Source: Amycolatopsis camponoti (GTDB lineage: Bacteria > Actinomycetota > Actinomycetes > Mycobacteriales > Pseudonocardiaceae). Taken from it: a stretch of 64,000 bases of DNA. A program made the translations under genes and the position numbers. Shown here piece by piece: positions 1-64,000 of this stretch (the stretch's first letter is position 1; each line of letters begins with the position of its first letter). The stretch is taken from positions 372,001 through 436,000 of the forward strand of contig NZ_CABVGP010000004.1 of the NCBI RefSeq assembly GCF_902497555.1. Direction: 5' to 3'. The notes beneath the pieces are model-generated. The model saw only the letters and a program-made list of their open reading frames with translations. It was not told the origin of the DNA and did no database searches.

Positions 1-983
1 AGGAACGCGACGATCACGCCCGCGCGGATCTCGCCCGGCCGCGCCACGATCCGGCCCAGGATGTCCGCGGCTAGCAGCAGGCACGGTGCGAGGATCGCGG
101 TGTAGGGCAGCAGCCACCGGTGGTCGGGCCCGACCACGAACCGCACCGCGTGCGGGACGATCAGGCCGAGGAACACGATCGGCCCGGCGACGGCGACGGC
201 GGCGCCGGTCAGCAGGGTGATCGCCAGCGCGCCCCGCAGCCGCAGCGGGCCGAGCTTCCGGCCGAGCGCGATCGCGACGTCGTCACCGAGCGCGAGGCTG
301 TTCAACGCGGGGCCGCTCGCGATCGCCAGCACCACGCCGATGACGAGGAACGGCAGTACCTGCAGCAACGCGGTCGCGTCGACGCCGGAAAGCGAGCCGG
401 CCGACCAGAAGCGGTAGCGGTTGAGCGCTACCGGGTCCGACAGCACCATCGCGCTGGTGAACGAGGAGAGCAGCGCCGTGACGGCGGCCCCGGCGAGCGC
501 GAGCTTGACCGGGCTCGACCCGGCCCGCCCGCGCGTGCCGAGGTAGTAGACGACGGCCGTGGCGAGGAGCGCGCCGGCGAAGGCGAACCAGATGTAGCCG
601 TAGAGCGAGCTGATCCCCAGCACGGTGATCGAGAACACGATGGCGAACGCGGCCCCGGCGCTGACGCCCAGCAGGCCCGGGTCGGCTAGGGGGTTGCGGG
701 TGAGCGCCTGCATCACCGTGCCGGCCAGCCCGAGACCCGCGCCGACGAGGACCGCGAGGAGCGTCCGCGGCATCCGGACACTGTGGATGATCACCGCGTC
801 CGCGGAGCCGTCGTCGTGCCACAGCACCTGCCAGACGGCACCGAACGAGATCTCCTTGGAGCCCAGCCAGACGCTCAGCAGGCACAGGAGAACGAGGACA
901 CCGAGGGCGGCCAGGAGGCCGAGCGCGCGGCCCGTGTGTGGCGGGCGTCGCGTGAGAGCGATCCCTCCGGGGTCTGTTCGCAC
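1..983 (-). CDS. FecCD-family iron-siderophore ABC permease (3' end cut by window edge)
   Basis: Reading the minus strand from a GTG at 983 gives an unbroken frame of about 327 codons that runs off the left edge. It has many hydrophobic segments and FecCD hallmarks: VRMPRTLLAVLVGAGLGLAG, TRNPLADPGLLGVSAGAA and GPIVFLGLIVPHAVR. The family forms the membrane channel of ferric-siderophore importers. At about 340 residues for the family, only the last dozen or so residues are missing. GGAGG lies only 4 nt before the GTG, so the start is likely but not certain. It is divergent from the NRPS and shares its iron-box promoter region, so it probably imports the locus's own siderophore. Confidence 0.9.
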   Translation of the reverse strand, partial: MRTDPGGIALTRRPPHTGRALGLLAALGVLVLLCLLSVWLGSKEISFGAVWQVLWHDDGSADAVIIHSVRMPRTLLAVLVGAGLGLAGTVMQALTRNPLADPGLLGVSAGAAFAIVFSITVLGISSLYGYIWFAFAGALLATAVVYYLGTRGRAGSSPVKLALAGAAVTALLSSFTSAMVLSDPVALNRYRFWSAGSLSGVDATALLQVLPFLVIGVVLAIASGPALNSLALGDDVAIALGRKLGPLRLRGALAITLLTGAAVAVAGPIVFLGLIVPHAVRFVVGPDHRWLLPYTAILAPCLLLAADILGRIVARPGEIRAGVIVAF

Positions 984-1005
984 CGCACCTCCGACTGGTA
1001 CCCAT

Positions 1006-1024
1006 TTAGGTAAGGCTAACCGAT
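1006..1024. promoter_or_regulatory. Iron box (IdeR/DmdR-type) between FecCD permease and NRPS
   Basis: TTAGGTAAGGCTAACCGAT matches 16 of 19 positions of the actinobacterial iron box TTAGGTTAGGCTAACCTAA. It lies in the gap between two divergent genes (983 and 1119), so an iron-loaded repressor here could shut both. The match is seen directly; binding is inferred. Confidence 0.8.
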
Positions 1025-1055
1025 GGTACAGCAGTGCATTCTCACCCTCGGTTTG

Positions 1056-1070
1056 TTAGGTTGCCCTAAG
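1056..1070. promoter_or_regulatory. Second iron-box-like dyad before the NRPS
   Basis: TTAGGTTGCCCTAAG contains the inverted repeat TTAGG-N4-CCTAA. It is shorter than a full iron box but sits 32 bp after the first one and ahead of the GTG at 1119. It may extend the repressor site or cover the NRPS promoter. Confidence 0.55.
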
Positions 1071-1118
1071 TCCAAGCCCGGATCCGGGCATCTTGAGCAG
1101 CGGGAGGCTGGTCTACCG

Positions 1119-4100
1119 GTGAGCAACGGTGACGCTGTGCAGCAGGTGGCGGAGCTCGGATTCTGGCGTGACAGCCTCGCCTCGGCGCCGAAGGAGCTCC
1201 CGCTGCCGATCGACCGGCCGTACCCGGCTCGGGCGGTCCCGGCGCGGCTGACCCGGCCGCGGCCGGGTACCGATGAGCTGACGCTCCTCGCGGGTTTCGT
1301 CGTGCTGCTTTCCCGGTACGCGGGAACCGCCGACGTCGTCCTGGGCATCGGCTCGCTGGTGCCGCTGCGGGTCGATCTCGGTGGCTCGCCCGGGTTCGCG
1401 GACGTCGTCAAGCGGGTGCGTGACGCGCGTGAAGAGGCATTGGCCCACCGAGTGCCGTTCGACGACCTGGTCGCCGAAGTCGAGCCCGAGCCGGGGCGCG
1501 GGGGATCGGTGGTCGTCAACGTCGGCTTCGGCGCCGAGACCGACCTGCCCCTGGACGTGAACCTGGGTATCGACGGCGAAGAGCTGGTCGTCGACTACCG
1601 CGCCGACGTCCTCGACGAGTCCACAGTGGACCGCATGCTCGGGCACCTGGGCCACCTCCTGGCCGATGCCCGGAAGCGTCCACAGTGGCCGGTCGAACGC
1701 CTGGACCTGATGCCGGAGCCGGAACTGCGGCAGATCCTGCGCGAGTGGAACGACACCGATTTCGACGCGCCGCCGTCGACGCTGCCCGAGCTGTTCGCCG
1801 CCCGCGTCGCGGAAGCCCCGGACGCCGTGGCGCTCGTCTTCGAGGACGAGGAACTGACCTACGCCGAGCTGGACGCGCGCGCGAACCGGCTCGCCCACGT
1901 CCTGATCGGGCGCGGCGCCGGGCCGGAACGGGTGGTCGCGCTGGCCGTGCCGCGCTCCCTGGACATGGTCGTGGCCGAGCTGGCCGTGCTCAAGGCCGGC
2001 GCCGCCTACCTGCCGCTGGACCCGGACTACCCGGCCGAGCGGATCGCGTTCATGGTCGGTGACGCCCGCCCGGTGTGCGTGCTGACCACCGGCGAACTGG
2101 CGGAGCACTTCGAGAGTGCGGTCGTTCTCGAAGAGCTCGACCTCGACGCGGCGCCGGACACGGACCCCGCCGCGGCGATCGTCCCGGCGAACGCGGCCTA
2201 CGTCATCTACACCTCCGGCTCCACCGGCCGGCCCAAGGGCGTCGTCGTGTCCCACGCCGGGGTCGCGAAGCTCGTCGCGACGCAGTCCGAACGGTTCGGG
2301 GTGGGCCCGCACAGCCGGGTGCTGCAGTTCGCGTCGCCGAGCTTCGACGTCGCGTTCTGGGACCTGTGCCTCGGCCTGCTTTCCGGCGGGCGCCTGGTGA
2401 TCGTCCCCGCCGAGCGGCGCGTGCCCGGCCCCGAGCTGGCGGACTACGCGCACGCCAAGGGCGTCGACTTCATGATCCTGCCGCCCGCGCTCCTGGCCGA
2501 GTTCCCCGACGACTGCGACCTGCCGCGCGACAGCGTCCTGCTGGCCGGGACCGAGCGGGTGTCGCCGGAGCTGGTGCGCCGGTGGGCGCCGGGACGGCGG
2601 ATGTTCAACGCCTACGGCCCGACCGAAGCCACCACCAACTCGACGCTCGGGCTGTGCGACCCGGAGATCGCGCCCGGCTCGGCCGTGCCGATCGGCGTCC
2701 CGGACCCGGGCACCAGCGCGTACGTCCTCGACGCGTCGCTCGCGCCGGTCCCGGTCGGCGTCGTCGGCGAGCTGTACCTCGCCGGATCCGGCCTGGCCCG
2801 GGGATATCTGGGACGGCCGGGGCTGACGGCGGAACGGTTCGTGGCCGACCCCTCCGGCTCCGGCGGTCGCCTTTACCGCACCGGTGACCTGGTGAAGTGG
2901 CTGCCGGACGGCCGGCTCGTCTTCCTGGGCCGGGCCGACGACCAGGTGAAGATCCGCGGCTACCGCATCGAACTCGGCGAGATCGAATCGGTGCTCGCCG
3001 AGCACCCGCGCGTCGGCCAGTCGGTCGTCGTCGCGCAGGACGGTCAGCTCGTCGCCTACGCCGTGCCGGTCCCCGACCGGTCGGCCGAGCAGGGTCACGT
3101 CGCCGAGTGGCACGCCGTCCACGAGGAAATGCTCGCCGGGTCCACCGGCATCGAGGAGAACTTCGCCGGCTGGAACTCCAGCTACGACGGCTCCGACATC
3201 CCTCTCGCCGAGATGCGCGAGTGGCACGCGGCGACGATCGACCGGATCCGTTCGCTCAAGCCGAAGCGGGTCCTCGAAATCGGGGTCGGCAGCGGTTTGA
3301 TCCTCTCCCGGATCGCGCCGGACGCCGAGACGTACTGGGGCGTCGACCTGTCCGAGAGCGCGATCGAGAACGTCCGGCGCGAGGTCGCCGCGACGCCGTT
3401 CGCCGACCGCGTGCACCTCGCCGCCCGCCCCGCCCACGACCTCGGCGAGCTGCCGGCCGAGCCGTTCGACACGGTGATCATCAACTCCGTCGCGCAGTAC
3501 TTCCCGAGCGCGGACTACCTCGCCGAGGTCGTCCGGACCGCGGCGGGTCTCGTGCGACCCGGCGGCACGATCTTCCTCGGCGACATCCGCAACCTCCGCT
3601 CGCTGCGGGCGTTCCGCACCGCCGTCGAGCTGCGGCACGGCCGGGCCGACGTCGCGGCGGTCGACCAGGCCATCGCCCGCGAGGGCGAGCTGGTCCTGGA
3701 CCCGGACTTCTTCCCGGCCCTGGCCCGGGGCCTGGACGGCTTCGACGACGTCGACCTGTGGGTGAAGCGCGGCGAGGCGCACAACGAGCTGACCCGGCAC
3801 CGCTACGACGTCGTCCTCCGCAAGGCGCCGACGCCGGCCGCGGCCGCCGAACAGGTCGTGGCGTACGGCGATCTCGCCGCGGTGGAACGGTTCCTGGCCG
3901 CCGAGACGCCGGAACGGCTGCGCGTCACCGGGGTGCCGGACGCGCGCCTGTCCGGCGAGCTGGCGGCCGTGCGTGCGCTGGACGATGGGGACGCCGAGGC
4001 GGCACTGGCCGCCCTGGGCCGCCGCGACGGCGTCGACCCGGAAGCCCTGCACCGGCTCGGTGCGCGGGCCGGCTACCGGGTGGCGGTGACGTGGGCTCCC

Positions 4101-7100
4101 GAGGGCGGTGAGCTGGAAGCCGTCTTCTCGACGGGGGATGACGGTCCCGCTTACCGCCCCGGACGGCAGACCGGCACGCCGGCGTCGTACGCGAACAACC
4201 CGGCGGCCCGGCGGGAGACCGGCGCGCTGGTGGCTTCGCTGCGCGCGCACGTGCGAGACCGGCTGCCGTTGTACATGGTGCCGTCGGCGTTCGTCGTGCT
4301 GGACAAGCTGCCCGTGCTCGCTTCGGGCAAGCTCGACCGCAAGGCCCTGCCCAGCCCGGAACGGTTCGCCGCCGGGCCGGGCCGCGCGCCGCGCAACCCC
4401 GTCGAGCAGCTGCTGTGCGAGATGTTCGCCGACGTCCTCGGCGTGTCGCAGGCCGGCCCGGACGACGACTTCTTCGCCCTCGGCGGGCATTCGCTGCTGG
4501 CGACGCGGCTGATCCAGCGCATCCGCGCGGCGGTCGGCGCCGAGGTGCCGGTGCGGGCGGTGTTCGACGCGCCGACCCCGGCCGCGCTGGCTGACCTGCT
4601 GGCCGGGGCGGTGACCGGCACCGAGCGGCGTCCGCTCACCCGCGTCACCGAGCGGCCGGAGCGGCTGCCGCTGTCGTTCGCGCAGCAGCGGCTCTGGTTC
4701 CTGCACGGCCTCGAAGGCGGGTCGGCGACCTACAACGTCCCGCTCGTCATGCGGCTCGCGGGCGAGCTGGACGTCGAGGCGCTGCGGGCGGCCCTGCCCG
4801 ACGTCCTCGACCGGCACGAGGCGCTGCGGACCGTGTTCCCGACCGCCGAGGGCGTGCCGTACCAGCAGGTTCTGGCCGACGCCGAGGTCGAGCTGACCGT
4901 TCGCACGGTGTCCGATGTGGAATCCGAAGTGGACACGCTCGTCCGCGAGGTCTTCGACCTCGGCGCCGGCGTGCCGGTGCGGGCCACGCTGCTGACCGTC
5001 GACGCGCGCCGCCACGTGCTGGTCCTCGTCGTGCACCACATCGCCGCCGACGGCTGGTCGCTGGCCCCGCTCTGGCGCGACATCGCCACGGCCTACCGCG
5101 CCCGGCTGCGCGGGGAAGCTCCCGAGTGGACGCCGTTGCCGGTGCAGTACGCGGACTACACGCTCTGGCAGCGCGATCTCCTGGAGACGGAAGAGGCCGT
5201 CCAGCTCGGCTACTGGCGTACCGCGCTCGACGGCCTGCCCGAGCGCATCCCGCTCCCGCTCGACCGGCCGCACCCCGCGGTGTCGGCCTACCGCGGCGAG
5301 TTCTTCACCTTCACCTGGGACGCGGGTCTGCACGCCGGGCTGGCCGACCTGGCGCGCGCCTGCGGCGCCAGCCCGTTCATGGTCGTGCACGCGGGCCTGA
5401 CCGCGCTGCTGTCCCGGCTCGGCGGCGGCACGGACATCCCGATCGGCACCCCGATCGCCGGCCGGACCGACCCGGCGCTCGACGACCTCGTCGGCTTCTT
5501 CGTCAACACCCTGGTCCTGCGCGTGGACGCCGGCGGCGATCCGTCGTTCCGCGACCTCGTGGCGCGGGTGCGCGAACGCAGCCTCGACGCGTACGCCCAC
5601 CAGGACGTCCCGTTCGAGCGGCTCGTCGAAGCGCTGAACCCGGCGCGCTCGCTCGCGCACCACCCGCTGTTCCAGACCATGCTCGCCTGGCAGAACACGC
5701 CCGGCGCCGGCGTCGAACTGCCCGGGCTGACCGTCACCGAGCGGCCCGTCGGCACCGGCACGGCCAAGTTCGACCTCTGGTTTTCCTTCACCGAGCGTGC
5801 CGACGGCCTCCACGGCCAGGCCGAGTTCAACGCCGAGGTCTTCGACCACGCCACCGTGACCGGCCTGCTCGGCCGTCTCGAAAGTCTGCTGCGCCAGGTC
5901 GTCTCCGCACCGGATCGCCGGCTCGGCGGCCTCGACGTCCTCACCCCGGCGGAACGCGAGGCCCTGCCCGCGGTCTGGTCGGGCGCCGTCGAGGACGTCC
6001 CCGCGGTCACCGTGCCCGAGCTGTTCGCCGCCCAGGTCGCGCGGACGCCGGACGCGACGGCGCTCGTGTTCGAGGACGAAGAGCTGACCTACGCCGAGCT
6101 GGACGCCGTCTCGAACCGCCTCGCGCGCGTCCTCGCGGAGCGGGGTGCCGGCCCCGAGCGCGTCGTCGCCCTGGCCCTGCCGCGGTCGACGCACCTGGTC
6201 ACAGCCATCCTCGCGGTACTGAAGACGGGCGCGGCCTACCTGCCGCTCGACCCGGGCTACCCGGCGGAGCGCATCGCGTTCATGCTCGAAGACGCGGCTC
6301 CGGCGCTGGTCCTGGCGACCGGCGACGACCTGCCGCACGCGGTCCGCCCGGACGACCCGGAACTTCTCGACGGAGTCTCGGACGCCCCCCTTGACGTCGT
6401 GCTCCGGCCGGAGAACCCGGCGTACGTCATCTACACGTCCGGCTCGACCGGCCGCCCCAAGGGCGTCGTCGTGCCGCACGCGGGCATCGTCAACCGGCTG
6501 CTCTGGATGCAGGACGAGTACGGCCTGACCGGCGACGACCGCGTGCTGCAGAAGACGCCGTCCAGCTTCGACGTCTCCGTCTGGGAGTTCCTCTGGCCGC
6601 TGATCACCGGCGCCACCGAGGTCGTCGCCCGGCCGGACGGCCACAAGGACCCGGCCTACCTCGCCCGGCTGATCCGCGACCACGGGGTCACGACCGTCCA
6701 CTTCGTCCCGTCGATGCTCCAGGTGTTCCTGCAGGAGCCGGCCGCGGGGGAGTGCACGAGCCTGCGCCGGGTCCTGTGCAGCGGCGAAGCCCTGCCGGCC
6801 GACGCGGTGGTCCAGTTCGGCCAGGTCCTCGACGCCGAGCTGCACAACCTCTACGGCCCGACGGAAGCTTCGGTCGACGTCACCTCGTGGCGGACGTCCG
6901 CCGAAGACCCGGCTGTCCCGATCGGACGTCCGGTGTGGAACACCCGGACCTACATCCTCGACGCCGCCCTGCGGCCGGTGCCGCCGGGTACCGCCGGTGA
7001 GCTGTACCTCGCCGGTGTTCAGCTGGCCCGCGGCTACCTCGGCCGTCCCGGGCTGAGCGCGGAGCGGTTCGTCGCTTCGCCGTTCGAGCCGGGAACGCGG

Positions 7101-10100
7101 ATGTACCGCACCGGCGACCTCGCCCGCTTCCGCCCCGACGGCGTCCTCGAATTCCTGGGCCGCGGCGACGAGCAGATCAAGATCCGCGGCTTCCGCGTCG
7201 AGCCCGGCGAGATCGCCGCGACCCTCGCCACGCACGACGACGTCGCGCACGCCGTGGTCGTGGCGCGCGAGGACCGCCCGGGTGACGTCCGGCTGGTCGG
7301 GTACGTCATGCCCGCCGGCACGGCGAGCACGCCGGACGAAGAGACCGAGCAGGTCGGCGAGTGGCGCGAGCTGTACGACTCGATGTACTCGGCGGCCGAG
7401 GACGAGTTCGCCGGGTGGAACTCCAGCTACACCGGCGAGCCGATCCCGCGGGCGGAGATGCGGGAGTGGCGGGACGCGATCGTCACGCGGATCCGCGACC
7501 TGAACCCGCGGCGCGTCCTGGAACTCGGCGTCGGGACCGGCCTGCTGCTGACCGAGCTGGCCCCGGACTGCGAGTCCTACTGGGGCACGGACTTCTCCGC
7601 CGAGGTCATCGCTTCGCTGGGCCGCCGGGTCGAGGCCGACCCCGTGCTCGCCGATCGCGTCGAACTGCGCACCGGCGACGCCGCGGACCTGTCCGGCCTG
7701 CCGTCCGGATTCTTCGACACCATCGTGCTGAACTCCGTTGTCCAGTACTTCCCGAGCGGGACGTACTTGCTGGAGGTGCTGCGCGGGGCCCTCGAGCTAC
7801 TCGCTCCGGGCGGGTCGCTGTTCGTCGGCGACGTCCGCGACCTCCGCCAGGTCCGCGCCTTTCACACGGCGGTGGCCGAAGCGCGTGGGGGCGACGTCGA
7901 GCAGAACCTCCTGCGGGAGAAGGAACTCCTCGTCGCGCCCGAGTTCTTCGCCGGGCTCGACGAGGTCACCGCGGACATCCGGGTCAAGCGCGGCCGGGCG
8001 GTCAACGAGCTGACCCAGTACCGCTACGACGTGGTCCTGCGCCCCGGTTCGGCCGCGGTGCCCGACGTCCCGACGCTCGCGTGGGGTACCGATCTCTCCA
8101 CTGTGGACGAGGTTGCCGGTCCCAGCCGGATCGAACGCGTTCCGAACGGCCGCACCGCGCCGGGCGGGGTGAACCCCGAAGACTGGTACGCATTCGGTGA
8201 CGCGCACGGCTACCGCACGGTCGTCACCTGGTCCGCCGAGGGCGACGGCTCGGTCGACGTCCTCTTCACGACGGGCGACCCCGCCGGCGCGTTCCGGCCC
8301 GGCGCCGGCCCGCTGCTGTCCTACACCGGCAATCCCGGCCGCTTCCGCCGGATCAGCAGCCTGACCGCGGACCTGCGCACCCTCGCCGCCGACCGGCTGC
8401 CGGAGCACATGGTCCCGTCGGCGATCGTCGTCCTCGACAAGCTCCCGGTGACGGCGAACGGCAAGCTCGACCGCCGCGCCCTGCCGTCGCCCGACCCCAT
8501 CGCGCCGACGTCGGACCGCGAGCCGCGCACGCCCGCCGAACGGCAGCTGTGCGAGCTGTTCGCCGACGTCCTCGGCCTCCCGCGGGTCGGCCCGGACGAC
8601 AGTTTCTTCGCCCTCGGCGGCCATTCGCTGCTGGCGACCCGGCTGATCGCCCGCATCCGCACGACGCTGAACGCCGAGCTGGAAGTCCGGTCGGTCTTCG
8701 AGACACCCACCGCGGCGGGCCTCGCCGCGCTGGTCGGCGCCAGCACCGGGACCGCGCGGCCCGCGCTGGTCCCGAGGGACCGGCCCGCGCTCGTGCCGCT
8801 GTCCGGCGCGCAGCAGCGGCTGTGGTTCCTGCACCACCTCGAAGGCCCGTCGGCCACCTACAACGTCCCGCTGATCATGCGCCTCGAAGGCGAGGTCGAC
8901 GTCCCGGCGTTGCGCACCGCACTGTCCGATGTGGTCGCCCGGCACGAGGCGCTGCGGACCCGCTTCCCGCAGCACGACGGCGTTCCGTACCAGGACGTCC
9001 TCCCGGCCGGAGAGATCGACCTGCCCGTGCGGGACGTCACCGGCCTCGACACCGCGCTGACCGGGCTGGTCCGCGGCTCGTTCGACCTGGAACGTCACGC
9101 GCCGATGCGCGTCGAGCTGCTGCGCCTGGGCGAGCGTGAACACGTCCTGGCCCTGGTGTTCCACCACATCGCCTCCGACGGCTGGTCGATGGCCCCGCTC
9201 TGGCGTGACATCGCCACGGCCTACGCGGCCCGGCGCGCCGACGAGACTCCACAGTGGACGTCGCTGCCGGTGCAGTACGCGGACTACACGCTGTGGCAAC
9301 AGGATCTGCTCGGCGCGGAGGACGACCCGGACAGCGTGCTGAGCACCCAGCTGGACTACTGGCGCGACACCCTGGACGGCCTTCCCGACCGCATCGAGCT
9401 GCCCCTGGACCGCCCGCACCCGGCGACCGCGACCTTCCGCGGCGAACTGCACACCTTCACCTGGGACGCCGAGCTGCACGCCCGCCTGACCGAGCTGGCC
9501 CGGGAGTCCGGCGCGAGCGTGTTCATGGTCGTCCACGCGGCCCTCGCCGCCCTGCTCACCCGGCTGGGCGCGGGCACCGACGTCCCGATCGGCTCGCCCA
9601 TCGCCGGGCGAACCGACCAGGCCGTCGACGACCTCGTCGGCTTCTTCGTCAACACCCTGGTGCTGCGCGTCGACACCGGCGGCGAGCCGTCGTTCCGCGA
9701 CCTGGTGGCGCGCGTCCGCGACCGCAACCTCGACGCGTACGCCCACCAGGACGTCCCGTTCGAGCGCCTGGTCGAAGTGCTCAACCCGGTGCGGTCGCTG
9801 TCCTACCACCCGCTGTTCCAGGTGATGATCGCCGGCCAGAACACCACCCGCGCCGACGTCACCCTGCCCGGCCTGACCGTCACCGAGATCCCGGTGACCA
9901 CCGGGACGTCGAAGTTCGACCTGGCGATCTCCCTGACCGAGCGCGACGCCGGGATCGCCGGTGTCCTGGAGTTCAACGCCGACGTCTTCGACCACCCGGG
10001 CGCCGACGCGATCCTGCGCCGCCTGGAAGTGCTGCTGCGCGCGGCGCTGTCCGAGCCGGACCGCCCGGTCGGCGCCCTGGACCTCCTCGACGGGGATGAG

Positions 10101-13100
10101 CGCGACCGCGTCCTCAACGAGTGGGCCGGCTCGCTCGACCCCGCGGGGACCGAAACGTTCCCCGGGTTGTTCGCCCGCCGCGTCGCCGAGGCGCCGGACG
10201 CGATCGCGCTGGTCTTCGAGGACGTCGAGCTGACGTATGCCGAGGTGAACGCCCGCGCCAACCGGCTCGCACACCGGCTCCTCGAACGCGGCGCCGGGCC
10301 GGAGCGGGTCGTCGCGCTGGCCGTGCCACGGTCGATCGAGATGATCGTGGCGGAGCTGGCCGTCCTCAAGGCCGGTGCCGCGTACCTGCCGATCGACGTC
10401 GACTACCCCGGCGACCGGATCACCTACATGGTCGAGGACGCCCGCCCGGTCTGCGTCGTGACGACCCGCGAGATCGACGCGAAACTGCCCGCGGGTGTCC
10501 CTCGCGTGCTCCTCGACGACGCGGCCCTCGACAGGATGTCCACAGAGGATCCGGCCGTCGGGGTGCGGCCGGAGAACGCGGCCTACGTGATCTACACATC
10601 CGGTTCGTCCGGACGGCCGAAGGGTGTCGTCCTCCAGCACTCGGGTGTCGCGAAGCTCGTCGCCACCCAGGTCGAGCGGTTCGGTATCGGCCCGCACAGC
10701 CGGGTGCTGCAGTTCGCGTCACCGAGCTTCGACGTCGCGTTCTGGGACCTGTGCCTCGGCCTGCTGTCCGGCGGACGGCTCGTCGTGGTCCCGGCCGAGC
10801 GCCGGGTCGCCGGGCCCGCGCTGACCGAGTACGCGCACCAGCACGCGGTGGACTTCATGATCCTCCCGCCCGCTTTGCTCGACGCCATGCCGGCGGACTG
10901 CGATCTCCCGCGCGACAGCGTCCTGCTTGCCGGCACGGAGCGCGTCTCGCCCGAACTCGTCAAAAGGTGGGCGCCGGGCCGCCGGATGTTCAACGCCTAC
11001 GGCCCGACCGAGGCGACCACCAACTCGACACTCGGCGAGAGCGACCCCGTCGAGCTGGCGGACGCGACCGTCGTCCCGATCGGCATCCCCGACCCGGGCA
11101 CCCGCGCGTACGTGCTCGACGCCGGGCTGCGGCCCGTCCCGCCGGGCGTGGTGGGGGAGCTCTACCTCGCCGGGTCCGGTCTGGCGCGTGGCTACCTCGG
11201 GCGCGCCGCGCTGACGTCGGAGCGGTTCGTGGCCGACCCGTTCGGTTCGGGCGGACGGCTCTACCGCACCGGTGACCTGGTGAAATGGCGGCCGGACGGG
11301 CGGCTCGTGTTCCTGGGCCGCGCGGACGACCAGGTCAAGATCCGCGGCTACCGCATCGAACCGGGCGAGATCGAAGCCGTGCTCACCGAGCACCCGGCCG
11401 TCGGGCAGTCCGTCGTCCTCGCGCGGGACGGCCGGCTCATCGCCTACGCCGTCCCGGCGGCCGGCCGCGACGAAGAGGCCGAGCTGGACCACGTCGGTGA
11501 GTGGCGCGAGCTGCACGAGAACGTCTTCACCGAAGCGGCGACCGGCGGGTTGGAGGAGAACTTCACCGGCTGGAACTCCAGCTACGACGGCACCGAGATC
11601 CCCCTCGGCGAGATGCGCGAGTGGCACGCGGCGACGATCGACCGGATCCGCTCGCTCAAGCCGAAGCGGGTCCTCGAAATCGGCGTCGGCAGCGGTTTGA
11701 TCCTCTCCAGGATCGCGCCGGACGCCGAAGAGTACTGGGGCGTCGACCTGTCCGAGAAGGCGATCGCCAACCTCCGCCGGGAACTCGCGGCGACGTCGTT
11801 CGCGGACAAGGTCCACGTGGCGGCCCGCCCCGCGCACGATCTCGGCGACCTCCCGGACGAGCCGTTCGACACGGTGATCATCAACTCCGTCGCCCAGTAC
11901 TTCCCGAGCGTGGACTACCTCGCCGAGGTCATCCGGACGGTGACTGCCCATGTCCGGCCGGGCGGGGTGATCTTCCTCGGCGACATCCGGAACCTGCGCT
12001 CGCTGCGGGCGTTCCGGACGGCGACCGAGCTGCGGCACGGTCGCCGGAGCGCGGCCGCGGTCGACCAGGCCATCGCGCGCGAAGGCGAACTCGTGCTGGA
12101 CCCGGACTTCTTCGGCGCGCTGGCCCGGGAGCTGGACGGCTTCGACGACGTCGACCTCCGGATGAAGCGGGGGCACGCGCACAACGAGCTGACCCGGCAC
12201 CGCTACGACGTCGTCCTGCGGAAGGCTCCGAAGCCGGAGCCGGTCGAGGAAACCGTCGTTGCGTTCACCACACTCGACGAGCTGGAGCGGCTGCTGGCCG
12301 AACGCCCGGCGCGGCTGCGGGTCACGGGGGTGCCGGACGCACGGCTGTCCGGTGAGCTGGCCGCGGTCGCCGCGCTCGCCGAAGGCGACGCCGATGCGGC
12401 ACTGTCCGCTTTGGACGCCGAGCCGTCCGGAGTGGACATCGAGAAGCTGCGGGATCTCGGTTACCGCGTCTACGCGGCACCGGCGCGGCAAGGCATGCTC
12501 GAAGTCGTCTTCACCACCGGCGAGCCGACGCGCATCCATCGCGCCCGTCCGGTGCGCGCCGCCCTGGCCACGCTGGGCAACCACCCGGCCGGGCAGCGGG
12601 ACACCAGCGCCCTGGTTTCGGCGCTGCGGGCGCACGTCCGCGACCGGCTGCCGCAGTACATGGTGCCGTCGGCGTTCGTCGTCTTGGATCGGCTGCCGCT
12701 GCTCGCCTCGGGCAAGCTCGACCGCCGTGCGCTGCCGAGCCCGGACCAGCAGACGGTCGCGGCCGGCCGGGCGCCGCGGACGCCGGTCGAGGAAGTCCTC
12801 TGCGGACTGTTCGCCGAGGTCCTGGACACCGCCTCGATCGGTGTCGACGATGACTTCTTCGCCCTGGGCGGGCATTCGCTGATGGCGACGCGGCTGGTCG
12901 CGCGGCTGCGCGCGGTGTTCGGCGTCGAGCTGCAGGTGCGGTCGGTGTTCGAAACCCCGACGGTCGCGGGCCTGGCCACCCTGCTGTCCACTTCGGACTC
13001 CTCAGCCGCTCGGCCCGCACTGGAGCGCGCCGAGCCGCGGCCGGAGGTGCTGCCGCTGTCGTTCGCCCAGCAGCGGCTGTGGTTCCTCCACCGTCTGGAG

Positions 13101-16100
13101 GGCCCGTCGGCGACCTACAACATGCCGACCGCGGTCCGGCTGACCGGCGACCTCGACGTCGACGCGCTGAAGGCCGCACTGTCCGATGTGGTCGAACGAC
13201 ACGAAGCCCTGCGCACGGTCTTCCCTGAGATCGACGGCGAACCCCGCCAGCGGATCCTCGACGACGTCACGATCCCGCTGCCGACCCGCTCGGTCACCGG
13301 CACCACGCTGGCGGACGCCGTGTCCGAAGCAGCTCGCACGGTGTTCGAGCTGGAGTCCGAGATCCCGCTGCGAGCCGAGCTGCTGCGGCTCGGTACCCGC
13401 GAGCACGTTCTCGTCCTGGTGTTCCACCACATCGCCTCGGACGGCTGGTCGACCGCGCCGCTGTGGCGCGACCTCGCGACGGCCTACACCGCCCGGCAAG
13501 CCGGAGACACTCCTCACTGGTCTCCGCTGCCCGTGCAGTACGCGGACTACACGCTCTGGCAGCGCGACGTCCTCGGCGAGCCGGTGATCGAACCGCAGCT
13601 GGCCTACTGGCGTGACGCGCTGGCGGACCTGCCGGAACGGATCGAGCTGCCGACCGACCGGCCCCACCCGGCCGAGGCCTCCTACCAGGGCGAGCAGTTC
13701 GCGTTCGGCTGGGACGCCGAACTCCACAGTGGACTCGTCGAGCTGGCCCGCGCGTGCGGCGCCAGCGTGTTCATGGTCGTCCACGCCGGGCTCACCGCCG
13801 TGCTCACCCGGCTCGGCGCGGGCACCGACATCCCGCTCGGCACGTCCATCGCCGGCCGGACCGACCAGGCCCTCGACGACCTCGTCGGGTTCTTCGTCAA
13901 TACTTTGGTGCTGCGGGTGGACACCGGCGGCGACCCGTCGTTCCGCGACCTCGTCGCCCGCGTGCGGGACCGCAGCCTCGACGCCTACGCCCACCAGGAC
14001 GTCCCGTTCGAGCGGCTGGTCGAGACGCTGAACCCGGTGCGCTCGCTCGCGTACCACCCGCTGTTCCAGACGATGCTGGCCTGGCAGAACAACGCCGTCG
14101 CCGACCTCGCGCTGCCCGGCCTGACCGTCGCGGAGGAACCGGTCCGCACCGGCACCGCCCGCGCCGACCTGACGTTCTTCGTCGGCGAGCGGCCCGGCCA
14201 CCAGGCCGGGATCCGCGGCACGGCGGAGTACAACAGCGACGTCTTCGACCGCGCGAGCGTCGAAGCGATCCTCGATCGGCTCCGTACGCTGCTGCGGGCC
14301 GTCGTCACCGATCCGGACACCCGGATCGGCGCGGTCGACCTGCTCACCGACGCCGAACGCGACCAGCTCGCCGCCGACCCCGCGACGCCCCTTCCCGCGG
14401 AAACGACGGCGGACCTGTTCGCGGCCCAGGTGGCCCGTACCCCGGATGCCACGGCGCTGGTGTTCGGTTCCGAGAGCCTCACGTACGCGGAACTGGACAC
14501 GCGGGCCACGACTCTCGCCCGGGCCCTGCTCGCGCGGGGAGCGGGGCCGGAACGCGTGGTGGCCGTGGCGCTGCCGCGGTCGGCCGACCTGGTCGTCGCG
14601 CTCCTGGCCGTGCTCAAGACGGGCGCCGCTTACCTGCCGCTGGACCTGAACCACCCGGCCGAGCGGGTCGAGCTGATGCTCACCGACGCCGGCCCGCACC
14701 TGGTGATCGCCGAGGACGGCTTCGGCGATCGGCTGGTCCGGCCCGGCGACACCGGTCCCGAGCCGGCCTGGCCGGTGATCAGCCCGGACAACCCGGCCTA
14801 CGTGATCTTCACGTCCGGCTCCACCGGACGCCCGAAGGCCGTCGCCGGCACGCAGCGCGCGCTGGCCAACCGGCTGCACTGGGGCCGGGACGTCGCCGAA
14901 GGCGTGCGCGTGGCCAAGAGCGCGCTGACCTTCATCGACGGCTCGACCGAGCTGCTCGGCGGGCTCGTTGCGGGCGACCCGGTGGTCCTCGCCGACGACG
15001 CGACGGCCACCGACCCGCACGCGCTCGCCGAACTCGTGCGCACCTCCGGCGCCCAGGTCCTGACCGTCGTCCCGAGCCTCCTCGACAGCTTCGCCGAGGA
15101 CGGCCCGGCCGGCGCGTTCGACGCCGTGACCACGTGGATCACCAGCGGCGAGCCGCTTACCGGTGCACTGGCCGAGAAGGTCGCGCGCCGGTGGCCGTCG
15201 GCGAAGCTGGTCAACCTCTACGGCTGTTCCGAAGTCGCGGGCGACAGCCTGGCCCAGGTCTGCGGGCCGGTGGCCATCGGCCGGCCGGTCGCGAACACCC
15301 GCGCGTACGTCCTCGACGCGGCGCTGCGGCCCGTCCCGCCAGGCGTCCGCGGCGAGCTGTACCTGGCGGGCGCCGGGCTGGCCCGGGGTTACCTCGGACG
15401 TCCGGCGCTGACGGCAGAGCGGTTCGTGGCGTCGCCGTTCGAACCGGGGGAGCGGATGTACCGCACCGGCGACCTGGTCCGCCGCCGACGCGACGGCGCA
15501 CTCGAGTTCCTGGGGCGCGCGGACCAGCAGATCAAGATCCGCGGGTTCCGCGTCGAGCCGGGCGAGGTCGAAGCCGTGCTGACGGCCGAGGCGTCCGTGG
15601 CGCGCGCGGCCGTGATCGCCCGAGCCGACCGGCTGATCGCTTACGTCGCGCCGTCCGGCGACCCGGTGGAGTTGAGGAGGAAGCTCGCCGCGCTGCTGCC
15701 GGAGTACCTGGTGCCGTCGGCGATCGTGGTCCTGCCGGAGCTCCCGGTGAACGCCAACGGCAAGCTCGACCGCGCCGCGCTGCCCGATCCGGAGATCCGG
15801 ACGTCCGGTCGCGTGGCGCGCACGCCGGCCGAGCAGGCGCTGTGCGACCTCTTCGCCGACGTCCTCGGCGTTGCGCTGGTCGGCCCGGACGACGGGTTCT
15901 TCACCCTCGGCGGCCACTCGCTGCTGGCGACGCGGCTGGTCAGCCGGATCCGCGCGCTGCTGGGCGTCGAGGTCCCGATCCGGGCCGTCTTCGACGCACC
16001 CACGCCGGCCCGCCTGGCCCGGCTGCTCGACCCGGCCCGCGAGAGCCGTCCCGCGCTGCGGCCGGCCGAGCGGCCCGAGGTGCTGCCGCTCTCGTTCGCG

Positions 16101-19100
16101 CAGCAGCGGCTGTGGTTCCTCGACCGCCTCGACGGGCCGAGCGCGACCTACAACATCCCGTGGGCGTGGGAGCTGACCGGACCGGTCGACGCCGGCGCGC
16201 TGCGGGCGGCGCTGGGTGACGTCGTCGCCCGGCACGAAGTCCTGCGGACGATCCTGGTCGAGGAGCAGGGCACGCCGTCGCAGGTGGTCTTGGCGGCGGG
16301 TGACGACCGCGCGCGTCCGGTCCTGGTCATCGAGACGGCGGCGGACGTCGACGAGAGCGTCATTGCCGCGGCGTCGTACTGCTTCACGCTCGACGCCGAG
16401 ATCCCGGTCCGCGCCACGCTCGTCTCGGCCGGACCCGAGCGGCACGTGTTCGTGCTGCTGGTGCACCACATCGCCGGTGACGGCTGGTCGCTGCCGCCGC
16501 TGAAGCGGGACCTCGACGCCGCGTACGCCGCACGCCTGCGCGGTGAGCGTCCACAATGGACACCGTTGGCGGTGCAGTACGCGGACTACACGCTCTGGCA
16601 GCGCGAGATGTTCGGCCGGGCCGACGACCCCGGCAGCCTCCTCGGCCGGCAGGCGGCGTTCTGGCGGGAGACCCTCGCCGGGATCCCGGACGAGCTGGCG
16701 CTCCCGGTGGACCGGCCCCGCCCGGCCCGGTCGACCAACCGCGGCGCGGCCGTGCCGTTCACTGTGCCCGCCGACGTCCACCGCGGCCTGCGGGACCTGG
16801 CTCACGGCAGCGACACCAGCACGTTCATGGTGCTGCAGGCGGCCCTCGCGGCGCTGCTCACGCGGCTCGGCGCGGGCACCGACATCCCGCTCGGCACCCC
16901 GGTCGCCGGCCGGACGGACCACGCGCTGGAGGACCTCGCCGGGTTCTTCGTCAACACCCTGGTCCTGCGCACCGACACCGCCGGCGACCCGACGTTCCGG
17001 GACCTCCTGGACCGCGTGCGGGAAGCCGACCTCGCCGCGTACGCCCACCAGGACCTGCCGTTCGAGCACCTCGTCGAGCTGCTCAACCCGGCCCGGTCCC
17101 TGGCCCGGCACCCGCTGTTCCAGGTCATGCTCGCGGTCTACCACTCGGGCTCGGAACCGGAGCGGCTGCTCGGGCTCGACGCGTCCTATCGGGACACCGG
17201 GCTGCGGCAGGCGAAGTTCGACCTGTCGTTCGACCTGGTCGAAACCCCCGGCGGCCTCGAAGGCGACCTCGAGTTCAGCCTCGACCTGTTCGACGAGCGG
17301 ACCGCCCGCACGCTCACCGAGCGGCTCGTGCGGCTGATGACGGCCGTCGTCGCGGACCCGGACCGGCCGCTGAGCCGGATCGACGTCCTGGACGCGGGCG
17401 AGCGGCACCGGATCGTCGCGGAGTGGGGCCGCGGTGAGCCGCTGACGACCTCCGCGCCGACGGTCGTCGACCGGCTGGCCGCCCAGGTGGCGGCGACGCC
17501 GGGCGCGACGGCGCTCAGCGATGCTTCCGGCAGCGTGACTTTCGCCGAGTTCGCGGCGCGGACGGATCGCCTCGCCCGGTGGCTGGCTTCCCAGGGCGCC
17601 GGTCCCGAGAAGGTCGTGGCGCTCGTGCTGCCGCGGTCGGCGGCGGTCGTCGAGGCGATCTTCGGTGTGTTCAAGACGGGCGCGGCGTACCTGCCGGTGG
17701 ATCCGGACCAGCCGGCCGACCGGATCTCGGCGATCTTCGCCGACGCCGGTGCCGCGCTGGTGCTGACCAGCCGCGCGCTGGCTTCGCCGGTTCCCGGGGC
17801 GCTCTTCGTCGAGGACCTGCTTGAGGACACAGTGGACAGTTCCGTTGTCCTTACCCCGCCATCGCCGGCGAACCCGGCGTACGTGCTCTACACGTCCGGG
17901 TCCACGGGCAAGCCGAAGGGTGTCGTCATCCCGCATTCCGGGCTGGTGAACCTGTTCCACAGTCACCGCGAGACGCTCTACCGCCCGGCGGTCGCGGCGG
18001 CGGGCGGGCGGCGGCTGCGGGTCGGGCACGCGTGGGCGTTCTTCTTCGACGCCTCCTGGCAGCCGCAGCTGTGGCTGCTCGACGGGCACGAGGTGCACGT
18101 CGTCGACGACGACACGCGCCGCGACCCCGAGCGGCTGGCCGCGGTGGTGCGCGAGCGCGGGCTCGACTTCCTGGAGCTGACGCCGTCGCACTTCGCTCAG
18201 CTCGCCGCGGCCGGCGTCGTCGAGGAAGGGAAATGCGCCCTGGGCGTCGTCGGTGTCGGTGGTGAAGCGGTGTCCCAGACGCTGTGGGAACAGCTGCGGT
18301 CGATGCCGGGGACGGCGGCGTACAACCTCTACGGCCCCACCGAGGCCACAGTGGACGCGCTCGTCGGCCGGTTCGCCGACGCGGACCGGCCGGTGGTCGG
18401 GCGCCCGGTGCACAACGCCCGCGCGTACGTCCTCGACGGCGGCCTGAGCCCGGTCCCGGCCGGTGTGCCGGGCGAGCTGTACCTGGCCGGCGCGGGGCTG
18501 GCGCGCGGTTACCACGGGCGTCCCGCGCTCACGGCGGACCGGTTCGTCGCCGACCCGTTCGGGCCGCCGGGGGAGCGGATGTACCGCACCGGCGACCTGG
18601 TGCGGTGGCGGACCGACGGGCAGCTCGAGTACCTCGGCCGCATCGACGACCAGGTCAAGATCCGCGGTTTCCGGATCGAGCCGGGCGAGATCGAGACGGC
18701 CCTGGCGCGGCACGACGACGTCGAGCAGGCCCTCGTCGTCGTCCGCGAGGACCGGGACAAGCGGCTGGTCGCCTACACCACCCCGGCGACCGCGGATCCC
18801 GCGCGGCTGCGGGAGTTCGTGGCCCGGTCGCTGCCGGAGTACATGGTGCCCGCGGCGGTCGTCCCCCTCGAAGCGTTCCCCGTGACGCCCAACGGGAAAC
18901 TCGACAAGGCCGCCCTGCCGGTGCCCGAGTTCGAAACCCGCGGACGGGCACCCGGGACGCCGCTGGAGAAGACCCTCTGCGAGATCTTCGCGGAGGTCCT
19001 GGACGTCGCCGCCGTCGGCGCCGACGACGACCTGTTCGCCCTCGGCGGCCATTCCCTGCTGCTCGTGGTCCTGCGCAACCGGATCACCGAGCGGCTCGGG

Positions 19101-19166
19101 ACCGAGCTCCCGATCGCCGAGTTCTTCCGTACCCCCACCGTGGCAGGACTCGCCGCGCTGCTGTGA
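1119..19166 (+). CDS. Five-module siderophore NRPS with three N-methyltransferase domains and no thioesterase
   Basis: About 6015 residues from a GTG at 1119, chosen because GGGAGG (1102-1107) precedes it and an upstream in-frame ATG at 1023 would put an iron box inside the gene. Approximate layout in nt: truncated C (1150-1720); A1 (1780-3050), MT1 (3090-3825), A-tail, T1 (about 4480); C2 (4660-5960), A2 (6010), MT2 (7345-8040), T2 (8610); C3 (8795), A3 (10160), MT3 (11485-12225), T3 (12855); C4 (13050), A4 (14405), T4 (15900); C5 (16080), A5 (17460), T5 (19035). Complete C domains carry HHIAxDGW. MT domains carry LEIGVGSGL or LELGVGTGL and NSVxQYFPS and resemble cyclosporin-type N-methyltransferases. 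Hand-read pocket residues: A2 DVWHLSLVD, the serine code; A4 has Asp shifted by one with I-S-L-x-D, like beta-alanine domains; A1 and A3 share D-V-W-I-L-A-A-T-N, not a code I can assign firmly, though the Asn resembles hydroxyornithine domains; A5 has an acidic residue at the 278-equivalent and is unassigned. No epimerase or TE is seen, so release must use another protein or self-cyclisation. Confidence 0.93.
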
Positions 19167-19169
19167 CAT

Positions 19170-19214
19170 CCGGGGCTTCGCCCCGGGTCGGGGGCGCTGC
19201 CACCCGGAGCCCCC
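19170..19214 (+). terminator. GC hairpins between NRPS and panD
   Basis: CCGGGGC-TTC-GCCCCGG (19170-19186) starts 4 nt after the NRPS stop. A second possible pairing, GGGGGC (19190-19195) with GCCCCC (19209-19214), follows. There is no T-tract, so it may be a partial terminator, an attenuator or an RNA 3'-end stabiliser. It leaves open whether panD is co-transcribed with the NRPS. Confidence 0.45.
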
Positions 19215-19246
19215 GAAAGCCCATTGACCCGAGACACGAGGTAAAA

Positions 19247-19657
19247 GTGCACCGCACCCTGATGAACGCCAAGATCCACCGGGCGACCGTCACCCAGGCC
19301 GACCTGCACTACGTCGGCTCGTTGACGATCGACGCCGAGCTGATGGCCGCCGCGGACATCGTGGAAGGCGAACGGGTCCAGGTCGTCGACATCACCAACG
19401 GCGCCCGCCTGGAGACCTACGCGATCACCGGCGAGCCGGGCTCCGGAGTCATCGGCGTCAACGGCGCCGCCGCGCACCTGGTGCACCCCGGCGACCTCGT
19501 CATCATCATCACCTACGCCCAGGTCGACGAGGCCGAGCGCGCGGGGCACCGGCCGCGCGTGGTGCACGTGGACGCGGACAACCGCCAGGTCCACCTGGGA
19601 CACGATCCCGCCGAGCCGGTGCCCGGCGCGGAGGCTCAGCTGTCCGGCCGCGGCTGA
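19247..19657 (+). CDS. panD: Aspartate 1-decarboxylase (beta-alanine synthesis)
   Basis: 136 residues from a GTG with GAGG five bases upstream. PanD makes beta-alanine and CO2 from L-aspartate in the cytoplasm, using a pyruvoyl group formed by self-cleavage between Gly and Ser. The site is present as YVGS (Gly24-Ser25), with the usual start [20 protein letters not shown]. In most bacteria PanD feeds pantothenate synthesis. Here it lies 80 bp after an NRPS whose fourth A domain looks specific for beta-alanine, so supply of that building block is the better guess for this copy. No panB or panC is nearby. A second panD elsewhere in the genome would support a dedicated role. Confidence 0.93.
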
Positions 19658-19716
19658 CCCGGGTGGGCGTGGACACAGGACGGTTGCGGCGGTTGCTTTT
19701 GACAGGCTGCCCTAAA

Positions 19717-19735
19717 TAAGGTGTGCCTATCCTAA
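19717..19735 (+). promoter_or_regulatory. Iron box before the siderophore-binding protein gene
   Basis: TAAGGTGTGCCTATCCTAA matches 14 of 19 positions of the iron-box consensus and ends 19 bp before the ATG at 19755. A TTGACA sequence at 19699-19704 could be the -35 element; I see no convincing -10 at normal spacing. Confidence 0.65.
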
Positions 19736-19754
19736 AGTTCGGCGAGAGGTTCTC

Positions 19755-20780
19755 ATGTCCGTGTTTCAAGGCGGTGCCGGGTTCAGCCGGCGTGGATTCC
19801 TGATCGGCACCGGCGGGCTGGCCGCCACCGTGGCCCTCGTCGCGTGTGGCAGCAGTGACGACAAGGCCGCCCCGGCGTCCTCCGGTCCGTGGGAGTTCAC
19901 CGACGACCGCGGGCAGAAGGCCGCGCGCGACCAGCGTCCGACGCGGGTCGTGGCTTACGTCAGCTCCGCGGCCGCGCTGTGGGACTACGGCGTCCGCCCG
20001 GTCGGCGTGTTCGGCCCGCAGAAGACGGCCGACGGCGGCAAGGAGATCCAGGCCGGCAACATCGACCTCGGCGCCGTGACGTCGATCGGCAACGCGTGGG
20101 ACGACTTCAGCATGGAGAAGTTCGCCGCGACCAAGCCGGACCTGGTGATCACCGGGCTCACCGGCGCCAAGCCGACCGACCTGTGGGTGCTCAAGGACGA
20201 CCTCGGCCCCAAGGTGCAGCAGGTCGCGCCGATCGTCGCGATGTCGGAGTACAAGGTCACGCTGCCGAAGGTGATCGAGCGCTACGAGCAGCTCGCGGTC
20301 GCGCTGGGCGGCGACGCGAACTCCGACGTCATCAAGAAGGGCAAGGAAGACTTCCAGAAGGCGTCCGACGACCTGAAGGCCGCCATCAAGGCCAAGCCGG
20401 GCCTCAAGGTGCTGGTGGTGTCCAGCGACAAGGACAACCTGTACGTCTGCAAGCCGGAGTTCTTCGCGGACCTGGCGTACTACCGCGACCTGGGCCTGGA
20501 CATCGTCAACGGCGCCGGCACGGACGACTACTTCGAGACGCTCAGCTGGGAGCAGGCCGGCAAGTACCCGGCCGACCTGATCCTGACCGACAGCCGCACG
20601 TACGCGCTGTCGCGCCCGCAGCTGGCGGCGATCCCGACGTGGGCGCAGCTGCCCGCCGTCAAGGCGAGCCAGCTCGCCGACTGGTCGACCGAACCCCGGT
20701 TCAACCCGGTGCTCGCGGCCCCGGTCATCCGGAAGCTGACCGAGGTCGTCAAGGGTGCCCGCACGGACATCACCGCCTGA
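19755..20780 (+). CDS. Siderophore-binding lipoprotein of an ABC importer (Tat-type signal)
   Basis: 341 residues. The N-terminus has a twin-arginine motif SRRGFL (residues 11-16), a hydrophobic stretch and a lipobox LVAC with Cys31, so it should be exported folded and anchored by lipid outside the membrane. The rest fits the periplasmic-binding family of FecB/FhuD proteins, with features such as [20 protein letters not shown] near the start and [14 protein letters not shown] in the middle. It would capture the ferric siderophore and pass it to the FecCD permease at the left edge. It has its own iron box and is followed 11 bp later by the MbtH-like gene, an operon-like spacing. Confidence 0.9.
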
Positions 20781-20791
20781 GGAGGCCTGGC

Positions 20792-21001
20792 ATGACCAAC
20801 CCGTTCGAAGATCCGTCCGGTACGTACCTGGTGCTGGTCAACGCGGAGAACCAGCACAGCCTGTGGCCGGAGTTCGTCGAGGTCCCGGCCGGCTGGACGG
20901 TCGCGTTCGGCCCGTCGGGCCGCCAGGAGTGCCTGGACCACGTGGAAGCGAACTGGACGGACATGCGGCCCAAGTCCCTGGCCGACGCGATGGACGACTG
21001 A
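20792..21001 (+). CDS. MbtH-like protein
   Basis: 69 residues, the usual family size, with the signature NxxxxHSLWP, the run [20 protein letters not shown] and a final [12 protein letters not shown]. MbtH-like proteins bind NRPS adenylation domains and are often needed for their folding or activity. GGAGG at 20781-20785 gives the ATG at 20792. It lies 11 bp after the binding-protein gene and is the last gene of that unit, followed at once by a strong terminator. The natural partner is the NRPS at 1119-19166. Confidence 0.96.
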
Positions 21002-21014
21002 CCCTTCTCCGAGG

Positions 21015-21048
21015 AAAGCGCCGGGAGCTGGTCCGCTCCCGGCGCTTT
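21015..21048 (+). terminator. Strong intrinsic terminator after the mbtH-like gene
   Basis: Perfect 14-bp stem, AAAGCGCCGGGAGC (21015-21028) with GCTCCCGGCGCTTT (21035-21048), loop TGGTCC, ending in TTTT. It starts 14 bp after the stop codon and closes the rightward siderophore unit. Confidence 0.9.
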
Positions 21049-21062
21049 TCGCGTGTGTCGAC

Positions 21063-21239
21063 CCCTCAATCACGAGTGATGCCCCTCCAATCACACGTGA
21101 TGCCTCTTCAATCACGCGAGATGCCCCGCCGGACACGCGTCATGCCGCGGGATCCGGTCCGGAGCACGCGAATCCCGTGTGCACGAAGGGTCGACTCGCG
21201 TGATCAGGAGGTCGACACGCGTGATCGGGGGGACGACAC
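21063..21239. repeat. Cluster of short degenerate repeats with ATCACnnGTGAT cores
   Basis: The gap between the convergent mbtH-like and exporter genes holds four tandem units of about 21 bp ending in GATG or CATG (for example CCCCTCAATCACGAGTGATG and CCCCTCCAATCACACGTGATG). Further right come opposite-orientation copies such as GGTCGACACGCGTGATC. No open frame makes sense of it. It looks like a small intergenic repeat element rather than a CRISPR, since units are degenerate and have no unique spacers. Confidence 0.6.
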
Positions 21240-21243
21240 GGGG

Positions 21244-22995
21244 TCAGGCGCGCTGGCCCGACCAGGCTGCCCACAGCTTCGCGTACTGGCCGCCGGCCGC
21301 GACGAGGTCGTCGTGCGTGCCGGTCTCCACCACCGCGCCCGCGTCCAGGACCACGATCCGGTCGGACGCCGCCGCCTGGGTCAACCTGTGGGCCACCACC
21401 AGCGCCGTCCGGCCTTCCAGGGCCGCCGCGGCCGCCGACTCCAGAACCCGGGAACCCGCGCTGCCCGCCTCCGCCGTGGCCTCGTCGAGGATCGCGATCG
21501 GGGGGTCGGCCAGCACCAGCCGGACCAGCGCCAGCTGCTGCGCCTGGGTCACCGTCAGCTGGTGGCCGCCTTCGCCGACGACCGTGGCCAATCCGGACGG
21601 CAGACTGTCCACCCAGGACAGTGCGCCCACCTTCGCCAGTGCCGCCCGCAGGTCCGCGTCGGACGCCGACGGGCACGCCAGGCGGAGGTCTTCGGCCAGC
21701 GGTCCCGCGAACACGTGGACCTCCTGGCTGATCAGCGCGACCGTGCGCCGGGTCGCCTCGGGCCCCAGTTCGTCCAGGGGCACCCCGCCGAGCGTCACCG
21801 AACCCGAAGACGGCCGGTGGATCCCGGCGATCAGCTTGGCCAGCGTCGTCTTCCCGGCCCCGCTCGCCCCGACCAGCGCCACCCGCTCGCCGGGTGCCAC
21901 GCCGAGGTCGACGTCGCGCAGCACCGGGTGACCGTCCACATAGGAATAGCCGGCCGCCGCCGTCTTCACCGACGCGTCCACCGGCCGGGAAGGCTGCGAA
22001 GGCGATTCCTCGGCGGGCAAGTCGGCCACGCCGATCAGGCGCGCGAGGCTGGCCGCGGCCGCCTGCGCGTCGTCGACCAGGGCCAGCGCCGTCGTGATCG
22101 GCCCGAACAGGCTGTGGAAGTACAGCGCCGCCGCCGTCGCCACACCGACCGTCACCGCGTTCGCCCCGACCAGCAGGAACCCGGCGGCCAGCACGGCGGA
22201 CAGCCCGACGAACTCCGCCAGGTTGAGCCGCGCGTAGAACCGCGTCACCAGCCGGATCCCGCGCAACGCCAGGTCGACGGCCGTGTCGGACCGCTGCCGC
22301 ACCCGGTCCAGGTGCGCGTCCGCCAGCCGGAACGCGCGGACGGTCTTCGCGCCGCCGATGGTGTCCAGCAGCTGCTGCTGTTGCGCGCCGACGGCCTCGC
22401 GCTGGCTCGCGTACAGCGGTTTCGCGCGCGGCACGTACCAGCGCACGGTCCACACCTGGATCGGCACGGCGACCAGCGCGGCCAGCAGGAACCGCCAGTC
22501 CAGCACGGCCAGCGCGCCGAGGGTCAGGACGACCGTGAGCACCGAGCGGCCCAGCTCGGGCAACGCCTGCCGCACGCCTTCCGCGACGACCGAGACGTCG
22601 TTCGTCACGCGGGCGGTGAGGTCGCCGGAGCCGGCGCGCTCGAGCTGTTCGAGCGGCAGTCCCAGCGCCCGCTCCACGAAGCGTTCGCGCAGCTCGGCCA
22701 GGATCGTCTCGCCCAGCCGAGCCACCATCGACACGCCGATGGCGGTCGCGATGGCCTGCGCGATCGCGACGAGCACCAGCCCGGAGATCGGCGTGACCAG
22801 GTCGGCCGCCGGCCGGCGCGTCGCGACGAGGTCGACGACTTCGCCGAGCAGGGGAGCGGTCAGCAGTCCGATCGCGGTGGCGGCGACCAGCATCGTGGCC
22901 GCGGCCGCGGCGCGGCCCTTCGACCGGCCGACGAGCTCGCCGACGACGGCGCGGATCCGGCGGCCGTCGGCCACGGGGAGGAGTTCGCGGGTCAT
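21244..22995 (-). CDS. ABC exporter half-transporter with intact Walker A and degenerate signature
   Basis: 583 residues: an N-terminal six-helix exporter domain (about 1-310) fused to an ABC ATPase. Walker A is complete (GASGAGKTT) and Walker B keeps its glutamate (IAILDEAT), but the signature is LTVTQ in place of LSGGQ. The upstream partner has the opposite pattern, so the two should form a heterodimer with one working site. Its ATG overlaps the partner's stop by 4 nt. Position in an iron-boxed siderophore locus points to siderophore export, although such half-transporters can also import (IrtAB); no FAD/siderophore-reductase domain is fused here. Confidence 0.88.
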   Translation of the reverse strand: MTRELLPVADGRRIRAVVGELVGRSKGRAAAAATMLVAATAIGLLTAPLLGEVVDLVATRRPAADLVTPISGLVLVAIAQAIATAIGVSMVARLGETILAELRERFVERALGLPLEQLERAGSGDLTARVTNDVSVVAEGVRQALPELGRSVLTVVLTLGALAVLDWRFLLAALVAVPIQVWTVRWYVPRAKPLYASQREAVGAQQQQLLDTIGGAKTVRAFRLADAHLDRVRQRSDTAVDLALRGIRLVTRFYARLNLAEFVGLSAVLAAGFLLVGANAVTVGVATAAALYFHSLFGPITTALALVDDAQAAAASLARLIGVADLPAEESPSQPSRPVDASVKTAAAGYSYVDGHPVLRDVDLGVAPGERVALVGASGAGKTTLAKLIAGIHRPSSGSVTLGGVPLDELGPEATRRTVALISQEVHVFAGPLAEDLRLACPSASDADLRAALAKVGALSWVDSLPSGLATVVGEGGHQLTVTQAQQLALVRLVLADPPIAILDEATAEAGSAGSRVLESAAAAALEGRTALVVAHRLTQAAASDRIVVLDAGAVVETGTHDDLVAAGGQYAKLWAAWSGQRA

Positions 22996-24662
22996 GACAG
23001 CACCGCCGCCCGGTAGTCGGCGCGACCGGCCAGCTCGGCGTGGCTGCCGACGCCGGCGATCCGCCCGTCGTCGAGGAGGACGACGCGGTCGGTCGCGGCG
23101 AGCAGCGCCGGGCTGGTGGTCACGAGGATGGTCGTGCGGCCGCGCCGCAGCTCGGCCAGGCCCGCGGCGATGCGGGCCTCGGTGACGGTGTCGACGGCGG
23201 TCGTCGGATCGTGCAGGACGAGCACCGGCGCGTCGACGGCGAGCGCCCGGGCGAGCGCGACCCGCTGGCGCTGCCCACCCGAGAGCGACCGGCCGCGTTC
23301 GGTGACCTCGGTGGCGACGCCGTCGGGCAGCGCGCCGGCCACCTCGTCGACGGCGGCCGCGGACATCGCTTCCTCGCTGAGCGGCCCGGTCGCGAAGTTC
23401 TCGGCGACGGTGCCGGCGAACAGGTCCGCGTCGTGCGCGGCCACCAGAACGACCTCACGAACCCGGCTCGGGTCCACAGTGGACAGATCGACCGCGTCGA
23501 CCGACACCGTGCCGGTCGCGGGGTCGGCGGCGCGGCCGAGGCAGTCCAGGAGGTCGGTCGCCGCGGCCGGGTCGGTGGCGACGACGCCGAGCAGCTCACC
23601 CGGGCGGGCTTCGAAGTCGACGTCGCGCAGCGCCCCCCGGCCGAGCGCGGAAAGCCGGACGTGCCCGGCGGCGGGGGCGGGCAGCGTGGCTTCCCCGGCG
23701 TCGACGGCGTGCGGTGCGTTCAGGACGTCGGCGATGCGCCCGGCCGACGCGCGGCCTTGCGCGAGCTCGCCGTTCACCCACGAGAAGATCGAGAACGGCG
23801 TGATCAGGTACTGCGCCAGGCCGACCGCGGCGACGAGGTCGCCGACGCTGATTTCGCCCGCCGCGGCGAGGTTCCCGCCGACGAGCGCGACGACGGCGAT
23901 GAAGATCCCGGTCAGCGCGAGCAGCGCGCCGTTGTGCCAAGCCTGGGCGCGCGCGGCGCGGAGCGTCGCTTTGAGCGAATCCTGGCTGGTGCGGCGGTAG
24001 CGGTCGACGGCGGCGCGTTCGGCGCCGACGCCCTTGAGCACGCGCAGCCCCGCGACCAGGTCGGTGGCGATGCCGGAGGCGAAGGCGGAGCGCTCCTGCT
24101 CGGCCTCGCTGCGGCGTTCGAGCGGTTTGCCGATCAGGTGCGCCAGGTACAGCATCGGCGGCGTGCCGAGCAGCACGAGCAGGCCGAGCGGGACGCTCAT
24201 GGTAAGCAGCACGACGGCGCTGACCAGCAGCCCGGCCAGCCCGGCGACGCCGAACGGGAGGACGCCGTTGAGCTGGCCGACCCGCTTCGCGTCCGACGTG
24301 CCGATGCTGACGAGTTCGCCCGCGAGGTTGCCGGCTTCGGCGCCGCCGCCGGGGTGCAGCACGCGGCGTCCGATGTCGAGGCGCAGGTCGTGGGCGGCGC
24401 GTTCGGCGGCGCGCTCGCCGAAGCGGGCACCGAGGCGGTAGCTGGTCGACAGCGCGGCGAACAGCACGGCCAGCACCGCCAGCCAGAGGAGCAGCGTGCC
24501 CACCGAGCCACCCGCGACGGCCTGGTCGATCACCACGCCGATCACCACCGGCACCAGCGCTTCGCCGCCCTGGTGGCCCGCCGTCAGCACCGCCGCGAGG
24601 GTCACCGATCGTCGTTGCCCGGTGATCGAACGGCGGAGGACTTCCCGTCCCGTCGTGCTCAC
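22992..24662 (-). CDS. ABC exporter half-transporter with lost Walker A and intact signature
   Basis: 556 residues from a GTG at 24662. Six-helix membrane domain, then an ABC domain with a normal signature (RSLSGGQRQRVALARAL). The P-loop is gone: where GxxGxGKST should be, the sequence reads VVATDPAAATDLL. Walker B ends LVLHDPTTAVD, so the catalytic glutamate is also replaced. It can supply only the signature half of the productive site made with its partner. The first gene of a two-gene operon with an iron box 27 bp upstream. Role inferred: export, or otherwise membrane transport, of the NRPS product. Confidence 0.88.
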   Translation of the reverse strand: MSTTGREVLRRSITGQRRSVTLAAVLTAGHQGGEALVPVVIGVVIDQAVAGGSVGTLLLWLAVLAVLFAALSTSYRLGARFGERAAERAAHDLRLDIGRRVLHPGGGAEAGNLAGELVSIGTSDAKRVGQLNGVLPFGVAGLAGLLVSAVVLLTMSVPLGLLVLLGTPPMLYLAHLIGKPLERRSEAEQERSAFASGIATDLVAGLRVLKGVGAERAAVDRYRRTSQDSLKATLRAARAQAWHNGALLALTGIFIAVVALVGGNLAAAGEISVGDLVAAVGLAQYLITPFSIFSWVNGELAQGRASAGRIADVLNAPHAVDAGEATLPAPAAGHVRLSALGRGALRDVDFEARPGELLGVVATDPAAATDLLDCLGRAADPATGTVSVDAVDLSTVDPSRVREVVLVAAHDADLFAGTVAENFATGPLSEEAMSAAAVDEVAGALPDGVATEVTERGRSLSGGQRQRVALARALAVDAPVLVLHDPTTAVDTVTEARIAAGLAELRRGRTTILVTTSPALLAATDRVVLLDDGRIAGVGSHAELAGRADYRAAVLS

Positions 24663-24688
24663 CCGCGCCTCCCTGTCCTGGTCGTGGG

Positions 24689-24707
24689 ATAGGTAAGGCT
24701 AGTCTAA
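24689..24707 (-). promoter_or_regulatory. Iron box upstream of the ABC exporter operon
   Basis: ATAGGTAAGGCTAGTCTAA matches 15 of 19 iron-box positions. It lies 27 bp upstream of the exporter GTG at 24662, in the gap before the next minus-strand gene, and ties the exporter to the same regulon as the NRPS. Confidence 0.75.
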
Positions 24708-24716
24708 GTAAACGGG

Positions 24717-25577
24717 TTACGGGAACACGGTCGGCTTCGTCTCATTTCCCTCGGTGGCCGGTTCTCCGAAGCGGGCCAAGGCGAGCGCGGCGGCCACGGC
24801 GAGGACGAACCCGGCGATCGCGACGACCGCGAACCCGGGCCGGGTCCGGTCGCCGAGGACGAACACGCCGATGAGCGACGGGAAGATCGTCTCGCCGAGC
24901 ACCATCATCGCGGTGGACGTGGTGACGCTGCCGCGTTGCAAGGCCGTCGCGTAGAACAGCATCGCCATCCCGCCCGCGACGGCGACGGTGTAGGTGGCCG
25001 GGTCGGTGAGCAGGTCCAGCGGGGCGAGGCTGGGGATGATCCGCCCGGAGATGGCGACGACGCCGAAGCAGAGCCCGGCCACGAGCCCGAGCGCGGGCGT
25101 CCGGATGTGCCGGCTCGCCTTCCCCGCGGCGATCCCGGCGCCGGCCAGCACGACGACCGCGCCGATGAGCCCGAGCCGGAAGCCGAGGCCGACCGGGTCG
25201 GAGCCTTCGCTTTCGGCGGCGGCGCCGAGCAGCCCGAGCCCGGCGCACACGACGGCGACGGCCGCCCATTCCCGTTTGCCGAGGCGGACCCCGAGGAACC
25301 GGGCGGCGACGGCGGTCACGGCGAGGCTCGCGGCGAGCGCGGCCTGCACGACGAACAGCGGCAGGACGTGCAGAGCGGCGATCTGCGCGACGAAGCCGAG
25401 GACGTCCAGCGACAGGCCGAGCACGAACTTCCACTGGCCGAGGACGCGCACGAGCAGCTTCGGATCGACCCCGCCGGCACCGGAGTCTTCGGTCGCCTGG
25501 GCGGCGACCGACTGCATCACCGAAGCGACGCCGTACGCGATTGCGGCGCCGAGGGCGCAGAGGAGTCCCCACCACAT
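24717..25577 (-). CDS. DMT/EamA-type multi-spanning membrane protein
   Basis: About 286 residues from the ATG at 25577; a GTG at 25586 is an alternative. About ten hydrophobic segments separated by short loops, with small residues throughout and GETIFPSLIGVFVLGDR in the second half, the layout of drug/metabolite-transporter proteins. The substrate cannot be told from the sequence. Its stop lies only 10 bp from the exporter iron box, so it reads toward the siderophore locus but is separated from it by that promoter. No clear ribosome site is visible at either start. Confidence 0.75.
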   Translation of the reverse strand: MWWGLLCALGAAIAYGVASVMQSVAAQATEDSGAGGVDPKLLVRVLGQWKFVLGLSLDVLGFVAQIAALHVLPLFVVQAALAASLAVTAVAARFLGVRLGKREWAAVAVVCAGLGLLGAAAESEGSDPVGLGFRLGLIGAVVVLAGAGIAAGKASRHIRTPALGLVAGLCFGVVAISGRIIPSLAPLDLLTDPATYTVAVAGGMAMLFYATALQRGSVTTSTAMMVLGETIFPSLIGVFVLGDRTRPGFAVVAIAGFVLAVAAALALARFGEPATEGNETKPTVFP

Positions 25578-25621
25578 GCCGATCACTCTATTTTGTCGGA
25601 CCGGTGCGGTACGTTCCGGTC

Positions 25622-26134
25622 ATGTCGAACACGAGTTCGAAGACGCACCGGGCCTGGCCGGCCCGGCTGGCCTGGGACGAGTTGCGCCTGCAGCTGGACT
25701 TCCTGCAGTTCCTCCGCGCGACGGCGGTGAACAAGCTGGCGGGGCTGCCGGTTTCGCAGGCGGCGGCGACGCCGTTCTCGACGTCGCCGCGGTTGAGTGC
25801 GCTGGGGGTGGTGAAGCACCTGACGGCGGTGGAGCGGTGGTGGCTGTCGATCGAGGCGGGCGGAGCGGACCTGCCGTCGCTGTGGGCGGGGTCGCCGGAC
25901 CCCAGCTGGGACTTGTCACCGGACGACACACCGGCCTCGGTGGTGGCGGCGTACAAGGCCGAGTGGGCCCGGTCGGAGAAGTCGTTGCGCCGACTGGGTC
26001 CCGACGACCGGACGCGGCGGCGGTCGGAGTTCACGGTCAGGTGGGTGGTGGCCCACGTGGTCCAGGAGACGGCGCGGCACGTGGGGCATCTGGATCTGCT
26101 GCGGGAGCTGGCCGATGGGGAGGTGGGTGAGTGA
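25622..26134 (+). CDS. DinB-like (DUF664) protein, possible mycothiol-dependent enzyme
   Basis: 170 residues from the ATG at 25622. The sequence fits the DinB four-helix fold: VVKHLTAVERWW in the first half and VAHVVQETARHVGHLDLLRE near the end supply the three histidines that bind a metal in this family. The repeated WxLSPDDTP region is typical of actinobacterial DUF664 members, several of which are mycothiol S-transferases. It starts 44 bp from the divergent DMT gene. Substrate unknown. Confidence 0.82.
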   Translation: MSNTSSKTHRAWPARLAWDELRLQLDFLQFLRATAVNKLAGLPVSQAAATPFSTSPRLSALGVVKHLTAVERWWLSIEAGGADLPSLWAGSPDPSWDLSPDDTPASVVAAYKAEWARSEKSLRRLGPDDRTRRRSEFTVRWVVAHVVQETARHVGHLDLLRELADGEVGE

Positions 26135-26394
26135 AGAATCCGCGTGACACGCCTCGCTAACCTGGGTTCGTGGCCGTCGTTGCGGAGTACCGCCGATTTA
26201 CCGGCCCCCTGGCCCTTTGCGGGTGCCAGCGGGGTTCCGGTGCCATGTCCGCAGTCGGCGTTGCCTGACGTTGCCCGCGCGGTTCGGTCCGCACCATCAC
26301 AGCCGAGCCATGACCAAGCCGCAACGAACCTCGCCGGGTGTCCGGGCCCAGGGGGAGCAGTCGCCCTCACCCCGCTCACCCAGGAGGCCTTGTC

Positions 26395-27507
26395 ATGCCC
26401 GAAACACCCAGCCGGCTCGTCCGTGACCTCGCGATTCGCGATCTCACCGATCCCGCGGCCGGCCCGCACGCGATGCAGCTCGTCGTCGAGCGGGCCGTCG
26501 CCGCCGTCCGAGGGCCGCGGACCGAAGTGCGGTGGTGGCGGGGGGATCGGATCGTCAGCGTCGCCGACAACTACGACAACCTGGGCTACGACCCCGCCGA
26601 CGTCACCCGCGACGCGCGCTACACCCGCTACGTCGACGCGGACCACGTGCTGCGCAGCCACTCCAGCGCCCTGGTCCCCGGCGCGCTGCGGGCGCTCGGA
26701 GCGCGGCCGGCCGACGACGTCCTGCTCGTCTGCCCCGGCATCGTCTACCGCCGGGACAGCATCGATCGGCTGCACACCGGTACTCCGCACCAGCTCGACC
26801 TGTGGCGGATCACGCGCACGAAGAACGACCTGGGCCACCTGGTCGAATCCCTCGCCACCGAACTCCTGCCGGGCCGGCGGTGGCGCCTCGAACCCCGCCG
26901 TCATCCGTACACAGTGGACGGTGCTCAGCTCGACGTCCGCCACCACGGCGAGTGGATCGAGGTCGCCGAATGCGGACTCGTCCACCCCGATGTCCTCGCC
27001 CGCGCCGGCCTCGACGACCGCTGGTCCGGGCTGGCTCTCGGCATGGGCCTCGACCGGATGCTGATGCTGCTGAAGGACATCCCGGACATCCGCCTCCTGC
27101 GGTCACCCGATCCGGCCGTCGCGGCGCAGCTCACCGACCTCGCGCCGTACCGCCCGGTCTCGACCCTGCCGCCCGTGCGCCGCGACCTCTCCGTCGCGGT
27201 CGCGCACGACGATCGCGCCGAGGACCTCGGCGATCGCGTCCGCGCCGCCCTCGGCGACGATGCCGACGTCGTCGAATCGGTCGAGATCCTGCAGGAGACG
27301 CCGTGCGCGCACTTGCCCCCTCAGGCGCTGGCCCGGCTCGGCGCCACCGAAGACCAGAAGAACCTCCTGGTCCGGCTGGTCCTGCGCCCGCTGAGCGCGA
27401 CCCTGTCGGACCGCGAGGCGAACGTCCTGCGCGACCGGGCCTACGCCGCCCTGCACCAGGGGTCAGGTTCGCAGTCCGCGGAGGGCGAGCGCGGCGAAGC
27501 GTCGTGA
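26395..27507 (+). CDS. Compact single-chain phenylalanyl-tRNA-synthetase-like protein (class II core plus FDX-ACB domain)
   Basis: 370 residues from the ATG at 26395, which has AGGAGG eight bases upstream. Residues of roughly 60-250 resemble the PheRS alpha catalytic core: a motif-2-like VYRRDSIDRLHTGTPHQLDL and a motif-3-like GLALGMGLDRMLMLLKDIPD followed by IRLL. The last 100 residues, from about VSTLPPVRRDLSVAV to the end, match the FDX-ACB anticodon-binding fold normally at the PheT C-terminus. This is the layout of mitochondrial PheRS, whereas bacteria normally use a PheS2PheT2 tetramer. A class II motif 1 and an editing domain are not evident. A 260-bp gap precedes it; I found no T-box element there. 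Role unknown: spare or stress PheRS, tRNA-dependent metabolism, or a non-translational ligase. Confidence 0.8.
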   Translation: MPETPSRLVRDLAIRDLTDPAAGPHAMQLVVERAVAAVRGPRTEVRWWRGDRIVSVADNYDNLGYDPADVTRDARYTRYVDADHVLRSHSSALVPGALRALGARPADDVLLVCPGIVYRRDSIDRLHTGTPHQLDLWRITRTKNDLGHLVESLATELLPGRRWRLEPRRHPYTVDGAQLDVRHHGEWIEVAECGLVHPDVLARAGLDDRWSGLALGMGLDRMLMLLKDIPDIRLLRSPDPAVAAQLTDLAPYRPVSTLPPVRRDLSVAVAHDDRAEDLGDRVRAALGDDADVVESVEILQETPCAHLPPQALARLGATEDQKNLLVRLVLRPLSATLSDREANVLRDRAYAALHQGSGSQSAEGERGEAS

Positions 27508-28032
27508 AGCAGCGAGACGGGCCGCCGGGGTCGGCGCCTGGATGCCGCCGTTGGCCATGAGCACCAGGACCAGGTCGTCCAGGACGACGTCCGGGCGCAC
27601 GTGCCCGGCCTCCTGCGCGCGGCGGATCAGCTCGGCGATCGACCGCAAGGCCCGTTCGCGTTCGGCGGCGAAGTCGATCGCGTGCGGGAACGCCGAGACG
27701 AAGGCCGTGGTGAAGCCCCGGTCGCGCGCGTGCAGCTCGCACAGCCGCTCGACGACCAGGGCGAAACCGCGCCACGGATCGGGATCGGCGAGCCCTTCGT
27801 CGACGATGGCGTAGCACGCCCGCATCTGGTCCGCGAACGCCGCGGTGACCAGCAGTTCCTTGGTGGGGAACCGGCGGTACAGGGTGGCCGGCCCGACCCC
27901 GGCGCGCCGGGCGATCTCGCGCATCGGCGCGTCCAGGCCCTCGGCGGCGAACACCAGGCGGGCCGCGTCGAGGATGCGCTCACGGTTGTCGCGGGCGTCG
28001 GAGCGCAGCAGGTGAGGCAAATGATCGGCCAC
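27463..28032 (-). CDS. TetR-family repressor
   Basis: 189 residues from a GTG at 28032. The N-terminal helix-turn-helix is clear (ILDAARLVFAAEGLDAPMRE, then ARRAGVGPATLYRRFPTKEL), and the C-terminal ligand domain is of the kind in TetR_C_33-like proteins. It is divergent from the quinone-oxidoreductase-like gene with 48 bp between them, so that gene is the likely target. Its 3' end overlaps the 3' end of the PheRS-like gene by 45 bp in convergent orientation. Confidence 0.9.
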   Translation of the reverse strand: MADHLPHLLRSDARDNRERILDAARLVFAAEGLDAPMREIARRAGVGPATLYRRFPTKELLVTAAFADQMRACYAIVDEGLADPDPWRGFALVVERLCELHARDRGFTTAFVSAFPHAIDFAAERERALRSIAELIRRAQEAGHVRPDVVLDDLVLVLMANGGIQAPTPAARLAASRRFAALALRGLRT

Positions 28033-28051
28033 GCTCTCACTTTAGCCAAGC

Positions 28052-28065
28052 GGACGCCGGCGTCC
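28052..28065. promoter_or_regulatory. Candidate TetR operator
   Basis: GGACGCCGGCGTCC is a perfect 14-bp palindrome in the 48-bp gap between the divergent tetR gene and the oxidoreductase gene, the usual place for an autoregulated TetR operator. Confidence 0.5.
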
Positions 28066-28080
28066 ACTACCGTCGGTCCC

Positions 28081-29043
28081 ATGAAAGCAGTTGCGGTGCA
28101 AGCGTTCGGCGATCCCGAGGGGCTCGCGGTCATCGACGTCCCGGTCCCGGAACCGGCCGCGGGACAGGTGCTGGTCGCCACCGAGGCGATCGGCGTGGGC
28201 GGGGTCGACGCCGTGATCCGCAGCGGCGCCCTCGCCGCGTACGGGTTCCGGGACGGGCACATCCTCGGCGGCGAGATCGCGGGCACGGTGACCGCGGTCG
28301 GCGACGGCGTCGACCGCGAGTGGACCGGACGGCGCGTGTGGGCCTTCACCGGCGTGGGCGGCGGGTACGCCGAGCAGGCGGTCGCCCCGGCCGAGACGCT
28401 CGTCCCGCTCCCGGCGGCGACGTCGGCCGTGGACGCGGTGACGCTCGGCAGCTCCGGCGCCGTGGCGCACTTCGGCCTCCGCCACGCCCACTTCGCGCCG
28501 GGCGAGTCGGTGCTGGTCCGCGGCGCGGCGGGCGGTCTCGGGATCATGACGGTCCAGCTCGCCGCCCGCGCCGGAGCCGGCGCGATCGCGGTGACGACGT
28601 CGTCGCCCGAGCGTGGCGAACGCCTGCGTGGACTCGGCGCGACCCGCGTGCTGGACCGCGCCGGCGAGGGGACGGCCGACACCTACGACGTCGTCATCGA
28701 CATCGTCGCCGGGCCGGACCTGCCGTCGTTCTTCGCCAAGCTCAGCCCGAACGGCCGCCTGGTGGCGATCGGCGCGGTCGCCGGCGACCCTCCGGCGGAC
28801 TTCGGCAAGCAGCTGTTCGCGGCGTTCCAGAGGTCGCTGTCGTTCTCGACCTTCAGCGCGAACACCGTGCCCCAGGCCGACCGGCGAGCGGTGACGGCGG
28901 AGCTGTTCGCCGCCGCGAACAGGGGAGAGCTGACCTCGGTCGTGCACGAGGTCCTGCCGCTGGACCAGGCGGTACTGGCCCACCGGAAGATGCAGGCCGG
29001 CGAGGTGTTCGGGAGGATCGTGCTGACTCCGCCGGAAAGCTGA
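28081..29043 (+). CDS. Zinc-free quinone oxidoreductase-like MDR protein
   Basis: 320 residues starting MKAVAVQAFGDPEGL, as in NADPH:quinone reductases of the medium-chain family. The cofactor motif is VRGAAGGLGIMTVQLAARAG (about residues 153-172). The structural and catalytic zinc cysteines of alcohol dehydrogenases are absent. The family reduces quinones or reactive enones and aldehydes with NADPH in the cytosol. Divergent from a tetR gene with a palindrome between them, so probably induced by a toxic small molecule. The downstream hydrolase gene starts 16 bp later and may be co-transcribed. Confidence 0.88.
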   Translation: MKAVAVQAFGDPEGLAVIDVPVPEPAAGQVLVATEAIGVGGVDAVIRSGALAAYGFRDGHILGGEIAGTVTAVGDGVDREWTGRRVWAFTGVGGGYAEQAVAPAETLVPLPAATSAVDAVTLGSSGAVAHFGLRHAHFAPGESVLVRGAAGGLGIMTVQLAARAGAGAIAVTTSSPERGERLRGLGATRVLDRAGEGTADTYDVVIDIVAGPDLPSFFAKLSPNGRLVAIGAVAGDPPADFGKQLFAAFQRSLSFSTFSANTVPQADRRAVTAELFAAANRGELTSVVHEVLPLDQAVLAHRKMQAGEVFGRIVLTPPES

Positions 29044-29059
29044 CCCGTAGGGTGTGGCC

Positions 29060-29770
29060 ATGGCAGATCGGCTCTACTTCCGGCAGCTGCTCGCCGGGCG
29101 GGACTTCGCCGTCGGCGACCCGGTCGCGACGCAGATGGTGAACTTCGCCTACCTCATCGGCGACCGGGACACCCAGGACGCGGTGCTCGTCGACCCGGCC
29201 TACGCCGTGCAGGACCTGCTCGATGTCCTCGACGCCGATGGCATGCGGCTCACCGGGGTCCTCGCCACCCACCACCACCCCGATCACGTCGGCGGCGAGA
29301 TGATGGGCTTCGAGCTGCCCGGCATCGCCGAGCTGCTCGCGCTCCGGCCGGTGCCGATCCACGTCAACGGCGCCGAGACCGAGTGGGTCCGCCGCGTGAC
29401 CGGGGTCGAGGACACCGATCTGCGCGCGCACGACCACGACGACGTCCTCGAGGTCGGCTCGATCCCCGTCCGGATGCTGCACACACCCGGCCACACGCCC
29501 GGCAGCCAGTGCTTCCTCGTCGAAGACAAGCTCGTCTCCGGCGACACGCTCTTCCTCGAAGGGTGCGGGCGCACCGACTTCCCCGGCGGCGACGCCGAGG
29601 AGATCTACCGCAGCCTGCAGGCCCTCGCCGGCCTGCCCGGCGACCCCGTCGTCTACCCCGGGCACCAGTACTCCGCCGAACCGTCGGCCGCGCTCTCCGA
29701 CGTCAAGCGCACCAACTTCGTCTACCGGCCGCGGTCGCTCGACGAATGGAAGGTCATGTTCGGCGGCTGA
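29060..29770 (+). CDS. Metallo-beta-lactamase-fold hydrolase (glyoxalase II / persulfide dioxygenase-like)
   Basis: 236 residues from the ATG at 29060 (a GTG at 29054 is possible). The metal motif HxHxDH is present as THHHPDHVGG, followed by LHTPGHTPGSQCF, SGDTLFLEGCGRTDFPGG and YPGHQY, the order seen in hydroxyacylglutathione-hydrolase and persulfide-dioxygenase proteins. In an organism likely to use mycothiol the substrate would be a mycothiol thioester or persulfide. It sits just before the sulfonate operon, which gives some weight to a sulfur role, but a dyad and a promoter separate the two. Confidence 0.87.
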   Translation: MADRLYFRQLLAGRDFAVGDPVATQMVNFAYLIGDRDTQDAVLVDPAYAVQDLLDVLDADGMRLTGVLATHHHPDHVGGEMMGFELPGIAELLALRPVPIHVNGAETEWVRRVTGVEDTDLRAHDHDDVLEVGSIPVRMLHTPGHTPGSQCFLVEDKLVSGDTLFLEGCGRTDFPGGDAEEIYRSLQALAGLPGDPVVYPGHQYSAEPSAALSDVKRTNFVYRPRSLDEWKVMFGG

Positions 29771-29787
29771 TCAAGGTGTTCCACGGG

Positions 29788-29807
29788 GTGAAACACCGCT
29801 GTTTCAC
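29788..29807 (+). promoter_or_regulatory. Inverted repeat ahead of the sulfonate operon
   Basis: GTGAAACA-CCGC-TGTTTCAC is a perfect 8-bp inverted repeat. A further degenerate half-site, GTGTTCCAC, lies just upstream (29777-29785). It precedes the candidate promoter at 29822-29850. It may be an operator for sulfur control or part of the MBL gene's terminator; the lack of a T-run favours an operator. Confidence 0.45.
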
Positions 29808-29821
29808 GGACTGGGCGGCGA

Positions 29822-29850
29822 TTGACTTCGCCTGACCGGGGCCCGAATGT
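29822..29850 (+). promoter_or_regulatory. Candidate promoter of ssuCBAD
   Basis: TTGACT (29822-29827), a 17-bp spacer and GAATGT (29845-29850) form a plausible housekeeping promoter 46 bp before the GTG of ssuC. Confidence 0.45.
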
Positions 29851-29895
29851 CGGGAGCACGCAAGCCCCGAACATCCCCGTCCCCGGGAGAAATCC

Positions 29896-30714
29896 GTGTC
29901 GATTTCCACCACGGGCGTGCTTCCGCGCGCCCGGAAACGCGCCGAAGGGCCGCCACGCCGGATCGCGTGGCGGCCCGACCTGCGGCGCTGGATCAGCCCG
30001 GTGGTGCTCGTCGCCGCCTGGCAGATCGCCAGTGCCACCGGCGTATTGCCGCCCGACAAGCTCAGTTCACCGTGGACGGTCGTGCGGGCCGGCGTCGAAG
30101 TCGCGCGCAGCGGCGAACTCGGCAACGCCTTCCTGGTGTCGCTCGGTCGCGTCGGCGCCGGGTTCGCGATCGGGGCCGTCATCGGCGTGGTGCTGGGCAT
30201 CGTCTCCGGGCTGTCCCGCTGGGGTGAGGTGCTGGTCGACCCGCCGGTGCAGATGCTGCGGACGCTGCCGTTCCTCGGCCTGATCCCGCTGTTCATCCTG
30301 TGGTTCGGCATCGGCGAGGAGACCAAGATCGTGCTGGTCGCCCTGGGGGTGGCCTTCCCGCTCTACCTGAACGTCCACTCGGGAATCCGCGGTGCCGACC
30401 CGAACCTCGTCGAGGCGTCCCGGGCGCTCGGGTTCAGCCGGGCGGAACGGCTCTGGCACGTGGTGATCCCCGGTGCGTTGCCGCAGGCGCTCGTCGGGTT
30501 GCGGCAGTCGCTCGGCATCGCCTGGCTGGCGTTGATCGTGGGCGAGACGGTCAACGCCGACGCCGGCGTCGGCTACCTCATCAACAACGCGCGCGAGTTC
30601 CTGCGCACCGATGTCGTGGTCGTCGGTCTCGTTCTGTACGCCCTGCTCGGCCTGGTCACCGACGCGCTGGTCCGGCTGCTGGAACGGAAGGTGCTGCGGT
30701 GGCGAACCCGGTAG
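29896..30714 (+). CDS. ssuC: Aliphatic sulfonate ABC transporter, permease
   Basis: 272 residues from a GTG preceded by CGGGAG. About six membrane helices and the permease loop EASRALGFSRAERLWHVVIP, with QALVGLRQSLGIAW, as in SsuC/TauC proteins. It imports sulfonates (or a related sulfur or nitrogen compound) together with the next two genes. First gene of a tightly overlapping operon ending in an ssuD-type monooxygenase, which makes alkanesulfonates the best substrate guess. Confidence 0.92.
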   Translation: MSISTTGVLPRARKRAEGPPRRIAWRPDLRRWISPVVLVAAWQIASATGVLPPDKLSSPWTVVRAGVEVARSGELGNAFLVSLGRVGAGFAIGAVIGVVLGIVSGLSRWGEVLVDPPVQMLRTLPFLGLIPLFILWFGIGEETKIVLVALGVAFPLYLNVHSGIRGADPNLVEASRALGFSRAERLWHVVIPGALPQALVGLRQSLGIAWLALIVGETVNADAGVGYLINNAREFLRTDVVVVGLVLYALLGLVTDALVRLLERKVLRWRTR

Positions 30715-31400
30715 CCGAGGTCCGGGACCTCACGAAGAAGTTCGGCGAGCGGACCATTCTCAGCGGACTCGATCTGACCGTCGACCGCGGTGAGTTCGTC
30801 GCGCTGCTGGGCCGCAGTGGTTCCGGCAAGTCGACGCTCCTGCGGGTGCTGGCCGGTCTGGATGACGACGTCGAAGGGCGCGCGGAAGTGACCGGGACGG
30901 TTTCGGTCGCCTTCCAGCAGCCGAGACTGCTGCCGTGGCGGAAGGTCTGGCGCAACGTCGTCCTCGGCCTGCGCCAGGACGGCGTCTCGAAGGCCCGCAA
31001 CCGCGCGCTCGCGGAGAAAGCGCTCGCCGAGGTCCACCTGACCGACCACGCCGACGACTGGCCGCTCACCCTCTCCGGCGGCGAAGCCCAGCGGGTGTCG
31101 CTGGCCCGCGCGCTGGTGCGCGAACCCGGCCTGCTGCTGCTCGACGAGCCGTTCGGCGCCCTCGACGCGCTCACGCGGATCGCGATGCACGGGCTGGTCC
31201 AGGACCTCTGGCGGCGCCACCGGCCGGGGGTGCTGCTGGTGACCCACGACGTCGACGAGGCCCTGCGGCTCGCCGACCGGGTGCTGGTGCTCGACGGCGG
31301 CCGGATCGTGGCCGAGCACCGGCCGCGCGAAGCCGGCCACGACGACCTCCGCCGGCGCGTGCTGGCCGACCTGGGAGTGACCGAAGATGCGGTGGCGTAA
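30699..31400 (+). CDS. ssuB: Aliphatic sulfonate ABC transporter, ATPase
   Basis: 233 residues from a GTG that overlaps ssuC by 16 nt. Complete ATPase motifs: Walker A GRSGSGKST, signature LSGGEAQR, Walker B LLLLDEPFGALD and H-loop LVTHDVDEAL. The Q-loop region FQQPRLLPWRKVWRNV is characteristic of the SsuB/TauB group. It powers the SsuC channel from the cytosolic side. Its stop overlaps the start of ssuA. Confidence 0.94.
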   Translation: MANPVAEVRDLTKKFGERTILSGLDLTVDRGEFVALLGRSGSGKSTLLRVLAGLDDDVEGRAEVTGTVSVAFQQPRLLPWRKVWRNVVLGLRQDGVSKARNRALAEKALAEVHLTDHADDWPLTLSGGEAQRVSLARALVREPGLLLLDEPFGALDALTRIAMHGLVQDLWRRHRPGVLLVTHDVDEALRLADRVLVLDGGRIVAEHRPREAGHDDLRRRVLADLGVTEDAVA

Positions 31401-32403
31401 CGGAATCGCGCTCGTGGCGGCGGCCTTCGTGCTGGCCGGGTGCGGCTCGGCGGCGAGCCCCGGCTCGGGACCTGCCGCCGTTCCGGGTCCGGTGAGCGCG
31501 GCCGACCTGGCGAAGGTGACGCTCAGGGTCGGCGACCAGAAGGGCGGCGTGAAGTCGCTGCTCACCGCGGCGGGCCAGCTCGACGGCACGCCGTACAAGA
31601 TCGAATGGTCCACCTTCACCTCCGGACCGCCGCTGCTCGAGGCGGCCTCGGCGGGCGCGATCGACATCGGCCGCGTCGGCAACACGCCGCCGATCTTCGC
31701 GGCCGCGGCGAAGGCCAAGATCGCGGTCGTCAGCGTCGCGCGCAGCAACGTCGAGCGGGAGGCCATCCTCGTCCCGCCCGATTCGCCGCTGGCGGACGTC
31801 GCTTCGCTGAAGGGCAAGACGGTCGGGGTCGCGAAGGGCAGTTCCGCGCACGGCCAGCTGCTGAACACGCTGCACCGGAACGGACTGTCCACCAAGGACA
31901 TCAAGGTGAGCTTCCTGCAGCCGGCCGAGGCCTACGCGGCGTTCACCCAGCACACGATCGACGCGTGGGCGATCTGGGATCCCTACACCGCGCAGGCCCA
32001 GATCGAGGCCAAGGCCCGGGTGCTGGCCGACGGGCGCGGCGCGTCCAACGGGCTGGCCTTCGAGACCGCGAGCACGACGGCGCTGGCCGATCCCGGCCGG
32101 AACTCGGCGATCCGCGACTTCGTGATCCGGGTGGTCAAGGCCCAGAAGTGGGCCGACACGCACCGCCAGGAGTGGGCGGCGGCGTGGGCCAAGGAGACCG
32201 GGCTCAAGCTCGAAGTGGCCCAGAAGGCCGTCGACGCGGGCCGGGACCAGCCGATCCCGCTCGACGACTCGGTCATCCAGTCCGAGCAACAGCTCGCGGA
32301 CGCGTTCACCGACGAGAAGACTCTGCCGGGCAAGGTGGACTTCGCCGCGTTCGCCGACCGGCGGTTCGCCTCCGACCTGGATCAGGCGAGGAGCAACGGA
32401 TGA
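31387..32403 (+). CDS. ssuA: Aliphatic sulfonate ABC transporter, substrate-binding lipoprotein
   Basis: 338 residues with a short signal and lipobox LAGC (Cys19), so it is lipid-anchored outside the membrane. The body fits the SsuA/NMT1 fold: KGKTVGVAKGSSAHGQL, LQPAEAYAAF and DAWAIWDPY are typical. It overlaps ssuB by 14 nt and ssuD by 4 nt, so the four genes are surely one transcript with coupled translation. Confidence 0.93.
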   Translation: MRWRNGIALVAAAFVLAGCGSAASPGSGPAAVPGPVSAADLAKVTLRVGDQKGGVKSLLTAAGQLDGTPYKIEWSTFTSGPPLLEAASAGAIDIGRVGNTPPIFAAAAKAKIAVVSVARSNVEREAILVPPDSPLADVASLKGKTVGVAKGSSAHGQLLNTLHRNGLSTKDIKVSFLQPAEAYAAFTQHTIDAWAIWDPYTAQAQIEAKARVLADGRGASNGLAFETASTTALADPGRNSAIRDFVIRVVKAQKWADTHRQEWAAAWAKETGLKLEVAQKAVDAGRDQPIPLDDSVIQSEQQLADAFTDEKTLPGKVDFAAFADRRFASDLDQARSNG

Positions 32404-33503
32404 CCATCAGGCTGCACTGGTTCCTGCCCACCAGCGGCGACGGCCGCACGATCGTGGAACGCTTCCACGCCAACCGGTCCGCCGGGCCGTCGGCGCAGCG
32501 CGAACCCGACCTGGACTACCTCGCGCAGGTGGCCCGCGCCGCCGAGCGGCAGGGCTTCGAAGGCGTCCTGACCCCGACCGGCACGTGGTGCGAGGACGCG
32601 TGGCTGACCACGGCCGCGCTGATCCGCGAGACGACCCGGCTGAAGTTCCTGGTCGCCTTCCGCCCCGGCGTCATCTCCCCGACGCTCGCCGCGCAGATGG
32701 CCGGCACGTTCCAGCGCCTGTCGGAGGGCCGGGTGCTGCTCAACATCGTCACCGGCGGCGACGCCGTCGAGCAGCGGCGCTTCGGCGACTGGCACGACCA
32801 CGACGCCCGGTACGCGCGCACCGACGAGTTCCTCACCATCGTCCGCGGCGTCTGGTCCGGGCAGCCGTTCACCTTCGAGGGCGAGCACCTGCGCGTCGAA
32901 GGCGCGACGACGCTGGCCGCGCCGGACCCGGTGCCGCCGATCTACTTCGGCGGGTCGTCGCCGGCCGCGCTGCCGGTCGCGGCCCGGCACGCCGACGTCT
33001 ACCTGACGTGGGGCGAGCCGCCCGCGCAGGTGGCCGAGAAGATCGGCAAGGTCCGCGCGCTGGCCGGCGACCGGCCGATCCGGTTCGGCGTCCGGCTGCA
33101 CACGATCTCGCGCGACACGTCGGCCGAGGCGTGGGCGGAGGCGCAGAAGCTGCTGGACGCGCTGAGCCCGGAGCAGGTCGCGAAGGCCCAGGCGCAGCTC
33201 GCGGCGAGCGAGTCGGTCGGGCAGCAGCGGATGGTCGCGCTGCATGGCGGCCGGACCGACGGCGGCGTCCGCGGGCTGGAGATCCACCCCAACCTGTGGG
33301 CGGGCGTCGGCCTGGTCCGCGGCGGCGCGGGCACCGCGCTGGTCGGCAGCCACGACGAGGTCGCCGACCTGATCGAGGAGTTCCACAGCGTCGGCGTCAG
33401 CGAGTTCGTGCTGTCCGGCTATCCGCACCTGGAGGAGGCGTACTGGTTCGGCGACGGCGTCCGGCCCGAGCTGGCGCGGCGCGGCCTGATCAAGGAGTCC
33501 TAA
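32400..33503 (+). CDS. ssuD: FMNH2-dependent alkanesulfonate monooxygenase
   Basis: 367 residues, luciferase-like TIM-barrel family. The start MTIRLHWFLPTSGDGR, the GTWCEDAW segment, FRPGVISPTLAAQM and NIVTGGD are features of SsuD. The enzyme uses reduced flavin and O2 to split alkanesulfonates into aldehyde and sulfite. The partner flavin reductase SsuE is not in the window. ATGA overlap with ssuA. Its 3' end overlaps the convergent sortase gene by 4 nt. Confidence 0.93.
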   Translation: MTIRLHWFLPTSGDGRTIVERFHANRSAGPSAQREPDLDYLAQVARAAERQGFEGVLTPTGTWCEDAWLTTAALIRETTRLKFLVAFRPGVISPTLAAQMAGTFQRLSEGRVLLNIVTGGDAVEQRRFGDWHDHDARYARTDEFLTIVRGVWSGQPFTFEGEHLRVEGATTLAAPDPVPPIYFGGSSPAALPVAARHADVYLTWGEPPAQVAEKIGKVRALAGDRPIRFGVRLHTISRDTSAEAWAEAQKLLDALSPEQVAKAQAQLAASESVGQQRMVALHGGRTDGGVRGLEIHPNLWAGVGLVRGGAGTALVGSHDEVADLIEEFHSVGVSEFVLSGYPHLEEAYWFGDGVRPELARRGLIKES

Positions 33504-34102
33504 CCCCAGCGGGTCGAAGCGTAGACGACGATGTTGTCGCGGTAGGACCGTTTCGCCGCGTCGAAGCTGCCACCGCAGGTGATCAGCCGCAGCGCGCTGC
33601 CCGGCGCGGGCCCGTACACCGCGTCGGTCGGGAAGTCGTTCTTCGGGTAGCGCTGGACGGTGTCCACGACGAACCGGGTCTCCTGGCCGTCGGAGCGCGT
33701 GACGAACACGGGATCGCCGTCGCGTAGGTCGCGCAGCCGGAAGAACGGCGCCGGCCCGGACCGGGAGTCGACGTGCGCGGCGATCACCGCGGGCCCGGGG
33801 TCGCCCGGCACCGGGCCGGCGGCGTACCAGCCGACGTCTTCGAACTTCGCGGGCGCTTCGAGCTGGTGATCCGCGCCCAGTCCGAGCGGGACGAGCGCGG
33901 GCGCGTCCACGCCGATGGCCGGGATCCGCAGCCGCACCGGGTGGACGTCGGCGGCCGGGGGCAGCGGCAGGGGACCGCTCGCCACCGGCGCAGACGGAAC
34001 CGGAGACGGGGCCGGGGATGGCGGCGCGGGCTGGGCCGGGGCCACCGAGCAGCCCGCGGCCAGCAGCACCGCGACGAGCAGCGCGCCGAGGTCAGCGCGC
34101 AC
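33500..34102 (-). CDS. Class E/F-type sortase with a lipobox
   Basis: 200 residues from a GTG at 34102. Catalytic residues are visible: His in IAAHVDSRSGPAPFF, Cys in LRLITCGG and Arg in SYRDNIVVYA. Sortases cleave a sorting signal and join proteins to the cell wall or to each other outside the membrane. Unusually, the N-terminus reads as a lipoprotein signal (VLLAAGC, Cys18) followed by a Pro/Ser-rich linker, instead of the normal uncleaved transmembrane anchor. It overlaps the DUF4397 gene by 11 nt, and that protein is the probable partner or substrate. Confidence 0.87.
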   Translation of the reverse strand: MRADLGALLVAVLLAAGCSVAPAQPAPPSPAPSPVPSAPVASGPLPLPPAADVHPVRLRIPAIGVDAPALVPLGLGADHQLEAPAKFEDVGWYAAGPVPGDPGPAVIAAHVDSRSGPAPFFRLRDLRDGDPVFVTRSDGQETRFVVDTVQRYPKNDFPTDAVYGPAPGSALRLITCGGSFDAAKRSYRDNIVVYASTRWG

Positions 34103-34940
34103 GAGCCGCCCGGCGTCCCACGAGGAGCGCGGCCAGCAGCCCGGCCGCCGCGAACGCCGGCCAGAGCGGCAGCTCGGACGACGGCGCCGTGCCGCCGCCC
34201 CCGGTCTCGACGCCGAGCTTCGGCGGCTGGGGCAGCGACGCGCCGTCGGAGATCGGGTTCGCCTTGAGCGCGCCGGCGTTCTCGGTGATCAGGAGCGTGG
34301 TCGACGTCCCGGCCTTGACGTCGACGTCGGCGGTCGACTTGACCGAGCCACCGGACAGCTGCAGCGGCCAGCGCCCTTCCGGCACGTCCATGTAGGACGA
34401 CGTCTGGCCGTAGGCCGCGTCCTTGGCGAACGCGACGCCCGTCGGACCCTGGACGCTGACCGGGGCGATCGCCGCCGACCCTTCGACCACCCGGAGCCGG
34501 CCCTTGCCGGCGGCGGGCGCGGTGAGGTCGTCGGTGATCAGGTCACCTTTGAGCGTGCCGTCCGGGCCGTTCGCGAACACCAGCAGCGAGTACGCGCTGC
34601 GCTCGGCGACGTCGATGGTCGCCGACAGCGCGGGCGGGGTGCTGGACGCCGCGTCGGCGGGCCGCATCGAGAGCGTGTACTTGCCCGGGTCGAGCGACGA
34701 GTACGGCGTGACCGCGCCGTAGCCCGCCTTGCGGATGACGACCTTCTCGGCCTGGCCGAAGGGCGCGAAGTAGATGTCCACCGGCGGCACCTTGGGGGAG
34801 AGGTGCCCGACCCGGATCCAGCCGACACCCGGGCCGGGCGCGGTCGCGGCCTCGGCCGTCACCGGCGTCAGCGCGACGAGCAGGAGCGCGGCGGCGGCCA
34901 GCCCGCCGGGTCTGAGCAGGAGCTGGGGAAGAGTGCGCAT
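34092..34940 (-). CDS. Secreted DUF4397-domain protein with C-terminal membrane anchor
   Basis: About 282 residues from the ATG at 34940, with AAAGG seven bases upstream; a GTG at 34955 is an alternative. Signal peptide ending near VTAEAATA, then two DUF4397-like segments (VGHLSPKVPPVDIYFAP and a later RVVEGSAAIAPVSVQGPTG), an acidic/Gly linker and a C-terminal helix with a basic tail (GLLAALLVGRRAARAR). This resembles a sortase substrate, but no LPxTG or LAxTG is present; the closest string before the helix is SSELPLWP. It lies between a membrane glycosyltransferase and the sortase in one operon. Function unknown, probably in the cell envelope. Confidence 0.82.
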   Translation of the reverse strand: MRTLPQLLLRPGGLAAAALLLVALTPVTAEAATAPGPGVGWIRVGHLSPKVPPVDIYFAPFGQAEKVVIRKAGYGAVTPYSSLDPGKYTLSMRPADAASSTPPALSATIDVAERSAYSLLVFANGPDGTLKGDLITDDLTAPAAGKGRLRVVEGSAAIAPVSVQGPTGVAFAKDAAYGQTSSYMDVPEGRWPLQLSGGSVKSTADVDVKAGTSTTLLITENAGALKANPISDGASLPQPPKLGVETGGGGTAPSSELPLWPAFAAAGLLAALLVGRRAARAR

Positions 34941-34958
34941 CGGAGGGCCTTTCACCGG

Positions 34959-36776
34959 TCAGGGGGAGGAGAACGGGACGAGCAGTCCCGGGGGTGCGAA
35001 CAGCGGGTAGGTGACGAGCACGCCACCGCCGGTCCGGGCGACCGACGAGGGGCGGAACAGGTCGCGCTGGCCGGTGTAGAACGCGGCCGCGCCGTCTTCG
35101 CCGCCGGTCAGCAGGACCCGGCGGCGGGGTTGCCCGGCGGGGTCTTCGCCGGGGACCTCGGGGAACGCCGCGACCCGGACCGGTTCCAGGGCCGCGAGCG
35201 CGGCGATCGTCGCGATCAGCCGCGGGTCGACGCGGCCCGCGCGGAGCACGGCGGCGGCGTCCGGGGCGAAAGTGATGCGGGCCGACGCCTGGAGGGCCTC
35301 GCCGGCGTGGGCGCGCGCCGACGCTTCCGACGGCGCGGCCGGGTCGGCCGGCGGCAGGCCGAGGCGGGAGACGGTGATCTTGACCGCGGGGTCGGTGCCG
35401 AACACGGCGGTCGCGCCGGAGTTGGCGAAGGCGGCTTCGATCGCGGGATAGGCGCGGCGCAGGTCGGTCGCGTCGTCGGCGAAGACGGCCCACTCGGCGG
35501 GCGGGCAGGCGGCCGCGCACGCCGCGGGCGGGACGAGCATGCCGGTCGGCCAGCCTGCCTTGGCGAGCTCGGCCCAGGCGGCGTCGTCGACGAGCACGCG
35601 AGAGCCGGAAGCGTTGGCCCGCAACCACTCCTGCGCGTCCGCCAGCGGGCCGCCCCGGTCGGTCGTGGGCCGGAGGGCCGGGTAGCCGTACACCCAGCCG
35701 GCGGCCACGATCGCGACGAGGACGACCGCGGCGAGCACGACACCCTTCCCGGGCCGCCGGGCCGCTTCCCCGCGGTGGGCCGGGGCGCGCTGCCGGAGCA
35801 CGGCCTGCACGACGCCGGCCAGCAGCAGCGGCGTAACCGGCAGGAGCAGGGCGAGCACGGCGGTGTGCGGCACACCCGGCACAGCCAGGGTCGCGGCGAG
35901 CAGCAGGCCGGACACCGCGAACGGCCGCAGGGACGTCACGGCGAGCGCGGCGACCAGCGCGAAGGTCGACAGCACGGCCCACGCCGGGTCGAGCGCGACC
36001 CAGTCGGCGACCGACGGACGGCCCGCGGCCGCGAGGTGCGGCCGGAGGATCCCGGCCGCCGGGCCGAACGCGATGCCGAGCCCGAGGTTGAGCAGCACCG
36101 CCACCAGCGCGGCCCGCACGGGCGCGCGCCGCACCAGCAGCCAGCCGGCCGCGGGCAGGAAGAACAGCGCGAGCGGCGAGGTGAGCACCGCGGCCAGCAG
36201 GCAGACCGCGGCGTAGATGTCGTGCCGGATCCGCGCGTCGGGCCGGGTGACGAGCACCAGCGCGCCCAGCGCCCACACGACCGCCAGGTGCTCGACGACG
36301 ACGAGCCGCTGCAGGCCCAGGGCCAGCGGGGACGCCGCGAGCAGCACCACCGCGGCCGCCGACGCCCACCGCGTCAGGCCGAGCCGGCGCGCCAGCACCC
36401 ACAGCAGCACGGCACCGGCCACCGCGGCGACGAGCATCGTCTCCCGGACCGCGGCCAGTGCCGTCGCCGAGCGGCCGAACGCGTCCGAAACCATCGTGTA
36501 CGCCGAGAGCTGCCACCAGCCGAACGGGCTGACGCCGGCGCCGCCCGCGTCGGTGAACGGCGTGAAGTGGCCGAGCGCGTAGGCGTGGGCGACGTTCGCG
36601 GCTTCGGCGGGCAAGGCCGGGCTCGGCGCGGCGAGGTAGAGCACCCGCAGGCCGCCGGCGAGGGCCAGCAGGGCGAGCACGATGTCGAGCGACAGCAACC
36701 GGTGACCGGCCGCCGGCTCGGAAGGGGTCGCGGGGGAGCGGCCCGAGAACGTCGTCCCCCAGCTGTGCTGGGCCAT
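34959..36776 (-). CDS. Multi-spanning membrane glycosyltransferase-like protein (GT-C/ArnT-like)
   Basis: 605 residues: ten or more hydrophobic helices in the first 360 residues, then a large extracytoplasmic part (about 370-605). The first loop has PAEAANVAHAYALGHFTPFT, with the acidic residue placed as in polyprenol-sugar GT-C enzymes, and GLQRLVVVEHLAVVWAL follows. GT-C proteins transfer sugars from lipid carriers to proteins or glycans outside the membrane. Exact donor and acceptor are not visible. It heads the operon with the DUF4397 protein and the sortase, so modification of that surface protein is possible. Confidence 0.75.
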   Translation of the reverse strand: MAQHSWGTTFSGRSPATPSEPAAGHRLLSLDIVLALLALAGGLRVLYLAAPSPALPAEAANVAHAYALGHFTPFTDAGGAGVSPFGWWQLSAYTMVSDAFGRSATALAAVRETMLVAAVAGAVLLWVLARRLGLTRWASAAAVVLLAASPLALGLQRLVVVEHLAVVWALGALVLVTRPDARIRHDIYAAVCLLAAVLTSPLALFFLPAAGWLLVRRAPVRAALVAVLLNLGLGIAFGPAAGILRPHLAAAGRPSVADWVALDPAWAVLSTFALVAALAVTSLRPFAVSGLLLAATLAVPGVPHTAVLALLLPVTPLLLAGVVQAVLRQRAPAHRGEAARRPGKGVVLAAVVLVAIVAAGWVYGYPALRPTTDRGGPLADAQEWLRANASGSRVLVDDAAWAELAKAGWPTGMLVPPAACAAACPPAEWAVFADDATDLRRAYPAIEAAFANSGATAVFGTDPAVKITVSRLGLPPADPAAPSEASARAHAGEALQASARITFAPDAAAVLRAGRVDPRLIATIAALAALEPVRVAAFPEVPGEDPAGQPRRRVLLTGGEDGAAAFYTGQRDLFRPSSVARTGGGVLVTYPLFAPPGLLVPFSSP

Positions 36777-36871
36777 TCGACGGATCGTAGCCGCTCCCGA
36801 TCACCCGTCCAGCTCGGGACGGTTACGTCAGCCGGACGGCCTAGAGATCCGAAAAGCCTTGTCCCGCAAGA

Positions 36872-37657
36872 TTATTTCCGACTGTCCCGAGTGGATCCGG
36901 AGAGTGTCCGGGTCAACGCGAGTGCGACCGTGCGGACGGCGGGCGCGACCCGTTCGGTCCGCATCCGGTTGGCCCAGCCGGAGATCGAGACCGCGGCGAC
37001 CGCGACGCCGCGGGAGTCGAGCAGCGGGCTGGCCGCGCACACGACGCCGACGCCGGATTCCTCGCGTTCCAAGGCGATCCCGTCCTCCCGGACCCGGCTG
37101 AGCTGCCGGCGCAGCAGGCCGGGTGCGGTGATCGTCTTCGGGCTCATCCTGGGTAATCCGGCGTCGATCACCTCGTTCACCACGGATTCCGGAGAAAACG
37201 CGAGGATCGCCTTCCCGACTCCCGTGGCGTGCGCGGGGAACCGGCCGCCGATGCGCGACGGCAGCGTCGGCGCGTCCGGGCCGCGCAGCACGTCGAGGTA
37301 GACGACTTCGGTGCCTTCGAGGATGGCGAGGTGGACGGTGTTGCGCGTCGCTTCGCGGAGGTCGGCGAGGTACGGGCGAGCCGCTTCGACCAGCCCGCGC
37401 CGCGGTGAGGCCAGTTGGCCGATTTCGAACAACCGCAGCCCGAGCCGCACCGCGCCGTCCTCGCGGGTGAGCAGGCCGGTGTCGGCGAGGTGGCCCACCA
37501 GCCGGTGCACCGTCGTCTTCGCCAGCCCGGTCCGGCGGGCCAGCTCGGAGACGCCGAGGGCCTCGTCGCCCGGCCGGAAGGCTTCCAGGAGCGCGGCGAG
37601 CCGGGTCGCGACGAGACCGTCGCCGCTCGCGCCGTCGTTCCGCCCAGCGGTACGCAT
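36872..37657 (-). CDS. IclR-family transcriptional regulator
   Basis: 261 residues from the ATG at 37657. N-terminal winged helix (LGVSELARRTGLAKTTVHRL), then an IclR effector domain with ATRNTVHLAILEGTEVVYLD and FPAHATGVGKAILAF. IclR proteins control catabolic operons and bind small acids or aromatics. No catabolic gene adjoins it on the same strand; the closest neighbours are a TetR regulator and the glycosyltransferase operon, so its target is unknown. Confidence 0.92.
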   Translation of the reverse strand: MRTAGRNDGASGDGLVATRLAALLEAFRPGDEALGVSELARRTGLAKTTVHRLVGHLADTGLLTREDGAVRLGLRLFEIGQLASPRRGLVEAARPYLADLREATRNTVHLAILEGTEVVYLDVLRGPDAPTLPSRIGGRFPAHATGVGKAILAFSPESVVNEVIDAGLPRMSPKTITAPGLLRRQLSRVREDGIALEREESGVGVVCAASPLLDSRGVAVAAVSISGWANRMRTERVAPAVRTVALALTRTLSGSTRDSRK

Positions 37658-37709
37658 GGGTTGAGTGTGCCCGATCTTCCCCGCCAGTGTCACGAGGTCG
37701 GAGGTGAGG

Positions 37710-38300
37710 TCAGTGGTCGTCGGCGCCGAGCACGAGCCGCACGCAGTGGGCGACGAGCCGTTCGCGGGAAACCTTCAGCGAGCCGTCGAGGTAGGCGATG
37801 AAGACGTTGCTCAGCGCGCCGACCAGCCCGACGGCGACCATCTGCCGCTCTGTCTCGTCGCCGCGGGTCAGCTGCTCGCCGACGAGCGCGGCGAACACCG
37901 GCAGCAGGTGCAGGCCGCGGCGGGTCAGCGCGGGGTCGGTCAGCGGGGCGAGGAGCAGGATCCGGCCCCGCCGGGGATCGTCGACGATCAGCTCGACGAA
38001 CGCGCGCACGGCGTGCTCGGCCCGCAGCACCGGGGTCGGCGCGTCGCGGACCGCGTCCACCAGCGCTTGGCGCGCCTGCTCGCCGACGTGCTCGTAGACG
38101 GCGGCGACGAGCTCCTCGCGGTCGGCGAAGCTCTCGTAGAAGTACCGCTCGGTGAGCTTCGCGTGCCGGCACACCGCGCGCACGCTCGTCCCGGCCGAGC
38201 CTTCGGTGCCCAGCAGTTCGAGGCCCGCGGACACGAGCTGCTCGCGCCGCAGCGCCTTCCGGTCGTCCAGGGTCGTGCCCGCCCACGTGCGGCCCGGCAT
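37710..38300 (-). CDS. TetR-family repressor of the DUF2236/luciferase-like pair
   Basis: 196 residues from the ATG at 38300, with AGGAG five bases upstream. HTH visible in TSVRAVCRHAKLTERYFYES; the YFYESF form is common in TetR regulators of lipid and sterol genes. The gene is divergent from the DUF2236 gene, and the space between them carries a large inverted repeat (38315-38360), so it probably represses itself and the two genes to the right. Confidence 0.9.
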   Translation of the reverse strand: MPGRTWAGTTLDDRKALRREQLVSAGLELLGTEGSAGTSVRAVCRHAKLTERYFYESFADREELVAAVYEHVGEQARQALVDAVRDAPTPVLRAEHAVRAFVELIVDDPRRGRILLLAPLTDPALTRRGLHLLPVFAALVGEQLTRGDETERQMVAVGLVGALSNVFIAYLDGSLKVSRERLVAHCVRLVLGADDH

Positions 38301-38314
38301 GATCACTCCTCGGT

Positions 38315-38360
38315 TGACTACGGCTGTTGTCAGATCCTAGCCTGACAACAGCCGTAGTCA
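38315..38360. promoter_or_regulatory. Double TetR operator, 19-bp perfect inverted repeat
   Basis: TGACTACGGCTGTTGTCAG (38315-38333) and its exact complement CTGACAACAGCCGTAGTCA (38342-38360) are split by 8 bp. Each arm is itself an imperfect dyad of the form TGACnACnG-CnGTnGTCA, so two dimers could bind side by side. It sits between the divergent tetR and DUF2236 genes. Confidence 0.75.
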
Positions 38361-38387
38361 GTTCCGACTCGACGAGGAGAGCCGCCG

Positions 38388-39314
38388 ATGAGCAGGGAAT
38401 CGCCCGAACCCCTGGGTCCCGACTCGTTGACCTGGAAGTACTTCGGTGACTGGCGGGGCCTGCTCATCGCCCTGTGGGCCGGGTCGATGCAGAACATGCA
38501 CCCCGGCCTCGGCGCCGGCGTCGAGCAGCACTCGCGGTTCTTCGAGGAGCGCTGGCAGCGGCTGTTCCGCTCGCTCTACCCGATCGGCGGCGTCGTCTAC
38601 GACGGCCCGCGCGCCCACGCGACCGCGTTGCAGGTGCGCGGCTACCACGACCGCATCAAGGGCGTCGACGCTCGAGGCCGTCGCTACCACGCGCTCGATC
38701 CCGACACCTACTACTGGGCGCACTCCACGTTCTTCGTCAGCACGATCCTCATCGCCGACCACTTCATGGGCGGCATCGGCGAGGCAGAGAAGCGGCGGCT
38801 GTTCGACGAGCACGTCACGTGGTGGCGGATGTACGACCTGACGATGCGGCCGGTGCCGGAGAGCTGGGAGGACTTCCAGCGCTACTGGAAGCACATGTGC
38901 GCCGACGTCCTGGAGGACAACAAGGCCACCCGAGATGTCCTCGACCTCGGCGGGATCGCGAAGCCGCCGTTCCTGCCGTGGCTGCCGGACGCGCTCTGGC
39001 GCCCGGTGAGCGCGCTGATCGCGAAGAACTTCGTCTGGCTGACGACCGGGCTCTACGACCGCGAGATCCGCGACCTGCTCGGCCTGCGCTGGACCGGCCG
39101 CGACGCGCGTCGGCACCGGCGGGTCGGCCAGCTGATCAACGCCGTGTTCAAGCTCGTCCCGCACGACCGCCGCTACCACCCGCGGGCCCGGGCCGGCTGG
39201 CGGCGCGAGCGCGGCGAGGTGGCTCCGGACGCCGCCTTGGTCGAGACTCCACCCAGGAACCTGCCGCCGCTGTCGGAGCGGGGCAAGCCCGAGCACTACG
39301 CGCCGAACGTCTAG
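38388..39314 (+). CDS. DUF2236 (MpaB/latex-clearing-like) oxygenase-family protein
   Basis: 308 residues. Matches the DUF2236 pattern found in heme proteins such as latex-clearing oxygenase and MpaB: GLLIALWAGSMQNMHPGLGA, a central DPDTYYWAHSTFF with the conserved His, and a long helical C-terminal half. Members that have been studied oxidise unsaturated hydrocarbons or aldehydes; this protein's substrate is unknown. No signal peptide. First of two genes under the double TetR operator; the luciferase-like gene starts 9 bp after its stop. Confidence 0.85.
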   Translation: MSRESPEPLGPDSLTWKYFGDWRGLLIALWAGSMQNMHPGLGAGVEQHSRFFEERWQRLFRSLYPIGGVVYDGPRAHATALQVRGYHDRIKGVDARGRRYHALDPDTYYWAHSTFFVSTILIADHFMGGIGEAEKRRLFDEHVTWWRMYDLTMRPVPESWEDFQRYWKHMCADVLEDNKATRDVLDLGGIAKPPFLPWLPDALWRPVSALIAKNFVWLTTGLYDREIRDLLGLRWTGRDARRHRRVGQLINAVFKLVPHDRRYHPRARAGWRRERGEVAPDAALVETPPRNLPPLSERGKPEHYAPNV

Positions 39315-39323
39315 GAGGCATTC

Positions 39324-40349
39324 GTGAAGCTGGGATTCCACGTCGGGTACTGGGGCAGTGGCCCGACGCCGGGCGCACTGGAAGCGGTGCTCAAGGCCGA
39401 GGAGCTCGGCTTCGACTCGGTGTGGACGGCGGAGGCGTACGGCTCGGACGCGTTCACGACGCTGGCCTGGTACGGCGCGTCGACCAGCCGGATCCGGCTC
39501 GGGACCAACATCGTCCAGATGGCGGCGCGCACGCCGACCGCGACCGCGATGAGCGCGATGACGCTCGACCACCTCTCCGGCGGCCGGATGGTGCTCGGGC
39601 TCGGCGCGTCCGGCCCGCAGGTCGTCGAGGGCTGGTACGGCCAGCCGTACCCGAAGCCCCTCGCCCGGACGCGGGAGTACGTCGACATCGTCCGGCAGGT
39701 GATCGCCCGCGAAGCCCCGGTGACCCTGGACGGCCAGCACTTCCAGCTGCCGCTGAAGGGCGGCACCGGGCTCGGCAAGGCGCTGAAGCCGACGGTCCAC
39801 CCGCTGCGCAAGGAGATCCCGATCCACCTGGCCGCGGAGGGCCCGAAGAACGTCGCGCTGTCGGCGGAGATCGGCGACGGCTGGCTGCCGTTGTTCTTCT
39901 CGCCCAAGAGCAATGACTTCTACAAGGCGGCGCTGGCGGAAGGCTTCGCCCGTGAAGGCGCCCGGCACACCCTGGAGACGTTCGAGGTGCCGTGCTCGAT
40001 CCCGGTGATCGTGCACGACGACGTCGAAGAGGCGGCTTCGTGGATCAAGCCGTCGCTCGCGCTCTACATCGGCGGGATGGGCGCGAAGAGCGTCAACTTC
40101 CACCACGACGTCTTCGCCCGGCTGGGTTACGAGGACGTGGCGGACAAGGTCCAGGAGCTGTACCTCGCGGGCCGCAAGGACGAGGCGACCGCGGCGATCC
40201 CGACGTCACTCGTGGAGGACACGTCGCTGATCGGGCCGGCCGCGAAGATCCGCGACGAGCTGCAGGCCTGGGAGGAAACGGTGGTCACCCAGCTGCTGCT
40301 CCGCGGGGACGCGGCGACGCTGACGAAGATCGCCGAAGCCCTCGGCTGA
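39324..40349 (+). CDS. F420-dependent luciferase-like oxidoreductase
   Basis: 341 residues from a GTG with GGAGG upstream. LLM family of the F420 type: MKLGFHVGYWGSG start, GFDSVWTAEAYGSDAFTTLAW, GTNIVQMAARTPTATAMSAM and LGLGASGPQVVEGWYG. Such enzymes transfer hydride to or from F420 on alcohols, aldehydes or unsaturated lipids in the cytosol. It forms an operon with the DUF2236 gene, suggesting two steps on one hydrophobic substrate. The ceramidase operon follows in the same direction after a 119-bp gap with its own regulatory dyad. Confidence 0.9.
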   Translation: MKLGFHVGYWGSGPTPGALEAVLKAEELGFDSVWTAEAYGSDAFTTLAWYGASTSRIRLGTNIVQMAARTPTATAMSAMTLDHLSGGRMVLGLGASGPQVVEGWYGQPYPKPLARTREYVDIVRQVIAREAPVTLDGQHFQLPLKGGTGLGKALKPTVHPLRKEIPIHLAAEGPKNVALSAEIGDGWLPLFFSPKSNDFYKAALAEGFAREGARHTLETFEVPCSIPVIVHDDVEEAASWIKPSLALYIGGMGAKSVNFHHDVFARLGYEDVADKVQELYLAGRKDEATAAIPTSLVEDTSLIGPAAKIRDELQAWEETVVTQLLLRGDAATLTKIAEALG

Positions 40350-40396
40350 CCGGCGAATCGACGGCGCCCGGGCGGCTTGACGGCACTTTTGTCGGG

Positions 40397-40425
40397 TTGC
40401 CCGGGTGGCGGCGCTCACGTACGGT
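40397..40425 (+). promoter_or_regulatory. Candidate promoter of the sphingolipid operon
   Basis: TTGCCC (40397-40402), 17 bp, TACGGT (40420-40425). The -10 hexamer coincides with the first bases of the long dyad at 40420-40469, as expected if a repressor bound to the dyad blocks the promoter. Confidence 0.45.
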
Positions 40426-40469
40426 CCCCGACTAACGCGAAAGTCGTTCACGTTAGTCGGGAGACCGTA
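40420..40469 (+). promoter_or_regulatory. Long inverted repeat overlapping the ceramidase ribosome site and start codon
   Basis: TACGGTCCCCGACTAACG (40420-40437) pairs with CGTTAGTCGGGAGACCGTA (40451-40469) with one unpaired base and a 13-nt centre. The right arm contains the Shine-Dalgarno GGGAG, and its last base is the A of the ATG. It could be a repressor operator over the -10 region, or an RNA hairpin that hides the ribosome site. Confidence 0.65.
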
Positions 40470-42463
40470 TGCGGGTGAGTCGTCGTACCGTCCTGGCCGG
40501 AGCCACCGCGCTCCCGTTCGCCGCCGTGGCCAGACCCGCCGCGGCCGCTTCCTCGCTCAAGGTGGGCGTCGGGATCGGCGACGTCACCGGGCCCGCCGCC
40601 GAGAACGGCATGATGGGCTACTCCATGCCCCAGCAGCAGACCGCCGGCATCCACCTGCGCACCCGGGCCCGCGCCTACATCGTCGACGACGGCGCGAAGC
40701 GGATCGTCTTCGTCACCGCCGAGCTGGGCGCGCTGTTCCAGTCGGTCCACCAGGGCGTGCTGCGCGAGCTGGCCCGGAAGTACGGCGACCGCTACACCGA
40801 GCAGAACGTCCTGCTCAACGCCACCCACACGCATTCGGCGTGCGGCGGCGACTCGCACTACGCCGCCTACGACCTGGCGATCCTCGGCTTCCAGCAGCAG
40901 ACGTACGACGCCGTCGTCGCCGGGATCGTCGACGCGATCGGCCGGGCGCACGAGAACCTGAAGCCCGGCGAGCTGACCCTCGGCCGCACCGAGCTGACCG
41001 AGGCCAGCGCCAACCGGTCCCGCGTCGCCTTCGAACTGAACCCCGACAAGGACCACTTCCCGCTCTCGATCGACCCCGCGGTCACCGTGCTGCGGTTCCG
41101 CCAAGGCGGCCAGGACGTCGGCGCGATCACCTGGTTCGCCACGCACGGCACGTCGATGAGCAACGGCAACCACCTGATCAGCAGCGACAACAAGGGTTAC
41201 GCCGCCTACACGTGGGAGCACGACCACGCCGGCGTCCGCTACCTCGACGGCCCGCCCGGGTTCGTCGCCGCGTTCGCCCAGACCAACTCCGGCGACATGA
41301 CGCCGAACCTCGACCTGAAGCCCGGCACGCCCGAGACGGAGTTCGAGAACACCCGGCGCATCGGCGAACTCCAGTTCCAGGCGGCGAAACGCGCGTTCGA
41401 CGCGGCGAGCGAGACCGTAACCGGCGGCGTCGACCATCGGCTGACCTATGTGGACATGTCCGCCGTGGACGTCGACCCCCGGTTCACCCCGGACGGACGT
41501 CCGCACCGCACCTGCACCGCCGCGATCGGCGTCTCGATGCTCGCCGGCAGCACCGAAGACGGGCCCGGCCTGCCGCTGCCCGAAGGCGTCAAGAACCCCT
41601 TCATCGACTGGCTCGGCGGCATCGACGCGCCGATCCCGCGGGCCCTCGCCGACGCGCAGGCGCCGAAGGTCGTCGCGGTGCCGTTCGGCGCGATGAAGCC
41701 CTACCCGTGGGCGCCGGAGGTGCTGCCGCTGCAGATTGTCCGGATCGGACAGCTGCACCTCGTCGCCGGGCCGGCGGAGTACACCATCGTCGCCGGGCTG
41801 CGGATCCGGAAGACCGTCGCCGAGGCGCTGGGCGTGCCGCTGGAGAACGTCCTGATGCAGGGCTACTCCAACGCCTACAGCCAGTACGTCACGACGCCCG
41901 AGGAGTACGACTCCCAGCAGTACGAAGGCGCGTCGACGCTCTTCGGCCGCTACACGCTGCCCGCGTACCAGCAGGAGTTCGGGAAGCTGGCCGCCGCGAT
42001 GAAGGCGGGGACGCCGGTGCCGCACGGGCCGGTCCCGCGCGACCTGCGCGGCAGGCTCGTGAACTTCCAGCCCGGCGTCGTCTTCGACAGCGCGCCGCTG
42101 CTGAAGAACTTCGGCGACGTGGTCACCGACGCCAACCGCAGCTACCGGCGCGGCGAACAGGTCTCGGTCGCGTTCGTGACCGGCCACCCGAAGAACGACC
42201 TCCGCCGCGACGGCACGTTCCTCGAGGTCCAGCGGTACGTGGACGGCCGCTGGGTCCGCCACGCCGACGACGGCGACTGGGCGACGAAGTTCCGGTGGAC
42301 GCGGACGTTCGTGAGCGAGTCACGCGCCGAGGTCACCTGGGACATCCCCGCGAACACCCCGGCCGGCAAGTACCGCGTCGTCCACTCCGGAGCGTGGAAG
42401 CACGGGCTCACCGGAGCCATCGCCCAGCTCGGCGGGACCTCCCGCGCCTTCGTCGTCTCGTGA
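40469..42463 (+). CDS. Secreted neutral ceramidase (Tat signal)
   Basis: 664 residues. N-terminal SRRTVL twin-arginine signal with cleavage near ARPAAAA, so it should be exported folded. The body fits neutral/alkaline non-lysosomal ceramidase along its length: zinc ligands in NATHTHSACGG (His120, His122) and WFATHGTSM (His226), GPAEYTIVAG (Glu) and GYSNAYSQYVTT (Tyr). Ceramidases cut ceramide to sphingosine and a fatty acid. The family's nucleophile motif GDxSPN reads GDMTPN (residues 275-280), a Ser-to-Thr change. First gene of an operon with a sphingomyelinase-type enzyme, a transporter and an S1P-lyase-like enzyme, 17 bp before the next gene. Confidence 0.92.
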   Translation: MRVSRRTVLAGATALPFAAVARPAAAASSLKVGVGIGDVTGPAAENGMMGYSMPQQQTAGIHLRTRARAYIVDDGAKRIVFVTAELGALFQSVHQGVLRELARKYGDRYTEQNVLLNATHTHSACGGDSHYAAYDLAILGFQQQTYDAVVAGIVDAIGRAHENLKPGELTLGRTELTEASANRSRVAFELNPDKDHFPLSIDPAVTVLRFRQGGQDVGAITWFATHGTSMSNGNHLISSDNKGYAAYTWEHDHAGVRYLDGPPGFVAAFAQTNSGDMTPNLDLKPGTPETEFENTRRIGELQFQAAKRAFDAASETVTGGVDHRLTYVDMSAVDVDPRFTPDGRPHRTCTAAIGVSMLAGSTEDGPGLPLPEGVKNPFIDWLGGIDAPIPRALADAQAPKVVAVPFGAMKPYPWAPEVLPLQIVRIGQLHLVAGPAEYTIVAGLRIRKTVAEALGVPLENVLMQGYSNAYSQYVTTPEEYDSQQYEGASTLFGRYTLPAYQQEFGKLAAAMKAGTPVPHGPVPRDLRGRLVNFQPGVVFDSAPLLKNFGDVVTDANRSYRRGEQVSVAFVTGHPKNDLRRDGTFLEVQRYVDGRWVRHADDGDWATKFRWTRTFVSESRAEVTWDIPANTPAGKYRVVHSGAWKHGLTGAIAQLGGTSRAFVVS

Positions 42464-42480
42464 TCCGGAAAGGACCCCGC

Positions 42481-43428
42481 GTGCGCAGGACCGCCCTTCT
42501 CGCCGCCGTCGTCACCGCCTTCGCCCTCGTCGCCACGCCCGCCCGGGCCGCGGACGCGGCCGTGAGCGTGCTCAGCTTCAACCTCTGGCAGCTGCCGTGG
42601 ATCGCCAACCCGAACACCTCGGACAAGGAGGCCCGGGCCCAGGCCGCCGAGCGCGTCATCCGCGCGCAGGACACCGACGTCGTCGTCCTCGAAGAGGCCT
42701 TCAGCGCCCAGGCCGAGGGCCTGCGCGACCGGCTCGTGGACGCGTATCCCTTCCGGACGCCGCTGGTCGGCCAGTCCTGCTCGACGTCGCCGGGCTGGAC
42801 GTCGGTGAGCGGCACCTGCTCGAACTCGCCGATCGTCGTCAACGGCGGCGTGACCGTACTGAGCAAGTACCCGATCACCGAGAAGCACCAGCTCGTCTAC
42901 CGCACCTCCTACTCCGGCACCGCCGACTACCTGTCCAACAAGGGTGCCGCGCTGGTCCGGATCTTCGCCCACGGCAAGGCGCTCTGGCTCGCGGGCACGC
43001 ACCTGCAGGCCGACGAAGCGCCCGACACGCTGCCGAAAGCGCACCAGGTGCGGATGGCGCAGCTCGGCGAGCTGCGCGACCTCGTCGCCGCGCGCGTCCC
43101 GGCGGGCGACGCCGTGGCCGTCGCCGGGGACCTCAACATCGAGTACTGGGCCGGGCAGGACCGTCGCGACGCCGCCGGCCGCACCCAGGCCGAGCAGGGC
43201 GCGGCCGCGCTCGGCGGGCCCCTGCGGACGGCGGGCGCGGGGGAGTACACCTTCGACGCCGTCACCAACCCGGACGCGGCGAAGTCCGTCCCGGCGACCT
43301 ACCGCGACTCGCTGGACTACGTGGGCTCGGTGCGACGCGCCGAGGTCGGCCCGGTACGGCTGGTGCATTACGACGGTGGCACGATTCCCTCCGACCACTA
43401 CCCGGTGCGGGCCGAGATCCACTACTGA
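42481..43428 (+). CDS. Secreted neutral sphingomyelinase-type phosphodiesterase
   Basis: 315 residues from a GTG with GGAAAGGA upstream. Sec signal peptide (about 1-23, ending ATPARA). Endonuclease/exonuclease/phosphatase fold with residues in the order of bacterial sphingomyelinases: LSFNLWQLPW, VVLEEAF, SNSPIVVNGGVTVLSKYPI, NKGAALVRI, GTHLQA (His174), VAGDLNI (Asp217, Asn219) and SDHYPV (Asp304, His305). It should hydrolyse sphingomyelin, or a related phospholipid, outside the cell to ceramide and phosphocholine, providing the ceramidase substrate. A preference for glycerophospholipids cannot be excluded. MFS gene begins 33 bp later. Confidence 0.88.
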   Translation: MRRTALLAAVVTAFALVATPARAADAAVSVLSFNLWQLPWIANPNTSDKEARAQAAERVIRAQDTDVVVLEEAFSAQAEGLRDRLVDAYPFRTPLVGQSCSTSPGWTSVSGTCSNSPIVVNGGVTVLSKYPITEKHQLVYRTSYSGTADYLSNKGAALVRIFAHGKALWLAGTHLQADEAPDTLPKAHQVRMAQLGELRDLVAARVPAGDAVAVAGDLNIEYWAGQDRRDAAGRTQAEQGAAALGGPLRTAGAGEYTFDAVTNPDAAKSVPATYRDSLDYVGSVRRAEVGPVRLVHYDGGTIPSDHYPVRAEIHY

Positions 43429-43461
43429 TCGCCTCATCGGATTCGTTCTGCGAGGAGAACC

Positions 43462-44775
43462 ATGACGACGCTGTCCGGCCGGACGCGGTTCAGGTATTCG
43501 CTCGGCTCGTTCGTCACCGGGTCCTTCGGCACAGTCCCCGGCCTCGTGCTGGTCAAGTACCTCACCGACACGATGGCCGTGCCCGCCGGGTGGGCCGCCG
43601 CGATCGTGTTCGTGCCCAAGGCCTGGGACGTCCTGTTCAACCCGATCGCCGGCCGGATGTCGGACGCGGACCTGCTCAAGACCGGCAGCCGCCGCCGCTT
43701 CCTGCTCATCGGCGGCATCGGCGTCGCGATCCTGTTCGCGGCGATGTTCGCCCACCCCGGGTTCGGCACCCCGCTGCCGGACGCGCTGTACGTCGCGATC
43801 ACGTTCGCCCTCTGCGCCACGGCGTACGCGCTGTTCCAGGTGCCGTTCAACGCCCTGCCCGCCGAGCTCACCTCGTCGGGGGCGGAGCGCACCAAGCTCA
43901 CCAGCGTCCGCATCGGCGTGCTGGCCGTGACGATCCTGATCTGCGGCGGCGGCGCGCCCGCGATCAGCACCGGCATCGGCGGGGTCGCCGGCTACCGGGT
44001 GATGGCCGTCGTGATCGGGCTGATCGTGCTGGCCGCGACGCTGCTGGTGTACTTCGGCCTCAAGGACGCGCCGGTCGGCTCGCTGCGGCCGAACACCGTG
44101 AACCTGAAAGAACTGGTCCGCACGCTCGCCGCCTGGCGCCCGTTCCGCTGGCTGCTGGGCTCGTACTTCATCCAGGCACTGGGCATCGGCACGGTGCTCG
44201 CCGCGATCCCGTTCTTCGCCCAGCGCATCCTCGGCGACGAGGGCTACGGGACGATCATCTTCGTGATCTTCGTCGGCCCGGCGCTGGTCACCATGCCGCT
44301 GTGGCCGCGCCTCGGCGACCGCGTCGGCAAGCTCAACGGCTTCCGGATCGCCACGGCGGCGTTCGCGCTGGGCCTGCTCGGCCTGGTCTTCGCCCAGTCG
44401 CTGCCGCTGGCCGTGACGCTGGTCTTCGTCGCGCTGTGCGGCGTCGGGTACGCCGGGATCTCGGTGTTCCCGCTCGCCATCCTGCCCGACCTGATCACCG
44501 CCGAGGAGGAGCGCACCGGCGAGACCCGGGCGGGGATCGCGGCCGGGGTCTGGACCGCGGGGGAGACGCTCGGGCTGGCCTTCGGCGGCGGCCTGTGGGC
44601 GATCATCCTCGCGTTCGGCGGGTACGTTTCGAGCACCGACGCGACCGCGGCCCAGCCGCACAGCGCGATCGTCGCGATCCTGTTCGGCGCGTCGATCATC
44701 CCCGGCGTGCTCATCGCGCTGGCCCTGCCGCTGCTGCGGCGCAAGGTGCTGGAGCCGCGTCATGAACCCGCCTGA
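43462..44775 (+). CDS. GPH/MFSD2-like transporter, possible sphingoid base importer
   Basis: 437 residues, about twelve membrane helices, with AGGAG before the ATG. The sequence pattern is of the MelB/GPH branch of the major facilitator superfamily: AIVFVPKAWDVLFNPIAGRM with the conserved Asp, and ALFQVPFNALPAELT. The same branch contains the animal lysolipid and sphingosine-1-phosphate carriers MFSD2A and MFSD2B. Gene order (secreted lipid hydrolases before, S1P-lyase-like after, 14-nt overlap with the latter) suggests uptake of sphingosine or a related product. Sugar transport remains the general alternative for this branch. Confidence 0.85.
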   Translation: MTTLSGRTRFRYSLGSFVTGSFGTVPGLVLVKYLTDTMAVPAGWAAAIVFVPKAWDVLFNPIAGRMSDADLLKTGSRRRFLLIGGIGVAILFAAMFAHPGFGTPLPDALYVAITFALCATAYALFQVPFNALPAELTSSGAERTKLTSVRIGVLAVTILICGGGAPAISTGIGGVAGYRVMAVVIGLIVLAATLLVYFGLKDAPVGSLRPNTVNLKELVRTLAAWRPFRWLLGSYFIQALGIGTVLAAIPFFAQRILGDEGYGTIIFVIFVGPALVTMPLWPRLGDRVGKLNGFRIATAAFALGLLGLVFAQSLPLAVTLVFVALCGVGYAGISVFPLAILPDLITAEEERTGETRAGIAAGVWTAGETLGLAFGGGLWAIILAFGGYVSSTDATAAQPHSAIVAILFGASIIPGVLIALALPLLRRKVLEPRHEPA

Positions 44776-46177
44776 GGACGTCCTCGCGGCACTACGGGAG
44801 CTGCGCGCGGGTGACCTGCCGACGCACGGCGGCCGCACGCTCGCCTACGTCTACGACAGCGGGTTGTCCGAAGTGGACACCCTTGGGGCGGCCGCGCACG
44901 CGCTGGCGTCGTCGGCGAACGGCCTCGACCCGACGGCGTTCCCGAGCTTGCTGCGGATGGAGAACGACCTCGTCTCGGCCGCTTCCGCGTTGCTCGGCGA
45001 CGTTCCGGGCGTGGTCGGCTCGGTGACGTCCGGCGGTACGGAGTCGTGCCTGCTGGCGGTGCTCGCCGCGCGGGACGCGCACCCTTCGGTCGCGTCGCCG
45101 TCGATCGTGCTGCCGACCACCGCGCACGCCGCGTTCCACAAGGCGGCGCACCTGTTCGGGCTGCGGCGGATCGACGTCCCGGTCGACCCGGTGACGTTCC
45201 GCGCCGACCCGGCGGCGATGGCCGCGGCGATCGACGACTCGACGGTGCTGGTGGTGGCGAGCGCGCCGTCGTACGCGCACGGCGTCCTCGATCCGGTGGC
45301 CGAGATCGCGGCCGTGGCCCTCGAACGCGGCGTCCGGATGCACGTGGACGCGTGCATCGGCGGCTGGGTGCTGCCGTACTTCGCGCGCCTCGGCGCCGAC
45401 GTCCCGCCGTTCGACTTCCGCGTCCCCGGCGTCACGAGCATCTCGGTGGACCTGCACAAGTACGCGTACTGCCCGAAGGGCACGTCGGTGCTGCTGCACG
45501 CGTCGGCGGAACTGCGGCGCTCGCACTACTTCGCGAGCGCGGCCTGGCCGGGTTACACGATGCTGAACACGACGATCCAGAGCACGCGCTCGGGCGGCCC
45601 GCTCGCGGCGGCGTGGGCGGTGGTCCGGCACCTCGGCGAGGACGGCTACCTGCAGCTGGCTTCGTCCACGCGGGAAGCGGTTTCCCGGATCCGGGCCGGC
45701 ATCGGGGAACTGCCGGGTCTGCGGGTGCTCGGCGACCCGGTGTCGACGCTGATCGCGTTCACCGGCGACGACGGCTTCGACCTGTTCACGGTGGCGGACG
45801 AGATGAAGACGCGCGGCTGGTACGTCCAGCCGCAGTTCGCTTTCGAAGCGTCCCCGGTGAACTTGCACCTGACGGTGACGGCGGCCAACCGCGGCAGCGA
45901 GAAGGAGTTCCTGACGGACCTGGCGGCTTCTCTGGATGCCGCACGCGCGGCGGGACCGGTGGTGATCGACCCCGCCGTGGCCGACTTCGTCGCGGCGCTG
46001 GATCCGGCGACGCTGACGTCGGAACAGTTCGCGGGGCTGCTGGCGGCGGCGGGCCTGGGCGGCGCGGCCGGTCTCCCGGACCGGATGGCCCCGATCAACG
46101 CGCTCCTCGCAACGGCACCGGCGCCGTTGCGGGAGCGGTTGCTGCTGGAGTTCCTGGGCGCGCTCTACACGCCCTGA
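44762..46177 (+). CDS. Sphingosine-1-phosphate-lyase-like PLP enzyme
   Basis: 471 residues. Group II PLP decarboxylase fold with S1P-lyase hallmarks: SVTSGGTESCLLAVLAARD, PTTAHAAFHKA (His122), VDACIGGWVLP (Asp196) and the PLP lysine in SVDLHKYAYCPKGTSV (Lys233); in glutamate or aromatic decarboxylases the lysine context differs. S1P lyase splits phosphorylated sphingoid bases into a long-chain aldehyde and phosphoethanolamine. The N-terminal membrane helix of the eukaryotic enzyme is absent, so this form is soluble. It overlaps the transporter gene by 14 nt, so translation is probably coupled. No sphingosine kinase is encoded nearby. Confidence 0.88.
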   Translation: MNPPEDVLAALRELRAGDLPTHGGRTLAYVYDSGLSEVDTLGAAAHALASSANGLDPTAFPSLLRMENDLVSAASALLGDVPGVVGSVTSGGTESCLLAVLAARDAHPSVASPSIVLPTTAHAAFHKAAHLFGLRRIDVPVDPVTFRADPAAMAAAIDDSTVLVVASAPSYAHGVLDPVAEIAAVALERGVRMHVDACIGGWVLPYFARLGADVPPFDFRVPGVTSISVDLHKYAYCPKGTSVLLHASAELRRSHYFASAAWPGYTMLNTTIQSTRSGGPLAAAWAVVRHLGEDGYLQLASSTREAVSRIRAGIGELPGLRVLGDPVSTLIAFTGDDGFDLFTVADEMKTRGWYVQPQFAFEASPVNLHLTVTAANRGSEKEFLTDLAASLDAARAAGPVVIDPAVADFVAALDPATLTSEQFAGLLAAAGLGGAAGLPDRMAPINALLATAPAPLRERLLLEFLGALYTP

Positions 46178-46181
46178 AAGC

Positions 46182-46454
46182 TCACTGGTCGCGGGAAGCC
46201 AGCCCTTCGGGAGCTGATTTGACGGCCGCGTGGATCGCGTCCGCCAGCGCCAGCGCGTCCTCCTCGGTCAACTCCAACGCGACCCGTGCCGAAGCGCCCA
46301 GGCCCGGGTTGCGGAAGTCGATGTTCACCGTGTGGCCGTACGGCGCGTGGACCGGGTGGTCGACGTACACGGTTCCCTCGTTGAGGCGGAACCAGCCGCG
46401 GGCGCCCTTGCCGCTGCCTTCGAGCGCGAACTTCTCGGTCAGGTAAGTGCACAT
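46182..46454 (-). CDS. Small conserved actinobacterial protein (DUF6295-like)
   Basis: 90 residues starting MCTYLTEKFALEGSGKGARG, with YVDHPVHAPYGHTVNIDF in the middle and an acidic, helical end (LTEEDALALADAIHAAVK). I recognise the pattern as a small conserved protein but no function. It lies 12 bp after the dienelactone hydrolase gene on the same strand, and its 3' end is 4 bp from the convergent S1P-lyase-like gene. Confidence 0.75.
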   Translation of the reverse strand: MCTYLTEKFALEGSGKGARGWFRLNEGTVYVDHPVHAPYGHTVNIDFRNPGLGASARVALELTEEDALALADAIHAAVKSAPEGLASRDQ

Positions 46455-46466
46455 GGCGAAGTCCTC

Positions 46467-47207
46467 TCAGACCGTCAGGGTGCGGGAGTAGAAGTCGAAG
46501 ATGCGTTCCCAGCCGTCCTTCGCGGCTTCCGGCCGGTAGCTCGGGCGGTCGACGGCGAAGAACGAGTGGCCGGCACCCGCGTACGTGTGGAACTCGTGCG
46601 GCTTGCCCAGCTTCTCCAGCTCGGCCGCCAGGACGGCGACCTCGTCCGGGCCGGGGAACTGGTCGTCGGCGCCGAAGAGGCCCAGCAGCGGGCACGACAG
46701 CCGGGACGCCAGGCCGAGCAGCGGCTTCATCTGCTTCATCGCCTCGGGCGGGTCGTTGACGACGAACGCGCCGTAGCAGTCGACCGCCGCGTCGATGTCC
46801 AGGGAACAACCCGAAAGGAACGCCTGGCGGCCGCCCGAGCAGTGCCCGATGACCCCGATGCGGCCGTTCGCGTTCTCGAGCGCGCGCAGGTGGTCCGCCG
46901 CGCCCGAGACGTCACCGACGAGCCGGTCGTCCGGGACGCCACCGGCCGCGCGGACCGTGGCGGCCGCGTCGTCCGGGTCCGCGCCCGGTGCTTCGCGCGT
47001 GTACAGGTTGGGGCACAGCGCGTTGTAGCCCTCGACGGCGAAGCGGCGGACCATCTCCTTCGTCGCCGCGTCGTAGCCGGGCATGTGGTGGATCACCACG
47101 ACGCCGCCGCGGGGCGTCGTGTCGGTGGGTTTGGCCAGGTAGGCCTCGAGCTCGTCACCGCCGTGGCCGGTGATGGTGACGGTCCCGGCGACGATCTCGT
47201 CGGTCAT
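46467..47207 (-). CDS. Dienelactone hydrolase family protein
   Basis: 246 residues from the ATG at 47207, with GGAG upstream. Alpha/beta hydrolase with the dienelactone-hydrolase triad: nucleophile Cys in IGHCSGG, Asp in FGADDQFPG and His in YAGAGHSFF. Carboxymethylenebutenolidase-type enzymes open lactones in aromatic degradation or act on other esters in the cytosol. The start overlaps the end of the MFS gene (ATGA), so it is co-transcribed with a drug-type exporter and a MarR regulator, which suggests detoxification. Confidence 0.9.
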   Translation of the reverse strand: MTDEIVAGTVTITGHGGDELEAYLAKPTDTTPRGGVVVIHHMPGYDAATKEMVRRFAVEGYNALCPNLYTREAPGADPDDAAATVRAAGGVPDDRLVGDVSGAADHLRALENANGRIGVIGHCSGGRQAFLSGCSLDIDAAVDCYGAFVVNDPPEAMKQMKPLLGLASRLSCPLLGLFGADDQFPGPDEVAVLAAELEKLGKPHEFHTYAGAGHSFFAVDRPSYRPEAAKDGWERIFDFYSRTLTV

Positions 47208-48895
47208 CGGTTCTCCTTCGATCCCTCGGGGGTGTGGAAGTAACGCGCGCCGCGGGAAGCGGAGGCCACCGCGGCGACGACGGCCATCACCGCGGCCGCC
47301 GTGAACACGACCACCAGGCCGTGGTGGAACGGACCGGAGACCAGCTGCGGGAAGAACTCCCCGCCGGTCAGGGTCGAGCGGTCGGCCGGGGACAGCCCGG
47401 CCAGGACGTCCGGGCCGAGCAGGTGCCCGACCGGGTTGCTGCCGAGGAACGCGGCGAACAGCGTGCTCACCGGCGGCAGCTGGGCGACGCCGTCCGCGAC
47501 GGACGCCGGGACGCCGTGGGCCTGCAACCCGCTGGTCAACGTCTGCGGCAACGAAGACGCCAGCCCGGCGATCATCAGCGAGAAGAACACGCCGATCGAC
47601 AACGACGTCCCGGAGTTCTGGAACGTCGCCCGCATCCCGGAGGCGACCCCGCGCTGCTCGGTCGGCACACTGCTCATGATCGCCGAGGTGTTGGGCGCGG
47701 AGAACATGCCCTGGCCGATCCCGCTGAGGACGAGCAGCGCGGCGAACGCCGGATAGGGGAAGTCCACCGGCAACGCCAGCAACCCGAGGAACGCGGCCGC
47801 GACCAGCAAGAGCCCGCCGGTGGAGAACAGCCGGGCCCCGAACCGGTCGGACAGGTAGCCCGACACCGGACCCGCGACGAGGAACCCGACGGTCAGCGGC
47901 AGCAGGTAGATGCCCGCCCACAGCGGGGTGCGCTCGTAGTCGTAGCCGTGCAGGGGCAGCCAGATCCCCTGCAGCCAGATGATGAGCATGAACTGCATGC
48001 CACCCCGGGCGACCGAGGTCAGCAGCGCGGCGACGTTGCCGGCGGCGAACGCGCGGATCTTGAACAGCGAAAGCTGGAACATCGGCGCCGCGACGCGGGT
48101 CTCGATGAGGCCGAACAGCAGGAGCAGCAGCACGCCGGCGCCGATCCCGCCGAGCACCCACGGACTGCCCCAGCCGGTCGCGGCGCCGCCGTAGGGCTGG
48201 ATGCCGTAGGTGATCGCGGCCAGCAGCAACGCGGTCCCGGCGGCGAAGGTGACGTTGCCGCCCCAGTCGACCTTCGCGCGCTTGGGCGTCCCGACTTCGC
48301 GGAGGCTGCGGATCGACCAGATCGTGCCGAGCAACCCGAACGGGACGCTCACCCAGAACACGGCACGCCAATCGATCTCCGCGAGCAACCCGCCGACGAC
48401 CAGGCCGAGGAACTGGCCGGCCAGCGCGGTGATCTGGTTGACGCCGAGCGCCATGCCGCGTTGTTCCGCGGGGAAGGCGTCGGTGAGGATCGCGGCCGAG
48501 TTCGCCGTCAGCATCGAGCCGCCGACGGCTTGGACGATCCGCCAGCCGATCAGCCACAGCGCGCCGCCGCCCGCGTGGAACGGGTCGAACGACAGCGCGA
48601 CCGACGCGGCGCTGAAGACGACGAAGCCGAGGTTGTACATCTTGACGCGGCCGAACATGTCGCCGAGCCGCCCGAGCGTCACCACCAGCACGGCCTGGAC
48701 CAGCAGGTAGCCGAGGATCATCCAGAGCAGGTAGCCGATGTTGCCCGGGGCGAGGGGGTCGAGCCCGATGCCGCGGAAGATCGCGGGCAGCGAGATGATG
48801 ACGATCGAGCCGTCGAGCGCGGACATCAGCACGCCGAGCGTGGTGTTGGAGAGGGCGACCCACTTGTAGCGGCCGCTCGTGAGCTGCGTCGTCAC
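47204..48895 (-). CDS. 14-helix MFS drug exporter (DHA2/EmrB type)
   Basis: 563 residues from a GTG at 48895. First helix with LMSALDGSIVIISLPAI, LGRLGDMFGRVKMYNLGF loop, WRIVQAVGGSMLTANSAAIL (motif C region) and about 14 membrane spans, as in EmrB/QacA proton-driven exporters. The GTG overlaps the stop of the marR gene (GTGA), and the dienelactone hydrolase follows with a 4-nt overlap. The operon looks like a MarR-controlled export and detoxification unit; the compound is unknown. Confidence 0.92.
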   Translation of the reverse strand: MTTQLTSGRYKWVALSNTTLGVLMSALDGSIVIISLPAIFRGIGLDPLAPGNIGYLLWMILGYLLVQAVLVVTLGRLGDMFGRVKMYNLGFVVFSAASVALSFDPFHAGGGALWLIGWRIVQAVGGSMLTANSAAILTDAFPAEQRGMALGVNQITALAGQFLGLVVGGLLAEIDWRAVFWVSVPFGLLGTIWSIRSLREVGTPKRAKVDWGGNVTFAAGTALLLAAITYGIQPYGGAATGWGSPWVLGGIGAGVLLLLLFGLIETRVAAPMFQLSLFKIRAFAAGNVAALLTSVARGGMQFMLIIWLQGIWLPLHGYDYERTPLWAGIYLLPLTVGFLVAGPVSGYLSDRFGARLFSTGGLLLVAAAFLGLLALPVDFPYPAFAALLVLSGIGQGMFSAPNTSAIMSSVPTEQRGVASGMRATFQNSGTSLSIGVFFSLMIAGLASSLPQTLTSGLQAHGVPASVADGVAQLPPVSTLFAAFLGSNPVGHLLGPDVLAGLSPADRSTLTGGEFFPQLVSGPFHHGLVVVFTAAAVMAVVAAVASASRGARYFHTPEGSKENR

Positions 48896-49326
48896 AGCTC
48901 GTCCGCCAGCCGCTCGATCAGCGGGATGGCCGCGATCAGCTCGCGCTGCTCGGCCGCGGTGAACTTCTCGGCCAGCGCGGTCGCCATCTTCTCCGTCGTC
49001 CGCGAACGGCGGTCGGTGAGCAGCTTGACGCCGGTTTCGGTGACCGACATCAGTACCTTGCGGCCGTCGGAGTCGTCCTTGCGCCGCTCGACGAGCCCGC
49101 GGTCGACCAGCCCGGCCAGGGTCACACCCATGGCCTGCGGCTTGACGCGTTCGAGGTCGGCCAGACAGCCCGGCGTGGCCGGGCCCTCCCGGTCGAGCCG
49201 GGAGAGCACCGACCGTTCGGGCAGCGTCAGCTCCCCGACGACGTACCCCTGCCGCAGCCGCCGGATCACCCGGCCCAGCGCGACGCGCAGGTCGGCGCTG
49301 GCCTGGAGGAGGTCCTCGTCCGTCAC
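48892..49326 (-). CDS. MarR-family regulator
   Basis: About 144 residues from the GTG at 49326; a TTG three codons upstream (49335) is an alternative. Winged-helix pattern: LTLPERSVLSRLDREGPATP, LERVKPQAMGVTLAGLVDRG and the wing VERRKDDSDGRKVLMSVTE. First gene of the marR-MFS-hydrolase operon, so it likely controls its own operon in answer to the exported compound. The -10 hexamer ends about 7 bp before the GTG, which fits a leaderless mRNA. Confidence 0.9.
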   Translation of the reverse strand: MTDEDLLQASADLRVALGRVIRRLRQGYVVGELTLPERSVLSRLDREGPATPGCLADLERVKPQAMGVTLAGLVDRGLVERRKDDSDGRKVLMSVTETGVKLLTDRRSRTTEKMATALAEKFTAAEQRELIAAIPLIERLADEL

Positions 49327-49333
49327 GATCGTC

Positions 49334-49364
49334 AACCTAGACTGATAAACCTGGGTTGATCAAC
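49334..49364 (-). promoter_or_regulatory. Promoter and palindrome ahead of marR
   Basis: On the minus strand, TTGATC and TAGGTT are 18 bp apart (about 49362 down to 49334). The -35 lies inside the palindrome GTTGATCAAC (49355-49364), a likely MarR binding site. Confidence 0.5.
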
Positions 49365-49403
49365 TCGGACGGACCGGCCGTTATCGGGTGAGCCGGGAGC
49401 TTT

Positions 49404-49455
49404 CGGGTCGTGAGTGAGAAACAGTGTTCTAACCCGGTTTCTCACTCACGACCCG
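49404..49455. repeat. 52-bp palindromic element, copy 1 (probable terminator)
   Basis: Perfect 19-bp arms: CGGGTCGTGAGTGAGAAAC (49404-49422) and its complement (49437-49455), with a 14-nt loop AGTGTTCTAACCCG. It begins one base after the stop of the zinc operon's last gene. A near-identical element occurs at 58762-58809, so it is a repeated sequence family as well as a hairpin. Confidence 0.85.
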
Positions 49456-49456
49456 C

Positions 49457-50512
49457 CTACGCGAGAGGAGCGTGGACCGGGTCCCACTCGGGAAACGGGT
49501 CCGGCCCGGTCGGCTCACCCAGGCAGCCGTCCAGGGCCTTCAGGAGTGCTTCCCCCGCCAGATCGACGCCGATGAACACCAGCTCCTGCCGCGGTTCCGC
49601 GGCCATCCCGTGCGGCTCGAACCGGGCCACCGCGCCGGCCTGCGACCACAGCCGGGTCACCCCGGGCCGGGACGCCAGCGCGAAGAACCCCTTGGACCGC
49701 ACCACGGTCCCGAACTCGCCCGAGTCCAGCCGCCGCGTCACGAAGTCCCACAAAGCCGCCGGGTCGAACGCCCGCGACGCGCGGAAGACCACGCTGGAGA
49801 TCCCGTACTCCTCGGTCTCCGGCACGTGGTCCCCGTTCAGCTCGGCCACCCACCCCGGCGCCTCCTGGGCCCGTTCGGCGTCGTAGCGGCCGGTGCCGAA
49901 GACCCGGTCGAGGGGCACCTTCCCGAAGCTTCCGGTGACGACGTCCGCGGCGGGGTTCAGCCGTCGCAGCGTCGCCACCAGACGGTCGACGTCCGGGACG
50001 AGGTCCGTCTTGTTGAGCAGCAGTACGTCGGCGAACTCGACCTGGTCGACCAGCAGGTCGCTGACCGTCCGCTCGTCGCCGTCGTACTGGTCGAGCCGCC
50101 GCTCCACCAGCGAGTCGCCCGCCGCCAGCTCACGCGCGAAGTTCGCCGCGTCCACCACCGTCACCATCGTGTCGAGGTGGGCGACGGCGCCCAGGAAGGT
50201 GAACGTCGCCGCCACCGGCATCGGCTCGGAGATCCCGCTCGACTCGATCAGCACGTGGTCGAAACGGCCGTCCGAACACAGCGCGGCCACCTCCTCCAGG
50301 AGATCCTCGCGCAGGGTGCAGCAGATGCACCCGTTGGTCAGCTCGACGAGGCGCTCCTGCGAGCGCACGAGCGCCGCGTCGACGTTGACCTCGCTCATGT
50401 CGTTGACGATCACCGCCACCCGCAGCCCCGCGCGATTCGCGAGGATGTGGTTGAGCAGCGTCGTCTTGCCGGCGCCGAGGAAGCCGGACAGCACCGTGAC
50501 CGGGACCGTCAC
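49457..50512 (-). CDS. CobW/COG0523 GTPase, probable zinc metallochaperone
   Basis: 351 residues from a GTG that overlaps the rpmF stop by 4 nt. Complete GTPase motifs: Walker [14 protein letters not shown], the CxCC metal motif [21 protein letters not shown] and [11 protein letters not shown]0523 proteins of low-zinc operons hand scarce zinc to essential enzymes. Last gene of the minus-strand zinc-starvation operon, followed immediately by the palindromic element. Intact motifs contrast with its degenerate paralogue at the head of the same operon. Confidence 0.9.
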
Positions 50513-50658
50513 GAGTGGAAGTGCCGCATCAGCCGGCGCGGGACCAGCTGAACCTCGCCGTCGACCTTGATCGGCACCAGGTCCGGCACCGCGGCCTTCC
50601 ACTGCGAACGCCGGGAGCGGGTGTTGCTCCGCGACTTCTTGCGCTTCGGGACGGCCAT
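50509..50658 (-). CDS. rpmF: Ribosomal protein bL32, cysteine-free paralogue
   Basis: 49 residues, [20 protein letters not shown] start. It has no cysteines, so it cannot hold the zinc ribbon of the usual L32. Such zinc-independent copies replace the zinc-binding protein under zinc limitation, freeing metal. ATGA overlap with the L31 gene upstream and GTGA overlap with the CobW gene downstream show an operon. Confidence 0.92.
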
Positions 50659-50912
50659 CAGCGCGTCCCCCGCTTCCCGTAGCGGCGGTGGAACTTCTCG
50701 ACCTGGCCGGCGCTGTCCATGATGCGCTGGGTGCCGGTCCAGAACGGGTGCGACCACGAGCTGATGTCGACCAGGACCAGCGGGTAGGTCCGGCCGTCGG
50801 ACCACTCGACGGTCTTGTCGGAGGTGATGGTGGAGCGGGTCAGGAACGCGTCGCCGGTGGACGAGTCCTTGAACACCACGGCGTGGTAGTCGGGGTGGAT
50901 GCTTGTCTTCAC
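50658..50912 (-). CDS. rpmE2: Ribosomal protein bL31, type B (zinc-independent)
   Basis: 84 residues from a GTG at 50912. Type B L31 pattern [40 protein letters not shown] and GRRYGKR-like tail ([10 protein letters not shown]). The CxxC pairs of zinc-binding L31 are missing. Expected to swap for the zinc form on the ribosome when zinc is scarce. Overlaps both neighbours by 4 nt or less. Confidence 0.94.
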
Positions 50913-52171
50913 TGGTCTTCCTTTCGGTTCACCGCGGTCGCGTCGTGCCGCGCCGGGTCGGTTTCGGTGTCCTCGCACGGCTCTTCGTGCCAGTCTCCGA
51001 ACGGGTCGGGGTAGCTCTGCCACTCCGCGGGTCCGGCGGCCAGTTCGTCTTCGGTCAGTAGAGCGCCGCGCAGGGCCGCGTCGATCTCATCGGGCGTTGT
51101 CTGGTCCGTCACCACGACGAGCTCCTGCGCGCGGTCGCCGTGCACCGGGTCCCAGCGCAGGGACGCCAGGGTGCGGCGCTCGGGGGAGACGTCCGTCCAC
51201 GCCGGACCGTCCGGCGCCGCGAGCCACGGCCCGGCGTGGCCGATGCCCAGCCCGCCGCCCGCCGACTCGATCCAGAACGCGACGTCCGGCTGGCTCGCGA
51301 CCCACGCGCGCCCGCGGGTCCGGACGACGCCGTCGAGCAGGACGTCCAGCGCGTCGTGGAGCCGTTCGGGGTGGAACGGGCGCTGCGCGGTGAACGTGAC
51401 CAGGCCGATGCCGCAGTCGACGTGCACGGGCGGCTCGCCGCGCAGCAACGCGCCGTGCATGTCGGTGACCTCGCCGCGGCGGGCATCGGACGGGACGGCG
51501 TCGAGCACGCTGTGCCCGTCGATCCGGGACAGCTCGAGGCGGGGGACCGACGGCGCGACCCGGTCGAGCACCGCGGACGCCTTCGCCGCGGTCCACGCGT
51601 CGCCGGCCGCGCCGGCCAGCACGAGGACGTCGGCGAACTCGACCTGCGAGAGCGCCACCTGGGCGACCGTGCGCTCGTCCTCCGGGCCGGCCCGCAGGTT
51701 CCGCTCGGCGAGGACGTCGTCGCCGGTCGCGTCGGCGAGGAAGGTCGCGCAGTCCACGACGGTGAGCACGGCGCGCAGGTCGACGTCGTCGCTCACCGGG
51801 TGGTCGCCGACCAGGACGTTCCGGATCGCCCAGCTGACCGGCTCCGGCTCCATGGCCTCGTCGAGCCGGACGACGATCCGGCGGACCTGCGGCAGCCGGG
51901 CGAGGTGCCGCAGCAGCGGGAGCAGGTCCTCGCGCAGGGTGCACGACACGCAGCCGTGGGCCAGCTCGAGGACGGACAGCTGGTCGCGCTGCTCCAGCCG
52001 CAGCCGGCGGCGGACGACGCCGGAGTGGATCTCGCGCAGGTCGTGGTGGACGACGGCGGTGCCGGGCTCGGCCACGCGCAGCAGCTCGGCGAGCGTGGCG
52101 TTCGGTCCCGGGGCGAGGCCGCTCACGAGGACGAGCGGGACACCGGGACGGGGGGTCTGCTTGAGGGTCAC
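50909..52171 (-). CDS. CobW-like protein without P-loop (pseudo-GTPase)
   Basis: 420 residues from a GTG at 52171. Overall CobW/COG0523 layout: LVLVSGL strand at the start, [39 protein letters not shown] and a C-terminal CobW_C-like half ([24 protein letters not shown]). The nucleotide features are lost: [14 protein letters not shown] stands where GxxGxGKTT should be, CxCC reads CVSC, and NKxD is replaced by AGAAGD. It is the first gene of the low-zinc operon, 78 bp from the divergent rpmB. It probably works without GTP hydrolysis, as a regulator or partner of the intact CobW at 49457. Confidence 0.85.
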
Positions 52172-52213
52172 TGCGGCTCCAGGAATACGGGCGGGGTACG
52201 GTGCGTAGAGTAA

Positions 52214-52236
52214 ATGAAAACGACAACCACTATCAA
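52214..52236. promoter_or_regulatory. Candidate Zur box of the divergent low-zinc operons
   Basis: ATGAAAACGACAACCACTATCAA, an AT-richer stretch with TGAAAAC on one side and a degenerate complement TATCA on the other, as in actinobacterial Zur boxes. It lies in the 78-bp gap between the CobW-like gene (minus) and rpmB (plus), both of which lead zinc-sparing operons. Confidence 0.7.
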
Positions 52237-52249
52237 CTCGGGAGGGTCC

Positions 52250-52486
52250 GTGTCCGCCGTGTGCCAGGTCACCGGCCGCAAGCCGGGCTACGGCAAGCAG
52301 GTCTCGCACTCGCACCGCCGCACGTCGCGGCGGTGGGAGCCGAACCTGCAGAGCCGTCGCTACTTCGTGCCCAGTGCCGGCCGCTGGGTGCGCCTGCGCG
52401 TCTCCGCCAAGGGCATGAAGACGATCGACAAGCGCGGTATCGAGGCCGTCGTGGCCGAATTGAAGGCAAGGGGAGTGAAGCTGTAA
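52250..52486 (+). CDS. rpmB: Ribosomal protein bL28, low-zinc paralogue
   Basis: 78 residues from the GTG at 52250, with GGAGGG upstream. L28 pattern [33 protein letters not shown] and a C-terminal [12 protein letters not shown]. Only one cysteine is left (in VCQVTG), so no zinc ribbon is possible. First gene of the plus-strand zinc-starvation operon; its stop shares a base with the next start (TAATG). Confidence 0.93.
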
Positions 52487-52653
52487 TGGCGAAGAGCACC
52501 GACATCCGCCCGATCATCAAGCTGCGGTCCACCGCGGGTACGGGCTACACCTACGTCACGAAGAAGAACCGGCGGAACGACCCCGACCGGATGGTCCTGC
52601 GCAAGTACGACCCGGTTGCGCGCGAGCACGTCGAGTTCAAGGAAGAGCGCTGA
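52486..52653 (+). CDS. rpmG: Ribosomal protein bL33, cysteine-free paralogue
   Basis: 55 residues: [55 protein letters not shown]. The CxxC pairs of zinc-binding L33 are absent. Replaces the zinc form during limitation. Starts inside the stop of rpmB and ends in the start of rpsN. Confidence 0.94.
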
Positions 52654-52958
52654 TGGCGAAGAAGTCCAAGATCGCGAAGAACGAGCAGCGGAAGGTGGTC
52701 GCGGCGCGCCACGTCGAACGCCGCCGCGCGCTCAAGGCCGTGATCGCTTCGCCGTCGTCCTCGCCGGACGAGAAGGGCGAAGCCGTTGTCGCGCTGCAGA
52801 AGCTGCCGCGCGACGCGAGCCCGACGCGCATCCGCAACCGGGACGCCGCCGACGGACGGCCGCGGGGGTACCTGCGCAAGTTCGGGTTGTCGCGGGTGAA
52901 GATGCGTCAGGCCGCGCACAACGGCGAGCTGCCCGGCGTCACGAAGTCGAGCTGGTGA
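52653..52958 (+). CDS. rpsN: Ribosomal protein uS14, long zinc-independent form
   Basis: 101 residues, the length of the zinc-free S14 (the zinc form is about 61). Start [20 protein letters not shown], end [20 protein letters not shown] then [17 protein letters not shown]. No CxxC motifs. Overlaps rpmG (TGATG) and rpsR (GTGA). Confidence 0.95.
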
Positions 52959-53209
52959 GCCGGATGCCGAAGCCGAACCGCGACCGGCCCGGCAAGCGCA
53001 AGGTGAACCTGCTGCACGCCCAGCGGATCACCCACGTCGACTGGAAGGACGTCGAGCTGCTGCGGAAGTTCATCTCCGACCGGGGCAAGATCCGGGCCCG
53101 CCGCGTGACGGGATTGACGCCGCAGCAACAGAAGCAGGTCGCCACGGCGATCAAGAACGCGCGCGAGATGGCCCTGCTGCCGTACCCGGCGTCGGGCCGG
53201 GCCGGCTGA
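52955..53209 (+). CDS. rpsR: Ribosomal protein bS18 paralogue
   Basis: 84 residues from a GTG overlapping the rpsN stop; an ATG at 52964 is an alternative. S18 core [40 protein letters not shown] and [14 protein letters not shown]. No cysteines. Last gene of the plus-strand low-zinc operon. The 211 bp to the next gene show no further gene. Confidence 0.94.
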
Positions 53210-53420
53210 AGCCCGGACGCGCGGGCCGGGCGGGCGCGACCACACCCGCCCGGCTGCCCGTCGGGCCGGTGAACCGTGACCTGTTCGTGGCCGCGGACCG
53301 GTCTCGCACGTGGCGTGACCCACGCTGGGCCGGCGCGCCGGTGAACCGCCGACAAACCTCCGCCTTCCTCCCCGCCACCACCCTCAACGGAGGCGCTTCG
53401 CGCCGCTGTATCTTCCCAGC

Positions 53421-54647
53421 ATGGACGACCCGCACTACCTCTCCGGCCTCCGGCTCACGGGCCGCCGCGTCGTGCTGTTCGGCGGCGGCAGCGTGGCCCA
53501 GCGACGGCTGCCCCGGCTGATCGGCGCGGGTGCCCGCGTCGAACTGGTGTCGCCGCACACGACGCCGTCGGTGCAGGGGATGGTGGACGCCGGGGAGCTG
53601 GTCTGGCACGAGCGCCGCTACACCGAGGGCGACCTCAAGGACGCCTGGTACGCGCTGGCCTGCACGAACGACCCGTCGGTGAACGCGGAGATCTGCGCCG
53701 AGGCCGAGCGCGAGCGGGTGTTCTGCGTCCGCGCCGACGAGGGCGAGTCCGGGTCCGCGGTGACCCCGGCGTCGGGCCGGCACGGCGGCCTCCTGTTCGG
53801 GGTCCTCTCCGGTGGTGAGCCGCTGCGCTCGGCCGCGGTCCGCGACTCGATGCTGGACGGCCTGCACAACGGCACGATCGAGGACGGCCGTCAGCCGCAC
53901 CCGGAGGGCAGCCTGCCCGGGGTCGCGCTGGTCGGCGGCGGTCCCGGCGACCCGGAGCTGATCACGGTCCGCGGCCGCCGGCTGCTCTCGCGCGCGGACG
54001 TCGTGGTCGTCGACCGGCTGGCACCCCGCGAGCTGCTCGACGAGCTGGCGCCCGAGGTCGAGATCGTCGACGCGGCGAAGATCCCGTACGGCCGCGCGGC
54101 CAGCCAGGACGTCATCAACAGCACGCTGATCGAGCGGGCCAAGGAAGGCAAGTTCGTCGTCCGGCTCAAGGGCGGCGACCCGTACCTGTTCGGCCGCGGC
54201 TTCGAAGAGGTGCTGGCCTGCGCCGAGGCGGGCGTCCCGGTGACGATGGTCCCGGGCATCACGAGCGCGTTCGCGGTCCCGGCGGTGGCGGACGTCCCGG
54301 TGACCCACCGCGGCGTCGCGCACGAGGTGGTGGTCGTCTCCGGCCACGTCGCCCCGGGCGACGACCGGTCGCTGGTCGACTGGGAGCTGCTGGCGCGGAT
54401 GCGCGGGACCATCGTCCTGATGATGGGCGTCGAGCGCCTCCCTCAGTTCGCGAAGGCCCTCCTCGACGGCGGCCGCCCGTCGGACACCCCGGTGGCGATC
54501 ATCGAAGACGGCACGATGCGCACCCAGCGGGCCTTGAGGTCCACTTTGGACACGGTGGTCACCGACGCGGCGGCGTCGGGAGTCCGCCCGCCGGCGATCA
54601 TCGTGATCGGCCCGGTGGCCGGTCTCGCGCCGGTTCAGTCCTCGTAG
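53421..54647 (+). CDS. cysG: Siroheme synthase fusion: precorrin-2 dehydrogenase plus uroporphyrinogen-III methyltransferase
   Basis: 408 residues. Residues 1-150: NAD-binding dehydrogenase domain, VVLFGGGSVAQRRLPRLIGA and ACTNDPSVNAEI. Residues 165-400: SUMT domain with VALVGGGPGDPELITVRG, VRLKGGDPYLFGRGFEE and VTMVPGITSAFAVPA. The fused protein makes sirohydrochlorin (siroheme or B12 precursor) from uroporphyrinogen III. A CysG-type ferrochelatase activity cannot be judged from sequence. No sulfite or nitrite reductase gene is next to it. Its 3' end overlaps the convergent P-loop gene by 50 bp. Confidence 0.92.
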   Translation: MDDPHYLSGLRLTGRRVVLFGGGSVAQRRLPRLIGAGARVELVSPHTTPSVQGMVDAGELVWHERRYTEGDLKDAWYALACTNDPSVNAEICAEAERERVFCVRADEGESGSAVTPASGRHGGLLFGVLSGGEPLRSAAVRDSMLDGLHNGTIEDGRQPHPEGSLPGVALVGGGPGDPELITVRGRRLLSRADVVVVDRLAPRELLDELAPEVEIVDAAKIPYGRAASQDVINSTLIERAKEGKFVVRLKGGDPYLFGRGFEEVLACAEAGVPVTMVPGITSAFAVPAVADVPVTHRGVAHEVVVVSGHVAPGDDRSLVDWELLARMRGTIVLMMGVERLPQFAKALLDGGRPSDTPVAIIEDGTMRTQRALRSTLDTVVTDAAASGVRPPAIIVIGPVAGLAPVQSS

Positions 54648-55176
54648 GAGCCGGCCGGCCGGCCGCGGCGAGGATCGCGTCGGCGACCTCGGGCAGCGGC
54701 CGGCAGCCGTCGACGACAATCGTCGCTCCGAGCCGTCGATCGGCGGCCTCGGCACCTTCGTTGGCGTCGAGTGCCGCCGCCAGCTCCTCCGGGTGCTTGC
54801 CGAAGCTGTTCGAAGTGCGGTTCAGGAGCCGGTGCCGGAGCGTGTCGTCATCGACCACCAGGCAGACCACGAAGTCGAAGAGGTCCCGCACCTCGTCGTC
54901 GTTTTCGGTGGAGCCGCAGAAGAACGCGATGCCGCCGCTCGCCTTCGCCGCGAGGGCCTCGACCTCCGTGCGGCTCGTCTGCCACCCGAAGCGGTCGAGC
55001 CAGCCCGCGGGCACCGGATCCGGGGGATCGACGACGACCTGCCCGCTCGTCCGGTCCACCCAGTGGTTGTAGCCCTCCCGGTCCGCGTCGACCGCGTGCT
55101 CGCCCCGGCTCTTCAGGAGCGCGCAGACCGCCGACTTGCCGGCTCCCGAGTTGCCCGTCACCCACACCAGGGGCAC
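54598..55176 (-). CDS. Small P-loop NTPase / nucleotide-kinase-like protein
   Basis: 192 residues from a GTG at 55176, with GAGGA upstream. Begins VPLVWVTGNSGAGKSAVCAL, a Walker A right at the N-terminus, then VDADREGYNHWVD and a shikimate/adenylate-kinase-like middle with RTEVEALAA, FFCGSTEND and HRLLNRTSNSFGKHPEE. Similar proteins are annotated only as AAA or kinase-like ATPases; substrate unknown. Starts 4 bp after the alpha/beta hydrolase gene, so they share an operon. Confidence 0.82.
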   Translation of the reverse strand: MPLVWVTGNSGAGKSAVCALLKSRGEHAVDADREGYNHWVDRTSGQVVVDPPDPVPAGWLDRFGWQTSRTEVEALAAKASGGIAFFCGSTENDDEVRDLFDFVVCLVVDDDTLRHRLLNRTSNSFGKHPEELAAALDANEGAEAADRRLGATIVVDGCRPLPEVADAILAAAGRPAPTRTEPARDRPPGRSR

Positions 55177-55180
55177 CGGT

Positions 55181-56059
55181 TCAGTCCTCGTAGCAGCTCG
55201 CGGCGAAGTCCCGGATCGCGTCCGACAGCCGGGTCGGGTCGAGCCTGAGCTCCACCGGGCTCCGGGCCTGGACGAACTCCGCGTCCGGCATGTCGACCGC
55301 CAGGGTGTCCGCGTCACCGAACGGGTGGATCGGGTCGCCCTGGTGGCCGATCACCAGCGCGCGCGTCGCGATCTTGCGGCGCAGGGACTTCGGCGGCGCG
55401 ATGCGGCCGAACAGGACGCCGTGCAGCAACGCCGCCATCGGGGCCGGGCGCTGGGACAGCGTGTCCGTCACGACGTCGACCCACTGGTTGCCGTGCGGGA
55501 CCACGGACGCCAGCAGCGCGACCGCCTGCACGGTGATCGGCAGGAACCGGGCCGCCATCAGCAGCGGTGCGAACGTGAACAGCCCCGCGACGATCGCGTT
55601 GTCCAGCACCGGCATCTCGACGATCAGCCCGCGGACCCGCTCCGGCGCCCGCACCGCGACCTCCAGCGAGACGTTCGCCCCGAGCGACGTCCCGCCGATC
55701 ACCGCGGAGGGGACCTCGAGGTGGTCGAGCAACGCCAGGGTCTGCTCGGCGAACGACGGCATCGAGTAGAGCCACGACTCGGTCGGCCGGTCGGAGTCGC
55801 CGTGGCCGAGCAGGTCGAGCGTGACCACCCGGAACCCGGCGCGGGCCAGCCGGCGCGCGAGCGGGGCGTGCATCCGGCGGGTCAGCATGATGCCGTGGGT
55901 GAGGACGACGACCTTGTCGCCGCTGCCGAACTCGGTGTACCAGAGCCGGTGGCCCTCGTGGTCGAACGAGCCGGTCAGCTCGATCGGGCGGGACTCACGC
56001 CGGGCGGACGGGGCCGGGGGTTCCGGCTCGATCAGGGGCGCGCTGCTGGCCGGGCTCAT
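55181..56059 (-). CDS. Alpha/beta hydrolase
   Basis: 292 residues from the ATG at 56059 (GGGAGG ten bases upstream); a GTG at 56089 is possible. Fold features: VVVLTHGIMLTRRMHAPLAR, LDLLGHGDSDRP, nucleophile elbow GGTSLGANVS and a late GHQGDPIHPFGDA with Asp. The catalytic His is not obvious in the final segment; the HP of DPIHPFG is the closest. Substrate unknown. First gene of a pair with the small P-loop gene. Confidence 0.85.
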   Translation of the reverse strand: MSPASSAPLIEPEPPAPSARRESRPIELTGSFDHEGHRLWYTEFGSGDKVVVLTHGIMLTRRMHAPLARRLARAGFRVVTLDLLGHGDSDRPTESWLYSMPSFAEQTLALLDHLEVPSAVIGGTSLGANVSLEVAVRAPERVRGLIVEMPVLDNAIVAGLFTFAPLLMAARFLPITVQAVALLASVVPHGNQWVDVVTDTLSQRPAPMAALLHGVLFGRIAPPKSLRRKIATRALVIGHQGDPIHPFGDADTLAVDMPDAEFVQARSPVELRLDPTRLSDAIRDFAASCYED

Positions 56060-56194
56060 GTCCCACCGTCCTCCCCGCGTCGTGGTCACCTACGTCCAGG
56101 AAAACATCCCGTGACCTCGTCGGCACAGTGACCCTTGCGTCAATTGACAACGTGCCAATGGCGGCCCGTCGCGGCCATGGGTCAAGATGACCCC

Positions 56195-57037
56195 ATGACC
56201 GCTTCTCCTGACAGTCTGCCCGACCTCGTCTCCTTGAAGGTCGACATCGCCGGCCCCGTGGCCGAAGTGACGCTCCTCGGCCCGTCGAAGGGCAACGCGA
56301 TGGGGCCGGACTTCTGGCGCGAGCTGCCGCTGGTCTTCCGCGCGCTGGACGCCGACCCGCAGGTCAGGGCCGTGGTGCTGACCGGCAGTGGCAAGCACTT
56401 CTCCTACGGCCTCGACCTGCCGGCCATGATGGGCGACTGGGCGCCGATGCTCGGTGGGGACAACCTGGCCGGCCCGCGCACGGCCTTCCTCGACCAGGTC
56501 CGGTCGCTGCAGGCGGCGGTCAGCTCGATCGCGGAATGCCGCAAACCGGTCATCGCGGCCGTTTCGGGCTGGTGCATCGGCGGCGGGGTCGACGTCGTCG
56601 CCGCCGCGGACATCCGCCTGGCCAGCGCGGACGCCAAGTTCAGCGTCCGCGAGGTGCGCGTCGCCATCGTGGCCGACCTCGGCAGCCTCCAGCGGCTCGC
56701 CTCGATCATCGGTGAAGGCCACCTGCGCGAGCTCGCCCTGACCGGCAAGGACATCGACGCCGCGCGCGCCGAGAAGATCGGGCTCGTCAACGACGTCCAC
56801 CCGGACCAGGAGGCGCTGCTCAAGGCCGCGCGCGAACTCGCCGGGGAGATCGCTGCGAACCCGCCGCTCGTGGTGCAGGGTACGAAGCAGGTACTGGCGA
56901 CGAACACCGAGCGCCAGGTCGCCGACGGCCTCCGGTACGTCGCGGCGTGGAACTCGGCGTTCCTGCCCAGCAAGGACCTCGGCGAGGCGGTCCAGGCGTT
57001 CATGGAGCGTCGTGCGCCGGAGTTCAAGGGCGAATGA
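56195..57037 (+). CDS. Enoyl-CoA hydratase/isomerase, delta3,5-delta2,4-dienoyl-CoA isomerase-like
   Basis: 280 residues from the ATG at 56195. Crotonase fold: GSGKHFSYGLDL, IAAVSGWCIGGGVDVVAAAD (oxyanion hole) and EVRVAIVADLGSLQRLASII, whose ADLGSLQRL matches the AADVGTLQRL signature of dienoyl-CoA isomerase, with its catalytic acid. That enzyme moves double bonds during oxidation of unsaturated fatty acids. The acyl-CoA synthetase gene begins 13 bp later with GGAGG between, so the pair probably handles one acid. Confidence 0.88.
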   Translation: MTASPDSLPDLVSLKVDIAGPVAEVTLLGPSKGNAMGPDFWRELPLVFRALDADPQVRAVVLTGSGKHFSYGLDLPAMMGDWAPMLGGDNLAGPRTAFLDQVRSLQAAVSSIAECRKPVIAAVSGWCIGGGVDVVAAADIRLASADAKFSVREVRVAIVADLGSLQRLASIIGEGHLRELALTGKDIDAARAEKIGLVNDVHPDQEALLKAARELAGEIAANPPLVVQGTKQVLATNTERQVADGLRYVAAWNSAFLPSKDLGEAVQAFMERRAPEFKGE

Positions 57038-57050
57038 CGGAGGAGGCAGT

Positions 57051-58754
57051 GTGAGCGCTTCGGAGGTCCACCACGCGTTCCGGGTGGCGCGGGACTACCT
57101 GCAGACCCACCGCGAGGACTACGACACGGCGTACCGCGACTTCGCCTGGCCGGAGCTCGACGAGTTCAACTGGGCGATCGACTGGTTCGACGTCGTCGCG
57201 CACGACCCGGACAACGCCGAGCGGTACGCGCTGTGGATCGTCGAGGAGGACGGCACCGAGAACCGCTGGACCTACCCGGAGCTGTCCGGCCGGTCCAACC
57301 AGGTCGCGAACTGGCTGCGGAGCCTCGGCGTCCGCCGCGGCGACCGGCTGATCCTCATGCTCGGCAACCAGGGCGAGCTGTGGGAGACGATCCTCGCCGC
57401 GATCAAGCTCGGCGCCGTGATCATCCCGGCGTCCACCCTGCTCGGGCCGGCCGACCTGGCCGACCGCGTGGAGCGCGGCGCGGCCAAGCACGTCGTGGTC
57501 CGGTCCGTCGACGCGCCGAAGTTCGCCGGCGTCGAAGGCGACTACACGCGGATCGCGGTGGGGGAGCCGGTCGAGGGCTGGCAGCCGTACTCGGCCGCGT
57601 TCGCGCAGTCGCCGGAGTACGCGCCGGACGGCCCGACGAAGGCCGCCGACCCGCTGCTGCTCTACTTCACCTCCGGCACGACAGCGAAGCCGAAGCTGGT
57701 GCAGCACACGCACGTCTCGTACCCGGTGGGCCACCTGTCCACGATGTACTGGATCGGGCTGGAGCCGGGCGACGTCCACCTGAACATCTCCTCGCCCGGC
57801 TGGGCGAAGCACGCGTGGAGCAACTTCTTCGCCCCGTTCAACGCCGAGGCGACGGTGTTCCTCTACAACTACAACCGCTTCGACGCGAACGCGCTGATGG
57901 CCCAGATGGACCGCTGCGGCGTCACGAGCTTCTGCGCGCCGCCGACGGTCTGGCGGATGCTCATCCAGGCCGACCTCACGGCACTGAAGACCCCGCCGAA
58001 GAAGGTCGTCGGCGCGGGGGAGCCGCTCAACCCCGAGGTGATCGAGCAGGTCCGGAAGTCGTGGGGCGTCACCATCCGCGACGGCTTCGGCCAGACCGAA
58101 AGCAGCGTCCAGATCGCGAACACCCCCGGCCAGGACGTCGTGCCCGGCTCGATGGGCCGCCCGCTGCCCGGGTTCGTGGTGGCGCTGGTCGACCCGGTCA
58201 GCGGCGAGCGGGCGTCGGAGGGCGAGATCTGCCTCGACCTCGCCCACCGCCCGGTGGGCCTCATGACCGGGTACGCGGACGACGACGAGCGCACGGCGGC
58301 GGCGTTCGCCGGCGGCTACTACCACACCGGGGACGTCGGTTCGATCGACGAACGCGGCTACATCACCTACGTCGGGCGCACGGACGACGTCTTCAAGGCG
58401 TCGGACTACCGGATCTCGCCCTTCGAGCTGGAGAGCGTCCTGATCGAGCACGAGGCCGTGGCGGAGGCGGCGGTCGTCCCGGCCCCCGACCCGATCCGGC
58501 TCGCGGTGCCCAAGGCGTACGTCGTGCTGGCCCCGGGGCACGAGCCGACCGCGGAGACGGCGAAGGCGATCCTGGCGTACTGCCGCGAGCACCTGGCGCC
58601 GTACAAGCGGATCCGGCGGCTCGAGTTCGCGGAGCTGCCGAAGACGATCTCGGGCAAGATCCGCCGCGTCGAGCTGCGCGGCCGTGAGAGCGACCCGAAG
58701 CGCGCGGAGGGGACCGAGTACCGCGAAGAGGACTTCCCCGACCTCAAGTCCTGA
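57051..58754 (+). CDS. Acyl-CoA synthetase (ANL superfamily)
   Basis: 567 residues from a GTG with GGAGG upstream. ANL motifs: LLYFTSGTTAKPKLV (P-loop-like), DGFGQTESSVQI, YYHTGDVGSIDERGYITYVG and the catalytic lysine in LPKTISGKIRRVEL. Closest pattern is medium-chain / acetyl-like acyl-CoA synthetases (WAKHAWSNFFAPFNAEAT). Activates a carboxylic acid with ATP and CoA in the cytosol. Paired with the dienoyl-CoA-isomerase-like gene. A palindromic element follows 8 bp after its stop. Confidence 0.92.
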   Translation: MSASEVHHAFRVARDYLQTHREDYDTAYRDFAWPELDEFNWAIDWFDVVAHDPDNAERYALWIVEEDGTENRWTYPELSGRSNQVANWLRSLGVRRGDRLILMLGNQGELWETILAAIKLGAVIIPASTLLGPADLADRVERGAAKHVVVRSVDAPKFAGVEGDYTRIAVGEPVEGWQPYSAAFAQSPEYAPDGPTKAADPLLLYFTSGTTAKPKLVQHTHVSYPVGHLSTMYWIGLEPGDVHLNISSPGWAKHAWSNFFAPFNAEATVFLYNYNRFDANALMAQMDRCGVTSFCAPPTVWRMLIQADLTALKTPPKKVVGAGEPLNPEVIEQVRKSWGVTIRDGFGQTESSVQIANTPGQDVVPGSMGRPLPGFVVALVDPVSGERASEGEICLDLAHRPVGLMTGYADDDERTAAAFAGGYYHTGDVGSIDERGYITYVGRTDDVFKASDYRISPFELESVLIEHEAVAEAAVVPAPDPIRLAVPKAYVVLAPGHEPTAETAKAILAYCREHLAPYKRIRRLEFAELPKTISGKIRRVELRGRESDPKRAEGTEYREEDFPDLKS

Positions 58755-58761
58755 CGCCGGG

Positions 58762-58809
58762 GGTCGTGAGTGGGAAACAGTGTTCTAGCCCTGTTTCCCA
58801 CTCACGACC
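58762..58809. repeat. 48-bp palindromic element, copy 2 (bidirectional terminator position)
   Basis: Arms GGTCGTGAGTGGGAAAC (58762-58778) and its perfect complement (58793-58809) around AGTGTTCTAGCCCT. The loop differs from the copy at 49404-49455 at only two positions, and the arms are nearly the same. It sits between two convergent genes. Confidence 0.85.
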
Positions 58810-58825
58810 AGCCGCGGCGGACCGC

Positions 58826-59227
58826 TCAGGCGCGGGTGCCCTCGACCTGGCGGCCGTCCTCGGTCGAGCACGCCGTCACCGGGTCGTTCGGGCCGCTGCC
58901 GCATGTCCACTCGTCGAGGACGACCGGCCCCGGGCCGTCGGCCGACGCCGCCTCGGCCGGGGTCAGCTTCGCGAAGTAGTCCGTCAGCAGCTTCGTCGCG
59001 GCGGCGCAGTCGACCTGGCCGTGCGCCACGACGGCCGTCTTCGCGCCGCCCGTGCCGGTGACGTCGCCGCACGGCACGCCCGGTGCCGTCGACCCGGCCG
59101 CCGCGGCCGCGGCGGGGACGGGAGCGGGCTCGGCGGAGGACGGCGCCGCGGGCGCCGGGTCGCCGCCGCAGCCGGCCAGCACGGCGGACGCGGCGACGAG
59201 CAGCAGGGGGTACGCGAATGTCTTCAT
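58826..59227 (-). CDS. Small secreted lipoprotein, cysteine-paired, paralogue 1
   Basis: 133 residues. Lipobox VLAGC (Cys20), an Ala/Pro linker (about 25-50), then a compact domain with Cys in VPCGDVTG, VDCAAATKLLTDYFAKL, WTCGSGP and TACSTEDG. The four cysteines could form two disulfides. The domain has the same cysteine plan as the next gene. No known function. Located outside the membrane. Confidence 0.82.
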   Translation of the reverse strand: MKTFAYPLLLVAASAVLAGCGGDPAPAAPSSAEPAPVPAAAAAAGSTAPGVPCGDVTGTGGAKTAVVAHGQVDCAAATKLLTDYFAKLTPAEAASADGPGPVVLDEWTCGSGPNDPVTACSTEDGRQVEGTRA

Positions 59228-59261
59228 GGGCCCTTCAGGAGCGGAAACGGATCGGGAGGGG

Positions 59262-59771
59262 TCACTCGGACGGCACGACGGCGGCGAAGACCGTCTGCTC
59301 GCCCTTCGTGCAGGTGGTGCCGCCTTGCGCGGCCGGCGGTCCGGACGTGCACAGCCAGCCGTCGACGGTCTCGTTCACCGCGTCGTTCGAGCCGGCACCC
59401 TGGCGCCCGGCGATCTTGCGGTGGAAGTCGCCGACGAGCTTCGTCGCCGCGACGCAGCTGACGCCGGCGGAGCCGCTGTCGAACACGTAGAGCGTCAGCC
59501 CGCTGGCCGCGGTCACGGTGCCGCACGCCCCGGGCACCGTCGGCGGCGCCCCGGACGGCTTCGAAGCCGGCGGGGGCGCGGACGGGCTGCCCTCGGCGGG
59601 CGGCGGGGGAGGCGTGCCGGTGGACGACGGCGCGGACGAGGTGGTCGCCGGGGACGAAGCCGGCGGCGGTGCCTGAGCGGCCGGCTCGCCGGAGCAGGCC
59701 GCGAGCGCGGGCACGGCGAGGCAGGCGGCGAGCAACGGCCGCCACGTCCTCGTGGTGGTCGGGTGGGACAC
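59262..59771 (-). CDS. Small secreted lipoprotein, cysteine-paired, paralogue 2
   Basis: 169 residues from a GTG at 59771, with GGAGG upstream. Lipobox ALAAC (Cys26), long Pro/Ser/Thr linker, then GACGTVTAASGLTLYVFD, VSCVAATKLVGDFHRKI, DGWLCTSGP and TTCTKGEQ, the same spacing of four cysteines as in the neighbouring lipoprotein. Tandem duplication of one gene is the likely origin. The shared xCxAATKLxxDF helix may be a ligand site. Function unknown. Confidence 0.82.
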   Translation of the reverse strand: MSHPTTTRTWRPLLAACLAVPALAACSGEPAAQAPPPASSPATTSSAPSSTGTPPPPPAEGSPSAPPPASKPSGAPPTVPGACGTVTAASGLTLYVFDSGSAGVSCVAATKLVGDFHRKIAGRQGAGSNDAVNETVDGWLCTSGPPAAQGGTTCTKGEQTVFAAVVPSE

Positions 59772-60087
59772 CGCGATCTTTCCTCCCCCGGTCGGGCCGG
59801 CCCGGTCATCCTGGCCCATCCGGGCCGGGGACCCGTGGACCGACTCGCCCACAGGTGTGCCGCAGATTACTCCAGCCGGGTGGCGGCCCGGCGCGGTGGC
59901 CACCGAAAGACCGTCCACAATGGACGGTTAACATTCCGTTCACGCTCCGAAACCTCACGCTGTCATCAAGAATCGATCGGTCTAATTCGGGCCGAGGCGG
60001 TTAACATCCCGGCCCCGCGAGCCGAAGATCTTGGTGGAGGCCGAAGAGCTTCCCGTCCCCGATACCCGTACCGAGCCCGTGAGAGCG
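59772..60087. other. 316-bp gene-free region with a direct repeat
   Basis: No convincing gene. It holds two direct copies of CGGTTAACAT(T/C)CCG, at 59925-59938 and 59998-60011, flanking a relatively AT-rich stretch. This fits a regulatory region shared by the lipoprotein genes (minus) and the small gene at 60088 (plus), with the repeats as possible regulator sites. Confidence 0.55.
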
Positions 60088-60318
60088 ATGAACGCCGACG
60101 CTGCGACCAGCCCCGAAACCAGCACCGACGAGACCGCCGGCCCGTCCGGCCCCCCGACCGTCCCCAGCACCGTCGTCTGGTGCGGCGGACGGCCCTACGT
60201 CCTCGAGGCGCGGCCCGGCCGCGCCCGCTGGATGGGCACCGACTACCGGGGCCGCCCCGAGGCGCTGAGCAGCGCCGAACTGCAGCGACGCGGCTGGAGC
60301 CGCCGCCGCGCGTGCTGA
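60088..60318 (+). CDS. Small uncharacterised protein
   Basis: 76 residues from the ATG at 60088 (TTG or GTG starts further upstream are possible). Thr/Pro-rich N-terminal third, then VVWCGGRPYVLEARPGRARW and MGTDYRGRPEALSSAELQRR with a basic tail. I do not recognise a family. Coding looks real from the third-position GC pattern and close spacing (13 bp) to the next gene. Confidence 0.6.
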   Translation: MNADAATSPETSTDETAGPSGPPTVPSTVVWCGGRPYVLEARPGRARWMGTDYRGRPEALSSAELQRRGWSRRRAC

Positions 60319-60331
60319 CTACGCTGGCCGG

Positions 60332-60952
60332 GTGAGCACAGCCGCACCCGAACCGGCCGCGCAGGCGAGCGCCGCCGAGCCGTCCCTGCTGAGGCAGGCC
60401 TTCAACGTCCCCAACATGCTGTCGCTGCTCCGGCTCGCCGGCGTGCCGGTGTTCCTGTGGCTGCTGCTGGGCCCGGAGGAGGACGGCTGGGCGCTCGCGC
60501 TGCTGGTCTTCAGCGCGCTGACCGACTGGCTCGACGGCAAGCTGGCCCGCTGGCTCAACCAGATGTCCCGGCTGGGCCAGCTGCTCGACCCGGCGGCCGA
60601 CCGGCTCTACATCCTCGCCACGCTCATCGCGTTCCTGGTCCGCGAGATCATCCCGTGGTGGGTCGTGGTCCCGCTCCTGGTGCGCGAAGCCGTGCTCGGC
60701 GTCTGCGTCCTGACGCTGCGCCGCCGCGGCTTCGCACCACCGGAGGTCACCTACATCGGCAAGGGCGCGACCTTCGTGCTGATGTACGCGTTCCCGTTCC
60801 TGCTGCTCGCGCAGGGTGGCTCCGACGTCGCCGCGGTCGCCCGTCCGATCGGCTACGCGTTCACGATCTGGGGCGGCGTCCTCTACGTCTGGTCCGGCGT
60901 CTTGTACGTCGTCCAGGCGCGTAACGCCCTGCGTGGCGCGCGCGACGACTGA
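60332..60952 (+). CDS. CDP-alcohol phosphatidyltransferase (PgsA/cardiolipin-synthase-like)
   Basis: 206 residues from a GTG. The family motif DxxDGxxARxxxxxxxxGxxxDxxxD is complete (TDWLDGKLARWLNQMSRLGQ then LLDPAADR), with about six membrane helices. These enzymes join a CDP-diacylglycerol to an alcohol: glycerol-3-phosphate, phosphatidylglycerol or inositol phosphate. The preceding gene order in related genomes (next to gcvH-garA) suggests the PgsA2/PgsA3 group. Exact product not determined. Confidence 0.9.
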   Translation: MSTAAPEPAAQASAAEPSLLRQAFNVPNMLSLLRLAGVPVFLWLLLGPEEDGWALALLVFSALTDWLDGKLARWLNQMSRLGQLLDPAADRLYILATLIAFLVREIIPWWVVVPLLVREAVLGVCVLTLRRRGFAPPEVTYIGKGATFVLMYAFPFLLLAQGGSDVAAVARPIGYAFTIWGGVLYVWSGVLYVVQARNALRGARDD

Positions 60953-61054
60953 GCGCGACGGGTTTTCCCCGGGCCGTGCCCGGCGCTGCGCCGTGTGGGT
61001 GTAAGACTTCGCCCAGCACGTTTTCGCCAGTGAGGGCATGAAAGGGGACCGGCG

Positions 61055-61441
61055 GTGTCCGCTCCTGAAGAGCTTCGCTACACCGAGGAACACGAGTGGG
61101 TCGCCACCCGCGGCGAGGACACCCTCGTCCGCATCGGCATCACCGAGTACGCGCAGGACCAGCTCGGCGACGTCGTGTTCGTCGACCTGCCGGAGGTCGG
61201 CCGCCAGGTGAGCGCGGGCGACGTCTTCGGCGAGGTCGAGTCGACGAAGAGCGTGTCCGAGCTGTTCGCGCCGGTCGACGGCGAGATCGTCTCGATCAAC
61301 GACGCCGTCGCCGACTCGCCCGAGCTGATCAACAGCGACCCCTACGGCGAGGGCTGGCTGATCGAGATCCGGCTCGACGACCCCGCGGGGCTCGAAGCCC
61401 TGCTCGAAGCCGAGGCCTACGACGCCCTGACCAAGGGCTGA
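61055..61441 (+). CDS. gcvH: Glycine cleavage system H protein
   Basis: 128 residues from a GTG. H protein carries the aminomethyl group on lipoate between the P, T and L proteins of glycine cleavage. The lipoyl lysine is Lys65 in FGEVESTKSVSEL, and the start LRYTEEHEWV and end GWLIEIRL are typical. The other gcv genes are not here; in actinobacteria gcvH commonly stands alone next to garA, as it does here. Confidence 0.96.
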   Translation: MSAPEELRYTEEHEWVATRGEDTLVRIGITEYAQDQLGDVVFVDLPEVGRQVSAGDVFGEVESTKSVSELFAPVDGEIVSINDAVADSPELINSDPYGEGWLIEIRLDDPAGLEALLEAEAYDALTKG

Positions 61442-61567
61442 ACCCGGCCGGACCGGCACTGCGCCGGTTCGGGGAGCCGGGGCTCGGAGAATCGATCAGG
61501 CACGGTACGTTGGCAGCTACACGTTCTTGAGTACTAGGCAACACAGCATGTGTGGAGGAGAGCTCAG

Positions 61568-62038
61568 GTGAGCACGAACGACGGGCCCGGCGGCGTTCCC
61601 CCGGAGCAGTCTCCGGAGCGGACCTCTGTCTTCCGGGCCGACTTCCTGGCCGAAGTCGAAGGCCACGAGCCCGCCCCCGCCGCGGAGGCGCCGGTCCAGG
61701 GTGTCGACGCGCTGCCGGCGGGGTCGGCGCTGCTGGTCGTGAAGCGCGGGCCCAACGCGGGTTCGCGGTTCCTGCTCGACCGCGACACCACCAGCGCCGG
61801 TCGGCACCCGGACAGCGACATCTTCCTGGACGACGTCACGGTCTCCCGCCGGCACGCCGAGTTCCGGCGTGAGGGCGGCGAGTTCGTCGTCATCGACGTC
61901 GGCAGCCTCAACGGCACCTACGTCAACCGCGAGCCGGTCGACCAGGCCGTCCTCGCGGGGGGCGACGAGGTGCAGATCGGGAAGTTCCGCCTGGTCTTCC
62001 TGACCGGCCCGGGTCACGGGGGCCAGGGGGCGCAGTGA
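61568..62038 (+). CDS. garA: FHA-domain metabolic regulator GarA/OdhI
   Basis: 156 residues from a GTG with GGAGGAGAG upstream. FHA domain (about 55-150) with AGRHPDSDIFLDDVTVSRRH and VGSLNGTYVNREPV. GarA/OdhI in its unphosphorylated form inhibits 2-oxoglutarate dehydrogenase and acts on glutamate dehydrogenase; Ser/Thr kinases switch it off by phosphorylating the N-terminal ETTS motif. Here the motif reads ERTS (residues 17-20) before VFRADFL, so the first threonine, the PknG site in mycobacteria, is arginine while the second is kept. GTGA overlap with ftsR. Confidence 0.95.
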   Translation: MSTNDGPGGVPPEQSPERTSVFRADFLAEVEGHEPAPAAEAPVQGVDALPAGSALLVVKRGPNAGSRFLLDRDTTSAGRHPDSDIFLDDVTVSRRHAEFRREGGEFVVIDVGSLNGTYVNREPVDQAVLAGGDEVQIGKFRLVFLTGPGHGGQGAQ

Positions 62039-62781
62039 CGGCGGCCGGGCGGCCACAGAACCACGGACTGAGCATCGGGGCCGTCCTGGCGCAGCTGCGC
62101 CAGGACTTCCCCGATGTCACCATCTCCAAGATCCGGTTCCTCGAAGCGGAAGGCCTGGTCCAGCCGGGCCGGACGGCTTCGGGGTACCGGCAGTTCGCCG
62201 TGGCGGACGTGGAGCGCCTGCGGTTCGTCCTGGCCGCCCAGCGGGACCACTACCTCCCGTTGAAGGTCATCAAGGAGCAGCTGGACGCGATGGACTCGGG
62301 GGCCGGGCCCGTCGCGGCCCTGCCCCGCCCGCCGCGCCGGCTGGTGCCGATCGACGCTCCGGCGGAGAACGTCGGCCTGCCGGAGGCGGCGGACTTCGCC
62401 ACCGGCAAGGAGCTGCGCCTGACCCAGGAGGAGCTCCTGGAGCAGGCCGGCATCGACGCGGCCGCGCTGACCGAGCTGCAGCAGTACGGCCTGGTCCGGC
62501 CCGGTCCCGCCGGGTTCTTCGACCCGGACGCGGTGCTCGTCGCGCGGACGGTGAAGGCGATGACCGAATTCGGTATCGAGCCGAGACATCTGCGTGCCTT
62601 CCGCGCCGCGGCCGACCGCGAGGTCGGGTTGCTGGAGCAGATCGTGACCCCGGTGTATCGGCACCGTGACCCGGAAGCCAAGTCGAGGGCCGACGAGGTC
62701 GTGCGAGAGCTCGCGGCACTGTCCGTGACCCTCCACACGCTCCTCGTCAAGGCGGGAATCCGCGGCGTCGCGGGGTGTTGA
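62035..62781 (+). CDS. ftsR: MerR-family regulator FtsR
   Basis: 248 residues from a GTG overlapping the garA stop. N-terminal MerR helix-turn-helix: LSIGAVLAQLRQDFPDVTIS, KIRFLEAEGLVQPGRTASGY and RFVLAAQRDHYLPLKVIKEQ. The second half (about 125-248) is specific to the Rv1828/FtsR group, which in corynebacteria activates ftsZ. Position after gcvH-garA is conserved in actinobacteria and supports the name. Confidence 0.92.
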   Translation: MTAAGRPQNHGLSIGAVLAQLRQDFPDVTISKIRFLEAEGLVQPGRTASGYRQFAVADVERLRFVLAAQRDHYLPLKVIKEQLDAMDSGAGPVAALPRPPRRLVPIDAPAENVGLPEAADFATGKELRLTQEELLEQAGIDAAALTELQQYGLVRPGPAGFFDPDAVLVARTVKAMTEFGIEPRHLRAFRAAADREVGLLEQIVTPVYRHRDPEAKSRADEVVRELAALSVTLHTLLVKAGIRGVAGC

Positions 62782-62789
62782 TCCCCGAC

Positions 62790-62816
62790 GGGCCGCTGAG
62801 ATCCTCTTTGCGGCCC
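62790..62816 (+). terminator. Weak hairpin after ftsR
   Basis: GGGCCGC (62790-62796) pairs with GCGGCCC (62810-62816) around a 13-nt loop. No T-tract. It may end the gcvH-garA-ftsR transcript. Confidence 0.4.
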
Positions 62817-62997
62817 CATGTCAATGACTGAATGTTCGGCACCGCATGCCGTACCGTGAAGGCAAGGGTTTGCGGCAGGCGAACCGAGATAGTCTCGACA
62901 GCGAGCACAGCGCAGGGATGACGGGTAGCGTCGGCAGTGTTGGCGCCGGGCCGTTCCAGCGTCTGGGCCCGTGTGCACGAGAGGGAGGCGAAGCCCG

Positions 62998-63471
62998 ATG
63001 AGCGAGATGCGCGTCGTCGGTGTGCGGGTCGAGCTGCCCGCGAATCAGCCGATCTTGCTGCTGCGGGAGACCGAGGGTGAACGGTACCTGCCGATCTGGA
63101 TCGGCTCGGTCGAAGCGACCGCCATCGCCTTGGAGCAACAGGGAGTCCGGCCGGCCCGTCCGCTCACGCATGACCTGCTGAAAGAGGTCATCGGGGCGCT
63201 CGGCCGGGAGCTCGAGCAGGTCGTCATCACCGACCTCAAGGAAGGCACGTTCTTCGCGGAGCTCGTCTTCGACGGCGACATCCGGGTCTCCGCCCGGCCG
63301 AGCGACTCGGTCGCGCTGGCCCTGCGGATCGGTGTCCCCATCCACGCCGTGGACGCGGTGCTGGAAGAGGCGGGCCTGATCATCCCGGACGAGCAGGAGG
63401 ACGAGGTCGAGAAGTTCCGCGAGTTCCTCGACTCCGTGTCGCCCGAGGACTTCCGGGGAGCCGACACATAA
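62998..63471 (+). CDS. Bifunctional nuclease domain protein (DUF151)
   Basis: 157 residues from the ATG at 62998, with GGGAGG upstream. DUF151/BFN pattern: MRVVGVRVELPANQPILLLR, YLPIWIGSVEATAIALEQQG, RPLTHDLLKEVIGAL and SVALALRIGVPIHAV. A plant member has nuclease activity; the bacterial role is unsettled. In mycobacteria the homologue lies in the same neighbourhood (Rv1829). 216 bp of gap precede it, with no further gene seen. Confidence 0.93.
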   Translation: MSEMRVVGVRVELPANQPILLLRETEGERYLPIWIGSVEATAIALEQQGVRPARPLTHDLLKEVIGALGRELEQVVITDLKEGTFFAELVFDGDIRVSARPSDSVALALRIGVPIHAVDAVLEEAGLIIPDEQEDEVEKFREFLDSVSPEDFRGADT

Positions 63472-63474
63472 GAC

Positions 63475-63505
63475 TTGCCTTGACGCGGACGTCAACGTCT
63501 AGCGT
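63475..63505 (+). promoter_or_regulatory. MerR-type promoter with 19-bp spacer and dyad
   Basis: TTGCCT (63475-63480), 19 bp, TAGCGT (63500-63505). The spacer region contains TTGACG-CGGA-CGTCAA (63480-63495). Long spacers with a central dyad are the mark of MerR-activated promoters. The ATG at 63512 is 6 bp after the -10, which suggests a leaderless transcript. Confidence 0.75.
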
Positions 63506-63511
63506 CGGGGT

Positions 63512-63907
63512 ATGCGGATCGGAGAGCTTGCGCGGCGCACGGGTGTCACCACCCGTGCGCTTCGTTTTTACGAGGCCCAGGGCCTGCTGGCGGCCCGTCG
63601 CTCGGCGAACGGCTACCGCGAGTACGACGAGGACGACCTGCAGCTGGTCCGGGAGATCCAGACGCTGCAGACGGTCGGCCTGACCCTGGACGAAACCCGC
63701 CCGTTCGTCGACTGCCTGCGCAGCGGCCACGAGACCGGCGACTCCTGCCTGACGTCGATCGAGGTCTACCGCCGCAAGCTCGAAGAAGCCGACGCCTTGC
63801 TGGCCCGCCTCGGCGGCATCCGGGCCGAGCTGGCCGGGAAGCTCGCCACCGCCCTGGCCCGGCAGGCGCCCGATCCGTGTGTCGTGCCCGATTCCCCGCG
63901 CCCGTGA
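63512..63907 (+). CDS. MerR-family regulator upstream of thioredoxin
   Basis: 131 residues. MerR HTH MRIGELARRTGVTTRALRFY, EAQGLLAARRSANGYREYDE, then a coiled helix and three cysteines (Cys68, Cys79, Cys123). It has a MerR-type promoter and is followed 11 bp later by a thioredoxin gene, so it likely activates both in response to thiol, redox or metal stress. The inducer cannot be read from sequence. Confidence 0.9.
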   Translation: MRIGELARRTGVTTRALRFYEAQGLLAARRSANGYREYDEDDLQLVREIQTLQTVGLTLDETRPFVDCLRSGHETGDSCLTSIEVYRRKLEEADALLARLGGIRAELAGKLATALARQAPDPCVVPDSPRP

Positions 63908-63918
63908 AGGAGCCCGCC

Positions 63919-64000
63919 ATGCCCGAAAACGCCACGGTCACCGAAGTCACCGACACCACGTTCCCCGAAGTGCTCGGCAGCGACGTCCCGGTGCTGGTCG
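63919..64000 (+). CDS. Thioredoxin, N-terminal part (cut by window edge)
   Basis: 27 codons from the ATG at 63919: MPENATVTEVTDTTFPEVLG, then SDVPVLV. This matches the start of thioredoxins (V-T-D-x-x-F and the beta strand before the WCGPC active site, which lies beyond the edge). AAGGAG lies 9-14 bases upstream. Probably in one operon with the MerR regulator. Confidence 0.8.
   Translation, partial: MPENATVTEVTDTTFPEVLGSDVPVLV

What the first reader, a model, noticed from the sequence alone, without database searches (positions are those of the whole stretch)
40469..46177. Four-gene sphingolipid degradation operon in an actinomycete
A Tat-exported ceramidase, a Sec-exported sphingomyelinase-type enzyme, an MFSD2/GPH-like transporter and an S1P-lyase-like PLP enzyme lie in one direction with gaps of 17 and 33 bp and a 14-nt overlap. 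Together they would cut sphingomyelin to ceramide and then sphingosine outside the cell, import the base, and split it after phosphorylation. I know of bacterial S1P lyases and of ceramidases, but not of this complete set as one unit. The missing sphingosine kinase is a clear gap.
Basis: partly seen in the sequence, partly recalled or inferred. Interest (0 to 1): 0.85.

Follow-up and report, generated by a model that had tools for sequence, protein, structure and literature searches.

The report
Soil-bacterium operon for eating sphingolipids
A soil actinomycete (Amycolatopsis) carries four genes in a row that look able to take apart animal- or fungus-type sphingolipid outside the cell, import the backbone and split it; the splitting enzyme belongs to a subfamily, for which I found no description, that may not need the usual phosphorylation step.

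The parts
37710..38306 (-). TetR-family regulator, divergent from MpaB
   Evidence: PF00440 E 4.9e-8; syntenic in Amycolatopsis/Prauserella loci
38315..38360 (.). Perfect 19-bp inverted repeat, 8 nt between arms: probable TetR operator
   Evidence: a repeat with the TTGTCA..TGACAA core in 9 of 14 relatives examined, another repeat in 2, none found in 3
38388..39314 (+). MpaB/latex-clearing-type oxygenase; conserved neighbour, role in the pathway unknown
   Evidence: PF09995 E 1e-68
39324..40349 (+). F420-dependent LLM-class oxidoreductase (Rv3520c subfamily); conserved neighbour
   Evidence: TIGR03559 486 bits, cut-off 335
40420..40469 (.). Inverted repeat directly before the ceramidase start: probable operator/promoter of the four-gene unit
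   Evidence: 15-nt arms, 93% complementary; near-identical in L012 and L058, other palindromes there in L066, L070 and L078
40469..42463 (+). Neutral ceramidase, secreted (twin-arginine leader)
   Evidence: PF04734/PF17048; PDB 2zws E 3.9e-189
42481..43428 (+). Sphingomyelinase C-type phosphodiesterase, secreted; GTG start (alternative 42460)
   Evidence: PDB 7cne E 6.9e-29, 1zwx, 3k55, 2ddr; catalytic motifs in 13 of 13 rows
43462..44775 (+). MFSD2/GPH-type transporter, predicted importer of the sphingoid base
44762..46177 (+). S1P-lyase-like PLP enzyme, Y29/D56 subfamily

Best explanation
A sphingolipid-scavenging operon. Outside the cell the sphingomyelinase cuts sphingomyelin to ceramide and phosphocholine, and the ceramidase cuts ceramide to fatty acid and sphingosine. 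The MFSD2-like carrier imports the sphingoid base. The PLP lyase then splits it by retro-aldol cleavage into a long-chain aldehyde and an ethanolamine compound. I think it most likely that this lyase clade acts on the unphosphorylated base, giving ethanolamine rather than phosphoethanolamine, so that no kinase is needed. Shown: gene content, order, family and fold, pocket substitutions, pairing with the carrier, deletion scars. Inferred: every activity, the direction of transport, the phosphate-free substrate.
Against: Three of five phosphate-contact residues remain, the Lys among them. DAGK-family genes occur in 6 of 6 genomes checked, and in six loci of family f16 (L182, L184, L188, L191, L192, L196) one lies 7-8 kb beyond the lyase on its strand. 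Lyase and ceramidase do not co-occur in the order beyond chance (25 genomes with both of 119 and 59 in 298; expected 23.6); 0 of 44 lyase-bearing f15 genomes have a ceramidase, and 15 ceramidase-bearing genomes of the window's own family have no lyase at E <= 1e-60. 70 of the 80 loci have neither a ceramidase nor a sphingomyelinase like the window's within the stretch held. The sphingomyelinase and ceramidase fall below NCBIfam equivalog cut-offs. Pocket residues come from both subunits; I had only a monomer model.
Confidence: 0.5

Rival explanations
1. Same operon, ordinary chemistry: imported sphingosine is phosphorylated by an unlinked DAGK/YegS-type kinase and the enzyme is a normal S1P lyase; the pocket changes are neutral.
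For: 3-8 DAGK-family matches per genome in 6 of 6 genomes; one DAGK gene 7-8 kb away in six f16 loci; Y31, N53 and K239 kept; position 129 already varies (Gln in Burkholderia).
Against: Tyr and Asp at the two positions are constant in the whole D56 clade (117 of 117) and not found together in the 17 other lyases of the order; no DAGK-type gene in the window or 129 of 135 loci.
Confidence: 0.3
2. The carrier-lyase pair's native substrate is another 2-amino-3-hydroxy compound (for example a 1-deoxy base or a bacterial amino alcohol); ceramidase and sphingomyelinase are an Amycolatopsis-specific extension of it.
For: No genome-level association with ceramidase in the order (25 observed, 23.6 expected) and 0 of 44 in f15; uninformative or housekeeping neighbours in the loci scanned.
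Against: In Amycolatopsis two sphingolipid enzymes stand directly before the pair, ceramidase also in early-branching lineages; fold closest to S1P lyase and a lysolipid carrier.
Confidence: 0.25
3. Detoxification rather than feeding: the carrier expels toxic free sphingosine, or the lyase destroys what enters.
For: Sphingosine is reported to kill mycobacteria (PMC12078450, title and abstract start in a listing) and inhibit other bacteria (PMC11893366, abstract start and passages); pair kept where the hydrolases are lost.
Against: A cell that only defends itself has no evident reason to secrete enzymes that make sphingosine; MFSD2A imports lysolipid (recalled).
Confidence: 0.15
4. The PLP enzyme is an amino-acid decarboxylase, as many database names say.
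For: TIGR03812 (MfnA) 199 bits, below its 299-bit cut-off; names.
Against: A Burkholderia-type S1P lyase from this order (L167, 5k1r E 8e-154) scores TIGR03812 even higher, 224 bits; S1P lyases lead by sequence and fold.
Confidence: 0.03

Closest known systems
Symbiobacterium thermophilum and Burkholderia S1P lyases (StSPL, S1PL2021)
   Same: Fold, PLP residues, C-terminal extension, three of five phosphate-contact residues
   Different: H129 (Gln in S1PL2021) is Asp, A103 (Thr in S1PL2021) is Tyr; paired with an MFS carrier; in the window encoded with secreted hydrolases
Pseudomonas aeruginosa sphingosine response (ceramidase, SphA, SphBCD, SphR)
   Same: Secreted ceramidase linked to sphingosine use or resistance
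   Different: The sphBC paper describes another, unresolved chemistry and names S1P lyase only in a reference title (PMC11893366, passages); the ceramidase-SphR link is from a listing (PMC5150637)
Tenacibaculum maritimum sphingomyelinase and ceramidase
   Same: Both secreted enzymes in one genome
   Different: Unlinked loci (MARIT_1748 and MARIT_2033; PMC5561996, passages), described as toxins; the passages seen mention no sphingolipid lyase or carrier
MFSD2A/MFSD2B (eukaryotic lysolipid and S1P carriers) and bacterial MelB
   Same: MFS_2-type fold; MFSD2A is the best structural match
   Different: About 20% identity; invariant Asn60 (21 of 21 rows) where MelB has its Na+ ligand Asp59 (MelB numbering recalled)

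Membership tests
S1P lyase (EC 4.1.2.27) | Fold type I PLP enzyme with SPL C-terminal extension | tested here: met
S1P lyase (EC 4.1.2.27) | PLP residues Lys311, His201, Asp274, Cys276 (StSPL numbering) | tested here: met
   K233, H122, D196, C198
S1P lyase (EC 4.1.2.27) | Substrate-phosphate pocket Y105, H129, A103, N126, K317 | tested here: not met
   Y31, N53, K239 kept; H129 is D56, A103 is Y29. Hence 'S1P-lyase-like subfamily', not 'S1P lyase'
S1P lyase (EC 4.1.2.27) | Cleaves S1P | not testable with these tools
   needs enzyme assay
Neutral ceramidase | N- and C-terminal domains and Zn-site His motifs (which His bind Zn is recalled) | tested here: met
   PF04734, PF17048; ATHTH/ATHSH and WFATH motifs in 18 of 18 rows
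Neutral ceramidase | Active-site Ser before the Pro of the QTN.GDM.PN motif (Ser274 of P. aeruginosa, recalled) | tested here: inconclusive
   Thr in 4 of 18 rows (window, L012, L058 and its duplicate L011), Ser in 14
Neutral ceramidase | NCBIfam NF041649 equivalog cut-off | tested here: not met
   669 bits, cut-off 1200; filed as neutral-ceramidase family, not as that equivalog
Sphingomyelinase C | DNase-I-like catalytic N, E, H, D-x-N, S-D-H motifs (roles recalled) | tested here: met
   13 of 13 rows, two of them duplicates; PDB matches
Sphingomyelinase C | NCBIfam TIGR03395 equivalog cut-off | tested here: not met
   115.8 bits, cut-off 248.2; filed as sphingomyelinase-type
MFSD2/GPH (MFS_2) carriers | MFS_2 profile and fold | tested here: met
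MFSD2/GPH (MFS_2) carriers | NCBIfam TIGR00792 (GPH symporter) cut-off | tested here: not met
   186 bits, cut-off 231
MFSD2/GPH (MFS_2) carriers | Transport of lysolipid/sphingoid base | not testable with these tools
   needs uptake assay

The most novel reading that the evidence does not exclude
The D56 clade, found across Actinobacteria, is a sphingosine lyase: a retro-aldolase for unphosphorylated sphingoid bases working with its own MFSD2-like importer, a kinase-free route of sphingolipid catabolism. In Amycolatopsis the secreted part of the pathway behaves as a public good that is deleted again and again while the private part is kept.
Probability: 0.38. Interest if true: 0.85.

Novelty: new variant of a known kind. 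Interest (0 to 1): 0.66.

Why it matters
S1P lyases are described as needing the substrate's phosphate (PMC6148460, passages, on the rat enzyme), with minor activity on sphingosine for one Burkholderia enzyme (PMC5234717, passages). A large actinobacterial clade with an altered phosphate pocket and a dedicated lipid-type carrier would be a second route of sphingolipid breakdown, would give a function to genes now named 'decarboxylase-like' or 'aminotransferase', and offers a natural test of public-good loss in soil bacteria. The claims can be tested with one purified enzyme and a few knock-outs in harmless soil strains.

Tried and rejected
Rejected: decarboxylase reading. Rejected: my own first idea that ceramidase and sphingomyelinase were a recent add-on; the scars show loss. 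Linked kinase: a first crude search (21 ORFs picked by motif, four on the wrong strand by my later check) found none in 92 loci. The repeat with strand-correct queries (25 ORFs from 27 loci) over 135 loci and the window, with a positive control that rang, found DAGK genes in six f16 loci only. Kinases of other families were sought only among the few neighbours scanned with Pfam (one amino-acid kinase with a PUA domain, on the opposite strand in L189). Neighbours of the pair in Nocardioides/Aeromicrobium, Saccharothrix, Actinophytocola, Frankiales and family f15 gave no hint of substrate. ORF clustering of neighbours was too noisy to use. Rfam gave nothing at gathering scores in 36000-50000. 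CGACTAACG with one mismatch is no commoner in the window than chance (11 against 15.6 expected); its only two exact copies are the arms before the ceramidase. Not counted as scars: L077 (48 against 42 in shuffles, inside its ceramidase); L072, L080, L085, L093 and L195 (1-3 points over their best shuffle). In L072, L080, L089 and L093 (Prauserella) the best, shuffle-level match lies at the same place of the sphingomyelinase 3' end, so eroded scars there are possible. The other contents of the 1.7-1.9 kb gaps of L055 and L057 were not identified.

Literature: ten searches. Among the papers listed (for broad searches only the top 10-20) none describes, by title or abstract start, an operon of ceramidase, sphingomyelinase, carrier and lyase or a carrier-lyase pair. 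Only CC-licensed PMC papers are covered.

Full report
Observation. Profile, PDB-sequence and structure-model searches agree on the assignments (models for transporter and lyase only). The nearest proteins are almost all from Amycolatopsis. The window's own assembly is not held, so everything beyond the window comes from relatives.

Neighbourhood. In 80 of 80 named loci the carrier gene lies directly before the lyase on the same strand (in L075 as two short matches); median spacing -11.5 nt with extrapolated starts. Genera include Amycolatopsis, Prauserella, Saccharopolyspora, Saccharothrix, Actinophytocola, Nocardioides, Kribbella, Janibacter and Frankiales. TetR, MpaB-type oxygenase and F420 oxidoreductase genes join only in Amycolatopsis, Prauserella and Qaidamihabitans among the named loci, and in the unnamed L195. 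In L229, of another genus, a ceramidase lies 11 kb away on the other strand. Both hydrolases are intact in the window and 10 other genomes. A ceramidase without intact sphingomyelinase occurs in six (L021, L058, L077, L078, L227, L228).

Loss, not gain. Species without a sphingomyelinase gene still carry, between the F420 oxidoreductase and carrier genes, 57-159 aligned columns matching the 3' end of its coding sequence (75-91% identity; scores 49-180 against at most 26-41 in 20 mononucleotide shuffles each): 16 distinct genomes, one of which (L058) keeps the ceramidase. Twelve other loci with the oxidoreductase but no hydrolase (L020, L065, L069, L072, L074, L080, L085, L089, L093, L094, L123, L195) and the ceramidase-only L021, L077 and L078 showed none beyond shuffle level; L227 and L228 were not in that scan. 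On a tree of 44 rows (quick method) the intact state needs at least four changes, and scars occur inside the window's own clade beside intact operons.

Because these loci were found through the lyase, its retention there is no evidence. Draws made by kinship give a fairer count: of 12 same-genus genomes 11 have a full-length lyase and 7 a ceramidase, and the one without lyase (G002) has no ceramidase either. Of 11 same-genus genomes in the order sample, 11 have the lyase and 7 the ceramidase (the two draws overlap). The simplest reading is repeated loss of secreted, shareable enzymes with retention of private uptake and cleavage. This is inference; drift or a changed diet would leave the same scars. 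In other genera of the family the reverse occurs: 15 genomes have a ceramidase without a lyase at E <= 1e-60.

The lyase pocket. Table 3 of PMC6148460 (section 5.1 read) lists five residues that bind the substrate's phosphate. In the ungapped stretches around them the window keeps Tyr105, Asn126 and Lys317 but has Tyr29 for Ala103 and Asp56 for His129. Across 134 sequences (132 loci, the window and a second copy in L098) 117 share Y29/D56. The other 17 have Gln, Asn or Ser at 56, eight of them Gln as in the Burkholderia enzyme. With four duplicate loci removed and the trait columns left out, D56 is one side of one branch (113 of 130 rows, 128 different; FastTree, which warned of long branches). 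The carrier is present in 115 of 116 D56-type loci (in one 3.3 kb away; six loci are duplicate records). The exception, L191, has a lyase with an internal stop. It is absent (tblastn E <= 1e-8) from all 17 others, whose loci span 5-19 kb. The loci were chosen, not drawn at random.

Kinase. DAGK-family genes, the likely kin of a bacterial sphingosine kinase (recalled), exist in all 6 genomes checked (3-8 matches each). None lies in the window or in 129 of 135 loci. Six loci of family f16 have one 7-8 kb beyond the lyase on the same strand, too far for the same operon but a conserved neighbour there. An unlinked kinase therefore cannot be excluded. The pocket changes make a phosphate-free substrate the more economical reading, and the 8% activity of S1PL2021 on sphingosine (PMC5234717, passages) shows that the chemistry works without phosphate.

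Regulation. A perfect 19-bp palindrome lies between TetR and MpaB, and a second, unrelated one directly before the ceramidase start. The first has relatives with the same core in 9 of 14 loci examined. The second is nearly the same in L012 and L058; L066, L070 and L078 have other palindromes there, which share a TGAA-n5-TTCA centre by eye. The four genes probably have their own promoter.

Verdict. The wider finding is a carrier-paired lyase subfamily with an altered phosphate pocket, and repeated erosion of the secreted half of the pathway. Enzyme assays decide.

Noticed in passing
38315-38360 and 40420-40469: Two different palindromes before MpaB and before the ceramidase; at the second place several relatives with a ceramidase have palindromes of their own.
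   Followed up: partly
38388-40349: MpaB-type oxygenase and F420 LLM oxidoreductase pair conserved upstream in Amycolatopsis and Prauserella; a role in handling the long-chain aldehyde is possible but untested.
   Followed up: no
40469-42463: Thr in place of the usual Ser near the ceramidase active site in the window, L012 and L058.
   Followed up: partly
L191 (G259): Lyase with an internal TGA and no carrier nearby: apparent loss of the pair.
   Followed up: no
L160 (G028): Lyase with Tyr29 but Ser56 and no carrier: possible intermediate to the D56 clade.
   Followed up: no
L098: Two lyase copies in tandem behind one carrier in Nocardioides ferulae.
   Followed up: no
L182, L184, L188, L191, L192, L196: DAGK-family gene 7-8 kb beyond the lyase on the same strand in family f16.
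   Followed up: partly
49457-52315 (minus strand): Two CobW-type GTPase genes in a row (PF02492 and PF07683).
   Followed up: partly
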